DNA from: Halothece sp. PCC 7418
GTDB taxonomy: Bacteria > Cyanobacteriota > Cyanobacteriia > Cyanobacteriales > Rubidibacteraceae
Direction of reading: 5' to 3'
DNA: 64,000 bases
Assembly (NCBI RefSeq): GCF_000317635.1
Contig: NC_019779.1
Location: 1,550,001-1,614,000 of the forward strand
In this document: piece by piece, positions 1 to 64,000 of the stretch
Numbering within the stretch: the stretch's first letter is position 1
Layout of the letters: every line of letters starts with the position of its first letter
The notes under the pieces: generated by a model
What the model was told of the DNA's origin: nothing
Databases searched by the model: none
Seen by the model: the letters and a program-made list of their open reading frames with translations, nothing else
Program-made: the position numbers and the translations under genes

Positions 1-2
1 GT

Positions 3-569
3 TGGGAATCGGGTTTACCATCGATTCCAGAAGTAATTTCAGAGCGAAATTTAGATATTTGCTTGATGAAACAAGCTCGCAGACAAGTCCAAAGAAGCGG
101 TTATATCCAGTTTGAAAATATTATGTATAAAGGAGAATATCTTCAAGGATATGCAGGGAAAACAGTTAGTTTGAGATATAATCCCAGAGACATTACTACG
201 GTTTGGATTTATCAATATAATCGCTCTAAAGAAGAGTTTCTAACTCGCGCTCATGCTCAAGGATTAGAGACAGAACAGTTATCCTTGGATGAAGCAAAAG
301 CCAGTGCGAAAAAACTTAAAGAAAAAGGAAAAGCCTTAACTAACGAGTCTATCTTACAAGAATTTATTGAACGGGAAGCAACAGTTAAGAAGAAAACTCG
401 TAAGCAACGCCAAAAAGAAGAGCAAACTTATAAGCCAGTTCCCACTTTACCAAAACCTGAAGAAGAAGACTTAATAGAAACTCAGGAAGAGGAAACGAAT
501 TTAACTTCTGAAATCAATGACATTGAAGTTTGGGACTTAGAAGAAATGAAAAAGGATTATAGGTGGTAA
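3..569 (+). CDS. tnsB: TnsB transposase, C-terminal part (cut by window edge)
   Basis: The frame is open from position 3 with no stop upstream, so this is the 3' part of a longer gene. It would be the DDE-family transposase that joins CAST ends to target DNA. The visible part begins in the Mu-transposase-like C-terminal barrel (YKGEYLQGYAGKTVSLRYNP and a DITTVWIY strand), followed by a basic helical region and an acidic tail rich in EEE, which in V-K TnsB contacts TnsC. The catalytic DDE residues are outside the window. The stop TAA at 567-569 is two bases before the tnsC ATG, so the two genes are co-transcribed. The assignment rests on motif similarity and gene order. Confidence 0.9.
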   Translation, partial: WESGLPSIPEVISERNLDICLMKQARRQVQRSGYIQFENIMYKGEYLQGYAGKTVSLRYNPRDITTVWIYQYNRSKEEFLTRAHAQGLETEQLSLDEAKASAKKLKEKGKALTNESILQEFIEREATVKKKTRKQRQKEEQTYKPVPTLPKPEEEDLIETQEEETNLTSEINDIEVWDLEEMKKDYRW

Positions 570-571
570 TC

Positions 572-1408
572 ATGACGAAAGCGAATTCAATTGCTAAACA
601 ATTAGGAGATTTACCTAAAGATGAAAAATGGTTAGAGCAGGAAATTGATCGTCTTCATCGTAAGGATATTATTGTCCTCTTAGAACATTTAATAGACTTA
701 CATCAATGGTTAGATGAAAAGAAAAAAATAAAACAATCTTGTCGGGTTGTGGGTGACTCTCATACAGGGAAAACCGTTGCTTGTGAATCTTATGCCTTAA
801 GGAATAAACCCATTCAAAATAAACAACAGACTCCAATTGTCCCTGTCATTTATATTAGGCTGCCAAAGAAGTGTACGGATAAAAAACTTTTCAAGGCAAT
901 TATTGAAGCCTTGCGCTATCGAGCCGTCAAAGGGACTATTTCTGATTTCTATGCAAGAACAATGGAAGTTCTGAAGGCTTGCAAGGTGGAAATGTTAATC
1001 TTGGATGAAGCGGACAGATTAGAACCCGAAACCTTTCCAGATGTAAGGGATATTAATGACAAGCTGAAAATCTCTGTAGTCTTAGTAGGAACTGATCGAC
1101 TGGATGCGGTAATTAAGCGGGATGAACAGGTTCTCAATCGTTTTAGTTCTCGTCGTCACTTTGGGAAGTTAACAGGGGAGGATTTTAAGCGCACGGTGAA
1201 GATTTGGGAGGAAAAGGTCTTAAAGTTGCCTGTTCCTTCTAACTTAACGAGGACAGAGACGCTCAAGATACTAACTAAAGCAACTGAGGGTTATATCGGT
1301 CGCTTGGATGATATTTTGCGGTTAGCAGCAATGAGGTCTTTGTCCAGAGGCTACCAAAAGATTGAAAAAGAAACGCTACAAGAAGTGGTGAAAGAAAAAC
1401 AAGGATGA
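572..1408 (+). CDS. tnsC: TnsC AAA+ ATPase of the V-K CAST
   Basis: This is the AAA+ regulator that polymerises on target DNA and links Cas12k/TniQ to TnsB. Walker A is GDSHTGKT (about residue 65 of the 278-aa product) and Walker B is LILDEADR (about residue 148). A sensor-like NRFSSRRHF follows, where arginine-finger residues are expected. The start is set at ATG 572 rather than GTG 563 because AGGTGG at 561-566 is a good ribosome-binding site for it and tnsB ends at 569. The length fits V-K TnsC proteins, which are much shorter than Tn7 TnsC. The 3' end overlaps tniQ as ATGA. Confidence 0.95.
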   Translation: MTKANSIAKQLGDLPKDEKWLEQEIDRLHRKDIIVLLEHLIDLHQWLDEKKKIKQSCRVVGDSHTGKTVACESYALRNKPIQNKQQTPIVPVIYIRLPKKCTDKKLFKAIIEALRYRAVKGTISDFYARTMEVLKACKVEMLILDEADRLEPETFPDVRDINDKLKISVVLVGTDRLDAVIKRDEQVLNRFSSRRHFGKLTGEDFKRTVKIWEEKVLKLPVPSNLTRTETLKILTKATEGYIGRLDDILRLAAMRSLSRGYQKIEKETLQEVVKEKQG

Positions 1409-1911
1409 GTTTAGATACAAATCTCAAGCCTTGGTTATTTCAGGTTGAGCCGTTAGAGGGGGAGAGTTTAAGTCATTTTTCAGGTCGATTTCGACGGCGT
1501 AACCATTTAAGTTGTGCTGCTTTAGCAAATTTAGCAGGATTGGGGGGAGAAATCAATCGTTGGGAAAAGTTTCGTCATAATCCGTTCCCGTCTGATGCTG
1601 AGTTAACGGCTTTAGGTGAGTTAACAGGGGTAGATGCAACTCGCTTACGGTTAATGTTACCGCCACAGGGAGAGCCGATAAAAATGGAACCGATTCGCTT
1701 GTGTGGGGCTTGTTGTGGGGAGTCGCTTTATCATCGTTTAGAATGGCAGTTCCAGTCGGTTTGGAAGTGTGAAACCCATCAGTTAGCCTTGTTGTGTAAA
1801 TGTCCCCAATGCGAGAAACCCTTTAAGCGTCCTTCTTTGTGGGAGTTTGGTCGGTGTGATCGCTGTGGTTTATTCTTTTCTGCGATGGCGGACTATCAAA
1901 AGCCTGTTTAA
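1405..1911 (+). CDS. tniQ: TniQ, short V-K form
   Basis: This 168-aa TniQ family protein bridges Cas12k-bound target and TnsC. It shows the N-terminal TniQ block (EPLEGESLSHFSGRFRRRNH, then LANLAGLGG and RWEKFRHNPFP) and zinc-ribbon cysteines (CGACC, a CETH pair, CPQC, then CDRC). The size matches V-K TniQ and is about one third of TnsD/TniQ from Tn7 or I-F systems. The start overlaps the tnsC stop as ATGA, indicating translational coupling. A decayed second copy lies at 2404-2796. Confidence 0.95.
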   Translation: MSLDTNLKPWLFQVEPLEGESLSHFSGRFRRRNHLSCAALANLAGLGGEINRWEKFRHNPFPSDAELTALGELTGVDATRLRLMLPPQGEPIKMEPIRLCGACCGESLYHRLEWQFQSVWKCETHQLALLCKCPQCEKPFKRPSLWEFGRCDRCGLFFSAMADYQKPV

Positions 1912-1953
1912 GATATTGAATTAGCAGGAGACGAACCAAGGGAGATGATAGGG

Positions 1954-2040
1954 ATGACACCGTTAACGCAAAAGATTTACACCCCAGAGGAATATTTGGC
2001 GTTTGAAGCAAAAGCAGACGTGCGCCATGAGTTTATTTAA
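1954..2040 (+). pseudogene. N-terminal remnant of a Uma2-family (DUF820) endonuclease gene
   Basis: A 28-codon frame ends at TAA 2038. It reads like the conserved start of Uma2 proteins: MTPLTQ..YTPEEYLAFEAKADVRHEFI. The rest of the roughly 190-residue family fold is missing, including the PD-(D/E)XK residues. Uma2 genes are very numerous in cyanobacteria and are often found as debris in mobile elements. It lies directly after tniQ in the decayed strip of the CAST. Confidence 0.55.
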
Positions 2041-2214
2041 GAAATGTTCCATCACCATCAAAGTGACTCAATCATCCCTCGTATAGAAAATGCTAGGCCC
2101 TTTCCCCGTTGCATCAACTGTAGGAACAATCACTTTTTTTACACCAGTATTGTAACTGGCGAAGGGTACATCTTGTAATTTTCGCTACTTCTTTGCTGGT
2201 AAAAAAATCTGATT
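2041..2214 (-). pseudogene. Decayed second copy of a MerR/CvkR-type regulator gene
   Basis: Read on the minus strand, the segment gives SDFFTSKEVAKITRCTLRQLQYW, then a frameshift, then VIVPTVDATGKGPSIFYTRDD, then a stop and further similarity (MVMEHF). This parallels the N-terminus of the intact MerR-type protein at 13899 (DFFTSKEVAQITGCTLRQLQYW, VVVPTISATGTGRSIYY, GIMEY). The frameshift and stop make it non-functional. Only the winged-helix DNA-binding part is left. With the palindrome at 2367 and the tniQ remnant at 2404, it suggests the debris of a second CAST module. Confidence 0.8.
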
Positions 2215-2366
2215 CTACTAGAATCTATTAGGCTGTCTGTAATGTATTAAATTGTCTGCAACTATTTAATTACCAGCTTGGCTAACAAAGAGAACTTTAC
2301 ACCTGATACTTTGACCTTACATCAAGGCATATAAAACACTGACTCAAAACAAAAACGCAATGTTAT

Positions 2367-2394
2367 TGTTATAAAACATAAATGTTTTATAACA
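2367..2394. promoter_or_regulatory. 13-bp perfect inverted repeat, candidate regulator operator
   Basis: The arms TGTTATAAAACAT (2367-2379) and ATGTTTTATAACA (2382-2394) are perfect inverted copies separated by AA. The palindrome lies between the decayed merR remnant (minus) and the decayed tniQ (plus), the position of a divergent operator. Its core ACAT-AA-ATGT resembles the ACATATGT site at the cas12k promoter (13930-13937). Binding by a MerR/CvkR-type protein is inferred. A simple transcriptional hairpin is the alternative. Confidence 0.5.
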
Positions 2395-2403
2395 ACGCCG
2401 TAA

Positions 2404-2796
2404 ATGTTAGGTAAGGAGACTGGTCTGGGTGCGATCATCTCCCGTTGGGAAAAGTTTCGATTTAATCCACCGCCTTCGCAAAAAGAGTTATCCGCTCTCG
2501 CCAGTGTTGTGCAGGTGGATGTTTCTTGATTAAGAGAAATGTTACCACCCAAGGGCGTTGGAATGAAATTAGAGCGGACTCGCTTGTGTGGGGCGTGTTA
2601 TGGGAAAACTCCTTATCATAAGATTGAGTGGCAGTTGAAGACAACTGAGTTTTGCTCTGAGCATCGGTTAACGCTGTTGTCGGAATGCCCCAATTGTGGC
2701 GCAAGATTTAAGATTCCATCGCTTTGGGTTGATGGGTGGTGCGATCGCTGCTTTACGCCGTTTGAGAATATGTCTGAGTTTCAGAAATTAATCTGA
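2404..2796 (+). pseudogene. tniQ: Decayed second tniQ copy
   Basis: In the frame of 2401 the translation gives a truncated TniQ: GLGAIISRWEKFRFNPPP, SQKELSALASVV, an in-frame TGA at 2527-2529, then LREMLPPKGVG and the zinc-ribbon part (RLCGACYG, CSEHRL, CPNCGARF, CDRCF). It aligns with the intact tniQ at 1405 over most of its length but lacks the first 40 or so residues. An 85-residue frame from ATG 2539 could still express the zinc-ribbon half. The divergence from the intact copy suggests an older acquisition rather than a recent duplication. Confidence 0.85.
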
Positions 2797-4692
2797 ACTT
2801 AGTGAATTAGAAAAATTGGATGTTCGATAACCTTGATCGGGATGAGTAGCTTTTCCAGGATATCTTAACTGTAAAATCCCATTCTGAACCATTTTGGTCA
2901 AATAGCCTGTCCTTAAGGTATGAGGAGAGCGGTTTAATAATTGCGCCAATTGCTTTTGGGTTAAAAATTGATCTTGGCAAAGTTCCTGAATAGCTTGTTC
3001 CATCAACTCTCTGGGAACCTTACCTTTCTCTCTGATCGGTTGTGCAATGCTCATTAGTTTTGTCCAATGATCGGAGCTAAGCTCTAAATGATCGGAGCTA
3101 GGCTCTAAATGATCGGAGCTAGGCTCTAAATGATCGGAGCTAGGCTCTAAATGATCGGAGCTAGGCTCTAAATGATCAGAATAAGGTTGAATAGGTAAGA
3201 GATCAGTTTGACGTTGCTTGGGTAAACTGTAGTATGTACCTTTTCCCTGCCCTGATTTTTGTAGCCATCCGTTATTTGCAAGTTGCTTGAGACAATCACC
3301 AATATCTCTAGGATGTTGAGAACTGTACCATTGAATATCACGGTTGCTAACTTTTCCAAATTCATGAGCCAAGACTAAAGCGATTCGATCTAGCTCTTTT
3401 AATTGACAGTAATTATTGCCAACAATTTTCCGTAGCTCTTTCTCAACTTTTTCAGGAATGAGGCTAATCATTGGCAAAAAAACATGTGTCATCTCTAGAG
3501 ATAAATCCTCTTTTACCATTGGATATGCCCATTGCTGTTCTTGCCATGCTCTTAAAATTTTCGGAAAACCTGAGCCAGCTTTTTCGCCTAAACCAATCAT
3601 CTGAAACATTTTTTGTAAACTTGGGTTACGTGGCTCACTTAATCCACCTTCATAGAGTTTATCAATGGGAATTCTAAGACGACCCGGATTGGTAAACACA
3701 AACATATTTTTAAATTGCAGAATCTTTAAACCTCTTGTAGAAGAGTAATCAGCATGAATTAAACTATTTACTAAAGCTTCTCGCAATGCCTCATGAACAT
3801 GAGTTTCTCCTTGTCGAGTTGAATATTCATCCAATTGAAATGGAACATTCAAGTCATTTACTAATTTTCGATAAACACGATAGTAGAAATTTAATAAGTT
3901 TCCTTCCCATGTGCCATCTATATTAACTCGATCTGTCCAACGATCTTCTGGATTAGCAGAAAGTTTTTCTTGATAGTCTAGATCATAATAATTATAGGCT
4001 TCTAATATACTGTCTTCTTTCCCAAACATTAATAAGCCGGCAAGTGTTAAGCCTGCTTGACCTGTTTCTCGATCTCGCCTATAGCCACCTAATTTATAAA
4101 GTAGTTGTTGATCATCTAATGATAACCAAGGGTGATCAGGCTCTCTATTACTAAAGCGTTGACGATAAATTTTTATAGTCCCTCTATCAAGGTCATCTAA
4201 ATTGAAATTCTCTAAGATGTGGGAATCTTGAGCCTCTCTACTTGCATCCCGTAACATTTGGCGTACTTCATTTTCTGAGCAATGATAATCTCCCTCAAAG
4301 TTACGCTTATATGTTCCCGTCATCGGGTTGTTATTAATGTAAACGGGACGTTTAGACCTTTCTGCTGGAGGGACTTCTATTATGATGATATCTTTTTCTT
4401 CAAGCTGACAGATTCTAAAATTGGATTCTCCACAAATGGGAGAGCTTAGCTTTTGAGGATTATTATGACCATTAAAAAAATCTTTTTTTTGCTGGATTGG
4501 GTTCTTGACTCCAGTAACAATAAAACCCTGTTTTTTCTCTGATATCCCTAGAATAATATATCCTCCTTTGGTATTAGCAAAGGCAGAGATAGTTTCCCAA
4601 ATATCTTTAGATAATTTATCTTGAGAAGCCTTAAATTCTAGATCGCAGTCTTCATTAAGATGAAGTATGTCGGTGAGAGTTTCTAAGTTCAT
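2788..4692 (-). CDS. AlbA_2/Schlafen-like ATP-binding protein of the CAST cargo
   Basis: The 634-aa protein has an N-terminal AlbA_2 (divergent AAA_4, Schlafen-like) domain at about residues 15-130, with DLEFKAS, FANTKGGYIILGI and IIIEVPPAERSKRPVYI. A central region carries HEALREALVNSLIHADYS and TNPGRLRIP, typical of the GHKL-like C-terminal part of this family. The C-terminal tail contains winged-helix-like segments separated by a SSDHLEP repeat tract. Such proteins are common next to type I R-M genes and are thought to act in regulation or defence, but no reaction can be assigned. The gene follows hsdR on the same strand and its 3' end overlaps the tniQ remnant by 9 bp. Confidence 0.8.
   Translation of the reverse strand: MNLETLTDILHLNEDCDLEFKASQDKLSKDIWETISAFANTKGGYIILGISEKKQGFIVTGVKNPIQQKKDFFNGHNNPQKLSSPICGESNFRICQLEEKDIIIIEVPPAERSKRPVYINNNPMTGTYKRNFEGDYHCSENEVRQMLRDASREAQDSHILENFNLDDLDRGTIKIYRQRFSNREPDHPWLSLDDQQLLYKLGGYRRDRETGQAGLTLAGLLMFGKEDSILEAYNYYDLDYQEKLSANPEDRWTDRVNIDGTWEGNLLNFYYRVYRKLVNDLNVPFQLDEYSTRQGETHVHEALREALVNSLIHADYSSTRGLKILQFKNMFVFTNPGRLRIPIDKLYEGGLSEPRNPSLQKMFQMIGLGEKAGSGFPKILRAWQEQQWAYPMVKEDLSLEMTHVFLPMISLIPEKVEKELRKIVGNNYCQLKELDRIALVLAHEFGKVSNRDIQWYSSQHPRDIGDCLKQLANNGWLQKSGQGKGTYYSLPKQRQTDLLPIQPYSDHLEPSSDHLEPSSDHLEPSSDHLEPSSDHLELSSDHWTKLMSIAQPIREKGKVPRELMEQAIQELCQDQFLTQKQLAQLLNRSPHTLRTGYLTKMVQNGILQLRYPGKATHPDQGYRTSNFSNSLSSD
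3067..3174 (-). repeat. 21-bp in-frame tandem repeat encoding SSDHLEP
   Basis: About five copies of a 21-bp unit (ATGATCGGAGCTAGGCTCTAA on the plus strand) are arrayed without spacers. They lie inside the AlbA_2 gene and encode the heptapeptide SSDHLEP, with the last copies diverging (SSDHLEL, SSDHW). Because 21 is a multiple of 3, copy-number change would preserve the frame. The tract lies between two predicted winged-helix parts, so it probably acts as a flexible linker of variable length. Confidence 0.9.
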
Positions 4693-4749
4693 AAATAATC
4701 AATTTTGATATGTAAATGTATATTTTATGAAAATATTTAACGATCGCGC

Positions 4750-5769
4750 TTAGGCAGCATCTTGATAACAAGGAGAAGGAACTGTCTTATAAACTTGCAT
4801 GGCATGAAGGAAAATAACTTTTGTCTTATCTGCAATGTCTTCTTCTTCATAACTCTCTACAGGTAAACCCGTTTCTTCGTTGTAAAGAAAATCATAAATT
4901 TTGCCATTAATCCGATCGCGCGTTGATTCTTTCTCATACCATTGATCTAATTGGCTGATTTCTTCTTTTAATAATTGCAACAAGTTACTCGCCACTTGTT
5001 TAATATGTTTAAGTTCTGATTGTTCGAGATTTGGCTTTTTCAGTAAATCAAAAATAGCAAGGGCTTCTTCACTTAAGCCTTCACGGGTCGATCGCTGTTC
5101 TTCTTCGTTTAAGTCTTGGATAAAATTAAAGAGTTCTTCAAAGGTTTGTTCAATCGTTAAACGGTCTTTTTCTTGGTTATAATGATCGATGATTTCTTCA
5201 TAACGTCTTTGATAATCAATGCGGGAACTATTGCGATTAATCATCTGGCTGAGTCGGTTTTCAACCGCTTGTTTGAGATTTTGGACAGTAGTTCGCGGTT
5301 GAGAACTTTTGCGAAACTCTTCTTTAAGACGTTCAAAATTAATCTGACTGATATCATAAAGTTCGCCATCTTCTGTGTTGGTGTTCCTAACTTCAATGGT
5401 TTCGCCAACGGTTTGATACAGTTCCCTCAACACTTGATTAATGTCAGTAACTTGTTCGTCGGTTTCTAATTCCTTATCCAGTAATTTAATTGCATCATAG
5501 ACTTTACGATAGTCATTAATTCCAGTAATATTCGTACTTGCGGTGAACTTCCGAAAGACGTGGCGACATAAAATTCTAAAGCGTTTACGAGTTTCGCTAT
5601 CTTCATTAATCGCTTCTTTTGCCGTTATAATCGCAGCATTACGGGCAAAACCTGTTTCTTCTAGAATGGCATCTAAAGACGCATTTCGATCGCGCAAAAA
5701 TTCCCTTACTTCATCGATCGCGCTTTGTAATTCCTCTAAAAGATGTTCCTGTGACTTTGCAGGATTCAC
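4750..5769 (-). CDS. hsdR: HsdR C-terminal part, separated by frameshift
   Basis: This 339-aa frame is the C-terminal helical region of the type I restriction subunit. It contains long charged helices (about residues 120-290) and a conserved-looking tail (YEKESTRDRINGKIYDFLYN). It lacks a convincing start of its own, and the first codon GTG 5769 is merely the first start-like codon in the frame. The upstream reading in the same frame continues back to the T-run at 5876-5880 with a plausible HsdR sequence (NNGLIVDYCGILQNLREAL). Together with 5865-7958 it makes one HsdR of normal size, about 1070 aa. Confidence 0.85.
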   Translation of the reverse strand: MNPAKSQEHLLEELQSAIDEVREFLRDRNASLDAILEETGFARNAAIITAKEAINEDSETRKRFRILCRHVFRKFTASTNITGINDYRKVYDAIKLLDKELETDEQVTDINQVLRELYQTVGETIEVRNTNTEDGELYDISQINFERLKEEFRKSSQPRTTVQNLKQAVENRLSQMINRNSSRIDYQRRYEEIIDHYNQEKDRLTIEQTFEELFNFIQDLNEEEQRSTREGLSEEALAIFDLLKKPNLEQSELKHIKQVASNLLQLLKEEISQLDQWYEKESTRDRINGKIYDFLYNEETGLPVESYEEEDIADKTKVIFLHAMQVYKTVPSPCYQDAA

Positions 5770-5864
5770 TCTTTGATCCTCTTCTTCTCTTCCTTCATCT
5801 CCTGTTCCTGCAAATGTGGCGAGGGCTTCTCTTAAGTTTTGCAGAATCCCGCAATAATCAACAA

Positions 5865-7958
5865 TTAAACCGTTATTTTTCCTTCATAAACCCGATTCGC
5901 CCGTGCGATCGCTTGCATTAAAGTATGGGCTTTTAGCGGTTTATCGAGATAGAGTGTAGAAAGGCAGGGAACATCAAAACCAGTTAACCACATTGCACAA
6001 ACGATCGCGATCCGAAAGGGATGATTAGCATCCTTAAACGCCGTTTCGAGACTAATTAGTTTTCCGTCTGTGAGTTCAAATCCGTTATTAATGCGGTTAC
6101 GATGAAAGTTGAGTTCTTCTTCTAATCCCCACTCCCGAAACTTTTGCACTTCTCCCTGATCTTGACTGACGACAACAGAGGCGATGGTTTCTTCCATCCA
6201 TTCGATTTGACGTTGTTTGTAAACTGCTTCTTGTTGGTCGGTGATGCTGTTTAATTGTTGTTGGAGTCGGTTAATTTCCTCTTGCCAATAATGGGTTATT
6301 TTCTCATACATCCGCACACAAGTTATTTTGTCGATGCAGACAAACATCGCTTTTCCCATTTCCCAACCGTTGGCGTAATGTCTCACAAAATCCTGCGCGA
6401 TCGCGTCCAGTCTCGGTTCTGCTGTAATCACACCATAAGAACTCTTTAACGCTTGCTGAATGCGTCTCTCCACATCTCCCTCAACTTCTAATGCTTCGAG
6501 TTTTTCTGCGATGCGTTCATTAACATCATTAGTCGCAATTTCCAGTTTATCCCCTCGTGCGTCGTAATAAAGGGGAACAGTGGCGTTATCTTCCACCGCC
6601 CGTTGGAAGTCGTAAGTGGAGACATAATCCCCAAAATAACGGCTGGTGATTTCATCATTTTGGAAAAGAGGCGTTCCTGTAAACCCGATAAAGCTGGCGT
6701 TGGGTAAAGTGTTACGTTGATTTAATGCAAGGTTTCCATATTGGCTTCGGTGTGCTTCATCACTGATAATAATGATGTCATCTCGTTCATTGTAGGGTTC
6801 ATTGGGATCAACCGCTTGCTTAAACTTTTGGATCAGAGTGAAAATACAGGCTTTGCGTTCTTGCAGTAATTGTTTTAAGTTATTGGAACTGGTAGCGCGA
6901 CAAGGATCGCAATCGTTGTTTGCCAATCCACAGCCTGCAAAGGTATTATAAATTTGATTGTCGAGGTCTTCACGGTCAGTACAGACCACAAAGCTAAAGT
7001 TTCCGCCTAACTTGCGCCGAACTTTCCGCACAAAAAAGACCATCGAATAACTTTTTCCAGAGCCTTGAGTATGCCAAAATACTCCTAGTTTGCCTGCGAG
7101 TGCTTGACGGTTTTTTACAGCTTCGATCGCGTTATTGACTCCCAAATACTGATGATTGCGAGCGATAATTTTAACCGTCTCTTGGGAAGAATCATCAAAG
7201 AGAATAAAGTTTTCAAACAGATCAAGAAGATTATTTTCATTGCAGACTCCTTTGAGTAACGTTTCCATATTCACGACACCAGCATCGCTTTCTTGTAAGC
7301 GTTTCCAGTCTTGGAAGTATTCAAAGAGAGAACCAATTGTTCCCATCTTTGCATCATAGCCATTTCCGAAAACAACAATGGCATTGTAATAAAATAATTG
7401 AGGGATAGTTTCCAGATAATCTAGATAATTTTCCTCGTAAGCAGCGCGAAGGGAACGCCAAATGTTTTTTAATTCCATAAAAATTAGCGGAATCCCATTT
7501 ACAAAACAAACGAGATCGGCTCTTCTCAGGTATAATCTACCCTCGATCCAAAGTTCCCGCACTGCTAAAAAATGATTATTTGTGGGAGTCTCGAAATCAA
7601 AAACATTCAGAATTGGTTTAACGGTTTCCCCTTTTTCGTTGCGATAACTAACTTGTATTCCATCTCTGAGGAGGTTGTGTTTTTCTTGGTTAATCTTAGG
7701 TAAACTTTGGCTAACGCTATAATCGGTTAAAGTGCGAATTGCTTCTTGATAGGCTTCGTCGGGATGATTGGGATTCAATTCTCGCAGTTTTCTTTCTAAG
7801 TAGCGAGTGAGGATAATTTGTTTGCGATTTTCCCGTCCGAGAAGGCTATTCTCGCCATAGTCTTCTTGATTATAAGCGTAGATCGATTCCCATTTGAGTT
7901 CATCATGTAAATAGTTGGCGGTGGTGGTTTGAACGAGGGTTTCTTCGCTATAACTCAT
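5865..7958 (-). CDS. hsdR: HsdR type I restriction subunit, N-terminal and motor part (frameshifted)
   Basis: This is the ATP-dependent translocase/nuclease subunit of a type I R-M complex. The nuclease motif is ADLVCFVNGIPLIFMELKN (D...ExK, about residues 155-175). Motor motifs follow: Walker A HTQGSGKSYS (about 300), DEAH in IISDEAHRS (about 400), FTGTPLF and the late motif AIARANRVYEG. The frame stops right after that motif because of a one-base loss (A5 instead of A6 on the coding strand). The first codon overlaps the hsdS stop as ATGA. Restriction activity is probably lost unless slippage or sequencing error explains the shift. Confidence 0.92.
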   Translation of the reverse strand: MSYSEETLVQTTTANYLHDELKWESIYAYNQEDYGENSLLGRENRKQIILTRYLERKLRELNPNHPDEAYQEAIRTLTDYSVSQSLPKINQEKHNLLRDGIQVSYRNEKGETVKPILNVFDFETPTNNHFLAVRELWIEGRLYLRRADLVCFVNGIPLIFMELKNIWRSLRAAYEENYLDYLETIPQLFYYNAIVVFGNGYDAKMGTIGSLFEYFQDWKRLQESDAGVVNMETLLKGVCNENNLLDLFENFILFDDSSQETVKIIARNHQYLGVNNAIEAVKNRQALAGKLGVFWHTQGSGKSYSMVFFVRKVRRKLGGNFSFVVCTDREDLDNQIYNTFAGCGLANNDCDPCRATSSNNLKQLLQERKACIFTLIQKFKQAVDPNEPYNERDDIIIISDEAHRSQYGNLALNQRNTLPNASFIGFTGTPLFQNDEITSRYFGDYVSTYDFQRAVEDNATVPLYYDARGDKLEIATNDVNERIAEKLEALEVEGDVERRIQQALKSSYGVITAEPRLDAIAQDFVRHYANGWEMGKAMFVCIDKITCVRMYEKITHYWQEEINRLQQQLNSITDQQEAVYKQRQIEWMEETIASVVVSQDQGEVQKFREWGLEEELNFHRNRINNGFELTDGKLISLETAFKDANHPFRIAIVCAMWLTGFDVPCLSTLYLDKPLKAHTLMQAIARANRVYEGKITV
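5876..5880 (-). other. hsdR: Frameshift site in hsdR (five-base A run on the coding strand)
   Basis: On the minus strand the context is GAAGGAAAAATAACGG. As written, the frame reads GGA AAA ATA ACG GTT TAA. Adding one A gives GGA AAA AAT AAC GGT TTA and joins the two hsdR frames without a break. The deficit is therefore a single base in a short homopolymer. Confidence 0.85.
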
Positions 7959-9157
7959 ACGGTTATTTCTCCATTCATTAGACGTGGTAAAAGAAGATCA
8001 CGGGCTTGAGATAGTTTTTGATTTTGTTCTATAAGATTTTGAATTTGTGTAAAGCAAGCAGAAGCAAATTCATTAAACTGTGACATCAAAACTTGAGAAG
8101 GCAATCCAAGGTAAAACTCATTAAAACAGCTTTTTTGTACTCTTTGTCTTCCAGAAGAACCAATCATACTTTTAATCGCATTTTCTCTAAAATCGCGATC
8201 GCGTGATAAACAATAGGTAAAGTAAGGACTTACTTTTTTTCCTCTTAGGATCATAAATTCAGTAGAACCACAGGCGATTTCATCTTCTGCTAAACAATTA
8301 ACAAAAGCAGTTTTTCCATTTTCTAAACAGGGAGTGATACGAGCAAATAAAACATCGCTATTTCTAAATTTAGTAGTAGTGTGCCTATTTCTTCTTTCAA
8401 ACTCAGACATATTTAATGTCATACCAGTTTCTGATAAAGCACTCATTGGGATATACCAAACTTCTTTTTCTTTTTCTATAGTTTCTTTTGGGTTAATTTC
8501 GATTATTTCTGGCACACTAACTTTTTCCCAACCTTCAGGAATACCATCAATAATGGGAGAGTGTTCGTGACCAGGGAAGCGCAGATGAACAAACCATTCC
8601 CGATACAGCAGACGCGCCGACTCCTCTAATAACTCAATGCGACGGCGATTATTTTCGATTAAATCATCATATTTTGATAGAATATCTGCGATTTTATTCT
8701 GAGTTTTAATATCTGGAACTGGAAATTTGATAGAGAGTAATTTTGACTGACTTAAATTATCTTGCGCTGCTCCTTGTGTAAATAACTTATATCTTTTCTT
8801 TAGTAACGCATCAAAAAGATATTTTATGAACTTAACGTTTGCTTTTTCAGGATCAGGAGTAAAACCTATAATACTATCAGGGAAACAAGCATCTATTCCT
8901 AAAATTCCAGTTTCAGCAATATTAGCAGCGATCGTAATACAAAGAGTTCCAGCTTTCCATAGTTTACTTTGTGCCAGTCCAGCTTCACTATATGTTTGAG
9001 AATACTGAGTAATATAGAGATTTGAATGCTTTACATCTCCTGTTTGAATAAAGGGATATTTTCCACCATAAAGATGTTCAGCATCACGAGGTCTATGTCT
9101 TGATCTACCACGACCAACAATTCCAAGTTCATCTAATCTCTTTTCAGACTGCTTCAT
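7955..9157 (-). CDS. hsdS: HsdS type I specificity subunit
   Basis: This 400-aa protein selects the DNA sequence recognised by the type I complex. It has two target recognition domains separated by a conserved helical region (KIADILSKYDDLIENNRRR and LLYREWFVHLRFPG, residues about 160-200) and a second helical region at the end (LIEQNQKLSQARDLLLPRL). The first recognition domain starts almost at the N-terminus (GGKYPFIQTGDVK). The length is normal for HsdS. It overlaps both neighbours by ATGA (hsdR downstream, the DUF559 gene upstream). The two domains predict a bipartite target, which cannot be read from the sequence. Confidence 0.93.
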   Translation of the reverse strand: MKQSEKRLDELGIVGRGRSRHRPRDAEHLYGGKYPFIQTGDVKHSNLYITQYSQTYSEAGLAQSKLWKAGTLCITIAANIAETGILGIDACFPDSIIGFTPDPEKANVKFIKYLFDALLKKRYKLFTQGAAQDNLSQSKLLSIKFPVPDIKTQNKIADILSKYDDLIENNRRRIELLEESARLLYREWFVHLRFPGHEHSPIIDGIPEGWEKVSVPEIIEINPKETIEKEKEVWYIPMSALSETGMTLNMSEFERRNRHTTTKFRNSDVLFARITPCLENGKTAFVNCLAEDEIACGSTEFMILRGKKVSPYFTYCLSRDRDFRENAIKSMIGSSGRQRVQKSCFNEFYLGLPSQVLMSQFNEFASACFTQIQNLIEQNQKLSQARDLLLPRLMNGEITV

Positions 9158-9576
9158 ATTCCCAACACCTCCCGATCATTCTTATTCCCCCCTTCCGAAG
9201 GGGGGCTAGGGGGGATAAACCCCATAATCTCCTCACAAACCGCCTCAAACTCACGCAACACCTGATCATTCGTAAAGCGAACCACCCGCAAACCATACCC
9301 CTCTAAAACCTTCGTTCTTTCAGCATCATAAGCCATCCCATCTCGTGTAAAATGACCCTCACCATCAACCTCGATCACTAATTTTAATTTCGGACAATAA
9401 AAATCAACAATAAAATTATCAATGGGTTTTTGTCGCCACATTTTTAGAGGAAATGTTCTTAAAAATTGCCAGAGTTTTCGTTCGGCGGGGGTGGGATTTT
9501 TCCGCATTGCTTTGGCTTTTTCGGTTAGGTTTTCGTTGTAAGGTAGAAAGTATTTACCTTGTTTGATGTTGGACAT
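9154..9576 (-). CDS. DUF559 endonuclease-like protein inside the type I R-M operon
   Basis: This 140-aa protein has the Vsr-like DUF559 fold. Its marks are AERKLWQFLR, WRQKPIDNFIVDFYCPKLKLVIEVDGEGHF (the D...ExD core of this PD-(D/E)XK relative) and YGLRVVRFTNDQVL near the end. The C-terminal residues PPSPPSEGG are encoded by a copy of a G-run palindromic repeat that has landed in the gene. The role is unknown. Genes of this family often sit among R-M or recombination genes. It is translationally coupled to hsdS by ATGA. Confidence 0.85.
   Translation of the reverse strand: MSNIKQGKYFLPYNENLTEKAKAMRKNPTPAERKLWQFLRTFPLKMWRQKPIDNFIVDFYCPKLKLVIEVDGEGHFTRDGMAYDAERTKVLEGYGLRVVRFTNDQVLREFEAVCEEIMGFIPPSPPSEGGNKNDREVLGI
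9186..9215. repeat. G-run palindromic repeat copy inside the DUF559 gene
   Basis: CCCCCCTTCCGAAGGGGGG forms a hairpin followed by CTAGGGGGG. It supplies the PPSPPSEGG tail of the DUF559 protein. Related copies lie at 9600-9677, 10318-10363, 46818-46910 and 55393-55588. Confidence 0.75.
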
Positions 9577-9599
9577 TTTTACTTTTCTTTGGGTTGTTT

Positions 9600-9677
9600 A
9601 TCCCCCCTAACCTCCTCACTAAAGCTCCGGCTTTGAAAGGGGGGAATTTGGAAAGAGGGGAACTTTGAAAGGGGGGA
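9600..9677. repeat. G-run palindromic repeat copy between hsdM and DUF559
   Basis: The segment starts ATCCCCCCTAACCTCCTCAC, then AAAGCTCCGG and GAAAGGGGGG, with a second partial arm after it. It fills the gap between hsdM and the DUF559 gene. The hairpin may shape the polycistronic message. Confidence 0.75.
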
Positions 9678-9686
9678 CAAAGAGGA

Positions 9687-11798
9687 TTATATCCCCAACT
9701 CCTCAAAATTCTTTTCAATTTCTTTTGCTAAATTAACCGCCTCCTCATTCAAATCTTTTAACTCAACATGAATGCTTCTTAACGCCTCTTCAAAATCAAA
9801 ATCTTCTTCTTCCTCCTCTGGCGCAACTCCTACATAACGCCCAGGGGTTAAACTCCAATCATTCGCTTTTAACTCCTCCAAATCAACCAGTTTTACTAAC
9901 CCATCCACATCTTGTAATGTTCCTTCTGGAAACCGCACCATCAACCATTGTCCCTGTTGGAAGAAATAGCGAACTTGCTTTAATTGTTTTACAAATTCTT
10001 GACGGGAAGCATCAACATTTTTCAGAGAACTTTTAACCTTTTTTGTGTCCCAAACTTCGCTTTCCTTCGCCTTTAAGTTTTCCTCGCCATGTTCAACCAC
10101 ACGACCTGCTAATTTATAAACTAAATCTACTTGTTTAACTAAATCACGGCTGGTTTCCGCTAAGGCTTGCACTTGTTCAATAAAATTATTTAAGGCAGTC
10201 GCCTCTGCTTCGGGCGGTGTTAAATGACTTAAGAATTTATCCGTGAACTCATCACAATCACTTTTAAGCGTTTCGTATCCATTGCAAAATTCTGTCCATA
10301 TCTCTCCTAAATTGTTATCCCCCCTAGCCCTCCTCACTAAAGCTCCGGTTTGAAAGGGGGGGATTTGTGCTTGAAAGTGAGAAATTGCTTCTTGGAAATT
10401 CAGGAAAACATCAGCACAGGTTTTTCCTTCCTGCAACATCTGCTTAAAATAGCCTTGAACTAAACCCAGAAAGCGATCGGATTCTCCCCGATAAAGCCGA
10501 ACAATCGACACAAGATTCTTTAACTGTTCAGGGGAAAAATCGTAAATTCTCCGTGTGACTTGGCGGTAAACTTGACGCGCATCAATCATCAAGACTTTAT
10601 CCTGCATTGCTTCAGGTTTAGCGCGATTCAAAAACCATAACTCACAGGGAACCGATCGCGAATAGAAAAAGCCACCCCGAATTGCAATAATTAACTCCAC
10701 AGCCCCCGTTTTAATTAGGGCTTCTCTAACCTTTGCTTCATCACCCCCCGCACTGGAAGCCTGAGACGACATGACAAAGCCAGCCCGTCCTTGTTTGTTC
10801 AAATAACTATAAAAATAACTAATCCAGAGATAGTTTCCATTAGAAACCTTTTTATTCTTATTGACTCCAGGAAGACCAAACTTTAAACGGGAATCATTTT
10901 CTACCTTTTCCGCATCTACTTCGTCAACATTAAACGGCGGATTAGCCATGACATAATCAGCTTTTCCCGTCAAATTTAACGGATCATCATAATAAGTAAT
11001 TGCCTGTTGAATATTTCCTTCTAATCCATGAACCGCCAAATTCATCTTTGCCAAGCGAATGGTCGTCTGGTTCTTTTCCAATCCTCGAAACGTGATCTTG
11101 CCAAGACTTTTATTCGACTCTTCAACCAACTTCGCACTTTGAACAAACATCCCTCCCGACCCACAAGCAGGATCAAAAACAGTTCCCTCATCAGGTTCAA
11201 TCACATTCACAATAAGAGAAACTAAAGACAATGGCGTAAAGAACTCACCGCCATCATGGGCTTGCATATCAGCAAACTTCATCAAAAAATACTCATAAAT
11301 CCGTCCGAAAACGTCCCCTGAAACTTGCTTAGAACTTTCGGACTCTAACTGTTTTAACTCCTTTGGGTCTAGTAACCGCAAAAGCTGTCCTAGAACATCA
11401 TCTTCAATATTTTGGTATTCAGACTTGGGCAAAATTCCGCTTAACGTCTCATAATCCTTTTCAATGGACTCCATCGCCTGAAAAATAGCATTTGCCCGTT
11501 CATTCCCATCAGGTAAGGACACCAAATAATCAAACTGCGCCTCTGGCTTGAGGAATATCGCCCCTTTCTGGGAAAAATCTTCCTTTTTTAACGCCCTTGT
11601 TTTTCCGCTTCGTTTCGGTAAATCCTTCTCAATCTCCTTCTTCACCTGTAAAAAGCGACTGTAAGCATGACGCAGGAAAATTAGCCCCATCACAGGCAAA
11701 AAATATTCGTTACTCGCATAGTTAGAGTTTGATCGCAGTGTATCGGCTGCTGACCAGAGGTCTTTTTCAATTCCACTGATGTATTCAAATTGCGTCAT
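9687..11798 (-). CDS. hsdM: HsdM type I N6-adenine methyltransferase
   Basis: This is the modification subunit, giving N6-methyladenine with S-adenosylmethionine. An N-terminal HsdM helical domain (ISGIEKDLWSAADTLRSN) precedes the Rossmann methylase. Motif I is FDPACGSGGMF (about residue 205) and motif IV is ANPPF (about 290). The C-terminal part is long and coiled. The start MTQFEY at 11798 is preferred over 11810 because homologues begin near this point. A stretch of about 20 residues (IPPFQTGALVRRARGDNNLG) is encoded by an inserted G-run repeat at 10318-10363 in the poorly conserved C-terminal half. It is the first gene of the hsd operon. Confidence 0.93.
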   Translation of the reverse strand: MTQFEYISGIEKDLWSAADTLRSNSNYASNEYFLPVMGLIFLRHAYSRFLQVKKEIEKDLPKRSGKTRALKKEDFSQKGAIFLKPEAQFDYLVSLPDGNERANAIFQAMESIEKDYETLSGILPKSEYQNIEDDVLGQLLRLLDPKELKQLESESSKQVSGDVFGRIYEYFLMKFADMQAHDGGEFFTPLSLVSLIVNVIEPDEGTVFDPACGSGGMFVQSAKLVEESNKSLGKITFRGLEKNQTTIRLAKMNLAVHGLEGNIQQAITYYDDPLNLTGKADYVMANPPFNVDEVDAEKVENDSRLKFGLPGVNKNKKVSNGNYLWISYFYSYLNKQGRAGFVMSSQASSAGGDEAKVREALIKTGAVELIIAIRGGFFYSRSVPCELWFLNRAKPEAMQDKVLMIDARQVYRQVTRRIYDFSPEQLKNLVSIVRLYRGESDRFLGLVQGYFKQMLQEGKTCADVFLNFQEAISHFQAQIPPFQTGALVRRARGDNNLGEIWTEFCNGYETLKSDCDEFTDKFLSHLTPPEAEATALNNFIEQVQALAETSRDLVKQVDLVYKLAGRVVEHGEENLKAKESEVWDTKKVKSSLKNVDASRQEFVKQLKQVRYFFQQGQWLMVRFPEGTLQDVDGLVKLVDLEELKANDWSLTPGRYVGVAPEEEEEDFDFEEALRSIHVELKDLNEEAVNLAKEIEKNFEELGI
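10318..10363. repeat. G-run palindromic repeat copy inside hsdM
   Basis: The sequence runs from ATCCCCCCTAGCCCTCCTCAC through AAAGCTCCGG to GAAAGGGGGGG, near-identical to the intergenic copy at 9600. It lies in frame in hsdM, which stays open across it and gains about 20 residues. Confidence 0.75.
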
Positions 11799-11970
11799 GA
11801 GGAATCCCACCGAACTACAGTGAGTTTATTGTGCCATCTGATCAGGGTGTTTGTCTGGGTTTTTCCTTTTAATCATTGATTTCAGAAAAATTGCTGATCG
11901 CTAATTCACCATCAAAATCATCCTCTCTCAATAAAGCTGTACTGTTGGTGTAATCAACAAGATTATTTAG

Positions 11971-13899
11971 CTATAAAGTTTTAGATTGTTCGACAACTCG
12001 ACTGGCTCGCCCGACTCTTTGAAACATATTTTTTGGAGAAGACACCGCAGAAGCAATAAACAGAGTTTGACAATTCAAATCAATACCAGTCTCCATTTCT
12101 GCTGAGATAATACCAATGATAGGAGTTATCGGTTCTAGATTTTGAAATTGAGTTAATTTCTCTTCATTACAGTCCATCAGTGGAACAATATAATCGCGAC
12201 GACTCGCTAATTGCTGACGATTGAAAAGTTGCAATTTTTCAACCATTTTTTTACCGTGCTCTTCATTAGCACAAATGACAAGGGTTTTTCCGGGATTATC
12301 TTGGGCTTGGAGAAATTCACTAATATGTTGCGCGATCGCTGTGGTTCGCGATTCACTAACGAGCTTTTGTTGCCACTCGTGACTTTGATACGCTTCTGGA
12401 GGAACTGGAGAGGGGAAAGGATTATTCTGCATAGCTTGCCAATTTTCCAGATCAGAGCGTGCCTGAACCAGATGAATTTGATAGGGGGCAATAACTCCCT
12501 CTGCCATTCCCTGTTCGCGAGAATACTGATAAATTGGATCACCAAAGTAATCTTGAACCGCTACAAGATTATCAGCAGAAGCGGCAATCGCCAATCCAAT
12601 CTGAGAGGCAGAAGCAAAATACTCGGCAATTTCACGCCATACCCTCATGTCTTGCTCTTCGCATTCATCAACAAGAATGAAGTCAAAATAATCACGATTA
12701 TAGGCTTGGTATAAGTTTGGAAGCCAAGGATCACACTTCAAATCATCAGTTGTAGTAAAGTAAAGTTCTTGTCCTTTAATCACTTCACCTTGAATCTGAG
12801 CCATCTTATCTCTTGGAAAGAAGTTTATCGCCTGACTAATTAAATGAGCCAAGTAAATTTGACGATTGGCGAGAAATAAAATTTTGGGTGGACGTTTTTC
12901 CTCTTTAAGGTTCCAATTAATCTGGAAAAGGTACCAGCAAATTCGTAAAGCGACCTGAGTTGTCCCACTCTCTGTTGCTAAATTCAATAAAAGTCGTTTT
13001 TCTTGCTGCAAAATATTGATTAAAGCAGTCCGAATGGCAGCTTGTTGGTAATTATGAAGAGATTTCTCTCTCAGTTGCGGTGTTTCACTGCCCACGGTTA
13101 AACGATGCCAAAGTTCTTTCGGTGTGGGAAAATTTTTCATCGCTTCTGATTGCAGACTCGTGGTTAAATCATATTCCACAACGAATTTCCCATTGCTCGA
13201 ATAAGCGAACTTGACTCCTACCTGATTTGCCTTTTTTATGGCTTCTGAAAGTCCTTTATCAGGATTACGATATTTTCGTTTAGCCTCAATAACAGCAATT
13301 GGGACTTGACTTTCATAGAGCAGAATATAGTCAATCAATTGAGGTTTTTTTGATGACTTGTCTTTAACGAGGGAATCCCCCTTGATGAAATCATGAGGAG
13401 CGATTTTCCATCCTGCAAGTTCCAGTTTTTCCTCAATAATTTCCCCTAACGTTTTTACTCCTTGATTTCTTGTCTGATTCACTGTCGTTTTGATCTGCTG
13501 ATGAATTTGATGAAAGGAAAAGGGAGTGACAAGCCTATTTTCGTTTAGAAGCGCGATCGCGCGATCAGTATCAAATAACTCGATCTTAAAATCCGTGAAA
13601 TCCCGTTTCCAATGAAGCATCAATTTTTCTGTTGTCTCAGGATTTAGATAATCCCATTGTGCTTCTCGCAATTGTTCCAAGATCCAACTTGCAACATCAA
13701 ACGTAAACCCCATTGCTAGGCAATACTCCATTATGCCCAGTTCGATTAACTCCGAATGGGAGTAGTAAATACTACGTCCTGTTCCTGTAGCACTAATTGT
13801 CGGAACCACAACCTCTTTCTCTCGCCAATACTGTAATTGGCGAAGAGTGCACCCTGTAATTTGAGCTACTTCTTTACTTGTAAAAAAATCTTTTCTCAT
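11971..13899 (-). CDS. MerR/CvkR-type regulator fused to a degenerate HsdR-like nuclease/helicase
   Basis: Residues 1-80 are a MerR-type winged helix (FTSKEVAQITGCTLRQLQYW, SIYYSHSELIEL), and the gene is divergent from cas12k, where the CvkR repressor sits in V-K systems. From about residue 145 the 642-aa protein continues as an HsdR/EcoEI-like module. A D...EAK nuclease motif is kept (LIDYILLY, IAVIEAKRKY). The motor motifs are degraded: Walker A reads LATESGTTQ with no lysine, DECH reads DECEEQD, and the TATP motif reads IAASA. QRVGRASR near the end is kept, and the protein stops soon after. It is therefore likely a DNA-binding regulator with a dead motor. A truncated restriction enzyme is the alternative. 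Confidence 0.8.
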   Translation of the reverse strand: MRKDFFTSKEVAQITGCTLRQLQYWREKEVVVPTISATGTGRSIYYSHSELIELGIMEYCLAMGFTFDVASWILEQLREAQWDYLNPETTEKLMLHWKRDFTDFKIELFDTDRAIALLNENRLVTPFSFHQIHQQIKTTVNQTRNQGVKTLGEIIEEKLELAGWKIAPHDFIKGDSLVKDKSSKKPQLIDYILLYESQVPIAVIEAKRKYRNPDKGLSEAIKKANQVGVKFAYSSNGKFVVEYDLTTSLQSEAMKNFPTPKELWHRLTVGSETPQLREKSLHNYQQAAIRTALINILQQEKRLLLNLATESGTTQVALRICWYLFQINWNLKEEKRPPKILFLANRQIYLAHLISQAINFFPRDKMAQIQGEVIKGQELYFTTTDDLKCDPWLPNLYQAYNRDYFDFILVDECEEQDMRVWREIAEYFASASQIGLAIAASADNLVAVQDYFGDPIYQYSREQGMAEGVIAPYQIHLVQARSDLENWQAMQNNPFPSPVPPEAYQSHEWQQKLVSESRTTAIAQHISEFLQAQDNPGKTLVICANEEHGKKMVEKLQLFNRQQLASRRDYIVPLMDCNEEKLTQFQNLEPITPIIGIISAEMETGIDLNCQTLFIASAVSSPKNMFQRVGRASRVVEQSKTL

Positions 13900-13923
13900 A
13901 GCATCAATTTTAAAAAGATAAAA

Positions 13924-13937
13924 TATAATACATATGT
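13924..13937 (+). promoter_or_regulatory. cas12k promoter core with candidate CvkR-type operator
   Basis: TATAAT at 13924-13929 is a good -10 element for cas12k (ATG 13969). It is followed directly by the palindrome ACATATGT (13930-13937), which would cover the start of transcription. I recall a reported CvkR operator of the form AnnACATnATGTnnT in Anabaena. Here the half-sites are the same but the spacing is zero. The divergent merR gene starts at 13899, so one operator could control both directions. No -35 of good quality is seen. Confidence 0.5.
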
Positions 13938-13968
13938 GTTTTTATAAAATGAATGTTTGCTAATTTAG

Positions 13969-15936
13969 ATGAGTCAAATAACGATTCAATGCCGTCTTGT
14001 TGCCAGCGCAGAAACTCGCCAGCACGTATGGGAATTGATGGCGGAACAAAACACACCGTTAGTTAACGAACTGCTCAAACAAGTAGCGGAACATCCTGAA
14101 TTTGAAACTTGGCAACAGAAAGGAAAACTCCCTGCGGGAATCGTTAGCAAACTCTGTAAGCCATTGAAAGAGGACTCTCGCTTCAGTGGTCAACCTGGAC
14201 GATTTTATACGAGCGCGACTAAGTTGGTGGAATATATTTATCAATCTTGGCTGGCTCTACAAAAACGCTTGCAATGGAGGCTCAACGGTCAAAAACGCTG
14301 GTTAGAGATTCTTAAAAGTGATCAAGAACTCTGTCAACAAGCAGACTGCTCGTTAGAAACACTTTGCCATAAAGCCAGCGAAATCCTTGCCTCTTTTCAG
14401 TCTTCTACAACTAAGAGCAAAAAGAAATCGAAAAAGCAAAAAAATAGTTCTCGGAAAAGTCTGTTTGATGCTTATGATAGTGCTGAAGATAGTTTAACTC
14501 GGAGCGCGATCGCGTACCTCCTTAAAAACAATTGTAAAATTCCCGAACAGCAAGAAGACCCTGAAAAATTCACTCAACGACGACGTAAAGCAGAAATCAA
14601 AGTTGAACGATTAACTCGGCAAATTGATAGCAGTTTACCCAAAGGACGAGACTTGACTGGAGAACGGTGGTTAGAAACCTTAATCACCGCAGCTAATAAA
14701 GTTCCTCAAAATATAGAGGAGTTCAAATCTTGGCAAAATATCTTACTCACTAAACCCAAATCTGTTCCCTTTCCCATTAGTTACGAAACCAATGAGGATT
14801 TAACTTGGAGTAAAAACGAAAAAGGTCGTCTTTGTGTTCGCTTTAGTGGCTTAAGTGACCATACTCTCCAAATTTATTGTGACCAAAGACAACTCAAGTG
14901 GTTTCAAAGATTTTACGAAGATCAGGAGACAAAACGAGCCAGCAAAAACCAGCATTCTAGTAGTTTATTTACTCTTCGTTCTGCACGTATTTTATGGCAA
15001 GAAGGCACAGCTAAAGGTCAGGCTTGGCATAGGAATTATCTTAGTCTTTACTGTACCGTTGATACTCGCTTATGGACAGCAGAAGGAACCGAACAAGTCA
15101 GACAGGAAAAAACTGATGAAATTACTAAAATTCTCACGAATATGGAGGAGAAAGGCGATTTAAGTCAAACCCAAGAAGCCTTTATTAAGCGTAAACAAAC
15201 AACGCTTGATAGATTGAATAATTCTTATCCTCGTCCTAGTAAACCTCTTTATCAAGGTCAATCTCATCTTCTTCTTGGGATTGCATTTGGATTAGAGAAA
15301 CCTGCTACGATCGCGATTGTGGATGGTACCACAGGAAAAGCAATCACTTATCGCAGTATCAAACAACTCCTTGGGGAAAACTATAAACTGCTCAACCGTC
15401 ATCGAAAACAGAAACAAGTTCAATCCCATCAACGGCATAAAAACCAGAAAAAGTTTGCCCCTAATCAGTTAAGAAATTCTGAGCTAGGAGAATATATTGA
15501 TCATTTAATTGCAAAAGCAATTGTTAACATTGCTCAAAAGTATAAAGTGGGAAGTATTGTTCTGCCTAAACTTGACAATATCCGTGAAGTTATTCAAAGC
15601 GAAGTTCAAATGCGAGCAGAACAAAAAATTCCTGGTGTTGTAGAGAAACAAAAGGAATATGCTAAACAGCATAGAATCCAAGTTCATCAATGGAGTTATA
15701 ACCGACTAATTGAAAGTATCAAAGCTAAAGCTAATCAAAAAGAAATCGTCATCGAACAAGCCAAGCAACCAAATAGAATCCAAGTTCATCAATGGAGTTA
15801 TAACCGACTAATTGAAAGTATCAAAGCTAAAGCTAATCAAAAAGAAATCGTCATCGAACAAGCCAAGCAACCAATTCGTGATAGCTCTCAAGAAGAGGCA
15901 AAAGAATTAGCTACAATAGCTTATAAGTCTCGTTAA
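13969..15936 (+). CDS. cas12k: Cas12k, RNA-guided target selector of the CAST
   Basis: This 655-aa protein is the nuclease-dead type V-K effector that directs transposition. It opens with the typical Cas12k N-terminus (SQITIQCRLVASAETRQ, LMAEQNTPLVNELL, GQPGRFYTSATKLVEYIYQSW). The RuvC-like part is in the C-terminal half (LLLGIAFGLEKPATIAIVDG, where the usual catalytic Asp is absent; YKVGSIVLPKLDNIRE). A perfect 34-residue tandem duplication (RIQVHQWSYNRLIESIKAKA and following) lies near the end. Without it the length would be about 621, close to known Cas12k. It is divergent from the MerR fusion gene and followed by the tracrRNA. Confidence 0.96.
   Translation: MSQITIQCRLVASAETRQHVWELMAEQNTPLVNELLKQVAEHPEFETWQQKGKLPAGIVSKLCKPLKEDSRFSGQPGRFYTSATKLVEYIYQSWLALQKRLQWRLNGQKRWLEILKSDQELCQQADCSLETLCHKASEILASFQSSTTKSKKKSKKQKNSSRKSLFDAYDSAEDSLTRSAIAYLLKNNCKIPEQQEDPEKFTQRRRKAEIKVERLTRQIDSSLPKGRDLTGERWLETLITAANKVPQNIEEFKSWQNILLTKPKSVPFPISYETNEDLTWSKNEKGRLCVRFSGLSDHTLQIYCDQRQLKWFQRFYEDQETKRASKNQHSSSLFTLRSARILWQEGTAKGQAWHRNYLSLYCTVDTRLWTAEGTEQVRQEKTDEITKILTNMEEKGDLSQTQEAFIKRKQTTLDRLNNSYPRPSKPLYQGQSHLLLGIAFGLEKPATIAIVDGTTGKAITYRSIKQLLGENYKLLNRHRKQKQVQSHQRHKNQKKFAPNQLRNSELGEYIDHLIAKAIVNIAQKYKVGSIVLPKLDNIREVIQSEVQMRAEQKIPGVVEKQKEYAKQHRIQVHQWSYNRLIESIKAKANQKEIVIEQAKQPNRIQVHQWSYNRLIESIKAKANQKEIVIEQAKQPIRDSSQEEAKELATIAYKSR
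15671..15874 (+). repeat. cas12k: Perfect 102-bp tandem duplication within cas12k
   Basis: Positions 15671-15772 and 15773-15874 are identical as read, with no spacer. The unit is 34 codons, so the frame is kept. It covers the segment of the RuvC-III-like region that in other Cas12k proteins occurs once. Perfect identity suggests a very recent event. Confidence 0.93.
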
Positions 15937-15981
15937 TTTTCTTAAAAAATGAACGGAAACTATTGTCATTTTCTGAACCTT

Positions 15982-15987
15982 TATAAT
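15982..15987 (+). promoter_or_regulatory. -10 element of the tracrRNA promoter
   Basis: TATAAT at 15982-15987 is preceded by TTGTCA at 15963-15968, but the 13-bp gap is too short for a normal -35/-10 pair. It is placed to start the tracrRNA at about 15994. The promoter assignment is inferred from position. Confidence 0.45.
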
Positions 15988-15994
15988 AAAATGT

Positions 15995-16280
15995 AATTAT
16001 TAAGTTAATCGCGCCGTAGCTTATGCTTAAATTTAAGCCTCTGAACTGCGAAAAATGTGGGTTAGTTTATCTGCTAGAAGTAGATGTGCTTTCTGACCCT
16101 AGTCGCTGTCCACCCTGATGCTGATCTTTACCTTTGAGTAGAGATGATTAACTCGTTAGAAGATAAAGTCCTGTACTTTTTATTCTACGAGGTCGGTGCG
16201 CTCCCAGCAAGATGGGGATAGATGTACTATAGTAATGGTTGCTGAATCACCTTCGAGCAAGAAGGAATCCGCTTTTGTAA
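15995..16280 (+). ncRNA. V-K CAST tracrRNA
   Basis: The sequence follows the published V-K tracrRNA pattern in order: GCGCCG, AAGCCTCTGAA, GGGTTAGTTT, GCTTTCTGACCC, CACCCTGATGCTG, GGTGCGCTCCCAGCAA, GGATAGATGTACT, TGGTTGCTGAATCACC, GAGCAAGAAGGAATCC. The anti-repeat AATCCGCTTT (16267-16276) pairs with AAAGTGGATT (16297-16306) of the first repeat, with one G-U pair. The 5' end is inferred from the -10 box. The 3' end is uncertain because the transcript may run straight into the repeat and spacer. Confidence 0.85.
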
Positions 16281-16368
16281 TGGAATTTTCTCCTTAAAGT
16301 GGATTGAAAGTCCGCAGTTCAAATCTGTTTGGTTGCGATAGAGTTCTTACCTTGAAGTGCATTGAAAA
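16274..16368 (+). CRISPR. Two-repeat V-K mini-array with a single homing spacer
   Basis: Repeat 1 is 16274-16310 and repeat 2 is 16332-16368, both 37 nt, matching at 26 of 37 positions (shared end GTGNATTGAAA). The 21-nt spacer at 16311-16331 begins TCCGCAGTTCAAATCTG, and these 17 nt match tRNA-Phe exactly. No further repeats are found before the transposon end. The first repeat overlaps the 3' end of the tracrRNA, so no separate leader exists. V-K arrays usually have 37-nt repeats ending GTTGAAAG, which supports the assignment. The divergence of both repeats suggests a dedicated homing guide rather than an adaptive array. Confidence 0.85.
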
Positions 16369-16438
16369 ACTCTGGTCTCTTTATCGTCACCTCAAGAGTT
16401 AACCTTTAATTCGTCAAGATGAATTTTAGATTTAGTAT

Positions 16439-16525
16439 CGACGACACTAATTTGTCACTAATGACACCAATTTGTCACCAACGACACTAATCTGTCACAG
16501 ATGACAAATAATTTGTCACTGTACA
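16439..16525 (-). repeat. Transposon end with four TnsB-binding sites
   Basis: Four units of about 20 bp lie head to tail at 16439-16458, 16459-16478, 16479-16498 and 16499-16519. Each carries TTTGTCAC or a close variant and GACA half-sites. They are followed by the terminal TGTACA at 16520-16525. Read from the outside, the end starts TGTACAGTGACAAATTATTT, as other V-K CAST ends do. This is the Cas12k-side end, closest to the target. Confidence 0.92.
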
Positions 16526-16530
16526 GGTAG
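16526..16530. other. Candidate 5-bp target-site duplication
   Basis: GGTAG directly abuts the transposon terminus. Tn7-like elements duplicate 5 bp. The other copy would be beyond the tnsB-side end, outside the window. Confidence 0.5.
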
Positions 16531-16548
16531 TTTTTAATACGCGAAAAA

Positions 16549-16621
16549 TGCCAGGACGCAGATTTGAACTGCGGACACGGGGATTTTCAGTCCCCTGCTC
16601 TACCAACTGAGCTATCCCGGC
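16549..16621 (-). tRNA. tRNA-Phe (GAA)
   Basis: The 73-nt gene reads GCCGGGATAGCTCAGTTGG at the 5' end. The acceptor pairs GCCGGGA with TCCTGGC (one G-U), the anticodon stem GGGGA/TCCCC encloses CTGAAAA with anticodon GAA, and the T arm is CGCAG/CTGCG with loop TTCAAAT. CCA is not encoded. It is the chromosomal homing target of the CAST and is not damaged by the insertion, which lies 23 bp past its 3' end. Confidence 0.98.
16559..16578 (-). other. Protospacer and PAM of the CAST homing guide within tRNA-Phe
   Basis: The 17-nt protospacer (16559-16575, minus strand) covers the variable-loop end and most of the T arm. The three bases 5' of it on the minus strand are GTG (16576-16578), which fits the GTN PAM known for Cas12k. 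From the PAM edge to the transposon end is 50 bp, within the roughly 50-66 bp reported for V-K elements. Confidence 0.88.
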
Positions 16622-16778
16622 AATTTGTGTTTGGGTTTGGCGCTTTTTTCTCAAGCGCTTTATTAATATAGCAAATCATTTTTGCGCTGACAAGTGCTGA
16701 GAGAAAATTTATTTCGCACTCGTTTCGCGTTACATTAGATGAGAAAATCGAAACGTTTGGTATCCTTTCCCACGATTT

Positions 16779-17411
16779 ATGAGCCAATCCTCGGCAAACG
16801 TAATGACGAATGACAGTCCCTCAACACCACCGAAGCCATGGTTGTGGGACAATCTCCCTAATTATCCAATTTCTGTGCGGGGCTGTTCTCCTCGGACTGC
16901 ACAAGAGATTGATTTGTTGTTGCTCGCCCTCGAAGCTCTAGAATTGGGTAGTTCGGAACGGATGCTAGCGACAGCAAAAGAGTTTAATTTAACGGATATT
17001 GTTCCGAATCGAATCGTCTTGTGGCGATTGCGCTGTACAAACCCTTGGCGAAGATCTTATATGCGACGGTATTTGGAGTTAGACCAAGCAAAAGCCCTAA
17101 CCATGATTGCTGCTGCGCGATCGCGCCAACTGACTTTTTTAATCCGTCAACTGCTACTAGTCGAACAACAACTCCGCAGCAAAGAATTACCCCTGCGCCA
17201 AAACTTCCGTCTCGGATGGTATTTAGGACGATTTCAAGCTCATTTTCGCAGTCGGATGAATCCCCGTCGCGCCAGAATTGCGGAATATTTAGCCTCTCCT
17301 GACCAATTGGATGAACTCGCGATCGCGCTGCTGAAAAAATTATTATTCGCCACAGGAACCGCCGGGGCGCAACGGTTATGGTGTAGTTTATTTGATGGAG
17401 AAGTAAAATGA
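16779..17411 (+). CDS. DUF3038 domain protein
   Basis: The 210-aa product belongs to a cyanobacteria-specific family recognised by its basic, helical sequence (CSPRTAQEIDLLLLALEAL, RLRCTNPWRRSYMRRYLEL, RQNFRLGWYLGRFQAHFRSR). No catalytic motif is seen. It overlaps the next gene by 4 bp, and the DUF3038/DUF4335 pair is a known conserved neighbourhood. The true start may be ATG 16803, nine residues in. Function unknown. Confidence 0.8.
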   Translation: MSQSSANVMTNDSPSTPPKPWLWDNLPNYPISVRGCSPRTAQEIDLLLLALEALELGSSERMLATAKEFNLTDIVPNRIVLWRLRCTNPWRRSYMRRYLELDQAKALTMIAAARSRQLTFLIRQLLLVEQQLRSKELPLRQNFRLGWYLGRFQAHFRSRMNPRRARIAEYLASPDQLDELAIALLKKLLFATGTAGAQRLWCSLFDGEVK

Positions 17412-18406
17412 CAATTCGCCGTCAGTACAGTTTACCGAACTGTTCCCTCATTCTAGACGGTTGGGCTGGAGATGCAACTTTCAATGACGGGGGAAATGGA
17501 CGACCCCTCATGTCCATCTTAGTCAATGCTGAATGTCGTTTTCTCGCCCAAGACCATAATTCCTCGGTGTTAAAAGGCGATCGCGATTTCTTAGAAAGTT
17601 TAGTGCGAGTCGTCAATAACTACACGCAATCGATTCTCAGTGGTTTAAATCCCGATCCGCCACAAGACTGGGTGGGAGAATCCGTTCAGATTAAGCCCCT
17701 TCCCGAAAATAATCGACACCAGTTGCAATTGATTCAAACTGAAGACGGAAAACCTGAAGAAGTCATCAAAGTTGACTTAACCACGGTTGAATTATTTGAT
17801 CTGGTAGAAGCTATTGACCAACTGTTAACTGATGGAAGCACTCTCCCTGAACTCAGCTTAAGCCTCCATCCCCACTCTCGCAAGATTCGCACCCGCAATG
17901 AGCCTTTTGTCAAAAAAGCCCAACCCGCGATAACAGGGGTCGCCAGTTTAGCCGTCGCAGCGATCGCGCTATTCTTTGTTCCCATCCCCGAAATGCGCGA
18001 ACCTGAACCGAGAGAAAATACGGGATCACGCCGTGAAGAAACCCTTCCCAGTGAGACAGGAAGCATTGTTCCCCCTGGAATTAAAGCAACAGTTGAGAAT
18101 ACGTCCAAAATTACCGATTCTGATCAACTCGCGAGTTTAGGGAGTGACTTACAAACTAAGCTGACGGAAAATCTAGAACAAGAAATCCCCCAAGCGGGTT
18201 TAGAATATCGAGTTTGGGTCACAGGTAATGGCGATGTGATTGGTTATGAACAACTCGCTGGTCCTGGTCTCAATATTACGGAAACCCCAGCCCTTCCCGA
18301 CTTGCTAACCTTACCGATGGATCTCAATAATCGTCAAATTAGTGAGGTTGCAGAATTAGAAGTCCGATTCAACCCCGATGGAGTCGTCCAAGTCGAACCG
18401 AAGTAG
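17408..18406 (+). CDS. DUF4335 domain protein
   Basis: The 332-aa cyanobacterial protein starts RRQYSLPNCSLILDGWAGD, a hallmark of the DUF4335 N-terminal domain (to about residue 150). A single membrane segment follows at about 173-190 (AITGVASLAVAAIALFFVPI), then a proline-rich linker and a C-terminal domain of about 130 residues. The topology suggests a membrane-anchored protein with two soluble parts. It is coupled to DUF3038 by ATGA, and its last 51 bp overlap the convergent DinG-like gene. Function unknown. Confidence 0.8.
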   Translation: MTIRRQYSLPNCSLILDGWAGDATFNDGGNGRPLMSILVNAECRFLAQDHNSSVLKGDRDFLESLVRVVNNYTQSILSGLNPDPPQDWVGESVQIKPLPENNRHQLQLIQTEDGKPEEVIKVDLTTVELFDLVEAIDQLLTDGSTLPELSLSLHPHSRKIRTRNEPFVKKAQPAITGVASLAVAAIALFFVPIPEMREPEPRENTGSRREETLPSETGSIVPPGIKATVENTSKITDSDQLASLGSDLQTKLTENLEQEIPQAGLEYRVWVTGNGDVIGYEQLAGPGLNITETPALPDLLTLPMDLNNRQISEVAELEVRFNPDGVVQVEPK

Positions 18407-19915
18407 TTGGCGGACAAAATTCCAATTTCCCACTCGCGCATAAGGTTCTAACGCCGAGAGAACGGTTTTTCCGTAACTGCGATGATTGACTCGACTATCG
18501 AGCAATGCAATCATTCCTTGGTGTTCTCGTAAGGGAACTACCGCCCGTTGTAGTTCTCTTAACGCTGTCGGTAACAAGTATAGCCGAAACCAATCTTGGC
18601 GTTTTTGTTTGTAATAAGCGGTTTGTCCTGAAACAATCGGATTTTCTAGAGAGGGTAACGGAATGGTTGTCATAATGAGTAACTGCGGGGTCGCTAACTG
18701 GGGTTGGTGATTCCGCCAAAATTCCCAGCTACAGACTAAAATTCCGTTTTCTCGCAGTTGCGTATTTTCTAAGCGAACCCGCGATCCGAATTCTCCCGCT
18801 AAAGCCGTTGCAACTTGTCTTTTTAGGGGAACATCGCTCACTAAAATCACGACTAAATTGTTATAAGAATCGCTTTCGGTGATCAGATGTCGTATTTTTT
18901 CCAGCAAAACGGGTTGAAATTCCCTTGTGTTGGGCATTGGAAAGCCATCAGGAATATATAAATTAAGGGTATCCGATGCGCGATCGCGCGAAAATCGTAA
19001 ACAGGTCATCTCTGGAAGTCCCAACTTTTGGCGATAGACGGGGGCTTCTTTTTCCCAATCGAGAAAACTCCCAATGAAAACCGTTGGCTGTTGTTCCCAA
19101 AGTGGGGTTAACTGTTCAGAGACAGAAACCGGACAACACGCGATTGTAAATTCTCCTCGTTCCCGATACATATCCGCCCAGAGGAGTTGGTTTTCTTGTT
19201 GCGCTTGCTGGAAAAACTGACAAAAGGGATGATTCGGCGCAGTCTCCTTTAACACCACAAATAACTTGTGCAGAATTTCGGTTTCGGGTTCATTCAGTAA
19301 CAAGCATTCATAAGGATTTTGCGGGCGACTAAAGAGGAGTTTCGTGAGTTCTACCCTCACATCCCGAATGACATCCGCGTGTTGAGGATACTGATTCAGT
19401 AATTCATTCCAATGCTGAGTGGAAATCCTAAGTGTCAGTGCGTCTCGCGCCCAATCTTCTAAATCATCCGCTTCATCAAAAATCGTCGGTATCCCCTCGG
19501 GAAGGATTCCCCGTTCCCATAAGCGATCAGCAAACCAATCTTGAGGAGAAATCAGAATGACACCCGCATGATTTTGCAGTGTGTCAGGAGAGAGATTTGA
19601 TAACTCATCGTAAACCAGAACTGGTGTTTTCGTATCCAGCCATTCTTTCAGTTGGGGAATCGCGCGATCCAAAAGTTGCTTTTGTTTTGTTTTGGGGACA
19701 ACTACAATGACAGGACGAGCAAATAAAAGTGCAGGAGTCAGATAACTAAAACAGTAGCCAGATGCAGTTCCCGTTTGCATCAATGCTGATCGTCTGAGGC
19801 GCAACGCCCTTGCGACCAATCGCGCCATAGTGAGATGATGGGGCCAATTGAGATCGGGTTGATTGCGAAGAAAGCTACGGAGATAGGTATGGACTTCTGC
19901 TTCGATAACTGTCAC
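18356..19915 (-). CDS. DinG-like helicase-family protein
   Basis: The 519-aa protein resembles the cyanobacterial DinG/XPD-type group. The motor region has MQTGTASGYCFSYL where Walker A is expected, with the lysine missing, then VIVVVPKTKQ, a DEAD box in TIFDEADDLEDWA (about residue 145), and C-terminal motifs (VFIGSFLDW, QRAVVPLREHQG, ALLDSR). The iron-sulphur cysteines of classical DinG are not obvious. Because of the altered Walker A it may be inactive as an ATPase. Convergent overlap with the DUF4335 gene. Confidence 0.65.
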   Translation of the reverse strand: MTVIEAEVHTYLRSFLRNQPDLNWPHHLTMARLVARALRLRRSALMQTGTASGYCFSYLTPALLFARPVIVVVPKTKQKQLLDRAIPQLKEWLDTKTPVLVYDELSNLSPDTLQNHAGVILISPQDWFADRLWERGILPEGIPTIFDEADDLEDWARDALTLRISTQHWNELLNQYPQHADVIRDVRVELTKLLFSRPQNPYECLLLNEPETEILHKLFVVLKETAPNHPFCQFFQQAQQENQLLWADMYRERGEFTIACCPVSVSEQLTPLWEQQPTVFIGSFLDWEKEAPVYRQKLGLPEMTCLRFSRDRASDTLNLYIPDGFPMPNTREFQPVLLEKIRHLITESDSYNNLVVILVSDVPLKRQVATALAGEFGSRVRLENTQLRENGILVCSWEFWRNHQPQLATPQLLIMTTIPLPSLENPIVSGQTAYYKQKRQDWFRLYLLPTALRELQRAVVPLREHQGMIALLDSRVNHRSYGKTVLSALEPYARVGNWNFVRQLLRFDLDDSIGVESDF

Positions 19916-19968
19916 GGGAACACGCTTGTTTAATATAGAGTCACCCTCATCATTATAAAAAAGTCTTT

Positions 19969-20811
19969 ATGAAGGTCGGAATTATTGGTTTAGGTTTAAT
20001 TGGCGGTTCTTTGGGCTTGGCGTTACGATCGCGCGGTCATCATATCCTCGGAATTTCCCGCCATGAGGAAACTTGCACTCTCGCTTGTAAAAAAGGAATC
20101 GCGGATGAGGCGAGTGTTGATTTCTCTCTTCTCCAAGCTGCAGAGGTGGTGTTTATTTGTACCCCCATTGGCGCGATCGTTCCCACGGTCGAACAATTAA
20201 AACCCATTCTCTCCCCTGAAACCATTCTGACCGATGTGGGATCAGTGAAAAGTGCGGTTGTGGATGCAGTTACACCCTTATGGTCAAATTTTATCGGCGG
20301 ACACCCCATGGCGGGAACCGCAGAACAAGGGATTACCGCAGCGAAATCAGACTTATTTCCGGGGACACGGTATGTTTTGACCCCCACGGAACAAACGCCC
20401 CCAGAGGCGCAAAAAACCGTCTCTGAGTTAGTTCAGTCGTTAGAAACTGAAGTCATCCTCTGTCCTCCAGAAGCCCATGATCAAGCCGTCGCATGGATTT
20501 CTCATTTACCCGTCTTTGTCAGTAGCAGTCTAATTGCTGCTTGTCTCCAAGAAACGGATGCTGAAGTGGCGGAATTAGCGCAAAAATTAGCGAGTTCAGG
20601 GTTTCGGGATACCAGTCGTGTTGGGGGCGGAAACCCAGAATTAGGGGTGATGATGGCGAAATATAATAAGGAAGCTGTGCAGCGATCGCTGCAACTGTAT
20701 CAGGAACAATTAGAAACGATCAAGCAAGTGATTGAAGAAGAAAATTGGGATGTTTTAGAGATGATGTTAGGACAAACCAAAGGAGCGCGATCGCGCTTTA
20801 ATTCAACATAA
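19969..20811 (+). CDS. tyrA: Prephenate/arogenate dehydrogenase
   Basis: This NAD(P)-dependent enzyme makes tyrosine precursors. The 280-aa protein starts with the Rossmann motif GIIGLGLIGGSLGLAL, then IFICTP-type strand (VVFICTPIGAI), the conserved GGHPMAGT histidine loop (about residue 103) and a helical C-terminal dimer domain. Cyanobacterial TyrA usually prefers arogenate. There is no ACT domain. Its 3' end has been copied twice downstream (23132-23157 and 23851-23949), flanking two inserted cassettes. Confidence 0.93.
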   Translation: MKVGIIGLGLIGGSLGLALRSRGHHILGISRHEETCTLACKKGIADEASVDFSLLQAAEVVFICTPIGAIVPTVEQLKPILSPETILTDVGSVKSAVVDAVTPLWSNFIGGHPMAGTAEQGITAAKSDLFPGTRYVLTPTEQTPPEAQKTVSELVQSLETEVILCPPEAHDQAVAWISHLPVFVSSSLIAACLQETDAEVAELAQKLASSGFRDTSRVGGGNPELGVMMAKYNKEAVQRSLQLYQEQLETIKQVIEEENWDVLEMMLGQTKGARSRFNST

Positions 20812-20820
20812 TTCCAGAGT
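20759..20820 (+). repeat. tyrA 3'-end sequence, original copy of a triplicated repeat
   Basis: The end of tyrA and the following bases (ATGATGTTAGGACAAAC, CCAAAGGAGCGCGATCGCGC, TTTAATTCAACATAATTCCA) recur at 23132-23157 (short, exact) and 23882-23940 (long, diverged). Confidence 0.85.
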
Positions 20821-20900
20821 CTCAGGTCTTGTAAGTTATCTTAGATCCACTAGCAATAGTAAACTTTAAAATCCAATCGTTTATTACATAGGGTAGTTTT

Positions 20901-21077
20901 ATGGCTGACTATAAACGTGGAAACAAAGGCAGATTTATTCTAAAAGGAGATATACCTCGAAAAGTTAGGAGTATTAGATTAACTGATTCTACTTGGAAAA
21001 AGTTAGGTGAGTGGGCTAATCAACAGAATGTTACTCGCGCAGACATTATTGAAGAGTGGGTAAATAGCGATCAATAA
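20901..21077 (+). CDS. Small ribbon-helix-helix-like protein beside a type II R-M system
   Basis: A 58-aa frame begins ATG 20901 and ends TAA 21075-21077. The C-terminal half reads IRLTDSTWKKLGEWANQQNV then TRADIIEEWV, which fits the strand-helix-helix pattern of small RHH (CopG-like) regulators, preceded by a basic arm (ADYKRGNKGRF). It is upstream of the restriction gene on the same strand, so it may control that R-M system or be an antitoxin remnant. No toxin partner is seen. Identification rests on the pattern only. Confidence 0.6.
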   Translation: MADYKRGNKGRFILKGDIPRKVRSIRLTDSTWKKLGEWANQQNVTRADIIEEWVNSDQ

Positions 21078-21180
21078 CAATCCATATAAGATTAGTGTTA
21101 CGCGATACAACTTAACTTTGTTTATTGATTACGCTGAGTTCAAACATTGATTGTTTTCAGTTTTATAGGAACTTAATAAG

Positions 21181-21962
21181 ATGGACAATGATAAGGAAAA
21201 ATAATTCAACTTTTTAATAAAAATGTGCGTGGTCTTAAAGCAACAACTACTAATATTAATCAAAAACATGATGGAGCTAAAGGACATTGGTTAGAAACTC
21301 AAATGGGAATTTCACACAATAATACCAATAAAGCTGATTTGTTGGGATATGAAATGAAAACAGGAACAAGCTCTGGCAAAATAAGTTTTGGAGATTGGGC
21401 TGCTGATTATTACATTTTTGATAATGAAGATTTTTTTGATGTTTCAGAGACAAGAATTGTAAGAAGAGACCAATTTATAAAAGTTTTTGGAAAATTTAAC
21501 CAAACAAAAAATCGTTACTCTTGGTCAGGTGAAGTATGTCCGACTTATTATAATAGGAGAACTAATTCAGGACAAATGATTAATATATCTCCAACAAATG
21601 ATGTATTAATAGAGTACAACCACTCTGAAGATTTTAGAAATGATAACGAGATCCCTTCTTATTTTCAAAAAGATAATTTAATTTTAGCTAAGTGGGATGC
21701 TAAATCATTAAGGAAAAAAGTGGAGAAGAAATTTAACCAAAAGGGCTGGTTTAAATGTTTCATTAATGAAGAAGGTCAATATACATCAATTGGATTTGGG
21801 AATCCTATAACTTTTGAAATATGGATTAAACTTTTAAAAGAGGGAAAAATCTTCTTTGATAGTGGAATGTATGCAGATCCGAATAAACCAAATCAAAGAT
21901 TCTATTCACAGTGGAGAGCGATTACAAAAGTCTGGGATGATCTTATTAAGGAAACATATTAG
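21181..21962 (+). pseudogene. Type II restriction endonuclease (MvaI/BcnI/LlaMI-like), frameshifted near its start
   Basis: A 245-aa frame is open from GTG 21225. It shows KHDGAKGHWLETQMG and a PD-(D/E)XK core KADLLGYEMKTG (D, then E-x-K), as in MvaI/BcnI-type enzymes. The likely true start is ATG 21181 (MDNDKEK), which runs into TAA because A5 replaces A6 at 21197-21201. One added base gives MDNDKEKIIQLFNKNVRGLK and joins the frames. GTG 21225 has no clear ribosome site. The gene is convergent with the cytosine methylase, overlapping by 4 bp. Low G+C sets it apart from tyrA. Confidence 0.75.
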
Positions 21963-22960
21963 TATTTATGAGTTTGTCTCTGAATAGGTAAATAAGACAT
22001 TATTTGGCTAGCAATTGAATGAATAACAGGAACCGCAACACTATTACCAAATTGTTTATACGCCTGAGTGTCACTGACAGGAATCTCAAATGTATCCGGA
22101 AATCCTTGTAGTCTTGCAGCTTCTTTAGGAGTTAGTTTTCTGGGATTTTTTCCCTCTTGTTCAATTAAAATTTCTGATCCGTCTTTATAATATCTCGCAC
22201 TGATTGTACTGGTATAGGGTGAGTGATTATTAAATAATGAATATCCAAACCCATTCCCTTTCCGTTTATGCTCTCTTTTTCTTTTCTGATGACCTTGCCA
22301 TAATCGATCAGATATAGTGTATTTAGACGCAACATTTTTTTCTAAGATATCACCCACTTTCACTGAAGAGTTAGGAGGAACAGGAAATTCAAAATGAATG
22401 CTTTGATCAGAAAAAGCAACAATATAAATTCTTTCTCTATTTTGTGGAACTCCAAAATGTTTGGCATTAAAAACTTGAGCATAGACTTGATAACCTAGTT
22501 TTTCCATAATTTCTTTGACAACCTTGAAAGTGTTCCCTTGATCATGAGTTCGGAAGTTTTTAACATTTTCTAGAAAAATGATTTCTGGTTGATGTGCTTC
22601 TATAATTTTGGCAATATCAAAAAATAAAGTTCCTCTGGCATCTTCAAACCCTTTTTTTAAGCCTGCATTTGAGAAAGGCTGGCAAGGAAATCCCGCTAAT
22701 AAAATATCAAAAGGAGGAATGTCTAAGGGAGAAATTGTAGTCAAGTCGCCCTGTGGCTCTTCCGAAAAATTAGCCTGATAAGTCATTCTGGCAAAGCGAT
22801 CTATCTCAGAAGAAAAAACAAACTCTATATTGTTTGCAAAGGCTTGCTGAAAACCAAGTCTAATTCCTCCAATCCCCGCAAATAGATCTATCGCTCTATA
22901 TTTTCTATTCGTGAAATCAAATAATTCTTTTTGTATGTAGTTTCCAGTGACTTGAACCAT
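21959..22960 (-). CDS. dcm: DNA cytosine-5 methyltransferase
   Basis: This 333-aa enzyme is the modification partner of the type II restriction gene. It has the m5C motifs in order: I DLFAGIGGIRLGF, IV GFPCQPFS (catalytic Cys), VI IFLENVKNF, VIII NRERIYIVAF, and the late motif QFGNSVAVPVI. The target-recognition region (about 205-270) is short, as in the CCNGG/CCWGG group, which fits the MvaI/LlaMI-like partner. The gene is intact while the restriction gene appears broken, so it may act as an orphan methylase. It carries its own promoter region to 23130. Confidence 0.92.
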   Translation of the reverse strand: MVQVTGNYIQKELFDFTNRKYRAIDLFAGIGGIRLGFQQAFANNIEFVFSSEIDRFARMTYQANFSEEPQGDLTTISPLDIPPFDILLAGFPCQPFSNAGLKKGFEDARGTLFFDIAKIIEAHQPEIIFLENVKNFRTHDQGNTFKVVKEIMEKLGYQVYAQVFNAKHFGVPQNRERIYIVAFSDQSIHFEFPVPPNSSVKVGDILEKNVASKYTISDRLWQGHQKRKREHKRKGNGFGYSLFNNHSPYTSTISARYYKDGSEILIEQEGKNPRKLTPKEAARLQGFPDTFEIPVSDTQAYKQFGNSVAVPVIHSIASQIMSYLPIQRQTHKY

Positions 22961-23131
22961 ACTACAGCTTTTTTAACATAAACAATAGTTACTTGGATTA
23001 TACCATGTAATACACGGATATAGTAAAAAAATCTACGCTCTATTTGCTCTCCAGTATTATCTCATCGTTTAATTGTGTATATGGACTGAGTTACTCGATT
23101 CTGTTTATAGCTAAGAAACAACCCTATTATT

Positions 23132-23157
23132 AAACCAAAGGAGCGCGATCGCGCTTT
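23132..23157 (+). repeat. Second copy of the tyrA 3'-end repeat
   Basis: AAACCAAAGGAGCGCGATCG and CGCTTT repeat the tyrA tail at 20775-20800. It lies exactly between the R-M cassette and the toxin-antitoxin cassette. Confidence 0.8.
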
Positions 23158-23162
23158 GATAA

Positions 23163-23510
23163 TTACAAACCCAAACAATAGCGAACAGTTTCTTCAACTT
23201 CCAACATTTTCTGAGGAGATAATTGACCCATAGGTCGCTTAGAAAATCGATGGTGATCTAAAGAACGGATTTGAAAACATAGAAAAACAGTTTCCAAAGG
23301 AAGTCCACTTTCTTCCGATGATACTCTTACATTCGTTGGAAAATCTTTTCTAACATTTGTCCCTTTAGTTCCTACAATTACAGTCACTACTAAGGGTAAT
23401 TGATTTAAAGCATCAATAGACAAGACTAAAACGGGTCGGTTTCCTGCTTGCTCTTTTCCCTGAATTGGGTTGAGATTAACAAAGTAAATATCTCCTCTTT
23501 GAATACTCAC
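23163..23510 (-). CDS. MazF/PemK-type mRNA-cleaving toxin
   Basis: This 115-aa protein opens with the family signature RGDIYFVNLNPIQGKEQAGNRPVLVLS, followed by VVTVIVGT and FLCFQIRSLD (with the region of the catalytic Thr/Ser), and GQLSPQKMLEVEETVRYCLGL at the end. Such toxins are ribonucleases neutralised by the gene upstream. It overlaps that antitoxin gene by 4 bp (23507-23510). Complete and apparently intact. Confidence 0.9.
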   Translation of the reverse strand: MSIQRGDIYFVNLNPIQGKEQAGNRPVLVLSIDALNQLPLVVTVIVGTKGTNVRKDFPTNVRVSSEESGLPLETVFLCFQIRSLDHHRFSKRPMGQLSPQKMLEVEETVRYCLGL

Positions 23511-23803
23511 TCTTTTTCTAATCCATCAATTTCCGTACTTTCAAATTCTTGATTAATTGCAATGATTTCTTTTTGAATATCGGAATCATTTGCCATTTCT
23601 TTAAGTTTTTGTTGCAAAAAAGAGGTATCAGCAACTGGATTATTACTTGTTTTAGAATTTACTCCCTCTGATGAGTTAGCAAGGGTAATTTTGCCATTTT
23701 CTTCGATAAATAAAACTTTGTCGCCTGGTTTAAGATTCAGTTGCTTGCGAATCTCAACGGGTATCGTAATTTGTCCTTTAGAAGTAACTTTAGCGAGTTC
23801 CAT
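23507..23803 (-). CDS. AbrB/MazE-type antitoxin
   Basis: The 98-aa protein starts with an AbrB-type swapped-hairpin domain (LAKVTSKGQITIPVEIRKQLNLKPGDKVLFIEENG, residues 3-38), which binds DNA and the cassette's own promoter. The rest is a longer acidic tail expected to wrap the toxin. It is the first gene of the pair and is followed by mazF with overlap. Confidence 0.9.
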   Translation of the reverse strand: MELAKVTSKGQITIPVEIRKQLNLKPGDKVLFIEENGKITLANSSEGVNSKTSNNPVADTSFLQQKLKEMANDSDIQKEIIAINQEFESTEIDGLEKE

Positions 23804-23850
23804 AATTTTTCCTTACATTCCTTACCATTATTGTATAACGATATCTTCCC

Positions 23851-23940
23851 AGCGCTGCAAGTGTATCAGGAATAATGAGAAATGATGTTAGGACAAACTA
23901 AGAGTGCGCGATCGCGCTTTAATTCAAAATAGTTCCAGAG
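23851..23940 (+). repeat. Third, diverged copy of the tyrA 3'-end repeat
   Basis: The segment reads AGCGCTGCAAGTGTATCAGGAA, then after a deletion ATGATGTTAGGACAAAC and GCGCGATCGCGCTTTAATTC, and ends TTCCAGAG like tyrA's downstream flank at 20811-20819. It is a decayed copy of the last tyrA codons plus 3' flank. Confidence 0.8.
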
Positions 23941-24016
23941 TTTTACTTACACATTGTAGGGTGGGCAATGCCCTACTACTGTAATTTTTTGCAAGGATTG
24001 GTCGTTTTGTGCTTAA

Positions 24017-25192
24017 ATGCGAAAGCACTTGCAGTTTCATCAACTCATGTCTCAGTCTCCCCAATATGCTCTAGTTCACGAATGGCTGACACCAAAAGCA
24101 ACTGGCGGATCAGAATTAGTCGTGAAAGAAATTCTGCAAACCATTGATGCGGATCTGTATGCGCTGATTGATTTTGAATCAAGCAACCCTGAGAGTTATC
24201 TCTATGGTCGTCAAATTGGGACAACATTTCTGCAAAATTTCCCTTTTGCCCGTAATGGTGTACAAAAATATTTACCATTGTTGCCTTTTGCCATTGAACA
24301 ATTGGATCTGAGAGACTATGATGTCATTCTGTCTTCCTCTCATGCGGTTGCAAAAGGAGTTATTACAAGTCCGTATCAAACCCATATTTGCTACTGTCAC
24401 ACGCCGATGCGTTATGCGTGGGAACTGACTTTTGAGTATCTGCAACAAAGTAAAATTGGTAGAGGAGTTCCAGGTATTTTCACCCGCTATCTGCTTCATC
24501 AATTGCGCCAGTGGGATGTCATTAGTGCGAACCGTGTTGATTACTTTATCGCCAACTCCCATCACACGGCAAAACGGATCTGGCGGTGCTATCGTCGTTC
24601 TGCAAAAGTGATTTATCCGCCCGTTGATATCGAACGGTTTTCTTATCAAGCCCAAAAAGAAGATTTTTATCTGACGGTTTCTCGTCTGGTGAGTTATAAA
24701 CAAATTTCTCTCATTATTGAAGCCTTCAACCAACTCGAACGTCCATTAGTAATTATTGGTAATGGTCCACAATTTTCGGAATTACAAAAAAAAGCGAAAC
24801 CCAATATTACCTTTTTGGGAACACAACCTAATGCAGTGGTAGAAGATTATTTAGCAAAAGCCAAAGCGTTTGTTTATGCAGCCTGTGAAGATTTTGGCAT
24901 TGCCCTTGTGGAAGCCCAAGCCTGTGGAACACCTGTTATTGCTTATGGTGCGGGAGGGGCTAAGGAGACGGTTAAAGATCTTCGAGAAAGTTCAAGTCAT
25001 GCAACAGGGTTACTATTTTCTCCTCAAACGCCTGCTGCATTAGTAGAAGCGGTAGAAGCCTTTGAAGCGAAACAAGAGATGTTTATTCCAGAAAAAATTT
25101 ATCAGCACGCAACTGGCTTTTCAAGTGAGCAGTTTCATGGGAATTATTTAGACTTTGTTCACAGAAAATCAAGGGTTAAAGCCAATAATTAG
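24017..25192 (+). CDS. Group 1 (GT4-type) glycosyltransferase
   Basis: The 391-aa protein (or 381 from ATG 24047, MSQSPQYALVHEWL) has a GT-B fold. N-terminal domain marks are ALVHEWLTPKATGGSE and CYCHTPMRYAWEL. The C-terminal UDP/GDP-sugar domain has LTVSRLVSYKQISLIIEAF, VIIGNGPQF and the EX7E motif EDFGIALVEAQACGTPVIA. It transfers a sugar in polysaccharide or glycolipid synthesis. Acceptor not predictable. Stands alone, after the cassette debris. Confidence 0.88.
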   Translation: MRKHLQFHQLMSQSPQYALVHEWLTPKATGGSELVVKEILQTIDADLYALIDFESSNPESYLYGRQIGTTFLQNFPFARNGVQKYLPLLPFAIEQLDLRDYDVILSSSHAVAKGVITSPYQTHICYCHTPMRYAWELTFEYLQQSKIGRGVPGIFTRYLLHQLRQWDVISANRVDYFIANSHHTAKRIWRCYRRSAKVIYPPVDIERFSYQAQKEDFYLTVSRLVSYKQISLIIEAFNQLERPLVIIGNGPQFSELQKKAKPNITFLGTQPNAVVEDYLAKAKAFVYAACEDFGIALVEAQACGTPVIAYGAGGAKETVKDLRESSSHATGLLFSPQTPAALVEAVEAFEAKQEMFIPEKIYQHATGFSSEQFHGNYLDFVHRKSRVKANN

Positions 25193-25233
25193 CCTAATTA
25201 ATTCTTTTTTTTTCGCTGCATCAGTTGATTATT

Positions 25234-27429
25234 TTAACTTAGATGATTGTTGGCAATGAGGTCTGTTGCAACCTCTGCTGAAACAGGTTTCGAGAAGAAA
25301 AAACCTTGTCCACGAAGACAACCCCATTTCAAAAGTTCTTTCTTTTGCGCTTCCGTTTCAATCCCTTCTGCAATCACCCCTAAATCCATATTATCCGCCA
25401 GATTAATAATCGTTTGCGCGATCGCGCTTTTCCTTCGGTTTTCAGGAATTCCTTGCACAAAACTCCGATCAATTTTAATCACATCCAACGGCAGTTGATA
25501 TAACCGACTTAAAGAAGATTCACCAATCCCAAAATCATCTAAATAAAGCCTCACACCTAATGCCTTTAGTTCGTCTAAAACTTGTTTCGAGTTCGATTCT
25601 AAAATTGCTGTTTCTGTAATTTCTAGATTGAGATTTTCGGGATCAATATCATAGAGTTTAATCATTTGATTGACATGAGCCACTAAATCATTTTCTCGAA
25701 GTTGTTTGGGAGAAACATTAACACTCAAACTCATTGATATTTCTGTTGAAAAGTTCTCTTGCCATTGTTGAAGCTGCTGACAGGCTTGTGTTAAGACCCA
25801 ATCGCCAATCTCAACAATTAATTCCGTTTCTTCTGCAATAGGAATAAAACGACCTGGGGAAACCCAACCTCGTTCAGGATGATACCAACGTAATAGGGCT
25901 TCAAAACCCATTATTTTTTGATTTAAAATATTGACAATGGGCTGATAAACTAAATTTAATTCATTATTATCAATTCCTCGCCGTAACTCTTGTTCTAGTT
26001 TTAATCGTGAGATAACTTTTTGCCTCATTAGTGGGTCAAAATAGCAAGATTTACGATTACTCGTTTTCGCATGATACATCGCAATATCTGCATCTCGAAT
26101 TATATCTTCCGCTTTAGTATAACTACAATTACCAATAACAATACCAATAGTTGCCCCGATGATAAACTCACAACTTTCAATAACAAAAGAGCTTTCAAAT
26201 TGTTTGAGAATGTCCTGAGTTAGAATTTCAATCTCTTTATATCCCTTAAAACTCGGAACTAAAACTGCAAATTCATCTCCTCCTAAACGTGCCATTATGT
26301 AGGCTTGTGGAATCGATCCTTTTACTTTTTGTGAAACTTGACACAGCAATTGATCACCTAAGGTATGTCCAAAACTATCGTTAATTTCTTTAAATCGGTT
26401 TAAATCAATAAATAAAATAGCACAGGCTTGATCAGTGTTTCCTACTTGACAACTACTTAAAAAATTAGAAACTTCTCGATAAAAAGCCGACCGATTAGGC
26501 AAATGGGTGAGAGGATCTTGATAGGCTAGGATCGATAATTGTTCTTCCGCAAAGTCACGTTCAGAAACAGCAGACGCAAGAATTAAAGTGGGGATAGATA
26601 CAACAAGCATAAATGACCACAGGATCAATAAGTTACTATGAACTGATTCACTGACTCCAAAAGGTTGATCACCCTGTAGTGTTCCCTCAATCGCAATAAT
26701 AACGGTTAAAAAGATAGCAAGTGTTGCTCCTTTTTCCTTTAAAGAAAATGCAGCCCAGATTAAAAAGGGAAAGCAAAGATACTGTAAGGGATAATAATTT
26801 AAATTTAATGGTGTAATTGGAAAACGACCAAACACGAGAAGATTCGTAGAAATGAGTAAAGCAAAGCCAGTAATGATGAATACGATCGCTTGCTTTGAAG
26901 GTGGTGAATGATGGAATTGAGGATGACTCCAAGTGAGAAGAAGGGGGGTAATGACTAATGCTCCCATCGCATTCCCAACCCACCACTTCCAGCTAATGTC
27001 AAAAAACATTTCTGGGGAACAGGTAAAATTAAGGCAAAATCCTGTTGCTCCCATCAAACCAGCCATGAGCGGTGTAATAATAAGAATAATGACTAGGAGC
27101 TTTAAAACATCATAAATACGCTCTAACTTGTAGTCAACTTGCCAATAATGAATTAACTGAGTTGCAAGTAAAGCCTCAACTGTATTCGTTAAGGCTGCTG
27201 CAAAAATAAATCCCCACTTAATACCAGTAGCAGCAGTCGCAAAGGCAATTCCGAGGAAGATACTGGGCCAAAGTTTTCTCCCTTGAAGTAATAAAACAGC
27301 AATACTAATTCCAGTTGGGGGCCAAAGTAAGGAAATATTATCTTTAGCAATAGAGACTTGTAAGCCCAGTCTTGCTGCTAGAAAAATAACCAGTGTTAAC
27401 AATAGAATATTGAGGAAATACTTAGCCAT
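25234..27429 (-). CDS. MASE1-GGDEF-EAL c-di-GMP protein
   Basis: This 731-aa membrane protein has an N-terminal MASE1 sensor domain of about eight membrane spans (residues 1-290, LLWPPTGISIAVLLLQGRKLWPS). A GGDEF domain at about 305-465 has the active motif ARLGGDEFAV. An EAL domain at about 475-730 has FEALLRWYHP, NLEITETA and YLDDFGIGES. Both catalytic domains look intact, so it may make and degrade c-di-GMP. The signal is unknown. Confidence 0.92.
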   Translation of the reverse strand: MAKYFLNILLLTLVIFLAARLGLQVSIAKDNISLLWPPTGISIAVLLLQGRKLWPSIFLGIAFATAATGIKWGFIFAAALTNTVEALLATQLIHYWQVDYKLERIYDVLKLLVIILIITPLMAGLMGATGFCLNFTCSPEMFFDISWKWWVGNAMGALVITPLLLTWSHPQFHHSPPSKQAIVFIITGFALLISTNLLVFGRFPITPLNLNYYPLQYLCFPFLIWAAFSLKEKGATLAIFLTVIIAIEGTLQGDQPFGVSESVHSNLLILWSFMLVVSIPTLILASAVSERDFAEEQLSILAYQDPLTHLPNRSAFYREVSNFLSSCQVGNTDQACAILFIDLNRFKEINDSFGHTLGDQLLCQVSQKVKGSIPQAYIMARLGGDEFAVLVPSFKGYKEIEILTQDILKQFESSFVIESCEFIIGATIGIVIGNCSYTKAEDIIRDADIAMYHAKTSNRKSCYFDPLMRQKVISRLKLEQELRRGIDNNELNLVYQPIVNILNQKIMGFEALLRWYHPERGWVSPGRFIPIAEETELIVEIGDWVLTQACQQLQQWQENFSTEISMSLSVNVSPKQLRENDLVAHVNQMIKLYDIDPENLNLEITETAILESNSKQVLDELKALGVRLYLDDFGIGESSLSRLYQLPLDVIKIDRSFVQGIPENRRKSAIAQTIINLADNMDLGVIAEGIETEAQKKELLKWGCLRGQGFFFSKPVSAEVATDLIANNHLS

Positions 27430-27539
27430 TAACCTACGCTCAAAAAAAATAATCCTCTTCCATCAGTGACTGCACTCAGTTAACTTAACATTTTTTAAAA
27501 TAGAAGGAAACAGACTACTCATACTTAAGCCTAATTGTG

Positions 27540-27968
27540 ATGTCTCAAACCAAACAAGTTCAGTGGCAAATAAAACTTCTTTATGACGGGGAATGCCCTT
27601 TGTGTCTGCGGGAGGTCAATTTCTTGCAGAAGCGGGATGCGGGTCGCGGTCTCGTCAAATTCATTGATATCGCTGATGATAACTACCAACCAGAAGCCAA
27701 TGGTGGGGTTGATTTTGAAACGGCTATGGGTCGCATTCATGGCGTTTTACCTGATGGAACAGTGGTTAAGGATGTTGAAGTCTTCCGTCGCGTGTATGAA
27801 GCGTTAGGGATGGGTTGGGTGTATGCAATTACGAAATTACCCGTTGTTGGCGCGATCGCGGATTGGGTGTATGGTCTATGGGCAGATCGTCGTTTAGCCC
27901 TAACAGGACGACCCGACCTGAAAACAATCATGGAACAAAAACATTGCTCCCAAGACCGTTGTCAGTAA
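27540..27968 (+). CDS. DCC-family thiol-disulfide oxidoreductase-like protein (DUF393)
   Basis: The 142-aa protein has the family signature LLYDGECPLCLREVNFL (CPLC near the start) and then RDAGRGLVKFIDIAD, GRIHGVLPDG and a C-terminal helix. Family members are thioredoxin-fold proteins of uncertain redox role. ATG 27540 is chosen over GTG 27537. It is followed after 17 bp by the EamA transporter on the same strand. Confidence 0.88.
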   Translation: MSQTKQVQWQIKLLYDGECPLCLREVNFLQKRDAGRGLVKFIDIADDNYQPEANGGVDFETAMGRIHGVLPDGTVVKDVEVFRRVYEALGMGWVYAITKLPVVGAIADWVYGLWADRRLALTGRPDLKTIMEQKHCSQDRCQ

Positions 27969-27985
27969 TTAGTAGCCAGTGACCA

Positions 27986-28888
27986 ATGACTAATAAGGGA
28001 CAAGTTTTAGCCGTTTTATTATTGGGTGTGGTGGGGGTTTCCACCGCAGCCATTTTTATTCGCCTTTGTTTACAAACGGCGGGAGAAAGTGGGTTGGGTT
28101 TTAGTTTATTTATTGCTGCATCGCGATTAATCATTGCGTCAGTTATTCTTGTTCCTTTTGTTAGAAGCCATCAGAAACCCCCTGTTATTTCTCGCCAAGC
28201 CTTGCAATGGTCGATCGCTGCTGGAATCACTTTAAGTTTCCATTTTGCCACTTGGATTACTTCCCTCTCTTTTACATCCATTGCTGCTTCCACAACGATC
28301 GTTACCACTAACCCGATTTGGGTTACTATTTTATCTTGGTTATGGTTAAAAGAAAAACCGAAGCCATTAACAATTTTGGGAATTATTATTGCTTTGGGCG
28401 GTGGATTTTGTATTGCCCTTGGTGATGCGGGGAGTTTAACTGGGGGAAGCAATCCTTTACTGGGAGATGCTTTAGCGTTATTGGGGGCTTGGTCAGCGAG
28501 TCTTTATTTATTACTGGGAAAACAGGCACAAGCAGAGGGCTTATCTGTTGGTCACTATAGCGCGATCGCTTATACCATCGCAGCAATTTTTTTATTTCCT
28601 TTGCCCTTTTTCTTCGGAATTTATTATTGGGGATATCCAACACCCGTCTATTTCTATTTATTAGGAATGGCTTTGTTTTCCCAGATTTTAGGACACACTA
28701 GCTTTAATTGGGCAGTCCGATTTATTTCACCGACATTTGTCACTTTAGCAATTTTATTTGAACCCGTTAGTGCCAGTGGTTTAGGTTTTTTTATATTTGG
28801 AGAAGTGCCAAGTTTATTAGTTTTAATTGGTGCAATTATATTATTAATCGGCAGCGCGATCGCGATTTTAGGCGGACAAGAAAAGTGA
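27986..28888 (+). CDS. EamA-family (DMT) transporter
   Basis: The 300-aa membrane protein has ten predicted spans in two EamA repeats. The first repeat ends with TTNPIWVTILSWLWLKEKPKPL and the second with ILFEPVSASGLGFFIFGEVPS. Family members export amino acids or other metabolites. The substrate cannot be read from sequence. It is probably co-transcribed with the DCC gene. Confidence 0.88.
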   Translation: MTNKGQVLAVLLLGVVGVSTAAIFIRLCLQTAGESGLGFSLFIAASRLIIASVILVPFVRSHQKPPVISRQALQWSIAAGITLSFHFATWITSLSFTSIAASTTIVTTNPIWVTILSWLWLKEKPKPLTILGIIIALGGGFCIALGDAGSLTGGSNPLLGDALALLGAWSASLYLLLGKQAQAEGLSVGHYSAIAYTIAAIFLFPLPFFFGIYYWGYPTPVYFYLLGMALFSQILGHTSFNWAVRFISPTFVTLAILFEPVSASGLGFFIFGEVPSLLVLIGAIILLIGSAIAILGGQEK

Positions 28889-28894
28889 TTACTA

Positions 28895-30280
28895 CTAATA
28901 ACTATTGATCAGATTTTTGAGTAGGATTGAATTAATTTTACCTTGTTCATTCCGAGGAATAGAAGAAAGCGCAGACCATTGCTTAGGAATTTTATAAGGA
29001 CTAAGATTTTGTTTTAATTGTTCTTGAATCAGATCAGGAACAAGGGATTGATCTTTAGGAACATAAATTGCACTGACAACTTCTCCCCAATTTTGATCCG
29101 TCACTCCCATCACATAAACATCTGTTACCAAACCCGTTGCTAAAATCGCAGCTTCCACTTCATCAGGAAAGACATTTTCGCCACCTGTGATAATTTTCCG
29201 ACTATTGCGACCGACAATATAAAGATAACCCGCTTCGTCAAAATAACCCAAATCATCCGTTATAAATTGCTTTCGATTCCAGTTAGAATTAGGATGATAA
29301 CCTAATCCTAAAGATTCACTTTCGATCATAATCTTACCCACTTTTCCTGCTGCTAATGCTTCTCCAAACTCCCCTTGAATGGTAATTTTAGCGTGAGGTA
29401 ATACCTGTCCAACACTGTTATTTCCCGCCCGAAAATCATCGGGTTGTAAGGTGACAACTTGCGAAGCGGTTTCCGTCATCCCATAAGTTAATGCAATGGG
29501 AATTTGATCTTGTCTTGCTGTCTCTAAAAGACTCTCCCAAGACGGCGCACCACCCAGCAAAACCACTTTAAATTGAGATAACCAGTTTCCAGCCCCAAAA
29601 TTCAGTAATCGTTGCAGTTGAGTGGGAACTAAAGAAATAAAATAATCGTTTGGTGGAATTCTTTCTAATTGACGCAGGATCACTGAATCTTGATTTCGCC
29701 AAGCCGTTTCTAATGTTTTATAGGAAGATAGAATTAAATCTCCTCCTGTGAGAAAGGTTCGCATAAATTGCATCAAGCCACTAACATGATGGAGAGGGAG
29801 TATGCAAAAACAATTCACTGTTTCTTGCTGAAAATAGTGACAAAATCCTTTCACAGAAGCACTTAATGTTTCCCAAGTATGTTCAACAAAACGAATCTCT
29901 CCTGACGATCCGCCTGTGGGAATCATAATTGTTCCTTGTCTTTTCCGATCTCGGAAAGAAGACCTAAATTCTAAACCTGTTTCTTGAATAATGAGATCAG
30001 GCTTTACTAACTCTAAAACCTGATTCCATTCTTGTGCTTGCCATTGACTATTTCCTAAATAAATAGTACAGTTTTTTGCCAAAGCAGCCAGAAAATTCGC
30101 TAAAAACTGCTCTGAATGACTAGTCTTTACAAGAACAGTTGATCCTTGAGGAACTTGAGAATAAATGTCTAAAGTTCGATTAGCGAGTCTCTTAAAATCA
30201 TCATCCTGAAATATGTCTTGGATGGTATAGAAAGGAATTTTTTGAATGATATATTCAAAAGTAGGTTGGGCTGCCTTCAT
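28895..30280 (-). CDS. menE: 2-succinylbenzoate-CoA ligase
   Basis: This 461-aa AMP-forming ligase activates o-succinylbenzoate in phylloquinone synthesis, which photosystem I needs. It has the P-loop-like IMIPTGGSSGEIRF (about residue 137), LTYGMTETASQVV, and the adenylation hinge DLGYFDEAGYLYIVGRNSRKIITGGENVFP. The Lys near the end is in SPYKIPKQW. The assignment follows the MenE subgroup's short length. It is convergent with the EamA gene. Confidence 0.85.
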   Translation of the reverse strand: MKAAQPTFEYIIQKIPFYTIQDIFQDDDFKRLANRTLDIYSQVPQGSTVLVKTSHSEQFLANFLAALAKNCTIYLGNSQWQAQEWNQVLELVKPDLIIQETGLEFRSSFRDRKRQGTIMIPTGGSSGEIRFVEHTWETLSASVKGFCHYFQQETVNCFCILPLHHVSGLMQFMRTFLTGGDLILSSYKTLETAWRNQDSVILRQLERIPPNDYFISLVPTQLQRLLNFGAGNWLSQFKVVLLGGAPSWESLLETARQDQIPIALTYGMTETASQVVTLQPDDFRAGNNSVGQVLPHAKITIQGEFGEALAAGKVGKIMIESESLGLGYHPNSNWNRKQFITDDLGYFDEAGYLYIVGRNSRKIITGGENVFPDEVEAAILATGLVTDVYVMGVTDQNWGEVVSAIYVPKDQSLVPDLIQEQLKQNLSPYKIPKQWSALSSIPRNEQGKINSILLKNLINSY

Positions 30281-30339
30281 CTGATTGATTTTCCCAATAA
30301 CAAATAACGAATGACAGAGGTTTTATGGAACGTCTCTCC

Positions 30340-30894
30340 CTAATGACTAATATTTGTTGCTGTCCAAATTGTCCAAGCATCAACTAATAGTAATAACAGG
30401 GTAAATCCTAATAAAATTAAATACATCCAAGGTTGTGCTAAAGGGCGAACATCACGGGTATCAATTCCAGTTTTTTCTTCTACCACTTGCACTAAGCGAT
30501 TAAAACCAGCTACTCGCATCGGGAGAAGGTAAGCGCGATCGCGCCCCGATGTTACAAAATAATACACTAATCCGCCTTGTCCAGTGGTGCGAAGTTTCAG
30601 TTGTTCAATGTCTTCCCAAGGGAGTGACCATCCTTTTTGCAGAAAAGAAGGAAACCAGCGAGGGTAGGTAACTGCAATTTGTTTGTCATCGAGAACAACC
30701 CTTTGACTCAAGGCCCCGTATAATAAAATCCATCCCACCCCTAAACCGATAACGAATAGAGAAACAGGAATAGAAACGGGAGTAATCCTTGCTAAAAAGG
30801 GAAGGGGAACTGTTAAAGCGATATAGAGACTGAGTAGTGTCATCCGAATTAACGGAGAAATGCGAAAGGTCAGGATAGATTGAGAAGCGGTCAT
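30340..30894 (-). CDS. Hypothetical membrane protein with a PH-like soluble middle
   Basis: From ATG 30894 (MTASQS) the product is 184 aa. Two membrane spans near the N-terminus (MTLLSLYIALTVPLPFL; VSLFVIGLGVGWILLYGAL) precede a soluble part with beta-strand pattern (VVLDDKQIAVTYPRWFPS, GWSLPWEDIEQLKLRT), which resembles bacterial PH-like domains. A last span follows (YLILLGFTLLLLLVDAW). The family is common in cyanobacteria. No function assigned. Confidence 0.65.
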   Translation of the reverse strand: MTASQSILTFRISPLIRMTLLSLYIALTVPLPFLARITPVSIPVSLFVIGLGVGWILLYGALSQRVVLDDKQIAVTYPRWFPSFLQKGWSLPWEDIEQLKLRTTGQGGLVYYFVTSGRDRAYLLPMRVAGFNRLVQVVEEKTGIDTRDVRPLAQPWMYLILLGFTLLLLLVDAWTIWTATNISH

Positions 30895-31217
30895 CTGATC
30901 AGTATAAAATTCATTATCATCTCTATTAAGGTAACAATTTATTAACAATTCCCAAAGTTATCCCCTGAAAAAACTTAAGGTTATCTTTACATTGATGAGA
31001 TTGCACTTCCCAAGAAGAATTGAGACCGAACCTTTTCTTGAAAGGATAAAACTTATTGCTGTTTTCACAAGAGACTGCTAAAATTAGATTCGAGTATATA
31101 GATCGGTGACTACGTTTGGTTTCAGTATTGATAGTTTTTTTCCAGCTTCGTATTGACAGACTCTCTCCAAGATCTTGCCTCACTACACTAATATCTGATT
31201 GAGGAGAATCTTCATCC

Positions 31218-31505
31218 ATGTCAATTTATGTCGGTAATCTCGACTATTCAGTTACACAAGAAGACCTAGGCGAAGTTTTTGCTGAATACGGCACAGTTAA
31301 GCGTGTCTATCTCCCCACTGACCGTGAAACAGGTCGCATGAGAGGGTTTGGTTTTGTTGAAATGTCATCAGAAAGCGAAGAATCCAATGCGATTTCTGAA
31401 CTTGATGGTGCAGAATGGATGGGTCGGGAGCTCAAAGTTAATCCTGCTCGCCCCCGCGAAAATAAAGGCTCATTTGGCGGTGGTCGTAGAAACAGACGTT
31501 TCTAA
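31218..31505 (+). CDS. RRM-type RNA-binding protein, glycine-rich tail
   Basis: The 95-aa protein is a single RRM: RNP2 IYVGNL at the start, RNP1 RGFGFVEM in the middle. A short tail GSFGGGRRNRRF follows. This is the cyanobacterial Rbp class, often cold-induced and implicated in mRNA localisation near thylakoids. The long region before it (30895-31217) probably holds a long 5' leader, typical for cold-regulated rbp genes. A hairpin and a small basic gene follow. Confidence 0.92.
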   Translation: MSIYVGNLDYSVTQEDLGEVFAEYGTVKRVYLPTDRETGRMRGFGFVEMSSESEESNAISELDGAEWMGRELKVNPARPRENKGSFGGGRRNRRF

Positions 31506-31524
31506 AATATTGCATTATAGCAAC

Positions 31525-31573
31525 GACGCTTTTAGAGAGCCGATGAGATGTAATCAGGCTTTCTCAGAGCGTC
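31525..31573 (+). terminator. Hairpin between rbp and the small basic gene
   Basis: GACGCT (31525-31530) pairs with AGCGTC (31568-31573), and AGAGAGCC pairs with GGCTTTCT inside it, followed by TTTTAATTT. This looks like a leaky terminator or processing stem that would set rbp mRNA above that of the next gene. Confidence 0.6.
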
Positions 31574-31600
31574 TTTTAATTTGAATTAGGAGGAGTAAGA

Positions 31601-31774
31601 ATGGCCAAACGTCGGAATCAGAAAAAAGAAAAAGCAGCTCGTAATCTTGCTTATGCGCGACAGTTTCGCAAAAAATCCAGTGGAAATTTCCAAAGAGGTC
31701 GTCGCTTCTCTGGCGGAAATAATAATTCTAGCAGTAGCAATAAAGAAAGTGATAATAACGGTGCTGCTGATTAA
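31601..31774 (+). CDS. Small basic hypothetical protein downstream of rbp
   Basis: A 57-aa frame begins ATG 31601 with a strong ribosome site (TAGGAGGAG at 31587-31595). The first half is highly basic (AKRRNQKKEKAARNLAYARQF), the rest RGRRFSGGNNNSS and an acidic end. Composition suggests an RNA-binding or ribosome-associated peptide, in line with its position behind the RRM gene. No family recognised. Confidence 0.65.
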   Translation: MAKRRNQKKEKAARNLAYARQFRKKSSGNFQRGRRFSGGNNNSSSSNKESDNNGAAD

Positions 31775-31866
31775 TTTCAGGTCAGATCTTCTGAACAAAG
31801 CCTAAATTGGTTGTGATCTGAAAGACTGTACCCCGCTTCAATCCCCCCTCCTTTGTAATCTCTTTC

Positions 31867-31907
31867 TTGATCAATGTTTGCTACAGATTAATCGAGGTGA
31901 GGGGGAG
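31867..31907. repeat. Interspersed repeat shared with 57824-57864
   Basis: TTGATCAATGTTTGCTACAG, then ATTAATCGAGGTGAGGGGGAG, recurs at 57824-57864 with one or two differences. A part of it (AATCGAG-CGAGGGGGAGAG) appears at the right edge, 63979-63999. Its nature is unknown; it may be a MITE-like piece. Confidence 0.65.
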
Positions 31908-32080
31908 AGGAGGGGAAATCAATCATGCGTCATTTATGTGTAGCATGAATGAAGTTCATATTTTTTAGAAAAATAAGGTTAAACTCGCAGCAATGGTTTT
32001 GCTTTTGATGCCTTCATGAGAGGGTAGGCAATGCCTACCCTACTACTCACTGTTTCAACAGACCGTTATGAGGAACTTAC

Positions 32081-32206
32081 TCAAACTTGACCATAGCTTC
32101 TAAAAGCCTGATAGAGTCTGATGTCCACTTCCTGCTTCCTTTCCATTGGATCTTTCCTAGCAACGTCGGCGTTATCTAGTCCACAGGCTAACACGATGTA
32201 ACTCAC
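32081..32206 (-). CDS. Possible 41-aa protein, unrecognised
   Basis: GTG 32206 to TGA 32081 gives a peptide with protein-like composition: SYIVLACGLDNADVARKDPM, then ERKQEVDIRLYQAFRSYGQV. No ATG and no good ribosome site were found. The frame is open for ten more codons upstream (QLKNKSFLAV). It might be the C-terminal remnant of a lost gene. Low confidence. Confidence 0.3.
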   Translation of the reverse strand: MSYIVLACGLDNADVARKDPMERKQEVDIRLYQAFRSYGQV

Positions 32207-32343
32207 CGCTAAAAATGACTTATTCTTTAACTGTCTTGGTTATCGATCAGTTAAACTTAGCCACCCCACGATTATAGTATTTAATTTGACCAACTAAGTT
32301 AAGAAATGGTTAACTTTTAACTTTCTGTTAAAAGCCCTAAATC

Positions 32344-34722
32344 TTAATAGGGCCATTTCCAATTACGGATTTCTGGCATATCAATCCCGTGTTTGGTCAC
32401 ATATTGATGATGTTCGATTAATTGATCTCGCAGGGCTTGTTTAGCATAAGCAGCAGCATAGCCTAACTTAGGAACACGATCGATCACATCTTCAACTAAA
32501 TGGAAACGATCTAAATCATTTCGGACGACCATATCAAAGGGGGTTGTAGTTGTCCCTTCTTCTTTGTATCCTCGCACATGAAGATTATGATGATTAGTAC
32601 GACGATAGGTGAGACGGTGAATCAACCAAGGATAACCATGATAAGCGAAGATAATGGGTTTATCTGTCGTGAAGATCGTATTGAACTCGCTATCAGATAG
32701 TCCGTGGGGGTGTTCTTTTTCTGGTTGTAGAGTCATTAAGTCCACCACATTCACCACCCGTACTTTTAAGTCGGGGAACTGTTGACGCAAAATATCGACT
32801 GCAGCCAGAGTTTCAAGAGTAGGAACATCACCCGCACAAGCCATCACCACATCAGGTTCACTGCCTTTATCATTACTTGCCCATTCCCAAATGCCAATGC
32901 CAGCCGTACAATGTTTAATTGCTGCATCCATATCCAGATATTGTAATTCGGGCTGTTTCCCTGCAACAATTACGTTTACGTAATCTCGGCTACGCAGACA
33001 ATGATCGGTAACTGATAACAATGTATTCGCATCAGGGGGAAGATAGATGCGAACCACGTCTGCTTTTTTGTTCACAACATGGTCAATAAAACCTGGGTCT
33101 TGGTGAGAGAAGCCATTATGGTCTTGTCGCCAAACGTGAGAGGTCAGGAGATAATTAAGAGACGCGATCGGCTGTCGCCAAGGAATTTCATTACGGGTTG
33201 TTTTTAACCATTTGGCGTGTTGGTTAAACATGGAATCAATAATATGGATAAACGCCTCATAACAAGAGAAGAAACCATGTCGTCCCGTTAAAAGATACCC
33301 TTCTAACCAACCTTGACAAAGGTGTTCACTTAAAACTTCCATCACACGCCCATCTGGAGATAAACTTTCATCTTCAGGGAGACGTTGGGCCATCCAAGTC
33401 CGATCCGTCACGTCAAATAAAGCACTTAAACGATTAGACGCGGTTTCATCGGGTCCCATGACGCGGAAAGTGTGGGGGTTATTTTTCATCACATCCCGCA
33501 GAAACTCGCCAGAAATACGAGTTGCTTGGGCATAAGTCGTTCCAGGATTACTGACATCCACAGCATAATCGCGGAAATCAGGCATTTTTAACTCTTTCAG
33601 GAGAATCCCCCCATTGGCGTGAGGATTTGCCCCCATCCGTCGGTCTCCTTCTGGCGCAAGTTCCGCTAAATCTTGGCGAAATGTGCCATTTTCATCAAAG
33701 AGTTCTTCTGGCTTATAACTTTTCATCCACTCTTCTAGCATCGTGATATGGTCTGGGTTATTCGCCATATCCGAAAAGGGAACTTGGTGCGATCGCCAAA
33801 AGCCTTCTGTTTTCTTACCATTGACTTCCTTGGGTCCTGTCCAGCCTTTGGGAGTCCGCAGAATAATCATTGGCCATTGGGGACGTTTTGTAAAGCCATT
33901 GGTACGGGCTTCTGATTGAATGCTTTTGATTTCTCCTAAGATTGTGTCGAGAGTTCCCGCCATTAACTGGTGCATGGTTTCAGGATCAGACCCTTCTACA
34001 AAGTAAGGTTTGTAACCATATCCCACAAATAGGCTTTCCAGTTCTTTATCATCGAGGCGGGAAAGAACTGTTGGATTGGCAATTTTATAACCGTTGAGGT
34101 GTAAGATTGGTAGAACTGCCCCATCATGAACAGGGTTGAGAAATTTATTGGAATGCCAACTTGTCGCAAGGGGTCCAGTTTCAGCTTCTCCGTCGCCAAC
34201 GACACAAGCAGTGATTAAGTCTGGATTATCAAATACTGCACCATAAGCGTGGGCTAAAGCGTAACCGAGTTCTCCTCCTTCATGAATCGAACCAGGGGTT
34301 TCTGGTGCAACGTGAGAGGGAACACCACCTGGAAACGAGAATTGAGTGAAGAGTTTTTTCATTCCTGCTTCATCTGCGGAGATGTTGGGATAAACTTCAC
34401 TGTACGTTCCTTCGAGATAGGTGTTTGCCACTAAGCCAGGACCGCCATGACCAGGACCTGCAATGTAAATCATGTCGAGATCCTGCTGTTTAATCACCCG
34501 ATTGAGATGAACGTAAAGAAAGTTTAAGCCTGGTGTCGTTCCCCAGTGACCGAGGAGACGAGGTTTGATCTGCTCTAACTTTAAGGGTTCTTTCAGCAGG
34601 GGATTATCATAGAGATAAATTTGCCCGACGGAAAGGTAGTTCGCAGCACGCCAGTAAGCGTGCATCTTCTCCAATTGTTCCTCGGAGAGGGGTTTGTTTT
34701 GAGCAATAGTGGCAACTGTCAT
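32344..34722 (-). CDS. Phosphoketolase (xylulose-5-P / fructose-6-P)
   Basis: This 792-aa thiamine diphosphate enzyme splits xylulose-5-phosphate or fructose-6-phosphate to acetyl phosphate. Family signatures are [21 protein letters not shown]-type text ([20 protein letters not shown]), [26 protein letters not shown] and [17 protein letters not shown] in the N-terminal half, and [11 protein letters not shown] plus [15 protein letters not shown] later. Length matches the family. It links the Calvin cycle to acetyl-CoA. The gene stands alone. Confidence 0.97.
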
Positions 34723-34898
34723 AGTTGTTTGAGGTGATAGAGGTTGCGATTCAGTTTCATTGTGAATGATGAATTGGGGAGGGAGGGGGGTTTTCTCAGG
34801 TTTTCTTTAGTTTTTTGCGAGCGCCTTCTCAACCACAATTGATTGATTAAGGTTGGGTTTCGCTACCTTTGATTGTGAATGTACAGTGAGGAAATGAA

Positions 34899-34970
34899 AG
34901 CCAGCAAGGAGATTTGAACTCCTGACCTACTCATTACGAGTGAGTTGCTCTACCGCTGAGCTATGCTGGC
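34899..34970 (-). tRNA. tRNA-Thr (CGT)
   Basis: The 72-nt gene starts GCCAGCATAGCTCAGCGGT. Acceptor GCCAGCA/TGCTGGC, anticodon stem ACTCA/TGAGT with loop CTCGTAA (anticodon CGT), and T arm AGGAG/CTCCT with loop TTCAAAT. CCA not encoded. Confidence 0.98.
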
Positions 34971-35012
34971 AGGCTGAAAGAATTGCCAACTAATGATTAT
35001 AACTTACTTCCT

Positions 35013-35840
35013 TTACTTTTGGGAAGCGATCACGTCTTCTGCTATTGGTTTGACTGCAGGTTGGAATACGGAAGCGAGTTCACTTTGTCCAAGGACTAAT
35101 GTTGGTAACGGGGTTGTGCCGTAATTAACGCCAGCCTGTAACGGAAAAGCAGAATGGGTCAAGGGAACAAATTTGCCACCAGCCCCTTGCACAATCGCCC
35201 ACACCGCAGCTAAATCCCAAACTTTCGGAATCGCCTCCACTGCTGCTAAAGCAGCACCACTCGCCACAAGGAGAAAGCTATAGGTACAAACACCAACAAT
35301 GCGGGTTTTGCAAGGTAAAGGTTGCTGTAAAAAAGGCATACTGCGAACACATAAGCTAAAGAGATGGCTTTGACTCAACTCATCTGGACTGGTTTGAATC
35401 CGTTCACCGTTGCGATAAGCCCCATTTTCTCCAGCTAACCCTGATCCCGTTAGCCAAAACCCATGAAACGATTGTTGCAGCACTGGAAAATGAACATAAC
35501 CAAATACGGGCATTCCGCGATAGAGAAGTCCCATTGAAATTCCCCAAACGGGAATCCCACGGGTAAAGTTCGTTGTGCCATCAATGGGATCGATCACCCA
35601 ACACCATTCCCGATCTGGAAAAATATGTACAGTTTCTTCCGTCAGTACCCCATGATCGGGAAACTGATGCGCGATCGCGCTGCGAATTTTTTCATCTGCC
35701 CACTGATCCGAACTGGTGAGTAACGAACCATCGGGTTTTTGTTGCGCTTGCACTTTCCCAAACTGTTTGATCAGTGTCTCTCCCATCTCTTGAGTGAGAG
35801 TTTGGCTAAACACTAAAGCATCTTTTAAAATTTGTTCCAT
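35013..35840 (-). CDS. Inositol monophosphatase family protein
   Basis: This 275-aa Mg-dependent phosphatase has the metal motifs LTEETVHIF (Glu), WVIDPIDGTTNFTRGIP (DPIDGTTNF) and KVWDLAAVWAIVQGAGG (second metal site). It may hydrolyse inositol, histidinol or nucleotide phosphate. The group cannot be decided from sequence. It follows the PucC-like gene with a 1-bp gap on the same strand. Confidence 0.9.
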   Translation of the reverse strand: MEQILKDALVFSQTLTQEMGETLIKQFGKVQAQQKPDGSLLTSSDQWADEKIRSAIAHQFPDHGVLTEETVHIFPDREWCWVIDPIDGTTNFTRGIPVWGISMGLLYRGMPVFGYVHFPVLQQSFHGFWLTGSGLAGENGAYRNGERIQTSPDELSQSHLFSLCVRSMPFLQQPLPCKTRIVGVCTYSFLLVASGAALAAVEAIPKVWDLAAVWAIVQGAGGKFVPLTHSAFPLQAGVNYGTTPLPTLVLGQSELASVFQPAVKPIAEDVIASQK

Positions 35841-35841
35841 G

Positions 35842-37344
35842 TTACCCGTCTAAATCCCCTTCCATAACTGTTGCAATGGCTTGATTGGTTGAGGTTTGAA
35901 ACTCGGAAACATTGACACGATTTAAAAGCGCGATCGCGCCCAACATTCCCAAAGCCTGCAATCCAAATACTAACCCATAAGCCAGCACGGGTGTACTAAA
36001 CAACACCTTACCAAGATCCAAGACCACACCGCCGATCACGGTAGCTAACGCTCGCGCGAGGGCTTGCGCTAAACCCCAAGCACCAATAAATGTTCCTGCC
36101 GTTTCCGCAGCGGTCAAGTCTAACATTAAACTAATCGCACCTGTGGTTGTCAAGCCTGCTGCTAAGCCAAAGAGGAAAACTGCTGATTTCAGCAATAGTG
36201 CTTCTTGAGTAAATCCCGATAAAATGATCAGTACAAAACTTCCAGCCACTAACACACATCCCAAGCGCGTGGTGTTTTGTTTTCCCAGACGCGGTGCAAT
36301 GGTAAAACCGGTACTACTAACACCAATTAAGGTTCCCAATCCCCAAAAGGCATTTAATTGGGTGGTTTGCGAAATGGGTAAATCAAATACTTCTCCGCCA
36401 TAGGGTTCTAACACCGCTTCCTGCATGAATAAACTAATCGTCATGATAATCAGAAAGCTAAAAAATAACCCTGTTTGTCGGCTCGCGGTTAAAACCCGAA
36501 TTGCTCGTCCTAAGGTTACACTATCTTCTCGATCAGCCACTGTGGAACGACTGGTGTAGCGAGAATATTTTTTTTCAACGCCCCAAGTGGCTAAAAAAGC
36601 TAAACCGAGAACGACTAAGGGAACAATAATAAACAAGCGATTAATCCCTCCTTTTAGGGTTTCTAGTGGCGTTTGAATGACCTTTTCGTTACTCAGTAAC
36701 AAACTACCGACATTCGCACTCCAAATCACGCCTTCTTGCTGGAGACTTTGCAGGAGAATGCCACCACTAACCCCGCCAATAACAATTCCTACCATTAACA
36801 TTGACCAAACTGTTCCCACCAGCTTAGAACGATTCTCTTCTTCGGACACATCCACTAGCAGCGCAGCGAAGGGGGTAGAACTGAAACTTAAAGCCAAGCC
36901 ATAAAAGATAAAAATTAACCCCAGTAAAATAGTAAAAATGAGGGTGTCCCCATTGGCAACCCAGCCTCCTGCGTCTCGGACTGTGTCCCCCAATTGCCAC
37001 ATGACTTGCACCGCTACAAAGGCCGTCAAAGTAAACAACACTGTTCCCACCCAAACATAACCACTGCGATGGAGATTAAAAATGGGTTTCGCATCCGATA
37101 ACTGTCCGAACCAGACTCTTGCTGGTGCGACAAATTGATGAAGGGCTAAGGTTCCTGCTGCAACGGTTGCTGGAATCCCTAACTCACTGATCATTACTCG
37201 ATTGAGAACGCCAAGGGTGAGAATAGACATCACACCCAACCCCATTTGAAACAGTCCTAAGCGAAACATTGTCCTGAGTTTCACTTGAGGCTGAGGTGAA
37301 GGCGATTCTGGTGTGGAAGAAAGATTGAGATCGCTGGTTGCCAT
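35842..37344 (-). CDS. BCH/PUCC-family MFS transporter
   Basis: This 500-aa protein with about twelve membrane spans opens with MFRLGLFQMGLGVMSILTLGVLNRVMISEL, the typical PucC/LhaA-like start. It contains PARVWFGQLSDAKPI and SFSSTPFAALLVDVSEEENR. The family is linked to chlorophyll-protein assembly or pigment handling in phototrophs. Exact substrate unknown. Likely co-transcribed with the phosphatase gene. Confidence 0.9.
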   Translation of the reverse strand: MATSDLNLSSTPESPSPQPQVKLRTMFRLGLFQMGLGVMSILTLGVLNRVMISELGIPATVAAGTLALHQFVAPARVWFGQLSDAKPIFNLHRSGYVWVGTVLFTLTAFVAVQVMWQLGDTVRDAGGWVANGDTLIFTILLGLIFIFYGLALSFSSTPFAALLVDVSEEENRSKLVGTVWSMLMVGIVIGGVSGGILLQSLQQEGVIWSANVGSLLLSNEKVIQTPLETLKGGINRLFIIVPLVVLGLAFLATWGVEKKYSRYTSRSTVADREDSVTLGRAIRVLTASRQTGLFFSFLIIMTISLFMQEAVLEPYGGEVFDLPISQTTQLNAFWGLGTLIGVSSTGFTIAPRLGKQNTTRLGCVLVAGSFVLIILSGFTQEALLLKSAVFLFGLAAGLTTTGAISLMLDLTAAETAGTFIGAWGLAQALARALATVIGGVVLDLGKVLFSTPVLAYGLVFGLQALGMLGAIALLNRVNVSEFQTSTNQAIATVMEGDLDG

Positions 37345-37477
37345 TATGGTTTTTACTCAGAAAAGCCAAGTATTGATGTACAGCAACTTATTTTAACTTA
37401 AGCTCATTCCCCCACCTTCGCTTCCGAGGATGAGACCTTTGTCCGTTGGTCAATATTTCTCATTGCAAGGAGACACT

Positions 37478-40252
37478 CTAATTTTTCTCTTTTCCCCAGC
37501 GCGAAGCCTCATCTGAAACGTGATGGGCTTCCCGACCGCCTCCTCGGTGACGAAGTTGACCCAGCACAAGGGGAATTAAGCTGCCACCGAGAATTAATCC
37601 CCAGCCTTGTAAACCTGGATTAACCAGTCCCAGCACTGTCGAAATGCCAGGAGTATAAGTAGCGAGCAGTAATAAGCCAGTACAAAGTCCCAAAGCAGCC
37701 CAAATATAAGGATTGACCGTGATTTCATTCTGGAATAAGCCCGAGTCCGCATCGCGCATATTGAAAACGTGCCACAAGCGACCAAAGGCTAAGGTGAGAA
37801 AGGAGATGGTCACCGCTTGCTCTCGGGGAAGTGCTAAAACTTGCAGCGCGATCGCGAAAATGCCTAAAAGTGTACTGGCAATAATCAGGCCATACCAGCC
37901 AATCATTACCCAGTAGTGATGAGTCAAAAGGGGTTCTCTCGGATCCCGAGGTGGACGCTGCATAATCTTCGCATCCCCTTCTCCCGCCCCTAAAGCAAGA
38001 GCCGGAAAAACATCATTCACGGCGTTGAGAAAAAGAATCTGTAGAGGGAGAATCGGGAGAGGTGCGCCCAGGAAGGAGGCAATGGCAACGGCGATAATTT
38101 CCCCCACGTTACCAGAGAGGAGATACAGGGTAAATTTACGAATATTATTAAAGATCGTGCGCCCTTGGGCGATGGCAATCACAATCGTAGAAAACGCATC
38201 ATCTTGCAGTACCATGTCGGCCGATTCTTTTGCTACTTGTGTCCCGCGATTGCCCATAGCAATGCCAATATCGGCTTTTTTAAGGGCGGGTGCATCGTTG
38301 ATCCCGTCTCCTGTCATAGCAATGATGGCTTGATGTCTTTGATGCAAAGCAATCAGGTTTAGCTTTTGTTCGGGAGTAACACGGGCAAAAATGGGCACTT
38401 GCAGCAACTGTTGTTGCTCCGATGCCGAAAGTTGGTCAAGATGGTCTAGTGCTTCTCCTTGTCGAACTTGGGTGGTTTCCTCAGAAATTAGCCCCACAGC
38501 AAGACCAATCTTCCGCGCGGTTACGGGTTGGTCTCCAGTTAACATAATGACCCGAATGCCCGCTTGATGACAATCTTGAATCGCTTGTTTGACAGCAAGT
38601 CGCGGTGGATCAAGTAACCCCCCGAGCCCGAGCCAAACCAAATTTTCATAAGGATCACTCTCTGCCTCATCAACGATTTTGTAGGCAAACCCTAAAACCC
38701 GTAATCCGTCTGCTGCCATGTCATGACACCGATCGCGCCACTGTTTGCGAATTTTATGGCTCAGAGGCTGTTGTTCTTGATCCATCAAGTAATGAGAACA
38801 CAAGGGAAGCACAGTTTCTAACGCGCCTTTGACGGCAACTAAATAAGACCCTTCTAAACTTTCGCTAGCGAATGGATGAGCCCAATCATCGGCTTGATGA
38901 ATAGTTGCCATACGCTTACTCTCAGAATCGAAGGCCACCTCGCGCACTTCCGGCAAATCCTGCAATAATTGATGTCGATCGAGCCCTGCTTTTGCCCCGG
39001 CAACTAAAAGAGCAATTTCAGTGGGGTCACCAATCAGCGTTTCTTTGTCAGTTCCATCTGGTAACGTTGCATTATTACAAAGAACCGCAACCATGAGTAA
39101 GGCTTGCAGAGTGTTTTGCTGATGGGGATCAATTTGATTCTGGTCAGAAAAAAACTCTCCTTCCAAAGAGAGTCCTTGACCGGTGAGTTCAACATCCCGA
39201 TCGGCTAAGGCGATTTGAGTCAAAGTCATGCGGTTTTCTGTCAGTGTCCCCGTTTTGTCAGTACAGATAATGTTCGTTGCGCCAAGGGTTTCTACCGCAG
39301 AGAGGCGATTCATGAGAGCGTTGCGTTTTGCCATGCGCCACATTCCTCGCGCCAACGCCACTGTCGCCACAATGGGTAGCCCTTCTGGGATGACAGCTAC
39401 AGCCAGCGCGATCGCGGTTTCCACCATCAGTAATAATTCTTGTCCCCCTAAAATACCAGAAACGGCGACAAAAACCGCTAACACTAAGGTTAACCCAATT
39501 AATCGCTGACTAAGCTGTTCGAGGCGTTTTTCTAAGGGAGTCACCTCCGCTTCCGCTTCTGCCATCAATTTGGAGATTTTCCCCAATTCCGTGCCCATCC
39601 CAGTGGCAATCACCACGCCTGTTCCACTCCCACGAGTCACGGCGCTCCCTTTGAACAAGAGATTTTTTTGTTCGGCTAAGGGTAAATTGGCTTCAAGAGG
39701 GGCAATGCTTTTACTCACGGGAACCGATTCCCCAGTCAATGCCGATTCATCTGCTTGCAGTTTTGAGCATTCCAAGACGCGCAAATCAGCAGGAACTAGA
39801 TCCCCCCCTTCCAGTAAAATAATATCTCCTGGAACCAGTTCCTCTGTCTTCACGGATGAGACGCGACCATTGCGTCGCACTGTGGTATAGGTTTGACTGA
39901 GCTTCTGGAGAGCTTCCATGGAGCGTACGGCTTTGATTTCAGTGATAAAGCCAATGCCTGCATTCAGCGCGATCGCGATCAGAATGGCAATCCCTTCGAT
40001 CCATTCGCGAAAGGCAAAGGAGAGAATTGCTGCAATCCCTAACAGTCCGATAATGGGGCTTTTAAATTGATCGACAAAAATTTGCCAAGAGGTTCTTCCC
40101 TTGACTTTTTGCAGTTGATTGAGACCGTAGGTTTGTTGCCGTTTTTCCACTTGCGCGATCGTCAATCCTTGGTTAGCATCCACAGAGAGGCTTGCTAAAA
40201 CTTCTTTGATCGCTTGAGCACTGGCTTGACGGGGTTTTCTCTCAATATCCAA
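37478..40252 (-). CDS. Ca-type P-type ATPase
   Basis: This 924-aa P2-type cation pump has ALTGESVPVSK (actuator), AVIPEGLPIVATVALARG (membrane cation site), the phosphorylated Asp in CTDKTGTLTENRM, and MTGDGINDAPALKKADIG. The PEGLP motif and the length fit PacL-like calcium or related pumps. It is located in the inner membrane. An E1-E2 N-terminal domain starts at about residue 10 (QASAQAIKEVLASLSVD). Confidence 0.93.
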   Translation of the reverse strand: MDIERKPRQASAQAIKEVLASLSVDANQGLTIAQVEKRQQTYGLNQLQKVKGRTSWQIFVDQFKSPIIGLLGIAAILSFAFREWIEGIAILIAIALNAGIGFITEIKAVRSMEALQKLSQTYTTVRRNGRVSSVKTEELVPGDIILLEGGDLVPADLRVLECSKLQADESALTGESVPVSKSIAPLEANLPLAEQKNLLFKGSAVTRGSGTGVVIATGMGTELGKISKLMAEAEAEVTPLEKRLEQLSQRLIGLTLVLAVFVAVSGILGGQELLLMVETAIALAVAVIPEGLPIVATVALARGMWRMAKRNALMNRLSAVETLGATNIICTDKTGTLTENRMTLTQIALADRDVELTGQGLSLEGEFFSDQNQIDPHQQNTLQALLMVAVLCNNATLPDGTDKETLIGDPTEIALLVAGAKAGLDRHQLLQDLPEVREVAFDSESKRMATIHQADDWAHPFASESLEGSYLVAVKGALETVLPLCSHYLMDQEQQPLSHKIRKQWRDRCHDMAADGLRVLGFAYKIVDEAESDPYENLVWLGLGGLLDPPRLAVKQAIQDCHQAGIRVIMLTGDQPVTARKIGLAVGLISEETTQVRQGEALDHLDQLSASEQQQLLQVPIFARVTPEQKLNLIALHQRHQAIIAMTGDGINDAPALKKADIGIAMGNRGTQVAKESADMVLQDDAFSTIVIAIAQGRTIFNNIRKFTLYLLSGNVGEIIAVAIASFLGAPLPILPLQILFLNAVNDVFPALALGAGEGDAKIMQRPPRDPREPLLTHHYWVMIGWYGLIIASTLLGIFAIALQVLALPREQAVTISFLTLAFGRLWHVFNMRDADSGLFQNEITVNPYIWAALGLCTGLLLLATYTPGISTVLGLVNPGLQGWGLILGGSLIPLVLGQLRHRGGGREAHHVSDEASRWGKEKN

Positions 40253-40480
40253 CCTAAGCCTCCCTTCGGATTGACCGGAAATGATGTTGCTAATCTCATC
40301 CTACAGGGAAATAATGAGAGAGCGTTGGGTTTGAACCCCGTGGACGGTCGCCAACAGTCTAATGACAAGACAATGCAATTGCATTACCTTCCCATCTGGA
40401 TGCGCTTATCGCAAAGTTAATGATCTCATGCCACTTTTCTAAAGCAGGGCTTGTGGGGGATTAGAGCTTTTTTTCTCACC

Positions 40481-42307
40481 TTAGGCTTGTCCCATCATTT
40501 GTAACTCATATAAACTCGAATACAATCCCCCTTCTGCAATCAATTCATCATGAGTTCCCGACTCCACTAATTCTCCTTGTTTTAAGACTAAAATTCGATC
40601 AACATCGCGAATCGTGGAGAGACGATGGGCGATAATAATCGCAGTCCGTTCTTCTAATAAATGACTAAGGGCAGTTTGCACTAATGCTTCTGTTCCCACG
40701 TCTAAACTTGCGGTAGCTTCATCTAACACTAAAACCCTCGGATCGCGAATTGCTACTCGCGCAAATGCTAATAATTGTCTCTGACCACCAGATAGATTAT
40801 TTCCTCGTTCTCTTAAAGCGGTGCTGTAACCTTGAGGAAGTTCCTCAATAAAGCGATTAAAATTGGTCATTTCTGCTGCTTTTTTGACCGTTTCAAAAGG
40901 ATAATCTTCACCGAGGGTAATATTATCTTTGACATCGCCAGCAAAGAGAAAATTTTCTTGCAAAATCACACCAATATGACGACGTAATTCTTTTTGGGGT
41001 AATTCTCTAATATCAATACCATCCACAAGAATGCGACCTGCCGTGGGTTCATAAAGGCGACAAAGTAAACGAATAATTGAGCTTTTTCCCGCACCCGTTG
41101 GCCCCACTAGCGCAACTTTTTCCCCTGGTTTAATAACAAAATCGAGATCTTTCAACACTGGCTCATCTTTTTTATAGGCAAAGGAAACCTTCTCAAAGCG
41201 AATTTCTCCTTTCACACTTTCTGATTGATTCGCTGTTGATAGTTGTTTTTGTTGATGTTGTTCTGGATCTTGAATTTCAATGGGTTCATTTAATAACTCA
41301 ATCACCCGTTCTACGCCAGTAAAACCCGTTTGCAGCAGGGTAAATTTCTCAGCAAATTGTCTCAGGGGTTCAAATAACCGTTGGGCGTATAGAATAAATG
41401 CAGACAGCGTACCAAAGTTTAAATTATCTCCTAAAACTAAGACTCCGCCTAATCCTAAAACTCCCGCGATCGCGATCAGAGCAATCCATTCTAAAGTTGC
41501 AGAAACCGCTGATTCATAAAAAATGGTTTGCTGAATTTCTTTGAGATAACGCTGATTAATTTTCCGAAACAGATCATTATTAAACCGTTCTCTACGGAAT
41601 AATTGAACAATATTAATTCCTGCTACATTTTCCTGTAACATGGAATTCAGGCTTGATAATTCTTCCCGAGAGCGATAGTTTGCGTTCCGATATTGTCGTT
41701 GGAAATAAATAATTAACCCTGTAATCGGGAAAAACATGATAACCAGTAGCGTTGCTAACTGCCACTGGATTGTAAAAATGGTAATTGTAATGACAATAAT
41801 ATAAACAATATCGCTAATAATTCCCACCGCACCAGTGGAAAAAACATTACCAATTGCTTCCACATCACTGGTCAGACGAGTTACCAAACGTCCGACAGGA
41901 GTCCGATCAAAAAATTTAGCGGAAAGGGCAGTGAAATGATTAAATAAATCATTGCGAATGTTAGCCGTCATTTCCTGTCCGACTCGTTGAACTAAATAAC
42001 CTTGCAAGGAGTTAAAAGCGAGTCGAATGACAATCGTTACAAACAAGAGTCCTGTTAGAAGATTTAAGCCTTGAGTTAATGACATTCCTTCTAAAAATGA
42101 CCAAGTTTTTTCATCCTTTAAAAAGGAAACAGCTTGTCCGATAATTAAAGGTTGGATTGCTCCTGCAATTGCTAACGGAATCAGGAGACTAAATGAAGTC
42201 ATGAGGAGGACTTTATTCCGCGTTGCATAAGGTGCAAGGCGTAACAGGAGTCGCCAGTCATTTTCTTTTGGGCGCTTATGGTCTTCAATACTTGCAGATG
42301 CGGTCAT
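40481..42307 (-). CDS. ABC exporter (fused permease-ATPase)
   Basis: The 608-aa half-transporter has six membrane spans (about 25-330) with the coupling text VGRLVTRLTSDVEAIGNVFS, followed by the ATPase domain: Walker A GPTGAGKSSIIR, signature NNLSGGQRQ, Walker B RVLVLDEATASLD. It is of the MsbA/LmrA type exporting lipids or drugs. A promoter region lies in 42308-42455. Substrate unknown. Confidence 0.95.
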   Translation of the reverse strand: MTASASIEDHKRPKENDWRLLLRLAPYATRNKVLLMTSFSLLIPLAIAGAIQPLIIGQAVSFLKDEKTWSFLEGMSLTQGLNLLTGLLFVTIVIRLAFNSLQGYLVQRVGQEMTANIRNDLFNHFTALSAKFFDRTPVGRLVTRLTSDVEAIGNVFSTGAVGIISDIVYIIVITITIFTIQWQLATLLVIMFFPITGLIIYFQRQYRNANYRSREELSSLNSMLQENVAGINIVQLFRRERFNNDLFRKINQRYLKEIQQTIFYESAVSATLEWIALIAIAGVLGLGGVLVLGDNLNFGTLSAFILYAQRLFEPLRQFAEKFTLLQTGFTGVERVIELLNEPIEIQDPEQHQQKQLSTANQSESVKGEIRFEKVSFAYKKDEPVLKDLDFVIKPGEKVALVGPTGAGKSSIIRLLCRLYEPTAGRILVDGIDIRELPQKELRRHIGVILQENFLFAGDVKDNITLGEDYPFETVKKAAEMTNFNRFIEELPQGYSTALRERGNNLSGGQRQLLAFARVAIRDPRVLVLDEATASLDVGTEALVQTALSHLLEERTAIIIAHRLSTIRDVDRILVLKQGELVESGTHDELIAEGGLYSSLYELQMMGQA

Positions 42308-42455
42308 TATGATTCTTGATTTTCCCAGTCCTTTTTAAGATAACACTGCTTGTTTACTAGCAATTTTCCAGCAGAGGAGTCTGAAAACACAACACTCCTG
42401 CGAGAGAAAGGGGGCTGAGGGTTAAAATACAAGTTGAAGTTATTCATCATCATCA

Positions 42456-43358
42456 ATGACCTCTCGTAAGTTATCTCCTTTTATTCCCTCTCTTGCGGAA
42501 AAACTCACGGAAGACACCTCTTCTAATCTGGTTGCAAACATCCAACAGATCGCTTTAGACACGGATTTGGCTTACCATCCGATTCAGACCACTTATGTAC
42601 GACAAGGAGAAGGAGAATTACCCCTCTTGTTTCTCCATGGCTTTGATAGTTCTTTGATGGAATTTCGTCGCATTCTTCTTCAAGTGTCTCCGACGACAGA
42701 AACTTGGGCGGTGGATTTTTTTGGGTTTGGTTTAACGGATCGTCCTCAAGAGATTGCAGTGACACCAGAAGCGATTAAAAGCCATTTATATGCGTTTTGG
42801 AAGCAAGTTATTCAACGTCCGATGGTTTTATCGGGGGCTTCTATGGGGGGTGCAGTTGCGATTGATTTCGCGCTTACCTATCCGGAAACGGTTGAACAAT
42901 TAATTTTACTGGATAGTGCAGGTTTTGCGGGGGGACCGGCGATGGGAAAGTTAATGATTCCCCCTTTAGATCGCTTAGCGACTGGCTTTTTAAGTAATAC
43001 GACAGTGCGACAAAAAATTAGTGAGAATGCGTATTACGATCGCAGCTTTGCCAGTGAAGATGCGTTGACTTGTTCCATGTTACATCTGGCTCATCCTAAT
43101 TGGTCACGGGCGTTAATTTCATTTACGAAAAGTGGTGGTTATAATTTTTTAAGCAACAGAATTAAGGAGATTAGACAACCGACTTTAATCATTTGGGGTG
43201 AACAAGATAAGATCTTGGGAACAAAAGATGCCAAACGTTTTGAAGAGACCATTGAAAATAGTCAACTGGTTTGGATTCCAGAATCGGGTCATGTTCCTCA
43301 TTTAGAAAAACCTGAGTTAACTGGAGAAGCGATCCGCAATTTTTTAGTGTCGTTGTAG
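42456..43358 (+). CDS. Alpha/beta hydrolase
   Basis: The 300-aa protein has the hydrolase oxyanion text LFLHGFDSSLMEF, the nucleophile elbow GASMGGAVAIDFAL (Ser), an acid in IWGEQDKILG and a His in PESGHVPHLEKPE. These give a complete catalytic triad. It may act on esters or haloalkane-like compounds; substrate unknown. The 2H phosphoesterase fragment follows by 19 bp. Confidence 0.93.
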   Translation: MTSRKLSPFIPSLAEKLTEDTSSNLVANIQQIALDTDLAYHPIQTTYVRQGEGELPLLFLHGFDSSLMEFRRILLQVSPTTETWAVDFFGFGLTDRPQEIAVTPEAIKSHLYAFWKQVIQRPMVLSGASMGGAVAIDFALTYPETVEQLILLDSAGFAGGPAMGKLMIPPLDRLATGFLSNTTVRQKISENAYYDRSFASEDALTCSMLHLAHPNWSRALISFTKSGGYNFLSNRIKEIRQPTLIIWGEQDKILGTKDAKRFEETIENSQLVWIPESGHVPHLEKPELTGEAIRNFLVSL

Positions 43359-43377
43359 AATAGAAAAAGAGAAAATT

Positions 43378-43737
43378 GTGAGTCAAAAAAAACTGTGTTT
43401 CGTCGCCCTCCTTCCTCCTGAAAATATACAAACCGAAGCCAATGCAATTAAAGATCATTTTGCAGACGTTTATGAGAGTTCTCACGCCAAAAAATCCCCG
43501 CCCCACATTACATTGCAACCCCCTTTTAAGTGGGAAATTGACCAATTAACAGCCCTTAAAACCACATTAGAAACATTTTCCCATAACCAAGCACCAATTC
43601 CAATTACTCTATCGGGCTTCGGTGCATTTCCCCCGCGAGTTATTTATATTCATGTAGAAAAAACTCCCGAATTGCTAGCAATCCAGAAATCTCTTATCTT
43701 AATGCGACGAGAAGACCCCCGTTATACCAGAGGTTAA
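43378..43737 (+). pseudogene. 2'-5' RNA ligase / 2H phosphoesterase gene, 3' end lost
   Basis: A GTG-started frame gives the N-terminal two-thirds of a 2H protein. KKLCFVALLPPENIQTEANA is followed by the first His motif (PPHITLQPPFKW). The second H-x-T/S motif, needed for catalysis, is missing. Homologues are about 175-180 aa; here only about 100 are genuine before the frame enters the IS left end (RREDPRYTRG). The missing 3' end is not found beyond the element, where sppA starts at once. So the IS insertion came with deletion. Confidence 0.8.
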
Positions 43738-43892
43738 CGGGAAGACGTATAAACATCTGAGGAGACCTCAGATGACAGCCCCTCATGAATCGTAGCCAAA
43801 TTAAAAAAGCGCGAAAGCGCATCCATAACTTAGCACCTTGTCACATTCTACTAAGCAACCTATAATAAGGCTATGCTTGAACAACTTGGTCA

Positions 43893-44931
43893 ATGCTCAC
43901 ACTAAACTACCGATACCGTATCTATCCCAACAAACAGCAGGAAGAAACTCTCACGGAGATTCTTGAAATCTGCCGTAGTGCGTATAACTATGCTTTGCGG
44001 GAGATTAAAGATTGGTGTGGTAGTCGAAAATGTAGTATTGACCGATGCAGCTTAGTCTCAGAATATATCATTCCCGCCGATGAAAAATTTCCCAGTGAGT
44101 TAAAGCAACTCAACGCACTTCCCAAAGCGAAGAAACAATTCCCAAAATTAAAGAAAGTCCCATCTCAAGTCTTGCAGCAAACAATCAAGCAGCTACATAG
44201 AGCATTTGTTCTTTGTTCTTTGTTCTTCGTTCTTTGTTATTTTGTTCTTTGTTGGCTGTTAATCAATGAACCATGAACCACGAACCACGAACCACGAACC
44301 ATGAACCATGAACCATGAACCATGAACATCCACCGACTCACTTTTTTTCAAGACCATGCAAAGGAAGCTGGGATTGCTCCAACGCAGATTGAGTCGGAAA
44401 AAGAGAGGGTCTAAAAACTACCATAAGCAGAGACTTAAAGTAGCACGACTGCACCACAAAATTGATAACGCCAGAAAAAACTTCCACTACCAAACCGCAC
44501 ACCGACTGTGCAATCAAGCAGAGATGATTTTTGTCGAAGACTTAGATTTTCGCATGACTGCCAAAGGGATGTTTGGCAAGCAGATGCTAGATGCAGGGTT
44601 TGGACAATTCCGACAAATTCTCAAAGAAGTGTGTTGGAAGCGGGGAAAGTATTTCGCAGAAGTGGAGGCAAAAGGAAGCACCCAAACTTGTCCAAGATGC
44701 AGCACTCATGTTGGGAAAGATCTCAGTGTAAGGATTCATGAATGTCCTGAGTGTAACTTAGTCGCGGACAGGGATGTGGCTGCTGCTTGTGTGCTACGAA
44801 ATCGAGGAATCGAAAAGATAAATAGTACCGTCGGACAGATGGGAATCAAAAGGCCTAGGCAATCGGGCTGTCGGGAGACTGGAATCCCAGTCTTAGATCA
44901 GTGGTGTAATCCCATTCATGGGAATAACTAG
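43893..44931 (+). pseudogene. tnpB: tnpB, centre lost and replaced by heptamer repeats
   Basis: The N-terminal piece (43893 to about 44205) is TnpB (YRYRIYPNKQQEETL, CRSAYNYALREIKDW). The C-terminal piece (44356-44931) has RRLSRKKRGSKNYHKQRLKV, FVEDLDFRMT (second RuvC Glu region), the zinc finger CPRCSTHVG...CPEC and RDVAAACVLRNRG (third RuvC Asp). Between them the part with the first RuvC Asp (GIDLG) is absent and replaced by heptamer repeats. It is therefore a nuclease-dead pseudogene. The right end retains the region of a possible guide RNA. Confidence 0.85.
44205..44327 (+). repeat. Two arrays of 7-bp tandem repeats in tnpB
   Basis: A TTTGTTC-type array (about 44205-44254) and an ATGAACC/ACGAACC array (about 44266-44327) lie side by side. 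The TTTGTTC family also occurs at 54738-54760 (as GAACAAA) and, degenerate, at 58028-58052. This recalls the heptameric STRR sequences described in cyanobacteria. Confidence 0.85.
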
Positions 44932-44969
44932 GAAGCCCCCGCTAAACTTCGTTATAGCGGGGGAGGATG

Positions 44970-46766
44970 TCACTCTACCCAAAATTCAAAGGGAAGGCGA
45001 GCATAGGCTTGGTTGGGGTCATTAAGGAGACGAAACTCTTCCCAGGCAGCACGGAGTTTGTCTAAACGGCTATTAAAGATGTGATCTGAACTGGGAGTTA
45101 GGCGCGTGTTTCCTGTGAAACGTTTTAAGAATTGTTCCTCAAAAAGATTGGTTTTTGGATATTGTTGCAGTTCCCAGTCATCCCCTAATTCTGATGCTTG
45201 GGCTGCGTGCGCGATCGCGCTTTCTAAACCCCCTAATTCATCCACTAACCCGATCTCTTTTGCATCTTCTCCTGACCAAACGCGACCTTGTGCAATTTTT
45301 GCCACTTCTTCTTTCGGGAGATCTCTAGCGGTTGATACTTTTGCCAAAAACTCGTCATAAATCTGATCAACGACATCTTGATAAACTGCTAATTCTTGCT
45401 CAGTTTTCGGGCGAGAAATGGTATTTAATCCCGCTAAATCTCCTGTTGCAACATCATCCCATGTAATACCATTTTCATTAGCAATTTCTTGAATATTGGG
45501 TAACACGCCAAACACACCAATTGAACCTGTTATTGTATTCGGTTGGGCAAAAATCCGATTTCCTCCTAAAGCAATCCAATACCCCCCTGATGCAGCAACA
45601 TTTCCCATAGAGATAATCACGGGTTTTTTGTCTCGCGTTAATTTTAATTCTCGTAAAATGACATCGGATGCGGTTGCACTTCCCCCAGGACTATTAATGC
45701 GTAAAACAACCGCTTTTACCTCCTCATCTTCTCGTAGTTTTCGGATTTGTTGACTCACGCGATCGCTGCCAATATTATCTAACGCTCCTTCGCCATTAAC
45801 AATACTGCCTTGGGCATAAAGAACAGCTATTTTATTATCAGAAATGGTTTCTGCTGCATCCTCTTTTTTGACCTCACTATACCGCGCGATCGAAATATTG
45901 GGAAAAGCCTCTTCCTCTTCTGCATTTCCGCTTAAAGATTCCAGTTGTTTGTTCACCTCATCTTCATGAGCAATCCGATCCACTAATCCCAATTCTTGCG
46001 CTTGTTTTGCTAATAACAATCCTTCTTGATCAACAATTTGTTGTAAATCAGCAACGCTGATATTTCTGGCTTCTCCAACACTGCTTAAAAATTCACCCCA
46101 AAGATCCTCTAAAAGGGCGGTTGTTTGTTCTCTATTTTCTTGACTAAAATCTTGACGAATAAAAGGTTCAACGGCTGACTTATATTCTCCCACGCGAACA
46201 ATCTGAATACCAATCCCATATTTTTCAAACGCACCAGCAAAAAACGTTTGTTCAGACCGTAACCCATTAATTTCTAAATTTCCCAGTGGATTTAAAATAA
46301 TTTCATCCGCAACTGAGGCAAGATAATATTCTCTTTCACTTAAGGTAAGATCATAAGCAATTACCTTTTTCCCACTCGCCTTAAAATCAGCCAATCCCTG
46401 ACGAATTTCTTTTAACACTGCATAACCTGTTGCATTTTGTCCTTTGCTTCCATCGAGTAAAATGCCTTTAATTTTATTATCTGTTTCTGCTTTGTCTAAG
46501 GAATCTAAAACTTTTTGTACAGTCAAAGGACGAACTTCATCTTCTAATAAACTTTCAGCAAAACTGAGAGGCGGATTCGTATCTTGAATCGGTTTAGACA
46601 GATCAAAAACGAGGATAGAATCAGAAGTAAGTTGTGGTTCTTGGGCTCGGTTTCCTACCAGTAATAAGAGAACAAATAAACTGGTTGTTCCAACAATAGA
46701 AAATAAAACTAATCCGAGAAAACTTCCCACGAGGGTAGCGACAAGTTGCTTAAAAAAATTACGCAT
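44970..46766 (-). CDS. sppA: Signal peptide peptidase SppA, long (67K) type
   Basis: The 598-aa membrane protease has an N-terminal anchor (VATLVGSFLGLVLFSIVG) and two SppA/S49 domains. The catalytic Lys is in VGEYKSAVEPF (about residue 200) and the Ser in SMGNVAASGGYWIAL (about 395). Known to degrade signal peptides and, in cyanobacteria, linked to light-acclimation of antenna. Its stop codon lies at the edge of the IS right end, so the last residues may have been altered by the insertion. Confidence 0.92.
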   Translation of the reverse strand: MRNFFKQLVATLVGSFLGLVLFSIVGTTSLFVLLLLVGNRAQEPQLTSDSILVFDLSKPIQDTNPPLSFAESLLEDEVRPLTVQKVLDSLDKAETDNKIKGILLDGSKGQNATGYAVLKEIRQGLADFKASGKKVIAYDLTLSEREYYLASVADEIILNPLGNLEINGLRSEQTFFAGAFEKYGIGIQIVRVGEYKSAVEPFIRQDFSQENREQTTALLEDLWGEFLSSVGEARNISVADLQQIVDQEGLLLAKQAQELGLVDRIAHEDEVNKQLESLSGNAEEEEAFPNISIARYSEVKKEDAAETISDNKIAVLYAQGSIVNGEGALDNIGSDRVSQQIRKLREDEEVKAVVLRINSPGGSATASDVILRELKLTRDKKPVIISMGNVAASGGYWIALGGNRIFAQPNTITGSIGVFGVLPNIQEIANENGITWDDVATGDLAGLNTISRPKTEQELAVYQDVVDQIYDEFLAKVSTARDLPKEEVAKIAQGRVWSGEDAKEIGLVDELGGLESAIAHAAQASELGDDWELQQYPKTNLFEEQFLKRFTGNTRLTPSSDHIFNSRLDKLRAAWEEFRLLNDPNQAYARLPFEFWVE

Positions 46767-46817
46767 AATAAATCGTTATCTATAATTGATACCGTTTCTA
46801 AAAAGTTAAGTTACAGT

Positions 46818-46910
46818 TTATCCCCCCTTAGCCCCCCTTATTAAGGGAATCCCCCCTAACCTCCTCACGCTTGGCTCCGGCTTCGCAAGGGGGGAACCCT
46901 TGGGGGGATC
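46818..46910. repeat. G-run palindromic repeat copy upstream of sppA
   Basis: TATCCCCCCTTAGCCCCCCT, then AATCCCCCCTAACCTCCTCAC and TTCGCAAGGGGGGAAC, followed by TTGGGGGGAT. It is the same family as the copies in the CAST cargo. The gap 46767-46963 holds little else. Confidence 0.75.
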
Positions 46911-46963
46911 GTTATGTAGGGCTAGTTGATCGAAATGGTATGAAATAGTAAGCAGCTTACATT

Positions 46964-48082
46964 CTAACGTGGATCGAGAGCATCTCTTAAACCATCACCG
47001 AGTAAATTAAAGGCTAAAACCGTTAAAATGATCATAATTGCAGGGGGCCAGACCAGCCAAGGTTGTAACACTAAGACCGAAGCATTGGTGGCAACTGAGA
47101 GTAAGTTTCCCCAAGAGGGATCGGGTTGTTGAATCCCTAAGCCAATTAAACTTAAAACCGATTCTGCTAAGATAAAACTGGGAACAGCCAAGGTAGCTGA
47201 AATAATAATATAAGTGGCGGTCTGAGGTAAAACATGACGCACAATAATATAAAATGAATTTCCCCCTAACGCCCGTGCTGCTTCGACAAATTCTCGTTCT
47301 TTAATTGATAAAACTTGTCCTCGAATGACCCTCGCCAACCCTGACCAACTAACAAAAGAGGTAATCACAATAATTAGTAAAAACCGTTGGGAACTGGTTA
47401 AACTAGCGGGTAAAACAGCAGCGAGAGCGACTAATAAATAAATGGTGGGAATGGTCATTAACACTTCCACAAAGCGCATGACAACCGCATCAATGATGCC
47501 CCCAAAGTAACCCGAAATTCCGCCAAAAATCATCCCAAGGGGAAAAGAAATAGCAATGCCAAATAAGCCAATAAATAAACTAATTCTTCCCCCATGAACG
47601 AGACGAGAAAATTGATCGCGCCCTTGTTCATCTGTTCCTAAAAGATGAAATTTAGCCGAGCCAGTTGTTCCAAATAGGTGACGGTTAACTCCCCAACCTG
47701 AAAACAGTTCTACTGGTTCAAAATTTGGCGGAAAGGGAATCCGAATCGGTAGGATCTGATAAGAAGATCCAGAAACAAATAACCGCAAGGGTGAAGGCTG
47801 GTTAAAATTAACATTGAGTTCCCGTTCTCCCGTCTCTAAATTAACGGGCCCTTGTTCAGTGGGATAGACATGAGGACCGATCCATTCTTGGGTTTGCTGA
47901 TTACGCCAATAAATTTCTGTCGGAGGGAGTAAAGACCCATTGGCTTGTGAGGTATAGGGGTCGTAAGGCGCAACAAAATCAGCAGCAATGACGACTAAAT
48001 AAAAGAGCAGGAGAAGAGAAGCCCCTAAACGGGCTAAGGAATTCTTTTTGAGTTTGCGCCACCAGTTCATAAATCTAGTCAA
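46964..48082 (-). CDS. Peptide/nickel-type ABC transporter permease (DppC-like)
   Basis: This 372-aa inner-membrane protein has an N-terminal span (ARLGASLLLLFYLVVIAADFVAPYDPY), a long insert (residues about 40-130) and a BPD_transp_1 core with the EAA loop EFVEAARALGGNSFYIIVRHVLP. It ends FNLLGDGLRDALDPR as in the DppC/OppC group. No partner genes are adjacent. Confidence 0.9.
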   Translation of the reverse strand: MTRFMNWWRKLKKNSLARLGASLLLLFYLVVIAADFVAPYDPYTSQANGSLLPPTEIYWRNQQTQEWIGPHVYPTEQGPVNLETGERELNVNFNQPSPLRLFVSGSSYQILPIRIPFPPNFEPVELFSGWGVNRHLFGTTGSAKFHLLGTDEQGRDQFSRLVHGGRISLFIGLFGIAISFPLGMIFGGISGYFGGIIDAVVMRFVEVLMTIPTIYLLVALAAVLPASLTSSQRFLLIIVITSFVSWSGLARVIRGQVLSIKEREFVEAARALGGNSFYIIVRHVLPQTATYIIISATLAVPSFILAESVLSLIGLGIQQPDPSWGNLLSVATNASVLVLQPWLVWPPAIMIILTVLAFNLLGDGLRDALDPR

Positions 48083-48256
48083 TAATTGAAGAATTGCACC
48101 CGATCATAGACTCTCATTTTAGCCTGAGCAACCATCCTTAGCCAATTGACAACGGTGAAGGCACAATAGACAATAATTAGGGAGGGGAAGGGATTTCGGG
48201 GAATAATATCCAGTAATGACAAATCAAGTATCAATTATTTATTATTAATGATCAAT

Positions 48257-48856
48257 ATGGCTTCTTCCATTTGGCCCTACAAAAGTCCTGGCATTCCTGA
48301 TCACCTTTTTGAAAGGCTTCCTGGGATTCCCCTCACGAAGCGAGAGGTGAGGTTATTATTAATTTCTTATTTACGCTTAGAACCCAATTCTGTCTTGTGG
48401 GATGTGGGGGCGGGGACGGGAACGATTCCCGTTGAGTCGGGGTTACTTTGTCCAGAAGCCCGCATTTTTGCTGTAGAACGCGATGAAGAAGTGGTTGATT
48501 TGATTCAACATAATTGTACTCGTTTCGGAGTCAAAAATGTACAGGTGATTCAAGGGGTTGCGCCGACTTGTTTGGATCAGTTACCTGAGCTTCCCCATCG
48601 CGTCTGTTTGGAAGGGGGGCGAGAGGTTCATCATATATTAGAGCAAGTGTGGGATTATGTCCAACCGCAAGGGCGTGTGGTCGCAGTCGCCAATAATTTA
48701 GAAAGTTTATATCGCCTCTCGGAAGGGTTTGCGAAACTTCAAGCCCGTAATATTGAAGTGGTGCAGTCGTCGGTGAACCGTTTAGAAACCCGAGGAACAA
48801 CACAAGTTTTTGCTGCGGTTGATCCAATCTTTGTTTTGAGTGGAGAAAAGTTATAG
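48257..48856 (+). CDS. cbiT: Precorrin-8W/cobalt-precorrin decarboxylating C15-methyltransferase, CbiT-type
   Basis: This 199-aa SAM enzyme acts in corrin synthesis. It starts (from ATG 48257) ASSIWPYKSPGIPDHLFERL, typical of cyanobacterial CbiT, with LTKREVRLLLISYLRL and the SAM-binding motif LWDVGAGTGTIPVESGLL. VERDEEVVDLI and VCLEGGREV follow. ATG 48248 is an alternative. Stand-alone gene in front of the GGDEF/EAL protein. Confidence 0.9.
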   Translation: MASSIWPYKSPGIPDHLFERLPGIPLTKREVRLLLISYLRLEPNSVLWDVGAGTGTIPVESGLLCPEARIFAVERDEEVVDLIQHNCTRFGVKNVQVIQGVAPTCLDQLPELPHRVCLEGGREVHHILEQVWDYVQPQGRVVAVANNLESLYRLSEGFAKLQARNIEVVQSSVNRLETRGTTQVFAAVDPIFVLSGEKL

Positions 48857-48971
48857 CTGGATTTGTCATCGTCCTAGGAAACAAATATCTGACAGTGATC
48901 CCAAGGGATCGCTAAAATGGGGGAAGGTGTCTAATAACACATTTTGGCAACGGAATTAACGGCGCAACCCA

Positions 48972-51900
48972 GTGATGGCAAGGGTGATGAAGAATTGGAA
49001 GATGACAAGTGACTTTAAATCAGTATCACAACGGATTCAAGGCACACTACAAGACATTCAGGAGTTTTTAGACGTTGATCGCGTTGACCTTTATCAATTC
49101 TTAGCCGATGGTAGTGGTAAAGTGATTGCAGAGGTCTTGTCTGCTCAAACCCCCCTTCCTTCCTTGCTACACTTGCGGTTTCCAGCGTCTGATATTCCAC
49201 AGGTAGCGCGCGATCGATTTTTAAAGCAACGAGTTCGCATTGCGGTTGATGTTGGTTTCGGAAAACAATTTCAACAGTTTCCTTATGGTCAAGATCAGGT
49301 TACCTATACTGACGCTTCCCCTTGTCATTTGCAATATTTAAAAAAGTTAGAGATTCAAGCAAGTTTGACTTATCCCATTATTATTCGGGGGGAATTGTGG
49401 GGCTTGCTGTTAATTCATCATCGTAATAATCGCCTTTGGCAAAAAAGTCAATTATCAATGTTGGAGTTGTTAAGTGAACGGTTAACGTTACTGATTACAA
49501 CCGAACAGTTGTCACAATGCGAAAGCACCCTATTATATCGAGAAGAAACTTTGACAACTTTGCGGGAGTTACTAAAAAGCACAGAAAATGATGCTTCCCT
49601 ACAGCAGGTTTTGGAAAAAGTGGTTGCTGCTTATAATGGCTGTGGTGGAAGAATCTTTTTACAACGGCTCTCTGGAGAAACCAAGGTTTATGAAACTGGA
49701 GAACAGCCTGATATCAAAGCCTTGCAGCAGGTCAGTGAGTGTGAGGTGACTCTGGAAGAGACACTGGCGTGGCAAAAAAATTTACTTTCTTGTGAACAAG
49801 TTGATTTAGAAGAAGTGGATTATTCTTTATCGGTTTATCACTTTGATTTAACTCCCGATGAACCTTATGTTGGTTTAGTCCTTCCGTTATCTTCGCGATC
49901 GCATCGGGAAGGCTATTTAACCATTTTTCGCCACAATCAACCGCAAACAGTATGGTGGGCGGGTCGTCCGCCCCAAACTGCTGAAGAGAGGAAACAACTA
50001 CGACCCTCTTTTGCGCCTTGGAAACAAGAGGTGCAGTTGTCTGCTTGGCAAAACTGGACAACAGAAGAGGTGAATCTAGGCTGCGCGATCGCGCAACTGT
50101 TAACGGATCACTTTCAGCAACAAGAGCTAAGCACTGCGGTAAATTTTCAAGAAAACTATCATGCCGTTACTCAACTCCCCAATCGGGCTTTCTTTACAGA
50201 ACAACTGAATTTACTCATCTCTGAACAGACAAGAACGAATGAACTATTTGCAATTATCTTTCTGGATTTAGATCGCTTTCAACAAGTGAATAATACCCTC
50301 GGTCATACCGCAGGGGATCAACTGCTGCAACAGGTTGCCGAACGTCTCAAAACCCATTTCACCCCTAAGAATACGATTCTCGCTCACTGGCATGGTGATA
50401 AATTTGTCATCGTGCTACGAGAAGTCAATCAATTAGATAGCGCGGAATTGGAAGCAGCCATCAGTTTAATTGGTGATTGTTTGCAAGCTCCTTTTCCCCT
50501 CTTAGGACATGAAGTGTATGTGAAAGCCAGTTGGGGGGTCGCCATTAGTCCCTATGATGGTGATGAAGCAGAAACCTTGTTGCTCAATGCGGAAACTGCT
50601 ATGTATAGCGCGAAACAACAAGGGCGCAATCGTTACCAAGTTTATAGCCCTTCGCTGCGATCGCCGCTGAATCCCTTAACCCTAGAAACAGAAATTCGTA
50701 ACTCTCTGCAAAATAACGATTTCTTTCTCTATTATCAACCGCAAATGAACTTACAGACAGGAGAAATTACTGCTGTAGAAGCTCTCATGCGTTGGCAACA
50801 TCCTCAGCGCGGATTGCTCAGTCCAGTCCATTTTATTCCCTTTGCCGAAGAAAGCGATCTGATTTGCGAACTAGGAGATTGGGTCTTAAAAACCGCCTGT
50901 GAGCAACTGGCGCAGTGGCGAGAGGAAGGAATTAAGGAAATCCGAGTTGCAGTCAATGTTTCGGGTCGTCAGTTTCAACAAGCCGAATTTGTGGAAACCA
51001 TTCAGCAAATTTTAGTAGAGACGGGAATTCCCCCATCCGCCCTCGAAATTGAAATTACCGAAACCACCGCAGCCCAAAATATCGATCTGACCCACTGGAT
51101 TCTCAAACAGTTGCAGGACATGGGAGTGAGCGTTGCTCTTGATGATTTTGGCATGGGCTATTCTTCCCTCAATGCCATTAAAACTTTCCCTTTGAATACG
51201 ATTAAGATTGATCGCAATTTTATTAAAGATCTTAATATCAATACCGTTGACAGCGCGATCGTTAATAGCATCATCACCTTAGCTCAAGGTTTAAACTTGC
51301 GTGTTGTTGCAGAAGGGGTGGAAACCTTACAACAACTGCAAACTTTAAGCAATATTCCTTTCCCCTCCACCAGTCCAGAAACCAGCCAAGAGATACAAGG
51401 CTATTTTCTCAGTGAGCCTCTCTCTGCGGAAGAAATCACGGAGTTTTTACAGAATAGTTTATCCAAGAGACTACATTTCCCTTCGCAAAAAACGAGTCAG
51501 ACCCTAGACGATCACAGGACTGTAACCCTTTCACCAGAGGCGGAAAACCAGACTCAGTTTTCTCAGGTGGGTAATTCTCAACTGCAACAACTATTGAATC
51601 AAACTCGACGGGAACAATTGGTCGCTCAAATTACGCAACAAGTTCATGGGTCTCTCGATCTAGAGGAAATTTTTCAGGTCACTGTTGAAGAAATTCGGGA
51701 CTTTTTACAAACGGATCGGGTGCTTCTCTATCGGTTTGATGAAAATTGGAATGGAAGAGTTGTCATTGAATCTGTTGCTGACAATTGGGAAGCCTTATTT
51801 AATCGTGAAATTGATGATCCTTGTTTTCAGGTTAAATCCGCACCTTTATATAGCAATGGGCGAGTATTGGCGATTCAGGATATTGAAACAGCAGAGATGA

Positions 51901-52652
51901 CTGACTGTTATCGCGATATGCTGCGATCGTTTCAAGTGCGAGCCAATTTAGTGATTCCGATTCTTAATCAAGACAATTTATGGGGATTGCTGATCGCCCA
52001 TCACTGTCGCAGTAGTCGGAATTGGCATCCCACAGAAGTCAGTTTATTAAAACAATTAGCAACACAAGTGGGGGTTGCGATCTATCAGGCAGAACTTTAT
52101 CAAAAACTGCAACAAGCCAATCACAAACTCGAAGAACTTGCGATTAAGGATGGTTTGACCAAAATTGCCAACCGTCGCTGGTTTGATGATACCCTTGATC
52201 GCCAATGGCAACGCCTGCAACGAGAAAAACGACCCTTAGCCTTAATTTTATGCGATATTGATGATTTTAAGCCCTACAATGACTACTACGGTCATCAAAT
52301 GGGCGATCAATGTCTTGTACAAGTCGCTCAGGCGTTACAAAATGTTGCGAAGCGTCCTGATGATCTGGTGGCGCGATACGGTGGCGAAGAGTTTGCCATT
52401 ATCTTACCGAATACCCCCGGGGACAAAGCAATGGTGGTCGCGGAAAGAGCACGAAAAGCGGTCTCTCGTTTAAAGATTCCTCATCTGAAGTCCTCCACTG
52501 CTCCTTATATCACTCTCAGTTTAGGGGTCGGCGCATTAGTTCCTAGTGCGGAAAACAGCCGTAAGGAATTAATTCGTCGTGCGGATCAGGCGTTGTATGC
52601 AGCCAAAGGCTGGGGGCGCGATCGCGCAATTAATTTTCTCTATCAACAATAA
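48972..52652 (+). CDS. GAF-GGDEF-EAL-GAF-GGDEF protein with cyanobacteriochrome-like GAF domains
   Basis: The 1226-aa protein starts with a phytochrome-like GAF (about 20-180: FPASDIPQVARDRFLKQRV, then SPCHLQYLKKL with the Cys-His of bilin-binding). GGDEF-1 (about 400-560) is degenerate (HGDKF). EAL (about 575-820) looks active (EALMRWQHP, EIEITET, ALDDFGMGYSS). A second GAF (about 885-1050) has DDPCF and TDCYRDMLRSFQVRANLVIP, fitting a DXCF cyanobacteriochrome. GGDEF-2 (about 1065-1225) has RYGGEEFAI, active. It may couple two light signals to opposing c-di-GMP reactions. Start codon uncertain among several near 48972-49003. Confidence 0.92.
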   Translation: MMARVMKNWKMTSDFKSVSQRIQGTLQDIQEFLDVDRVDLYQFLADGSGKVIAEVLSAQTPLPSLLHLRFPASDIPQVARDRFLKQRVRIAVDVGFGKQFQQFPYGQDQVTYTDASPCHLQYLKKLEIQASLTYPIIIRGELWGLLLIHHRNNRLWQKSQLSMLELLSERLTLLITTEQLSQCESTLLYREETLTTLRELLKSTENDASLQQVLEKVVAAYNGCGGRIFLQRLSGETKVYETGEQPDIKALQQVSECEVTLEETLAWQKNLLSCEQVDLEEVDYSLSVYHFDLTPDEPYVGLVLPLSSRSHREGYLTIFRHNQPQTVWWAGRPPQTAEERKQLRPSFAPWKQEVQLSAWQNWTTEEVNLGCAIAQLLTDHFQQQELSTAVNFQENYHAVTQLPNRAFFTEQLNLLISEQTRTNELFAIIFLDLDRFQQVNNTLGHTAGDQLLQQVAERLKTHFTPKNTILAHWHGDKFVIVLREVNQLDSAELEAAISLIGDCLQAPFPLLGHEVYVKASWGVAISPYDGDEAETLLLNAETAMYSAKQQGRNRYQVYSPSLRSPLNPLTLETEIRNSLQNNDFFLYYQPQMNLQTGEITAVEALMRWQHPQRGLLSPVHFIPFAEESDLICELGDWVLKTACEQLAQWREEGIKEIRVAVNVSGRQFQQAEFVETIQQILVETGIPPSALEIEITETTAAQNIDLTHWILKQLQDMGVSVALDDFGMGYSSLNAIKTFPLNTIKIDRNFIKDLNINTVDSAIVNSIITLAQGLNLRVVAEGVETLQQLQTLSNIPFPSTSPETSQEIQGYFLSEPLSAEEITEFLQNSLSKRLHFPSQKTSQTLDDHRTVTLSPEAENQTQFSQVGNSQLQQLLNQTRREQLVAQITQQVHGSLDLEEIFQVTVEEIRDFLQTDRVLLYRFDENWNGRVVIESVADNWEALFNREIDDPCFQVKSAPLYSNGRVLAIQDIETAEMTDCYRDMLRSFQVRANLVIPILNQDNLWGLLIAHHCRSSRNWHPTEVSLLKQLATQVGVAIYQAELYQKLQQANHKLEELAIKDGLTKIANRRWFDDTLDRQWQRLQREKRPLALILCDIDDFKPYNDYYGHQMGDQCLVQVAQALQNVAKRPDDLVARYGGEEFAIILPNTPGDKAMVVAERARKAVSRLKIPHLKSSTAPYITLSLGVGALVPSAENSRKELIRRADQALYAAKGWGRDRAINFLYQQ

Positions 52653-52656
52653 CCGT

Positions 52657-52896
52657 TCAATCCACTTGCAACAGGGGTTCATGAGGATTAGGTGAGGGAT
52701 GGGGTGGCGAAGAAACAGAAGAAGTCTGCGTCGGTTGCTGACTCACCATCATCAAAGCCAGTAGCAAACCAACGAGAAATCCAGTGAAAAATGTCCAACC
52801 ATGAGACGGGTCAAATGAACAAAGTAAACGCCGATCGCGCCCATAAATTTGAATAGACCAGCCTTCATCAATCTTGTTTTGAATAGAATACTTCAT
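52657..52896 (-). CDS. Small single-span membrane protein, unknown
   Basis: The 79-aa product has a soluble N-terminal part (SIQNKIDEGWSIQIYGRDRRLLC), one span (TFFTGFLVGLLLALMMV) and a proline-serine-rich tail. It lies 18 bp downstream of the flv2-like gene on the same strand, so it may be the last gene of that unit. No family recognised. Confidence 0.6.
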   Translation of the reverse strand: MKYSIQNKIDEGWSIQIYGRDRRLLCSFDPSHGWTFFTGFLVGLLLALMMVSQQPTQTSSVSSPPHPSPNPHEPLLQVD

Positions 52897-52914
52897 CTGC
52901 TTTTTCTCCTTATA

Positions 52915-54657
52915 TTAATAATGACTGCCCGATTTACGATACTGAATCGCCGTCATCCCTTGGTTTTCTAATAGTTCCCCGCGATCAACTGTGGCATACA
53001 ATAAAATATGATCACTGCTGTGTTGGGCGGGCGTTTCCGCAAAGGTTAAACGGTTTTGAACGGTACATTCTAAATACGCTAAACCCTCTTCAATGACTAA
53101 ACAGCCATTACTTGCGCTTTGAGTTGTTACTGAGTCAAAAGAATGACTAACTTGTTCTGAAAAAAGTCTTCTGATCGTTCGCCCTTCTTTGAGAATATTT
53201 AACACGAATTGATCCCCAGGTTGAGCGATTAATTGATGACTTTGTTCTTGAGAAATGGCAAGCATGATACCAGGCGGATTAAACGTTGCTTGTGATACCC
53301 AAGAGATTAAAACTCCGCGATGCTGATGATTCTGACAAGTGGTGAGAACGCATAATGACCCGACAATTCTTCCCACAGCTTGTTCCGTGCGATCAATTTT
53401 TGTTTCGGTAATCCCTTGGCGAGGAGTCCGCAGTTTTTTCGTCTTTTTCAGGGTTTGGGTAAAGATTTTTCCTGCTTGTTTCCCTTGTTCTAACATGGCA
53501 GCAGTGGGACTAAAGCGAACGCGAATCGGTTCAAAACCAAAGCTGTAATGGGCATCGCGCAGTTTATTTTCTAAAATATCAATGGCTTCTCCACTCCAGC
53601 CGTAAGACCCAAACACCCCAGCTAATTTGGTTTTAGTTGCATGGGCGAGGATGATTCCTAGTGCGGTTTGAATTTGGGTAGGGGGATGACCGCCTAACGT
53701 GGGCGAACCAATAATAAAGCCATCACAGGTTTGAATCGCTTCGGTAATTTCTTCAGAAGAGGCAAATTCACAATTAATTGATTCTACTGCAACTCCTGAG
53801 TGCATTAAGCCATGCGCGATCGCGCTTGCCATGATTGCGGTATTCCCATACGCTGAAGCATAGAGGAGGGCAACTTTTAGTTCTTGCTGGCTTTGTTCTT
53901 GACACCACTGCTGATAGTCATAGCGAAACCGACTGAGGCTATATTTAATTAAGCTACCATGAGCAGGAGCATAAATCTTGCTGGGAAGGGGTGTAATTTT
54001 CGCTAAAGCCGTTTCTAATTGTTTGCTTTGGGCTGCATGAAGACAGTCAAAATAGAAACGACGATCTTGATCCAGTTGTTTCCAATTCTCATCAAAAATG
54101 GCTTCACCACAACAATGCGCCCCAAAAAATTTATCGGTGTAAACAATTTGCGTTTGCGGATCATAAGTGCATAAACCATCGACCCAACGCGGGGTAGGAA
54201 CACTCAGAAATTTTAACTGATGTCCTTGTCCTAAATCTAACGTATCTTGATCTTTTATAATTTGAATTTGAGTGGTTTCTAAACTATCTTTCAGGGCATT
54301 GAGGGCAGATTTAGAACAAATAATTGTTGCTTGTGAGGCTTTTTCAATTAAAACTTTTAGGGTTGCTAAACGATTGGGGTTAACGTGCTGTAAGATGATG
54401 TAATCTAACTGTTGCCAATCCAAATGATTATCTAGAGTTTCTAAATAAATATTAGTAAACGATTGCCCTGGGGGATCAATGAGAGCGATTTTTTCCGCTT
54501 GAATTAAATAGGAATTGGAGGTCGTACCTTTTTGCCGAGAATACTCCACTTCAAATTTTAATTGTTCCCATGTGCGCGATCGTAGCACTTTTGTATTCAT
54601 TCCAATGTCTGCAACTTGCACATCTCTGGGCTTGATAGGTGTAGCAGTTTGTCCCAT
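52915..54657 (-). CDS. flv2: Flavodiiron protein, Flv2-like (altered di-iron site)
   Basis: This 580-aa protein has a beta-lactamase-like domain (residues about 25-260), a flavodoxin domain (LYASAYGNTAIMASAIAHG) and a C-terminal flavin-reductase domain (GSLCVLTT, VLISWVSQATFNPPG). At the di-iron site the canonical HxExDH is HVNPNR, a substitution pattern known from cyanobacterial Flv1/Flv2. It therefore probably acts as heterodimer partner of the Flv4-like protein. Second flv gene of the cluster. Confidence 0.87.
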   Translation of the reverse strand: MGQTATPIKPRDVQVADIGMNTKVLRSRTWEQLKFEVEYSRQKGTTSNSYLIQAEKIALIDPPGQSFTNIYLETLDNHLDWQQLDYIILQHVNPNRLATLKVLIEKASQATIICSKSALNALKDSLETTQIQIIKDQDTLDLGQGHQLKFLSVPTPRWVDGLCTYDPQTQIVYTDKFFGAHCCGEAIFDENWKQLDQDRRFYFDCLHAAQSKQLETALAKITPLPSKIYAPAHGSLIKYSLSRFRYDYQQWCQEQSQQELKVALLYASAYGNTAIMASAIAHGLMHSGVAVESINCEFASSEEITEAIQTCDGFIIGSPTLGGHPPTQIQTALGIILAHATKTKLAGVFGSYGWSGEAIDILENKLRDAHYSFGFEPIRVRFSPTAAMLEQGKQAGKIFTQTLKKTKKLRTPRQGITETKIDRTEQAVGRIVGSLCVLTTCQNHQHRGVLISWVSQATFNPPGIMLAISQEQSHQLIAQPGDQFVLNILKEGRTIRRLFSEQVSHSFDSVTTQSASNGCLVIEEGLAYLECTVQNRLTFAETPAQHSSDHILLYATVDRGELLENQGMTAIQYRKSGSHY

Positions 54658-54737
54658 GATTAATGACTCCTAAATTATATTGTGATGTTTTTTGATCTGT
54701 TGAGAATAGTGATCAGTGATCAGTTACCAGTTAACGA

Positions 54738-54760
54738 AGAACAAAGAACAAAGAACAAAA
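54738..54760. repeat. GAACAAA heptamer repeats
   Basis: Three copies of GAACAAA lie upstream of the Flv2-like gene, complementary to the TTTGTTC array in tnpB at 44205. Confidence 0.7.
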
Positions 54761-54808
54761 ATTTACCAATGTACTTCATGAGAGTGAAAATGGCTAGATT
54801 ACAAATAA

Positions 54809-55321
54809 CTAATGACCATTCCCATTTGTCACATTGACAGATCTTTGTTTGTGTCGTTCCGATATTTTTTGTTCTGGATCAACCCCTTCAAACGTCGGCG
54901 GTAGCCAAACTCGAACCACTAATAAAACAGCTAACACTAATAAGAAAGAACAAGTGGCTAAAACTTGACTCCAAGGAATATCGAGAATTCCTTTAACAAT
55001 GATTTCTCTTAAGACTGAAACAATGGAAACTTCCACAGCAACGCCAATAGAAACTCGTCTTTCCTGTAAGTAAATAATGAGGAGGCGAAACAGTTCGACT
55101 AAGATGAGGACAAATAAAATATCAGATGTCACTCTTGGAAAATTTAAAGGCGGTAGCAGAGAGACAAACATCTCCCGCAACTGAATCGCCATAAAGCTAA
55201 ATAAGCCAATACAAAGAGAGATAATAATCAAGTCTTGGACAAATTCTAAAAATTGAATGACTCCACTGTTATTGAGCGATTTATGCCAAGGAATTGGGGA
55301 AGAATTAATTAATTTTTGCAT
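54809..55321 (-). CDS. PsiE-family membrane protein between the flv genes
   Basis: The 170-aa protein with four membrane spans has the PsiE-like pattern: VQDLIIISLCIGLFSFMAIQ, then LFVLILVELFRLLIIYLQERRVSIGVAVEVS, and VLATCSFLLVLAVLLVV. Its position between flv4-like and flv2-like genes matches the Sll0218 gene of the flv4-sll0218-flv2 operon of Synechocystis, which stabilises photosystem II under low carbon. Equivalence is inferred from synteny. Confidence 0.82.
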   Translation of the reverse strand: MQKLINSSPIPWHKSLNNSGVIQFLEFVQDLIIISLCIGLFSFMAIQLREMFVSLLPPLNFPRVTSDILFVLILVELFRLLIIYLQERRVSIGVAVEVSIVSVLREIIVKGILDIPWSQVLATCSFLLVLAVLLVVRVWLPPTFEGVDPEQKISERHKQRSVNVTNGNGH

Positions 55322-55403
55322 TGTATTTAGTTGTTTTTTATTGGGAGTTGAAGTATAGCAGTTCTAAATCATTCGTAAAATTTGATTAACTCTTCCCCCC
55401 TTA

Positions 55404-55588
55404 CGAAGGGGGGCGAAGGGGGGATTAATTGATAACCTTACGAAGGGGGGCGAAGGGGGGATTAATTGATAACCTTACGAAGGGGGGCAAAGGGGGGATT
55501 AATTGATAACCTTACGAAGGGGGGCAAAGGGGGGATTAATTGATAACCTTACGAAGGGGGGCGAAGGGGGGATTAATTGATAATTATT
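55404..55588. repeat. 37-bp minisatellite, five tandem copies
   Basis: Units at 55404-55440, 55441-55477, 55478-55514, 55515-55551 and 55552-55588. Each has CGAAGGGGGG twice (or a CAAAGGGGGG variant) and ATTAATTGATAACCTTA. The units abut with no spacer, so it is not a CRISPR. It seems built from the G-run palindromic element. It lies in the flv4-psiE gap and could affect transcript processing. Confidence 0.93.
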
Positions 55589-55614
55589 ATGGGATTGCTA
55601 TCTGAAGGTTTAGC

Positions 55615-57342
55615 TTAATAATAATTTCCCACTTTTCGATGATGAACGGCTGTTAATCCCTCGAATTTTGAGACTCTTCCCCCTTCAACTTTGCTATAAA
55701 TAATCCAGTGATCGCTGCATTCTAAACGGCTTGTCACTTGACATTCTATATAAGCTAAAGACTCAGCAATAATCGGTGAACCATTATTTGCAGGAACCGT
55801 TTTAATCCCTTCAAAACGATCCGCACCTGGGGGAAATCGTTTCAGAAAATGTTTAATTAAATGTTGATAATTCCCTTCTTCTAAAACATTCAAAACAAAG
55901 CGATCGCTGCTTTGTAAAAAGGATTCAATAGCGCGATCTTTTGCCACTGCAATGGCGACCCCCAATGGATTTAGACTGGCTTGCATTACCCATGAAGCAA
56001 TCATCGCACTGTTAATTTCCCCTTTTTGAGCGGTGATAATGTATAACCCGTTACTGATGCGACCGAGGGCTTTCTGTAAGCTGTTGTCAATTGACTTGAT
56101 TTCTTTTACGGCGCGATCGCGCGTTAGCCCTTGTCCTAAATCCGTTCCTGCTTCCTCGCACAATTGATAAGTTCCGCGATTAGGGGCTTCCTTGACTAAA
56201 ATCGGCGCAAAGGCTTCACTCAGTCCAATTTCTTGAAACTGATTCCGTAACGGGTAAATCGGTTCATCTTCACCGCCACCCGCTTCAAAAAGACCAATGG
56301 TCTGTTTACTGTGGGCTGCTGCTAAGATGGTGCTGAGGATTTGATGCGCTTCTGAATCCGATTGCGCTGGCATCCCCAACACTAACCCTTTCGCTTGTTC
56401 CACGATCTCTCGCACTTCTTGCGGTTCGGTATCTTTCCAATTAATCAGTTCCACCGCAACCCCAGTTTTAGTAATTCCCTGCGCGATCGCGCGACCCATT
56501 TCATCACTATAACCATATTCAGAATAAAACAGGGCAACTAAAGTATCCGTTTTAGTTTGCGCTTCACTCCAGTCGTGATAGCGATTGACTAATTCGGAAC
56601 GATGGTATTGTAATAAGGGGCCATGTCCCGTGGCAATTTGACCAACATCGAGTTTCCCCATCCGTTTGATCGCTGCTAAAACTGAACGGGCGTTTGGCTT
56701 CATCAAGCAATCATAATAATATTGAAAGTCCGCCTCAATTAGTTCTAAGTTCTCATCATAGATGGGTTCGTCACAATAGTGCATCCCAAACGCATCGCAG
56801 GTGTAAAGGACTTGGGTTTTATAATCATAAGTGAAAATGGTATCGGGCCAATGTAAGTTTGGTGCAGAGACAAACTCCAACTCGTGTCCATTTCCTAAAT
56901 CCACGCGATCGCCGTTTTTCACGATTTGAGAATTAAACGGCTGATGCACCATATTTTCCAGAAACTGAATCGCAACTTTCGCCCCAATAACCGTTACATG
57001 GGGGGCTAAGGCTAAAATATCTGCGACTAAACCACTATGATCGGGTTCCGTATGACTAATAATGAGATAGTCAAGTTGTTCTGGATCAATTAAATGATTA
57101 ATTAAATCAAGATACAGTTGGCGAAATTTGACATGAGACGTATCAACTAACGCCAGTTTTTCCCCTCGAATAATAAAAGAATTATAGGTGGTTCCATTTT
57201 CAAGGGGGAACTCAATATCAAAACGAGCGCGATCCCAATCCAGACAACGAATTGCAGTGGTTTCTGGTGCAATTTCCGTCGTTTGTAACGTCAATCGCTG
57301 AGTCGATGCAGAAGATTGCTGAGAATTAATAACTCCAACCAT
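55615..57342 (-). CDS. flv4: Flavodiiron protein, Flv4-like
   Basis: This 575-aa protein has the di-iron domain with the canonical HTEPDHSG (about residue 92) and further ligands in the GHGP region. The flavodoxin domain reads ALFYSEYGYSDEMGRAIAQ and the flavin-reductase tail ISNGLYIITAQKGE. With Flv2 it reduces oxygen or related electron acceptors on the photosystem II side. It is the first gene of the cluster, as flv4 is in Synechocystis. Confidence 0.88.
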   Translation of the reverse strand: MVGVINSQQSSASTQRLTLQTTEIAPETTAIRCLDWDRARFDIEFPLENGTTYNSFIIRGEKLALVDTSHVKFRQLYLDLINHLIDPEQLDYLIISHTEPDHSGLVADILALAPHVTVIGAKVAIQFLENMVHQPFNSQIVKNGDRVDLGNGHELEFVSAPNLHWPDTIFTYDYKTQVLYTCDAFGMHYCDEPIYDENLELIEADFQYYYDCLMKPNARSVLAAIKRMGKLDVGQIATGHGPLLQYHRSELVNRYHDWSEAQTKTDTLVALFYSEYGYSDEMGRAIAQGITKTGVAVELINWKDTEPQEVREIVEQAKGLVLGMPAQSDSEAHQILSTILAAAHSKQTIGLFEAGGGEDEPIYPLRNQFQEIGLSEAFAPILVKEAPNRGTYQLCEEAGTDLGQGLTRDRAVKEIKSIDNSLQKALGRISNGLYIITAQKGEINSAMIASWVMQASLNPLGVAIAVAKDRAIESFLQSSDRFVLNVLEEGNYQHLIKHFLKRFPPGADRFEGIKTVPANNGSPIIAESLAYIECQVTSRLECSDHWIIYSKVEGGRVSKFEGLTAVHHRKVGNYY

Positions 57343-57389
57343 AAATCACTCCTTGTTCAATCCTTAACGCTGTACTGAGTCAATGTCAT

Positions 57390-57692
57390 TTAGCAATAGC
57401 AACTGACATCTTGTCCGCATTCATCCGCTAAGTAGCACAAAGCGCGAAATCTTAACCCGATTAACTCTTCGTAGAGGGGATTGAGTTTACACAGGGGGGG
57501 AATATGACCAATTTTGCGTCCAAACAGATAAATATCCTGTTCAAAAGGACATTGCATCGGGATGAATCGACAGATGAAATGCGCTGTTGATTCGTTGTGG
57601 ATTTTTAGCCGATTTAACTGTTCTCGCAGGGGAAAAAGCCAATCTCTGGCGGGGTGGGTGGCTTGTTGTTGGTGAGATAGAAAATAAACCAT
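57390..57692 (-). CDS. Mo-dependent nitrogenase C-terminal-domain protein
   Basis: The 100-aa protein reads RDWLFPLREQLNRLKIHNES, FICRFIPMQCPFEQDIYLFGRKIGHIPPLCKLNPLYEEL and ends in CGQDVSCYC. This matches the PF06967-type domain found widely in cyanobacteria, most of them without nitrogenase. The cysteines may bind metal. Role unknown. It lies upstream of the Flv4-like gene on the same strand. Confidence 0.8.
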   Translation of the reverse strand: MVYFLSHQQQATHPARDWLFPLREQLNRLKIHNESTAHFICRFIPMQCPFEQDIYLFGRKIGHIPPLCKLNPLYEELIGLRFRALCYLADECGQDVSCYC

Positions 57693-57823
57693 AGTTAACT
57701 GTTCCTGAAATTCTATAACTACAGTTTATCCATAGAGTTTTTAATATGGCAATTGATTTTAATATCAAAATCCTTGATAGTTGATAACTTTTGCTTAACC
57801 CTTGAAACCCCTGTAATCTCAAA

Positions 57824-57864
57824 TTGATCAATGTTTGCTACAGATGAATCGAGGTGAGGGGGAG
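57824..57864. repeat. Interspersed repeat shared with 31867-31907
   Basis: TTGATCAATGTTTGCTACAG and ATGAATCGAGGTGAGGGGGAG, one base different from the copy at 31867. It lies in the gap 57693-57943. Confidence 0.65.
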
Positions 57865-57943
57865 GGAGAATCACTTTTAGCTCCGAAGTGTCACTTGATC
57901 GGCGAAAATTGGGTGAGGGGGAGTTGGGGAGAGCAGTAGTTTG

Positions 57944-58273
57944 CTAGGATACTCGCTTTTGTCCCAAATCATTTGTAAAAAGTTGCTTGTTATAGCAGTT
58001 TTCACTCTCGTGAAATACATCCTCAATATTTGTTATTTGTTCTTTGTTCCTTTTCTTACTTATGGAAATTGTTTCCTCGATCGCGCTTTGGGAGAGTCCT
58101 TGACGAATATCTGCTAAACGATCTTCAAAAATTAATTGAATCGCACCCTTCAAACTTTCCTTAGCTTCTTCAATCGTTTCACCTTGACCATTTGCACCTG
58201 GTATTTCAGGACAAATCGCCCAGTATCCTCCTTCTTTTGCTTCCTCAATAATGGCGGTGAACTCTCCTTTCAT
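57944..58273 (-). CDS. HicB-like antitoxin domain protein (orphan)
   Basis: From ATG 58273 the 109-aa product starts KGEFTAIIEEAKEGGYWAIC, PEIPGANGQGETIEEAKESLKGAI, the HicB/UPF0150 fold. The start is preferred to the upstream codons because GAGGG lies at the right distance and the upstream frame translates a repeat. No hicA-like gene (short, double-stranded-RNA-binding fold) is adjacent. The C-terminal part (SISKKRNKEQIT) is not DNA-binding by eye. Confidence 0.75.
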   Translation of the reverse strand: MKGEFTAIIEEAKEGGYWAICPEIPGANGQGETIEEAKESLKGAIQLIFEDRLADIRQGLSQSAIEETISISKKRNKEQITNIEDVFHESENCYNKQLFTNDLGQKRVS

Positions 58274-58372
58274 AACCATTCCCTCAGATAATTCCTTTAT
58301 TATGGTAACTAAATTAAGGGTAGGGTGGGCAATGCCCACCAGATAAACAGCAAACCCAAACACTTAGAGGAA

Positions 58373-59074
58373 TTAAACGGCTAAATATTGATGCACTAAA
58401 GAATCCGTTAAATCTGCTGTTTGTCCTCTTGCCACGATCGCGCCCTTATCCATAATAAAAAACTTTTGAGCAAGCTGGCGGGCAAAATCAATTTTTTGTT
58501 CTACCACTAAAACCGTAATCCCTTTTTCTTTATTAATTCGTTTCAAGGTATCTTCAATTTCTTGGACAATGGAAGGTTGAATTCCCTCCGTTGGTTCATC
58601 TAATAGCATCAATTGCGGGTTACACATTAAACCCCTCGCAATGGCAAGTTGCTGTTGTTGTCCCCCACTGAGTAATCCCCCTTGACGGGATAAATGTTCC
58701 TTTAACATCGGGAAAAACTCAAAGATTTCATCAGGAATTTTCTTGTTTTTTGCCTTACTTGCCGCAAAGCCTAATTTCAGATTATCTAAAACCGACAAAT
58801 AAGGAATAATTTCTCGTCCTTGTGGGATATAAGCAATCCCATATTGAGCGCGTTTATAGGTGGGGGCTTTACTAATATCATCGGCATCAAAAACCATACT
58901 CCCCTTACTAAGAGAATTTAAGCCGATAATACTGCGTAAAAGAGTGGTTTTCCCCACACCGTTGCGACCGAGTAAGCAGACTAAATCCCCTTTATTAATA
59001 CTCATAGAAATATCAAATAAAACCGGGGTTTGTCCATAGCCTGCGGTAACATTAGAGAGTTCAAGCAGCGACAT
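58373..59074 (-). CDS. urtE: Urea ABC transporter ATPase UrtE
   Basis: This ATPase (about 233 aa from ATG 59074, SLLELSNVTAGYGQT) has Walker A GRNGVGKTTL, signature LSGGQQQQLAIARGL, Walker B LMLLDEPTEGI. It resembles LivF. The start overlaps the end of urtD. Last gene of urtABCDE. Confidence 0.93.
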   Translation of the reverse strand: MSLLELSNVTAGYGQTPVLFDISMSINKGDLVCLLGRNGVGKTTLLRSIIGLNSLSKGSMVFDADDISKAPTYKRAQYGIAYIPQGREIIPYLSVLDNLKLGFAASKAKNKKIPDEIFEFFPMLKEHLSRQGGLLSGGQQQQLAIARGLMCNPQLMLLDEPTEGIQPSIVQEIEDTLKRINKEKGITVLVVEQKIDFARQLAQKFFIMDKGAIVARGQTADLTDSLVHQYLAV

Positions 59075-59816
59075 CGATTCTTTCACGACCGAGATAAACC
59101 TCCACAACTTTGGGATTATTTTGTACTTCTTCTACGCTTCCTTCGGCTAAGGTTTGTCCTTGGTGGAGGACAACAATGCGCTCAGCAATTTGTTTGACAA
59201 ATTCCATGTCATGTTCAATAACAACCACAGCATGAAATTCAGACATGGCTTTGATAATTTCTCCCGTGGAATGAGTTTCTTCTGGGGTCATTCCTGCGGT
59301 CGGTTCATCCAATAAAACCACGGCGGGATCTTGCGCTAAAACCATACCAATTTCCACCCACTGTTTTTGTCCGTGAGAGAGGGAAGAAACTTTTGTTCCT
59401 GCATAGTCCATTAACCCAATCCGCTCTAAAACCGAAGTGATTTTATGGCGTTTCATACGGGTTAATTTTGCAGTGATTGCGTCAAAAATACCGTGTGAGC
59501 CTTTAAGAGCAAGTAAAAGATTTTCAAAAACGGTTAATTCGTTGTAAACATTAGGATTTTGGAATTTTCGTCCAATTCCCATCCGCGCAATTTCATGGGG
59601 TCGATGGTTGGTAATCTCTTTCCCTTGATATTCCACATGACCACTCGCAACAGGAGATTTCCCAACAATCGCATCGAGGAGGGTACTTTTTCCCGCACCG
59701 TTGGGCCCAATAATCGTGACAATTTCACGGTCAGCAACACTTAAGTTAACGCCTTTGAGGGCTTTAAAGCCAGAAAATTCAACTTGTAAGTCTTTAACCG
59801 AAAGAATAGAATTCAT
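59061..59816 (-). CDS. urtD: Urea ABC transporter ATPase UrtD
   Basis: This 251-aa LivG-like ATPase has Walker A GPNGAGKSTLLDAIVG, signature SLSHGQKQWVEIGMVL and Walker B VVLLDEPTAGMTPEE. The Q-loop text FQNPNVYNELTVFENLLLAL is typical of the urea type. It overlaps urtE by 14 bp and follows urtC by 13 bp. Confidence 0.94.
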   Translation of the reverse strand: MNSILSVKDLQVEFSGFKALKGVNLSVADREIVTIIGPNGAGKSTLLDAIVGKSPVASGHVEYQGKEITNHRPHEIARMGIGRKFQNPNVYNELTVFENLLLALKGSHGIFDAITAKLTRMKRHKITSVLERIGLMDYAGTKVSSLSHGQKQWVEIGMVLAQDPAVVLLDEPTAGMTPEETHSTGEIIKAMSEFHAVVVIEHDMEFVKQIAERIVVLHQGQTLAEGSVEEVQNNPKVVEVYLGRERIDVAA

Positions 59817-59829
59817 AAAGTTTTAGTCC

Positions 59830-61023
59830 TTAATAACGAGAGCGTTTCTTGCGTAAGATATTCAGGCTTGCTTTGGTTAATTTCTGTAACGGAGTTAGCC
59901 AATCAATGAGTTGGGCTTGTAGATACCCCGCAGAAGAGTCCGCAGAAGCCGTTTTAGTTGTGGTTTGAGCCAAGGATAAATTTTTGGGAACTAAACTCAT
60001 TAAACCGTTGGGAATAAATAACACGACAACCAGCAGTAAAACCCCAATGATTAATTGCCAATCTTGAGTCACTTGTTCCGCGTAATTTTGAACTTGTCCC
60101 AGAATCAGCGTCGCAGCAAAGGGGCCAATCAGTGTTCCGCGCCCGCCAATGGCAACCCAGATCACCACTTGTGTGCCAAAAGCAACGGCAAGATACACAG
60201 GAGAAATAAATTGATTGAGAGAAACAAATAACCCCCCTGCAATCCCCGCAATCCCTGCGGATAATGTCCAGATGAAAATTTTATAACTGGCGATGTCGTA
60301 ACCTAAGAAAGAAATCCGACGCTCGTTTTCTTTAATGGAACGGAGAATTAAGCCAAAGTTCGATTGTGTCAGCCACCAGGAACCCACTAAAACCGCAGTG
60401 GTGAAGACTAAACTCATCCAATACAGCCCTATTAAGGGAATTTCCGCGCCAAAGAAACTTAAGGGGGCAACGTCTGTAATGCCGTTTGTGCCTCCTGTAT
60501 AGGCTTGTTGACTGACAAAAAAGGTGGTCAGTGCTGAAGAAATAGCAAGGGTGATAATCGTGATATAAACCCCACTGACGCGAGAGTGGAAGATAAACCA
60601 ACCAATGATATAAGCAAATCCTGCGGGAAGGGCGACCATCGCAACCATCGCAATGGGGAAGAATTGTAAGGGGGCGATAAACCAAGGTAGTGTTTCTAAA
60701 CCATTCCAAACCATAAAGTCGGGTAAAGCCACGCCATAGGTATTGGCTTCCGCAGATAGATTCAGTTTTAGAAAATACGCCATCGCGTAACCGCCAAGGG
60801 TGAAAAATACCCCTTGGGCAAAACTGAGAATTCCTGTAAAGCCCCAAACTAAGTCTAGGGAAATGGCAAGTGCGCCAAATAGCAGGAGTTTTGCCATTAA
60901 AGAGGTCTGAAACTCTCCCATCAAGAAGGGTAAAATGGCGAAAATAATAAAACCAATCCCGATCGCGATCGCGCGTTTTTTGGGAAAGGTTGATTCTTGG
61001 ATTCCAGACAAGGCTTGTGTCAT
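59830..61023 (-). CDS. urtC: Urea ABC transporter permease UrtC
   Basis: This 397-aa LivM-like membrane protein has about ten spans, with LVWGFTGILSFAQGVFFTLGGYAMAYFLKL near residue 60 and YTGGTNGITD, GSWWLTQSNFGLILRSIKENE in the middle (coupling helix). Extra C-terminal residues form a soluble tail. 26 bp after urtB. Confidence 0.94.
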   Translation of the reverse strand: MTQALSGIQESTFPKKRAIAIGIGFIIFAILPFLMGEFQTSLMAKLLLFGALAISLDLVWGFTGILSFAQGVFFTLGGYAMAYFLKLNLSAEANTYGVALPDFMVWNGLETLPWFIAPLQFFPIAMVAMVALPAGFAYIIGWFIFHSRVSGVYITIITLAISSALTTFFVSQQAYTGGTNGITDVAPLSFFGAEIPLIGLYWMSLVFTTAVLVGSWWLTQSNFGLILRSIKENERRISFLGYDIASYKIFIWTLSAGIAGIAGGLFVSLNQFISPVYLAVAFGTQVVIWVAIGGRGTLIGPFAATLILGQVQNYAEQVTQDWQLIIGVLLLVVVLFIPNGLMSLVPKNLSLAQTTTKTASADSSAGYLQAQLIDWLTPLQKLTKASLNILRKKRSRY

Positions 61024-61049
61024 AATAAATTCTCCTTTCTCAACAACGG

Positions 61050-61997
61050 TTAACCGCGTTTCTGGACGGTGAAGAGTCCTTCTGGGCGATAACGGATAAT
61101 AATGATCACTGCTGTCAATACAATCACCCGTGCAATCGGATCATTGAGGAAAAACGCGATCGCGGCATTGGATTCTCCAATCACCACTGCACCCGCTAAT
61201 GTCCCAATCAGTTTATCCACACCACCGGTTACAACGACCATCCAGGCATCCACTAAGTAATCTTGACCCATGGGCGGAGAAACGGTTTTAATCGCTGAAA
61301 TCACCGTTCCCGCAACACCAGCTAAGCCACAACCATAGGCAAAGGTTGCCATATCCACTAAGTTGGTATTAATGCCGAGGCATTTTGCCATATCACGGTT
61401 TTGAGTTACCGCACGCATTTGTCGCCCTAAGCTGGTGCCATAGAGGAGATAGGCAGTCAGGAGAAGGAGCGCGATCGCGATGCCAATAATTAAAAGACGG
61501 TAATAAGAAATGGAAACAGTTGCAACTCCCTCAGAATTAGTAATCAGGCTTAAATTCCCAGAAATATAAGAAGGAGCGCGAACATACTTCAACTGTGCGG
61601 TAAAAATGAGCTTAATCACCCCACGGATGACAATACTCAGCCCCCAAGTTGCCAACAACGTTTCCAAAGGACGACCGTAAAGGCGACGGATAATCGTTAA
61701 CTCCACTAATCCCCCAATGATACCTGTCACGATAAATGCAAAGGGAATGGTTAACAGCAAATCCATCTGAAACAATTCTTGCATTAGAAATGTTGTATAA
61801 GCCCCCAGCATAATAAACTCACCATGGGCTAAGTTAATAATCCCCATCACCCCAAAGGTAATGGCAAGCCCTAACGCTGTCAGCAAAAGAATTCCGACAA
61901 TTCCCACCCCACTAATCAACTGATTGAGGAGAGGAATGAAATCAAACCCAGAATTCTCTTGAGCAAATAAATAGGTCAATGCGTATTGGTTTAACAA
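61050..61997 (-). CDS. urtB: Urea ABC transporter permease UrtB
   Basis: This 315-aa LivH-like permease shows ALGLAITFGVMGIINLAHGEF, the typical start of this subunit, and AVTQNRDMAKCLGINTNLVDM (coupling helix). It ends with IIRYRPEGLFTVQKRG. Separated from urtA by 138 bp. Confidence 0.94.
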   Translation of the reverse strand: MLNQYALTYLFAQENSGFDFIPLLNQLISGVGIVGILLLTALGLAITFGVMGIINLAHGEFIMLGAYTTFLMQELFQMDLLLTIPFAFIVTGIIGGLVELTIIRRLYGRPLETLLATWGLSIVIRGVIKLIFTAQLKYVRAPSYISGNLSLITNSEGVATVSISYYRLLIIGIAIALLLLTAYLLYGTSLGRQMRAVTQNRDMAKCLGINTNLVDMATFAYGCGLAGVAGTVISAIKTVSPPMGQDYLVDAWMVVVTGGVDKLIGTLAGAVVIGESNAAIAFFLNDPIARVIVLTAVIIIIRYRPEGLFTVQKRG

Positions 61998-62135
61998 TCT
62001 TTCATCTCCTTTTTGATGCGAACCACAAAGACTCGTCTTTTTTCAAGAAGGTTGCGTAAAAGAGAAAGGTTAAGGGATAAAAAAATTCCAATATCCTTTT
62101 ACCTTTACCCTTGTCCCTTTCCCCAGCGCGTAGTG

Positions 62136-63506
62136 CTATAAATACTTGGTTTCCAAGTTTTCTTTACCTGTTTCTTTGGTCGGGTCGCTGCGATCATCAG
62201 GGCTAGGATGGACACACATCCGTCCAGGATATAAAGTTTGACTCCAGGGAATGGGTTTAATCGCAGAAGGGCTGGAGAAGACAATTTCTGCTTGTCCGTC
62301 GTCTTTCCAGCGTCCAATCCGAGCATAGAGATAAGTGTGATAGTTGTCGGGATCCATCTTCACTTTCCCTTGCGGTGCGTTAAATTCTTGTCCGCGAGTG
62401 GCTTCTCGTAGCGTCTTAGTATTAATTTCGTCTCCCGCTTCTAAAACGTCTTTCATCGCTTGCGCCATGAAGAAGGTTTGTAAATACGCTGCTTCCATAA
62501 CCCCATTTGTCACACGGTTATCCCCGAACATTTCTTTAAATTCACGCACAAATTGTTCGTTTTCAGGAGTATCAACGCTTTGGAAATAGTTGAAACTGGT
62601 ATAGTGTCCCGCAGCATATTCGGGGCCCATGGCTTGAATTTCTTCTTCTGTAGTGGGATACGCCATGATCGGAATATCATCGGCGCTAATCCCAGCATTT
62701 TGATATTGACGATAAAACGCGGGAATACTATCACCCACTAAGTTACTTAAAACAAAGTCGGGTTGCGCCTGTTTAATTTTATTGATAATAGTGATAAATT
62801 CTGTTGTCCCGAGAGCAGCATATTCATCCCCGACAACCTCTCCGCCGAGTTTTTCTAATTCTGCTTTGGCAATGCGATTACTCTCTTTGGGATAAATGTA
62901 ATCAGACCCAATAAAGAAGCCTTTTGGACCAAAGTTTTCGTAACAATAGGGGATGGAATCGGTAATTTGTTGGTTCGGTGCTGCCCCTGTGTAAAAAACA
63001 TTAGAACTGCACTCATTCCCTTCATAATAAACGGGATAGTAAAGAATTGAATCCTTTTCTTCAAAAACAGGTAAAACGGATTTACGACTCGCCGAAGTGT
63101 AACACCCTAAAACACAACTGACCTTGTCTTCATCAATTAAACGCTTGGACATTTGGTTGTATAAATCCCAATTGGAATCAGGGTTAACCACAACTCTCTG
63201 AATTTTTCGACCCGCAATTCCAGGGCCATTATCTTTCCAAGGACCCGTGCCATTATTGATCTGATCAATCGCCAGAAATGTGGAATCTTGTAGGGATTTT
63301 TCCACAATTGCAATGCTGCCCGTTGTCGAATACATGACCCCAACTTTAATGGGATTTTCTCCTAAATCTTCTTGAGAAGCCCCACCTGATCCTGCTCTGT
63401 TACCGCAAGCTGCAAGGACACCTGCACCAACCGCCAGAGAACTATATTTAATAAATTTACGGCGCGATGTCCGACCTAAATCAAAATACGAGCGCTTTTT
63501 AGTCAT
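62136..63506 (-). CDS. urtA: Urea ABC transporter substrate-binding protein UrtA
   Basis: The 456-aa lipoprotein has a twin-arginine signal (RTSRRKFIKYSSLAVGAGV) followed by a lipobox LAAC, then KVGVMYSTTGSIAIVEKSLQDSTFLAIDQIN. Signatures are YYPVYYEGNECSSNVFYTGAAPNQQ and ARGQEF-like TRGQEFNAPQGKVKMD. It binds urea or short amides. Start ATG 63506 is taken because the signal begins there. First gene of the operon. Confidence 0.95.
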   Translation of the reverse strand: MTKKRSYFDLGRTSRRKFIKYSSLAVGAGVLAACGNRAGSGGASQEDLGENPIKVGVMYSTTGSIAIVEKSLQDSTFLAIDQINNGTGPWKDNGPGIAGRKIQRVVVNPDSNWDLYNQMSKRLIDEDKVSCVLGCYTSASRKSVLPVFEEKDSILYYPVYYEGNECSSNVFYTGAAPNQQITDSIPYCYENFGPKGFFIGSDYIYPKESNRIAKAELEKLGGEVVGDEYAALGTTEFITIINKIKQAQPDFVLSNLVGDSIPAFYRQYQNAGISADDIPIMAYPTTEEEIQAMGPEYAAGHYTSFNYFQSVDTPENEQFVREFKEMFGDNRVTNGVMEAAYLQTFFMAQAMKDVLEAGDEINTKTLREATRGQEFNAPQGKVKMDPDNYHTYLYARIGRWKDDGQAEIVFSSPSAIKPIPWSQTLYPGRMCVHPSPDDRSDPTKETGKENLETKYL

Positions 63507-63548
63507 AGCATTTCCTTCAAAATTGATCCCAAATATTAGCGTTAACAA

Positions 63549-64000
63549 CTCTGCTTTTTTTAGGCAGAATTACCCAGACTTAGAGAGTTTAATTCACTTC
63601 AAAACAGATTATATTTGTTGAATTTATTTTATTGTTTTTTCTGATACATAATCGAGACCATTTGTAATGCTCTATTCGTTGAAAACACAAAATTAAGCCC
63701 CACGTAACCCGCCTTTGCTTCGGCGAATTGCCAATCATAAAAGTCTAAACTTTTGTGCCATTTGTTAAAAGCTGATGACTAGGTTAAGGCTTTCTTAATC
63801 GTGAAACTGTATTGAAAGTTACAAAAGAGAGAGAAAAGTGTGAGCAATCGCCGTGATGATCAAATTAAAGCAGTGTTTACTACAAAGTCCTTGAGGTGAG
63901 GAGAAACGGAACTTAATTACATAATTAATCACAAAAATAACCTCACAGTTATTACCATGAGGCACTAATATTTTTTCTAAATCGAGCCGAGGGGGAGAGA
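63549..64000. other. Upstream region of urtA to the window edge
   Basis: The stretch holds the NtcA promoter (63781-63822) and, at 63979-63999, part of the interspersed repeat also found at 31867 and 57824. No gene of good quality is seen on either strand. Confidence 0.6.
63781..63822 (-). promoter_or_regulatory. NtcA-activated promoter of urtA
   Basis: On the minus strand GTAACTTTCAATAC (63809-63822) fits the NtcA palindrome GTAN8TAC. Twenty-two bases further, TAACCT (63781-63786) fits the -10 TAN3T. This is the standard layout of NtcA-activated (nitrogen-control) promoters. The leader to ATG 63506 would be about 270 nt. Confidence 0.85.

Follow-up and report, generated by a model that had tools for sequence, protein, structure and literature searches.

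How a transposon comes to lie with one end against a tRNA-Phe gene, and which RNA led it there, is the question raised by a locus of Halothece sp. PCC 7418 in which a tracrRNA, a truncated repeat (R*) and a tRNA-matching stretch follow one another in close succession. Unless genome coordinates are given, positions are those of the window, i.e., the whole stretch of 64,000 nt that was analysed (Table 1). Our best explanation, to which we give a probability of roughly 0.74, is that the homing guide of this type V-K CAST would be a natural single guide fused to its tracrRNA, the CRISPR array having been lost by recombination.

Table 1. Features of the locus, with window positions and the basis of each call
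Feature	Position	Strand	Basis or remark
tnsB, 3' part	1..569	+	ORF start lies upstream of the window
tnsC	563..1408	+	TniB domain; TnsC 7m99, E 5.6e-109
tniQ	1405..1911	+	Domain match; TniQ 7n6i, E 7e-64
Cargo: Schlafen/AlbA_2 protein, HsdM, HsdS, two ORFs read as HsdR by eye	2788..11810	-	
CvkR-HsdR type regulator, divergent from cas12k	11971..13899	-	MerR domain and ResIII
cas12k, 655 aa	13969..15936	+	phmmer to Cas12k 7n3o, E 1.3e-247
Exact 102-nt in-frame tandem duplication near the cas12k 3' end	15671..15874	+	Repeat search
Promoter-like TTGTCA-18-TAAAAT, upstream of tracrRNA	15963..15992	+	Weak
tracrRNA, only copy found; its 3' end is the anti-repeat	16005..16275	+	Profile match; ends approximate
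Hairpin, tracrRNA 3' end (16266-16275) to R* (16296-16305)	16266..16305	+	10 bp, folding
Truncated repeat R* (AGTGGATTGAAAG)	16298..16310	+	Position and TTGAAAG ending same as in relatives
17-nt anchor (homing) spacer TCCGCAGTTCAAATCTG	16311..16327	+	17/17 to tRNA-Phe, GTG PAM
Left end of the transposon	16430..16525	+	Repeats spaced about 20 nt; ends in TGTACA (16520-16525)
tRNA-Phe (GAA), attachment site	16548..16622	-	ARAGORN; Rfam RF00005
Protospacer inside tRNA-Phe	16559..16575	-	GTG PAM is the complement of 16576-16578

The homing guide and its tRNA target

Judged from its sequence, the element is a type V-K CAST some 17.8 kb long (genome 1548707-1566525), because it combines cas12k, TnsB, TnsC and TniQ with a MerR-HsdR type regulator and paired TGTACA ends. 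The right end corresponds to genome position 1548707 (L004 8707, window -1293) and the left end to window position 16525; compared by eye, the first 17 nt are common to both TGTACA ends. The interval from the right end to the tnsB ORF, the one stretch searched that is relevant to TnsA, holds no ORF of at least 70 aa. In the regulator, the HSDR_N and Helicase_C matches are weaker and fall under curated cut-offs; four CvkR-hsdR fusions have been reported (PMC9938897).

In the published plan, V-K elements place their left end beside a tRNA gene pointing at the element and carry an R* of about 12 nt, a 17-nt anchor and a GTN PAM, with 46-82 nt from PAM to left end and one exception at 147 (PMC9938897). 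The same arrangement is present in the window, where R* and a 17-nt spacer are directed at the tRNA gene just beyond the left end, with a GTG PAM and 50 nt between PAM and left end. The original prediction had read 16311-16327 as the exact reverse complement of 16559-16575, and direct reading of the sequence bears this out; the predicted PAM is likewise found, CAC at 16576-16578 giving GTG on the tRNA strand immediately 5' of the protospacer, and so is the 50-bp spacing, as TGTACA ends at 16525 and 50 bases (16526-16575) lie between left end and PAM. The further idea of a 21-nt spacer of reduced complementarity proved baseless: published anchor spacers are usually 17 nt long (PMC9938897), so that 17/17 is a full-length match. 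A repeat search of the window returned the spacer/tRNA pair as an 18-nt perfect inverted repeat. In the 4,179,170-bp genome, exact copies of TCCGCAGTTCAAATCTG number two, the guide and the tRNA; with up to 3 mismatches it occurs at 10 places, the next best after the two exact copies having 2 mismatches.

Taken with R*, the PAM and the distance to the left end, the 17/17 anchor strongly supports reading 16311-16327 as a homing guide, and this homing part, an anchor spacer behind R* in a type V-K CAST, is already published. One might argue that a sequence that is no guide happens to resemble the tRNA, and the decayed state of the element, nothing more, would suit such a view; it is hardly credible, since the match is complete and has the right PAM, strand and spacing (by simple arithmetic, about 2e-10 are expected for 17/17 plus a GTN PAM within about 60 offsets), and since the layout recurs in relatives at different tRNAs. 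Downstream of the guide, a second R*-like motif, GTGCATTGAAAA, lies at 16357-16368; the 17 nt that follow it have no recognisable target in the window and a 16-kb upstream piece, the best non-self match having 3 mismatches.

Cas12k matches occur in 123 of 388 genomes of the order. From these, 41 relatives were chosen by hand, most of them high-ranking Cas12k matches, and the stretch downstream of cas12k was taken (L099, L119 and L125 being shortened by contig ends); a separate Cas12k scan of genome contigs, concerning 4 relatives, was set aside. Of the 42 elements, window included, 33 have an R*-like repeat and, directly behind it, 17 nt that match a GTN-PAM site further downstream with at most 2 mismatches; 17 of these anchors are exact and 30 of the 33 sites fall on an ARAGORN-called tRNA. 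The same-genus element in G012 (Cas12k 85%) has a different spacer, which targets tRNA-Thr, and an element in G006 sits at tRNA-Phe as well and targets another portion of the tRNA (1 mismatch); the guides thus differ, each following its own tRNA.

The far end of the element tells a less tidy story. A 5-bp target-site duplication is a feature of Tn7 relatives (PMC11406308), and a second GGTAG had been expected at the right end; it is absent, AATGT flanking that end instead. The duplication was presumably lost through later rearrangement, and a rearrangement at the right end is likely. Among relatives, a crude search with a poor right-end detector, given no weight here, yielded right-end candidates in 5 of 20 elements and no matching pair. 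In the proposed comparison with empty sites, the tRNA-Phe/DUF3038 side is kept in four same-genus genomes (G132, G082, G040 and G012), but an exact empty site could not be delimited. None of five tested genes from the window's left flank occurs in the stretch fetched beside tRNA-Phe in these four genomes, the ORF lists there covering two of them, and no tRNA was called in the pieces fetched from G145 and G063. The lack of a matching duplication and the absence of the left-flank genes from these stretches would suit an element that came to lie beside tRNA-Phe through recombination or deletion, its spacer match being a relic of another event. We regard this as improbable, since protospacer, GTG PAM and 50-bp spacing follow the published left-end arrangement and since the closest relative, at tRNA-Thr and with a spacer of its own, shows this geometry too (46 bp). 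That this spacer placed the element at tRNA-Phe, as originally proposed, agrees with the match, the PAM and the spacing and is at odds with the want of a matching 5-bp duplication; it is what we would best infer.

A tracrRNA joined to the homing repeat

As in type V-K CAST generally, the tracrRNA is located after cas12k; its profile match runs over 16007-16270 (E 3.6e-53, the window sequence being itself part of the profile), and Rfam at gathering score returned two tRNAs only and no tracrRNA family. Positions 16266-16275 (AAUCCGCUUU) pair with 16296-16305 (AAAGUGGAUU), which overlap R*, and the spacer begins five bases on. This joining hairpin has a z score of -2.34, 6 of 200 shuffles being equally stable. 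Promoter-like matches in the region number 2, against 1.6 expected. A repeat scan of the stretch between cas12k and the left end found no CRISPR array, and both repeat copies that it lists for the window fall within the cas12k duplication. The separation of R* from the array, a usual and non-strict V-K trait, is thus not seen in the window, where 40 nt lie between tracrRNA end and spacer.

In an engineered ShCAST single-guide RNA, the tracrRNA is joined to the repeat through a short loop and the spacer follows. The succession of tracrRNA, R* and spacer in the window seems to form a natural single-guide RNA of like layout, encoded in the genome, whereas the engineered one is man-made. In the mechanism that we propose, a single transcript would contain the tracrRNA, the anti-repeat/R* hairpin and the 17 nt matching tRNA-Phe, the homing guide being in effect the 3' tail of the tracrRNA. 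Cas12k carrying this RNA would bind tRNA-Phe beside the GTG PAM, and TniQ, TnsC and TnsB would then carry out the insertion about 50 bp past the PAM, with the left end of the element leading. Transcription as one RNA, loading onto Cas12k, insertion left end first and the past transposition itself are steps that we infer.

A more conventional reading has to be weighed here, namely that the window holds an ordinary V-K anchor whose separate crRNA pairs with the tracrRNA in trans, the closeness of tracrRNA and R* being a functionless by-product of array deletion. One tracrRNA and no array were found in the window stretch, and a tracrRNA-R* duplex after processing is possible. In the 33 elements having both an anchor and a tracrRNA, the gap from tracrRNA end to spacer is 18, 29, 31, 40 (window) or 80 nt in five and 211 to 3287 nt in the other 28, and the tracrRNA still pairs with such a distant R* in the 22 elements tested. 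We consider this reading unlikely, for reasons that come from the relatives. The 80-nt gap belongs to L115 (genome G321), where R* with a tRNA-Val anchor stands between tracrRNA and CRISPR array and not after the array; this is an intermediate layout.

Fused units and paired tracrRNAs in relatives

The pattern GCRCTCYCAGCAAN{55,85}WTGAAAG occurs at 16 places in 13 of the 388 genomes (reversed-pattern control, 0), a lower bound, as the window's own gap falls outside the pattern range; 4 of the 16 places are elements already among the relatives examined above. A Cas12k match is present in 12 of these 13 genomes and missing in G145. Downstream of the fused unit, 13 of the 16 places have a target with at most 2 mismatches in 17 and a GTN PAM (5 exact), and for the remaining 3 none was found within 1.4 kb; 12 of the 13 targets lie on an ARAGORN-called tRNA (Leu, Arg, Ser, Thr, Val or Asp). 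From TGTACA to the PAM, 46-64 nt were counted in 10 of the 13 targeted loci and 114 in one, TGTACA being not found in two.

At 9 of the 16 loci, one of them (L170) cut, the fetched stretch contains two tracrRNA copies, the fused unit being the second. In G012, for instance, the order is tracrRNA 1, three repeats, tracrRNA 2, R* and spacer, and second copies are present also in G024, G013 and G083. It seems reasonable to argue that in such relatives the first copy would serve the CRISPR array and the second, beside R*, the homing guide. A functionless by-product of array deletion, as the ordinary-anchor reading has it, is hard to reconcile with fused units that recur in 13 of 388 genomes and with a fused tracrRNA that is an extra copy beside the first at 9 of 16 loci.

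Two fused loci deserve a word of their own. In L164 (contig C9 of G145, 1280-1683, minus strand), TGTACA ends enclose 404 bp whose only contents are the 3' portion of a tracrRNA, R* and a 17-nt spacer; the genome gave no match to Cas12k, and the fetched piece had no tRNA called. The locus may be read either as a guide-only mini-element or as a deletion relic. At L171 (G183, around 3703211), sequence reading suggests that only the start of cas12k is left; the fused guide is kept, as is its tRNA-Asp target, and might serve a Cas12k in trans.

For the pairing between tracrRNA ends and R*, the test on which we rely compares own with swapped stems, with arms cut at fixed length, at three arm lengths and over 10 or 11 distinct stems; own pairs beat swapped ones with permutation p values of 0.00135, 0.00025 and 0.0007. 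The window has the clearest stem (-8.2 to -9.8 with its own R*, swapped partners averaging -0.3 to -0.6) and its own R* is the top partner in every version. The signal is carried by the window, L163/L164, L157/L170/L172, L158-L161 and L171; it is modest in L167 and weak or absent in L162/L166, L165, L168 and L169. This weak pairing in several fused loci favours an ordinary anchor, against which own stems outdo swapped ones overall. In L162 and L166 a 7-bp stem lies slightly further upstream. Two earlier versions of the test were discounted, the first as the arms overlapped in short hairpins, and the second (p 0.00015) as they had been cut by eye from folds, which favours pairing.

The elements with two tracrRNAs allow a further comparison. 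In 22 single-tracr elements, a group that omits the window, L096, L118, L133, L136, L115 and L124 and, out of 33, L114, L129, L130, L131 and L135, in which no anti-repeat was recognised, the median energy of pairing between the tracrRNA anti-repeat and the distant R* is -12.4 kcal/mol. For the two-tracr group, 8 elements after L170 was dropped for want of a recognised anti-repeat, the median is -3.95 for tracrRNA 1 with R* and -6.4 for tracrRNA 2 with R*, tracrRNA 1 differing from the single-tracr group with p 2e-5; copy 2 has no advantage over copy 1 in pairing with R* in three of them, L162, L166 and L169. TracrRNA 1 prefers the array over R* in all 7 two-tracr elements with a usable array repeat, and tracrRNA 2 prefers R* over the array in 5 of the 7, with overlapping arms for the tracrRNA 2/R* pairs of L158-L161; copy 2 of L166 and L169 pairs with the array equally well. 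The poor pairing of copy 1 with R* suggests that in these two-tracr elements R* has diverged from the array tracrRNA, as would suit a tracrRNA reserved for homing, and it speaks against an ordinary anchor in trans. As a separate observation, in 14 of 17 single-tracr elements the tracrRNA segment by the last hairpin prefers the homing R* over array repeats (2 equal, 1 worse; Wilcoxon p 0.008), only the last 13 nt of the array repeats having been compared.

A putative hybrid tracrRNA, known systems and state of the element

Aligned with the two G012 copies, the window tracrRNA shifts over 44 informative ungapped sites from copy-1-like to copy-2-like, with a max-chi2 permutation p of 0.0039 that treats sites as independent and uses one relative. 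In trees split at the breakpoint picked by that test, and without support values, the 5' half of the window tracrRNA groups with G012 copy 1, and its 3' half falls with G012 copy 2 and the tracrRNA copy of G145; this analysis left out hits under about 150 nt and the L124 tracrRNA, which is broken, and used loci shared between sets once. The window tracrRNA looks like a recombinant of two copies, and the simplest reading is that recombination between two tracrRNAs removed the array and left a homing-only guide.

It is tempting to hypothesize, more generally, that in a subset of V-K CASTs the tracrRNA was duplicated onto R* to give a homing-only natural single guide, that array and homing guides there use separate tracrRNAs, copy 1 no longer fitting the homing R*, and that the copies recombine to yield homing-only elements; this wider proposal could as well turn out wrong as right. 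If true, it would provide a mechanism that sorts homing guides from array guides. A second tracrRNA on the homing repeat suggests one possible route by which delocalized crRNAs originated, and the window suggests how an element turns homing-only. Two-tracr elements would offer natural tracrRNA pairs for probing how Cas12k sorts its guides, and fused units would be natural scaffolds for single-guide CAST tools.

The natural single-guide RNA of Cas9, tracr-L, was reportedly described by Workman 2021 (cited in PMC11417352), and Saito 2021 and Hsieh and Peters 2021 are cited for the anchor spacer, or delocalized crRNA, of V-K CAST. The Cas9 RNA (L-tracrRNA), as presented in PMC8730458, is likewise a natural tracrRNA form with a targeting stretch; tracr-L represses the cas operon of type II-A systems, whereas the window guide would direct Cas12k transposition. 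With the V-K anchor, as treated in sections of PMC9938897, PMC11656645, PMC11406308 and PMC12719977, the window shares R*, the 17-nt tRNA spacer, the GTN PAM, a left end 46-82 nt away and homing without the array. These sections describe a single R*, usually clearly apart from the array, and one tracrRNA, whereas in the window the tracrRNA adjoins R* and is linked to it by a hairpin, and in relatives the fused tracrRNA is often a second copy. Array-less CASTs with only a delocalized crRNA likewise have no array and a homing guide alone; the passages devoted to them in PMC11656645 give no fusion, second tracrRNA or route, whereas the window suggests tracrRNA recombination. None of the literature matches listed describes a Cas12k with a natural single guide or a second tracrRNA, and the word tracrRNA is absent from the main text of a 2024 review of guide-directed transposition (PMC11406308). 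The novelty would accordingly reside in the tracrRNA-fused variant of the V-K anchor guide, of which an earlier description, e.g., in the 2021 papers or preprints, is possible.

The present copy of the element is probably immobile, as its TnsB is without N-terminus and its Cas12k has a 34-aa tandem duplication. The tnsB ORF begins at a point corresponding to ShTnsB residue 129; upstream of it, about 55 further codons continue the open frame and its similarity but include no common start codon, and this copy lacks about 65 codons with which the genes of relatives begin. The solved Cas12k aligns without any duplication. The window element is thus probably a relic, fixed in place, whose guide still looks intact. 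Read by eye, hsdR is apparently split into two ORFs of 697 and 339 aa (4750-7958, minus strand). At 2135-2210 and 2443-2796, what is left of another tniQ-like ORF and of a MerR-like start (80% to 13816-13891) suggests an older duplicated or nested element. Finally, the Schlafen-like cargo gene contains, at 3066-3201, five copies of a 52-nt repeat spaced by 21 nt.
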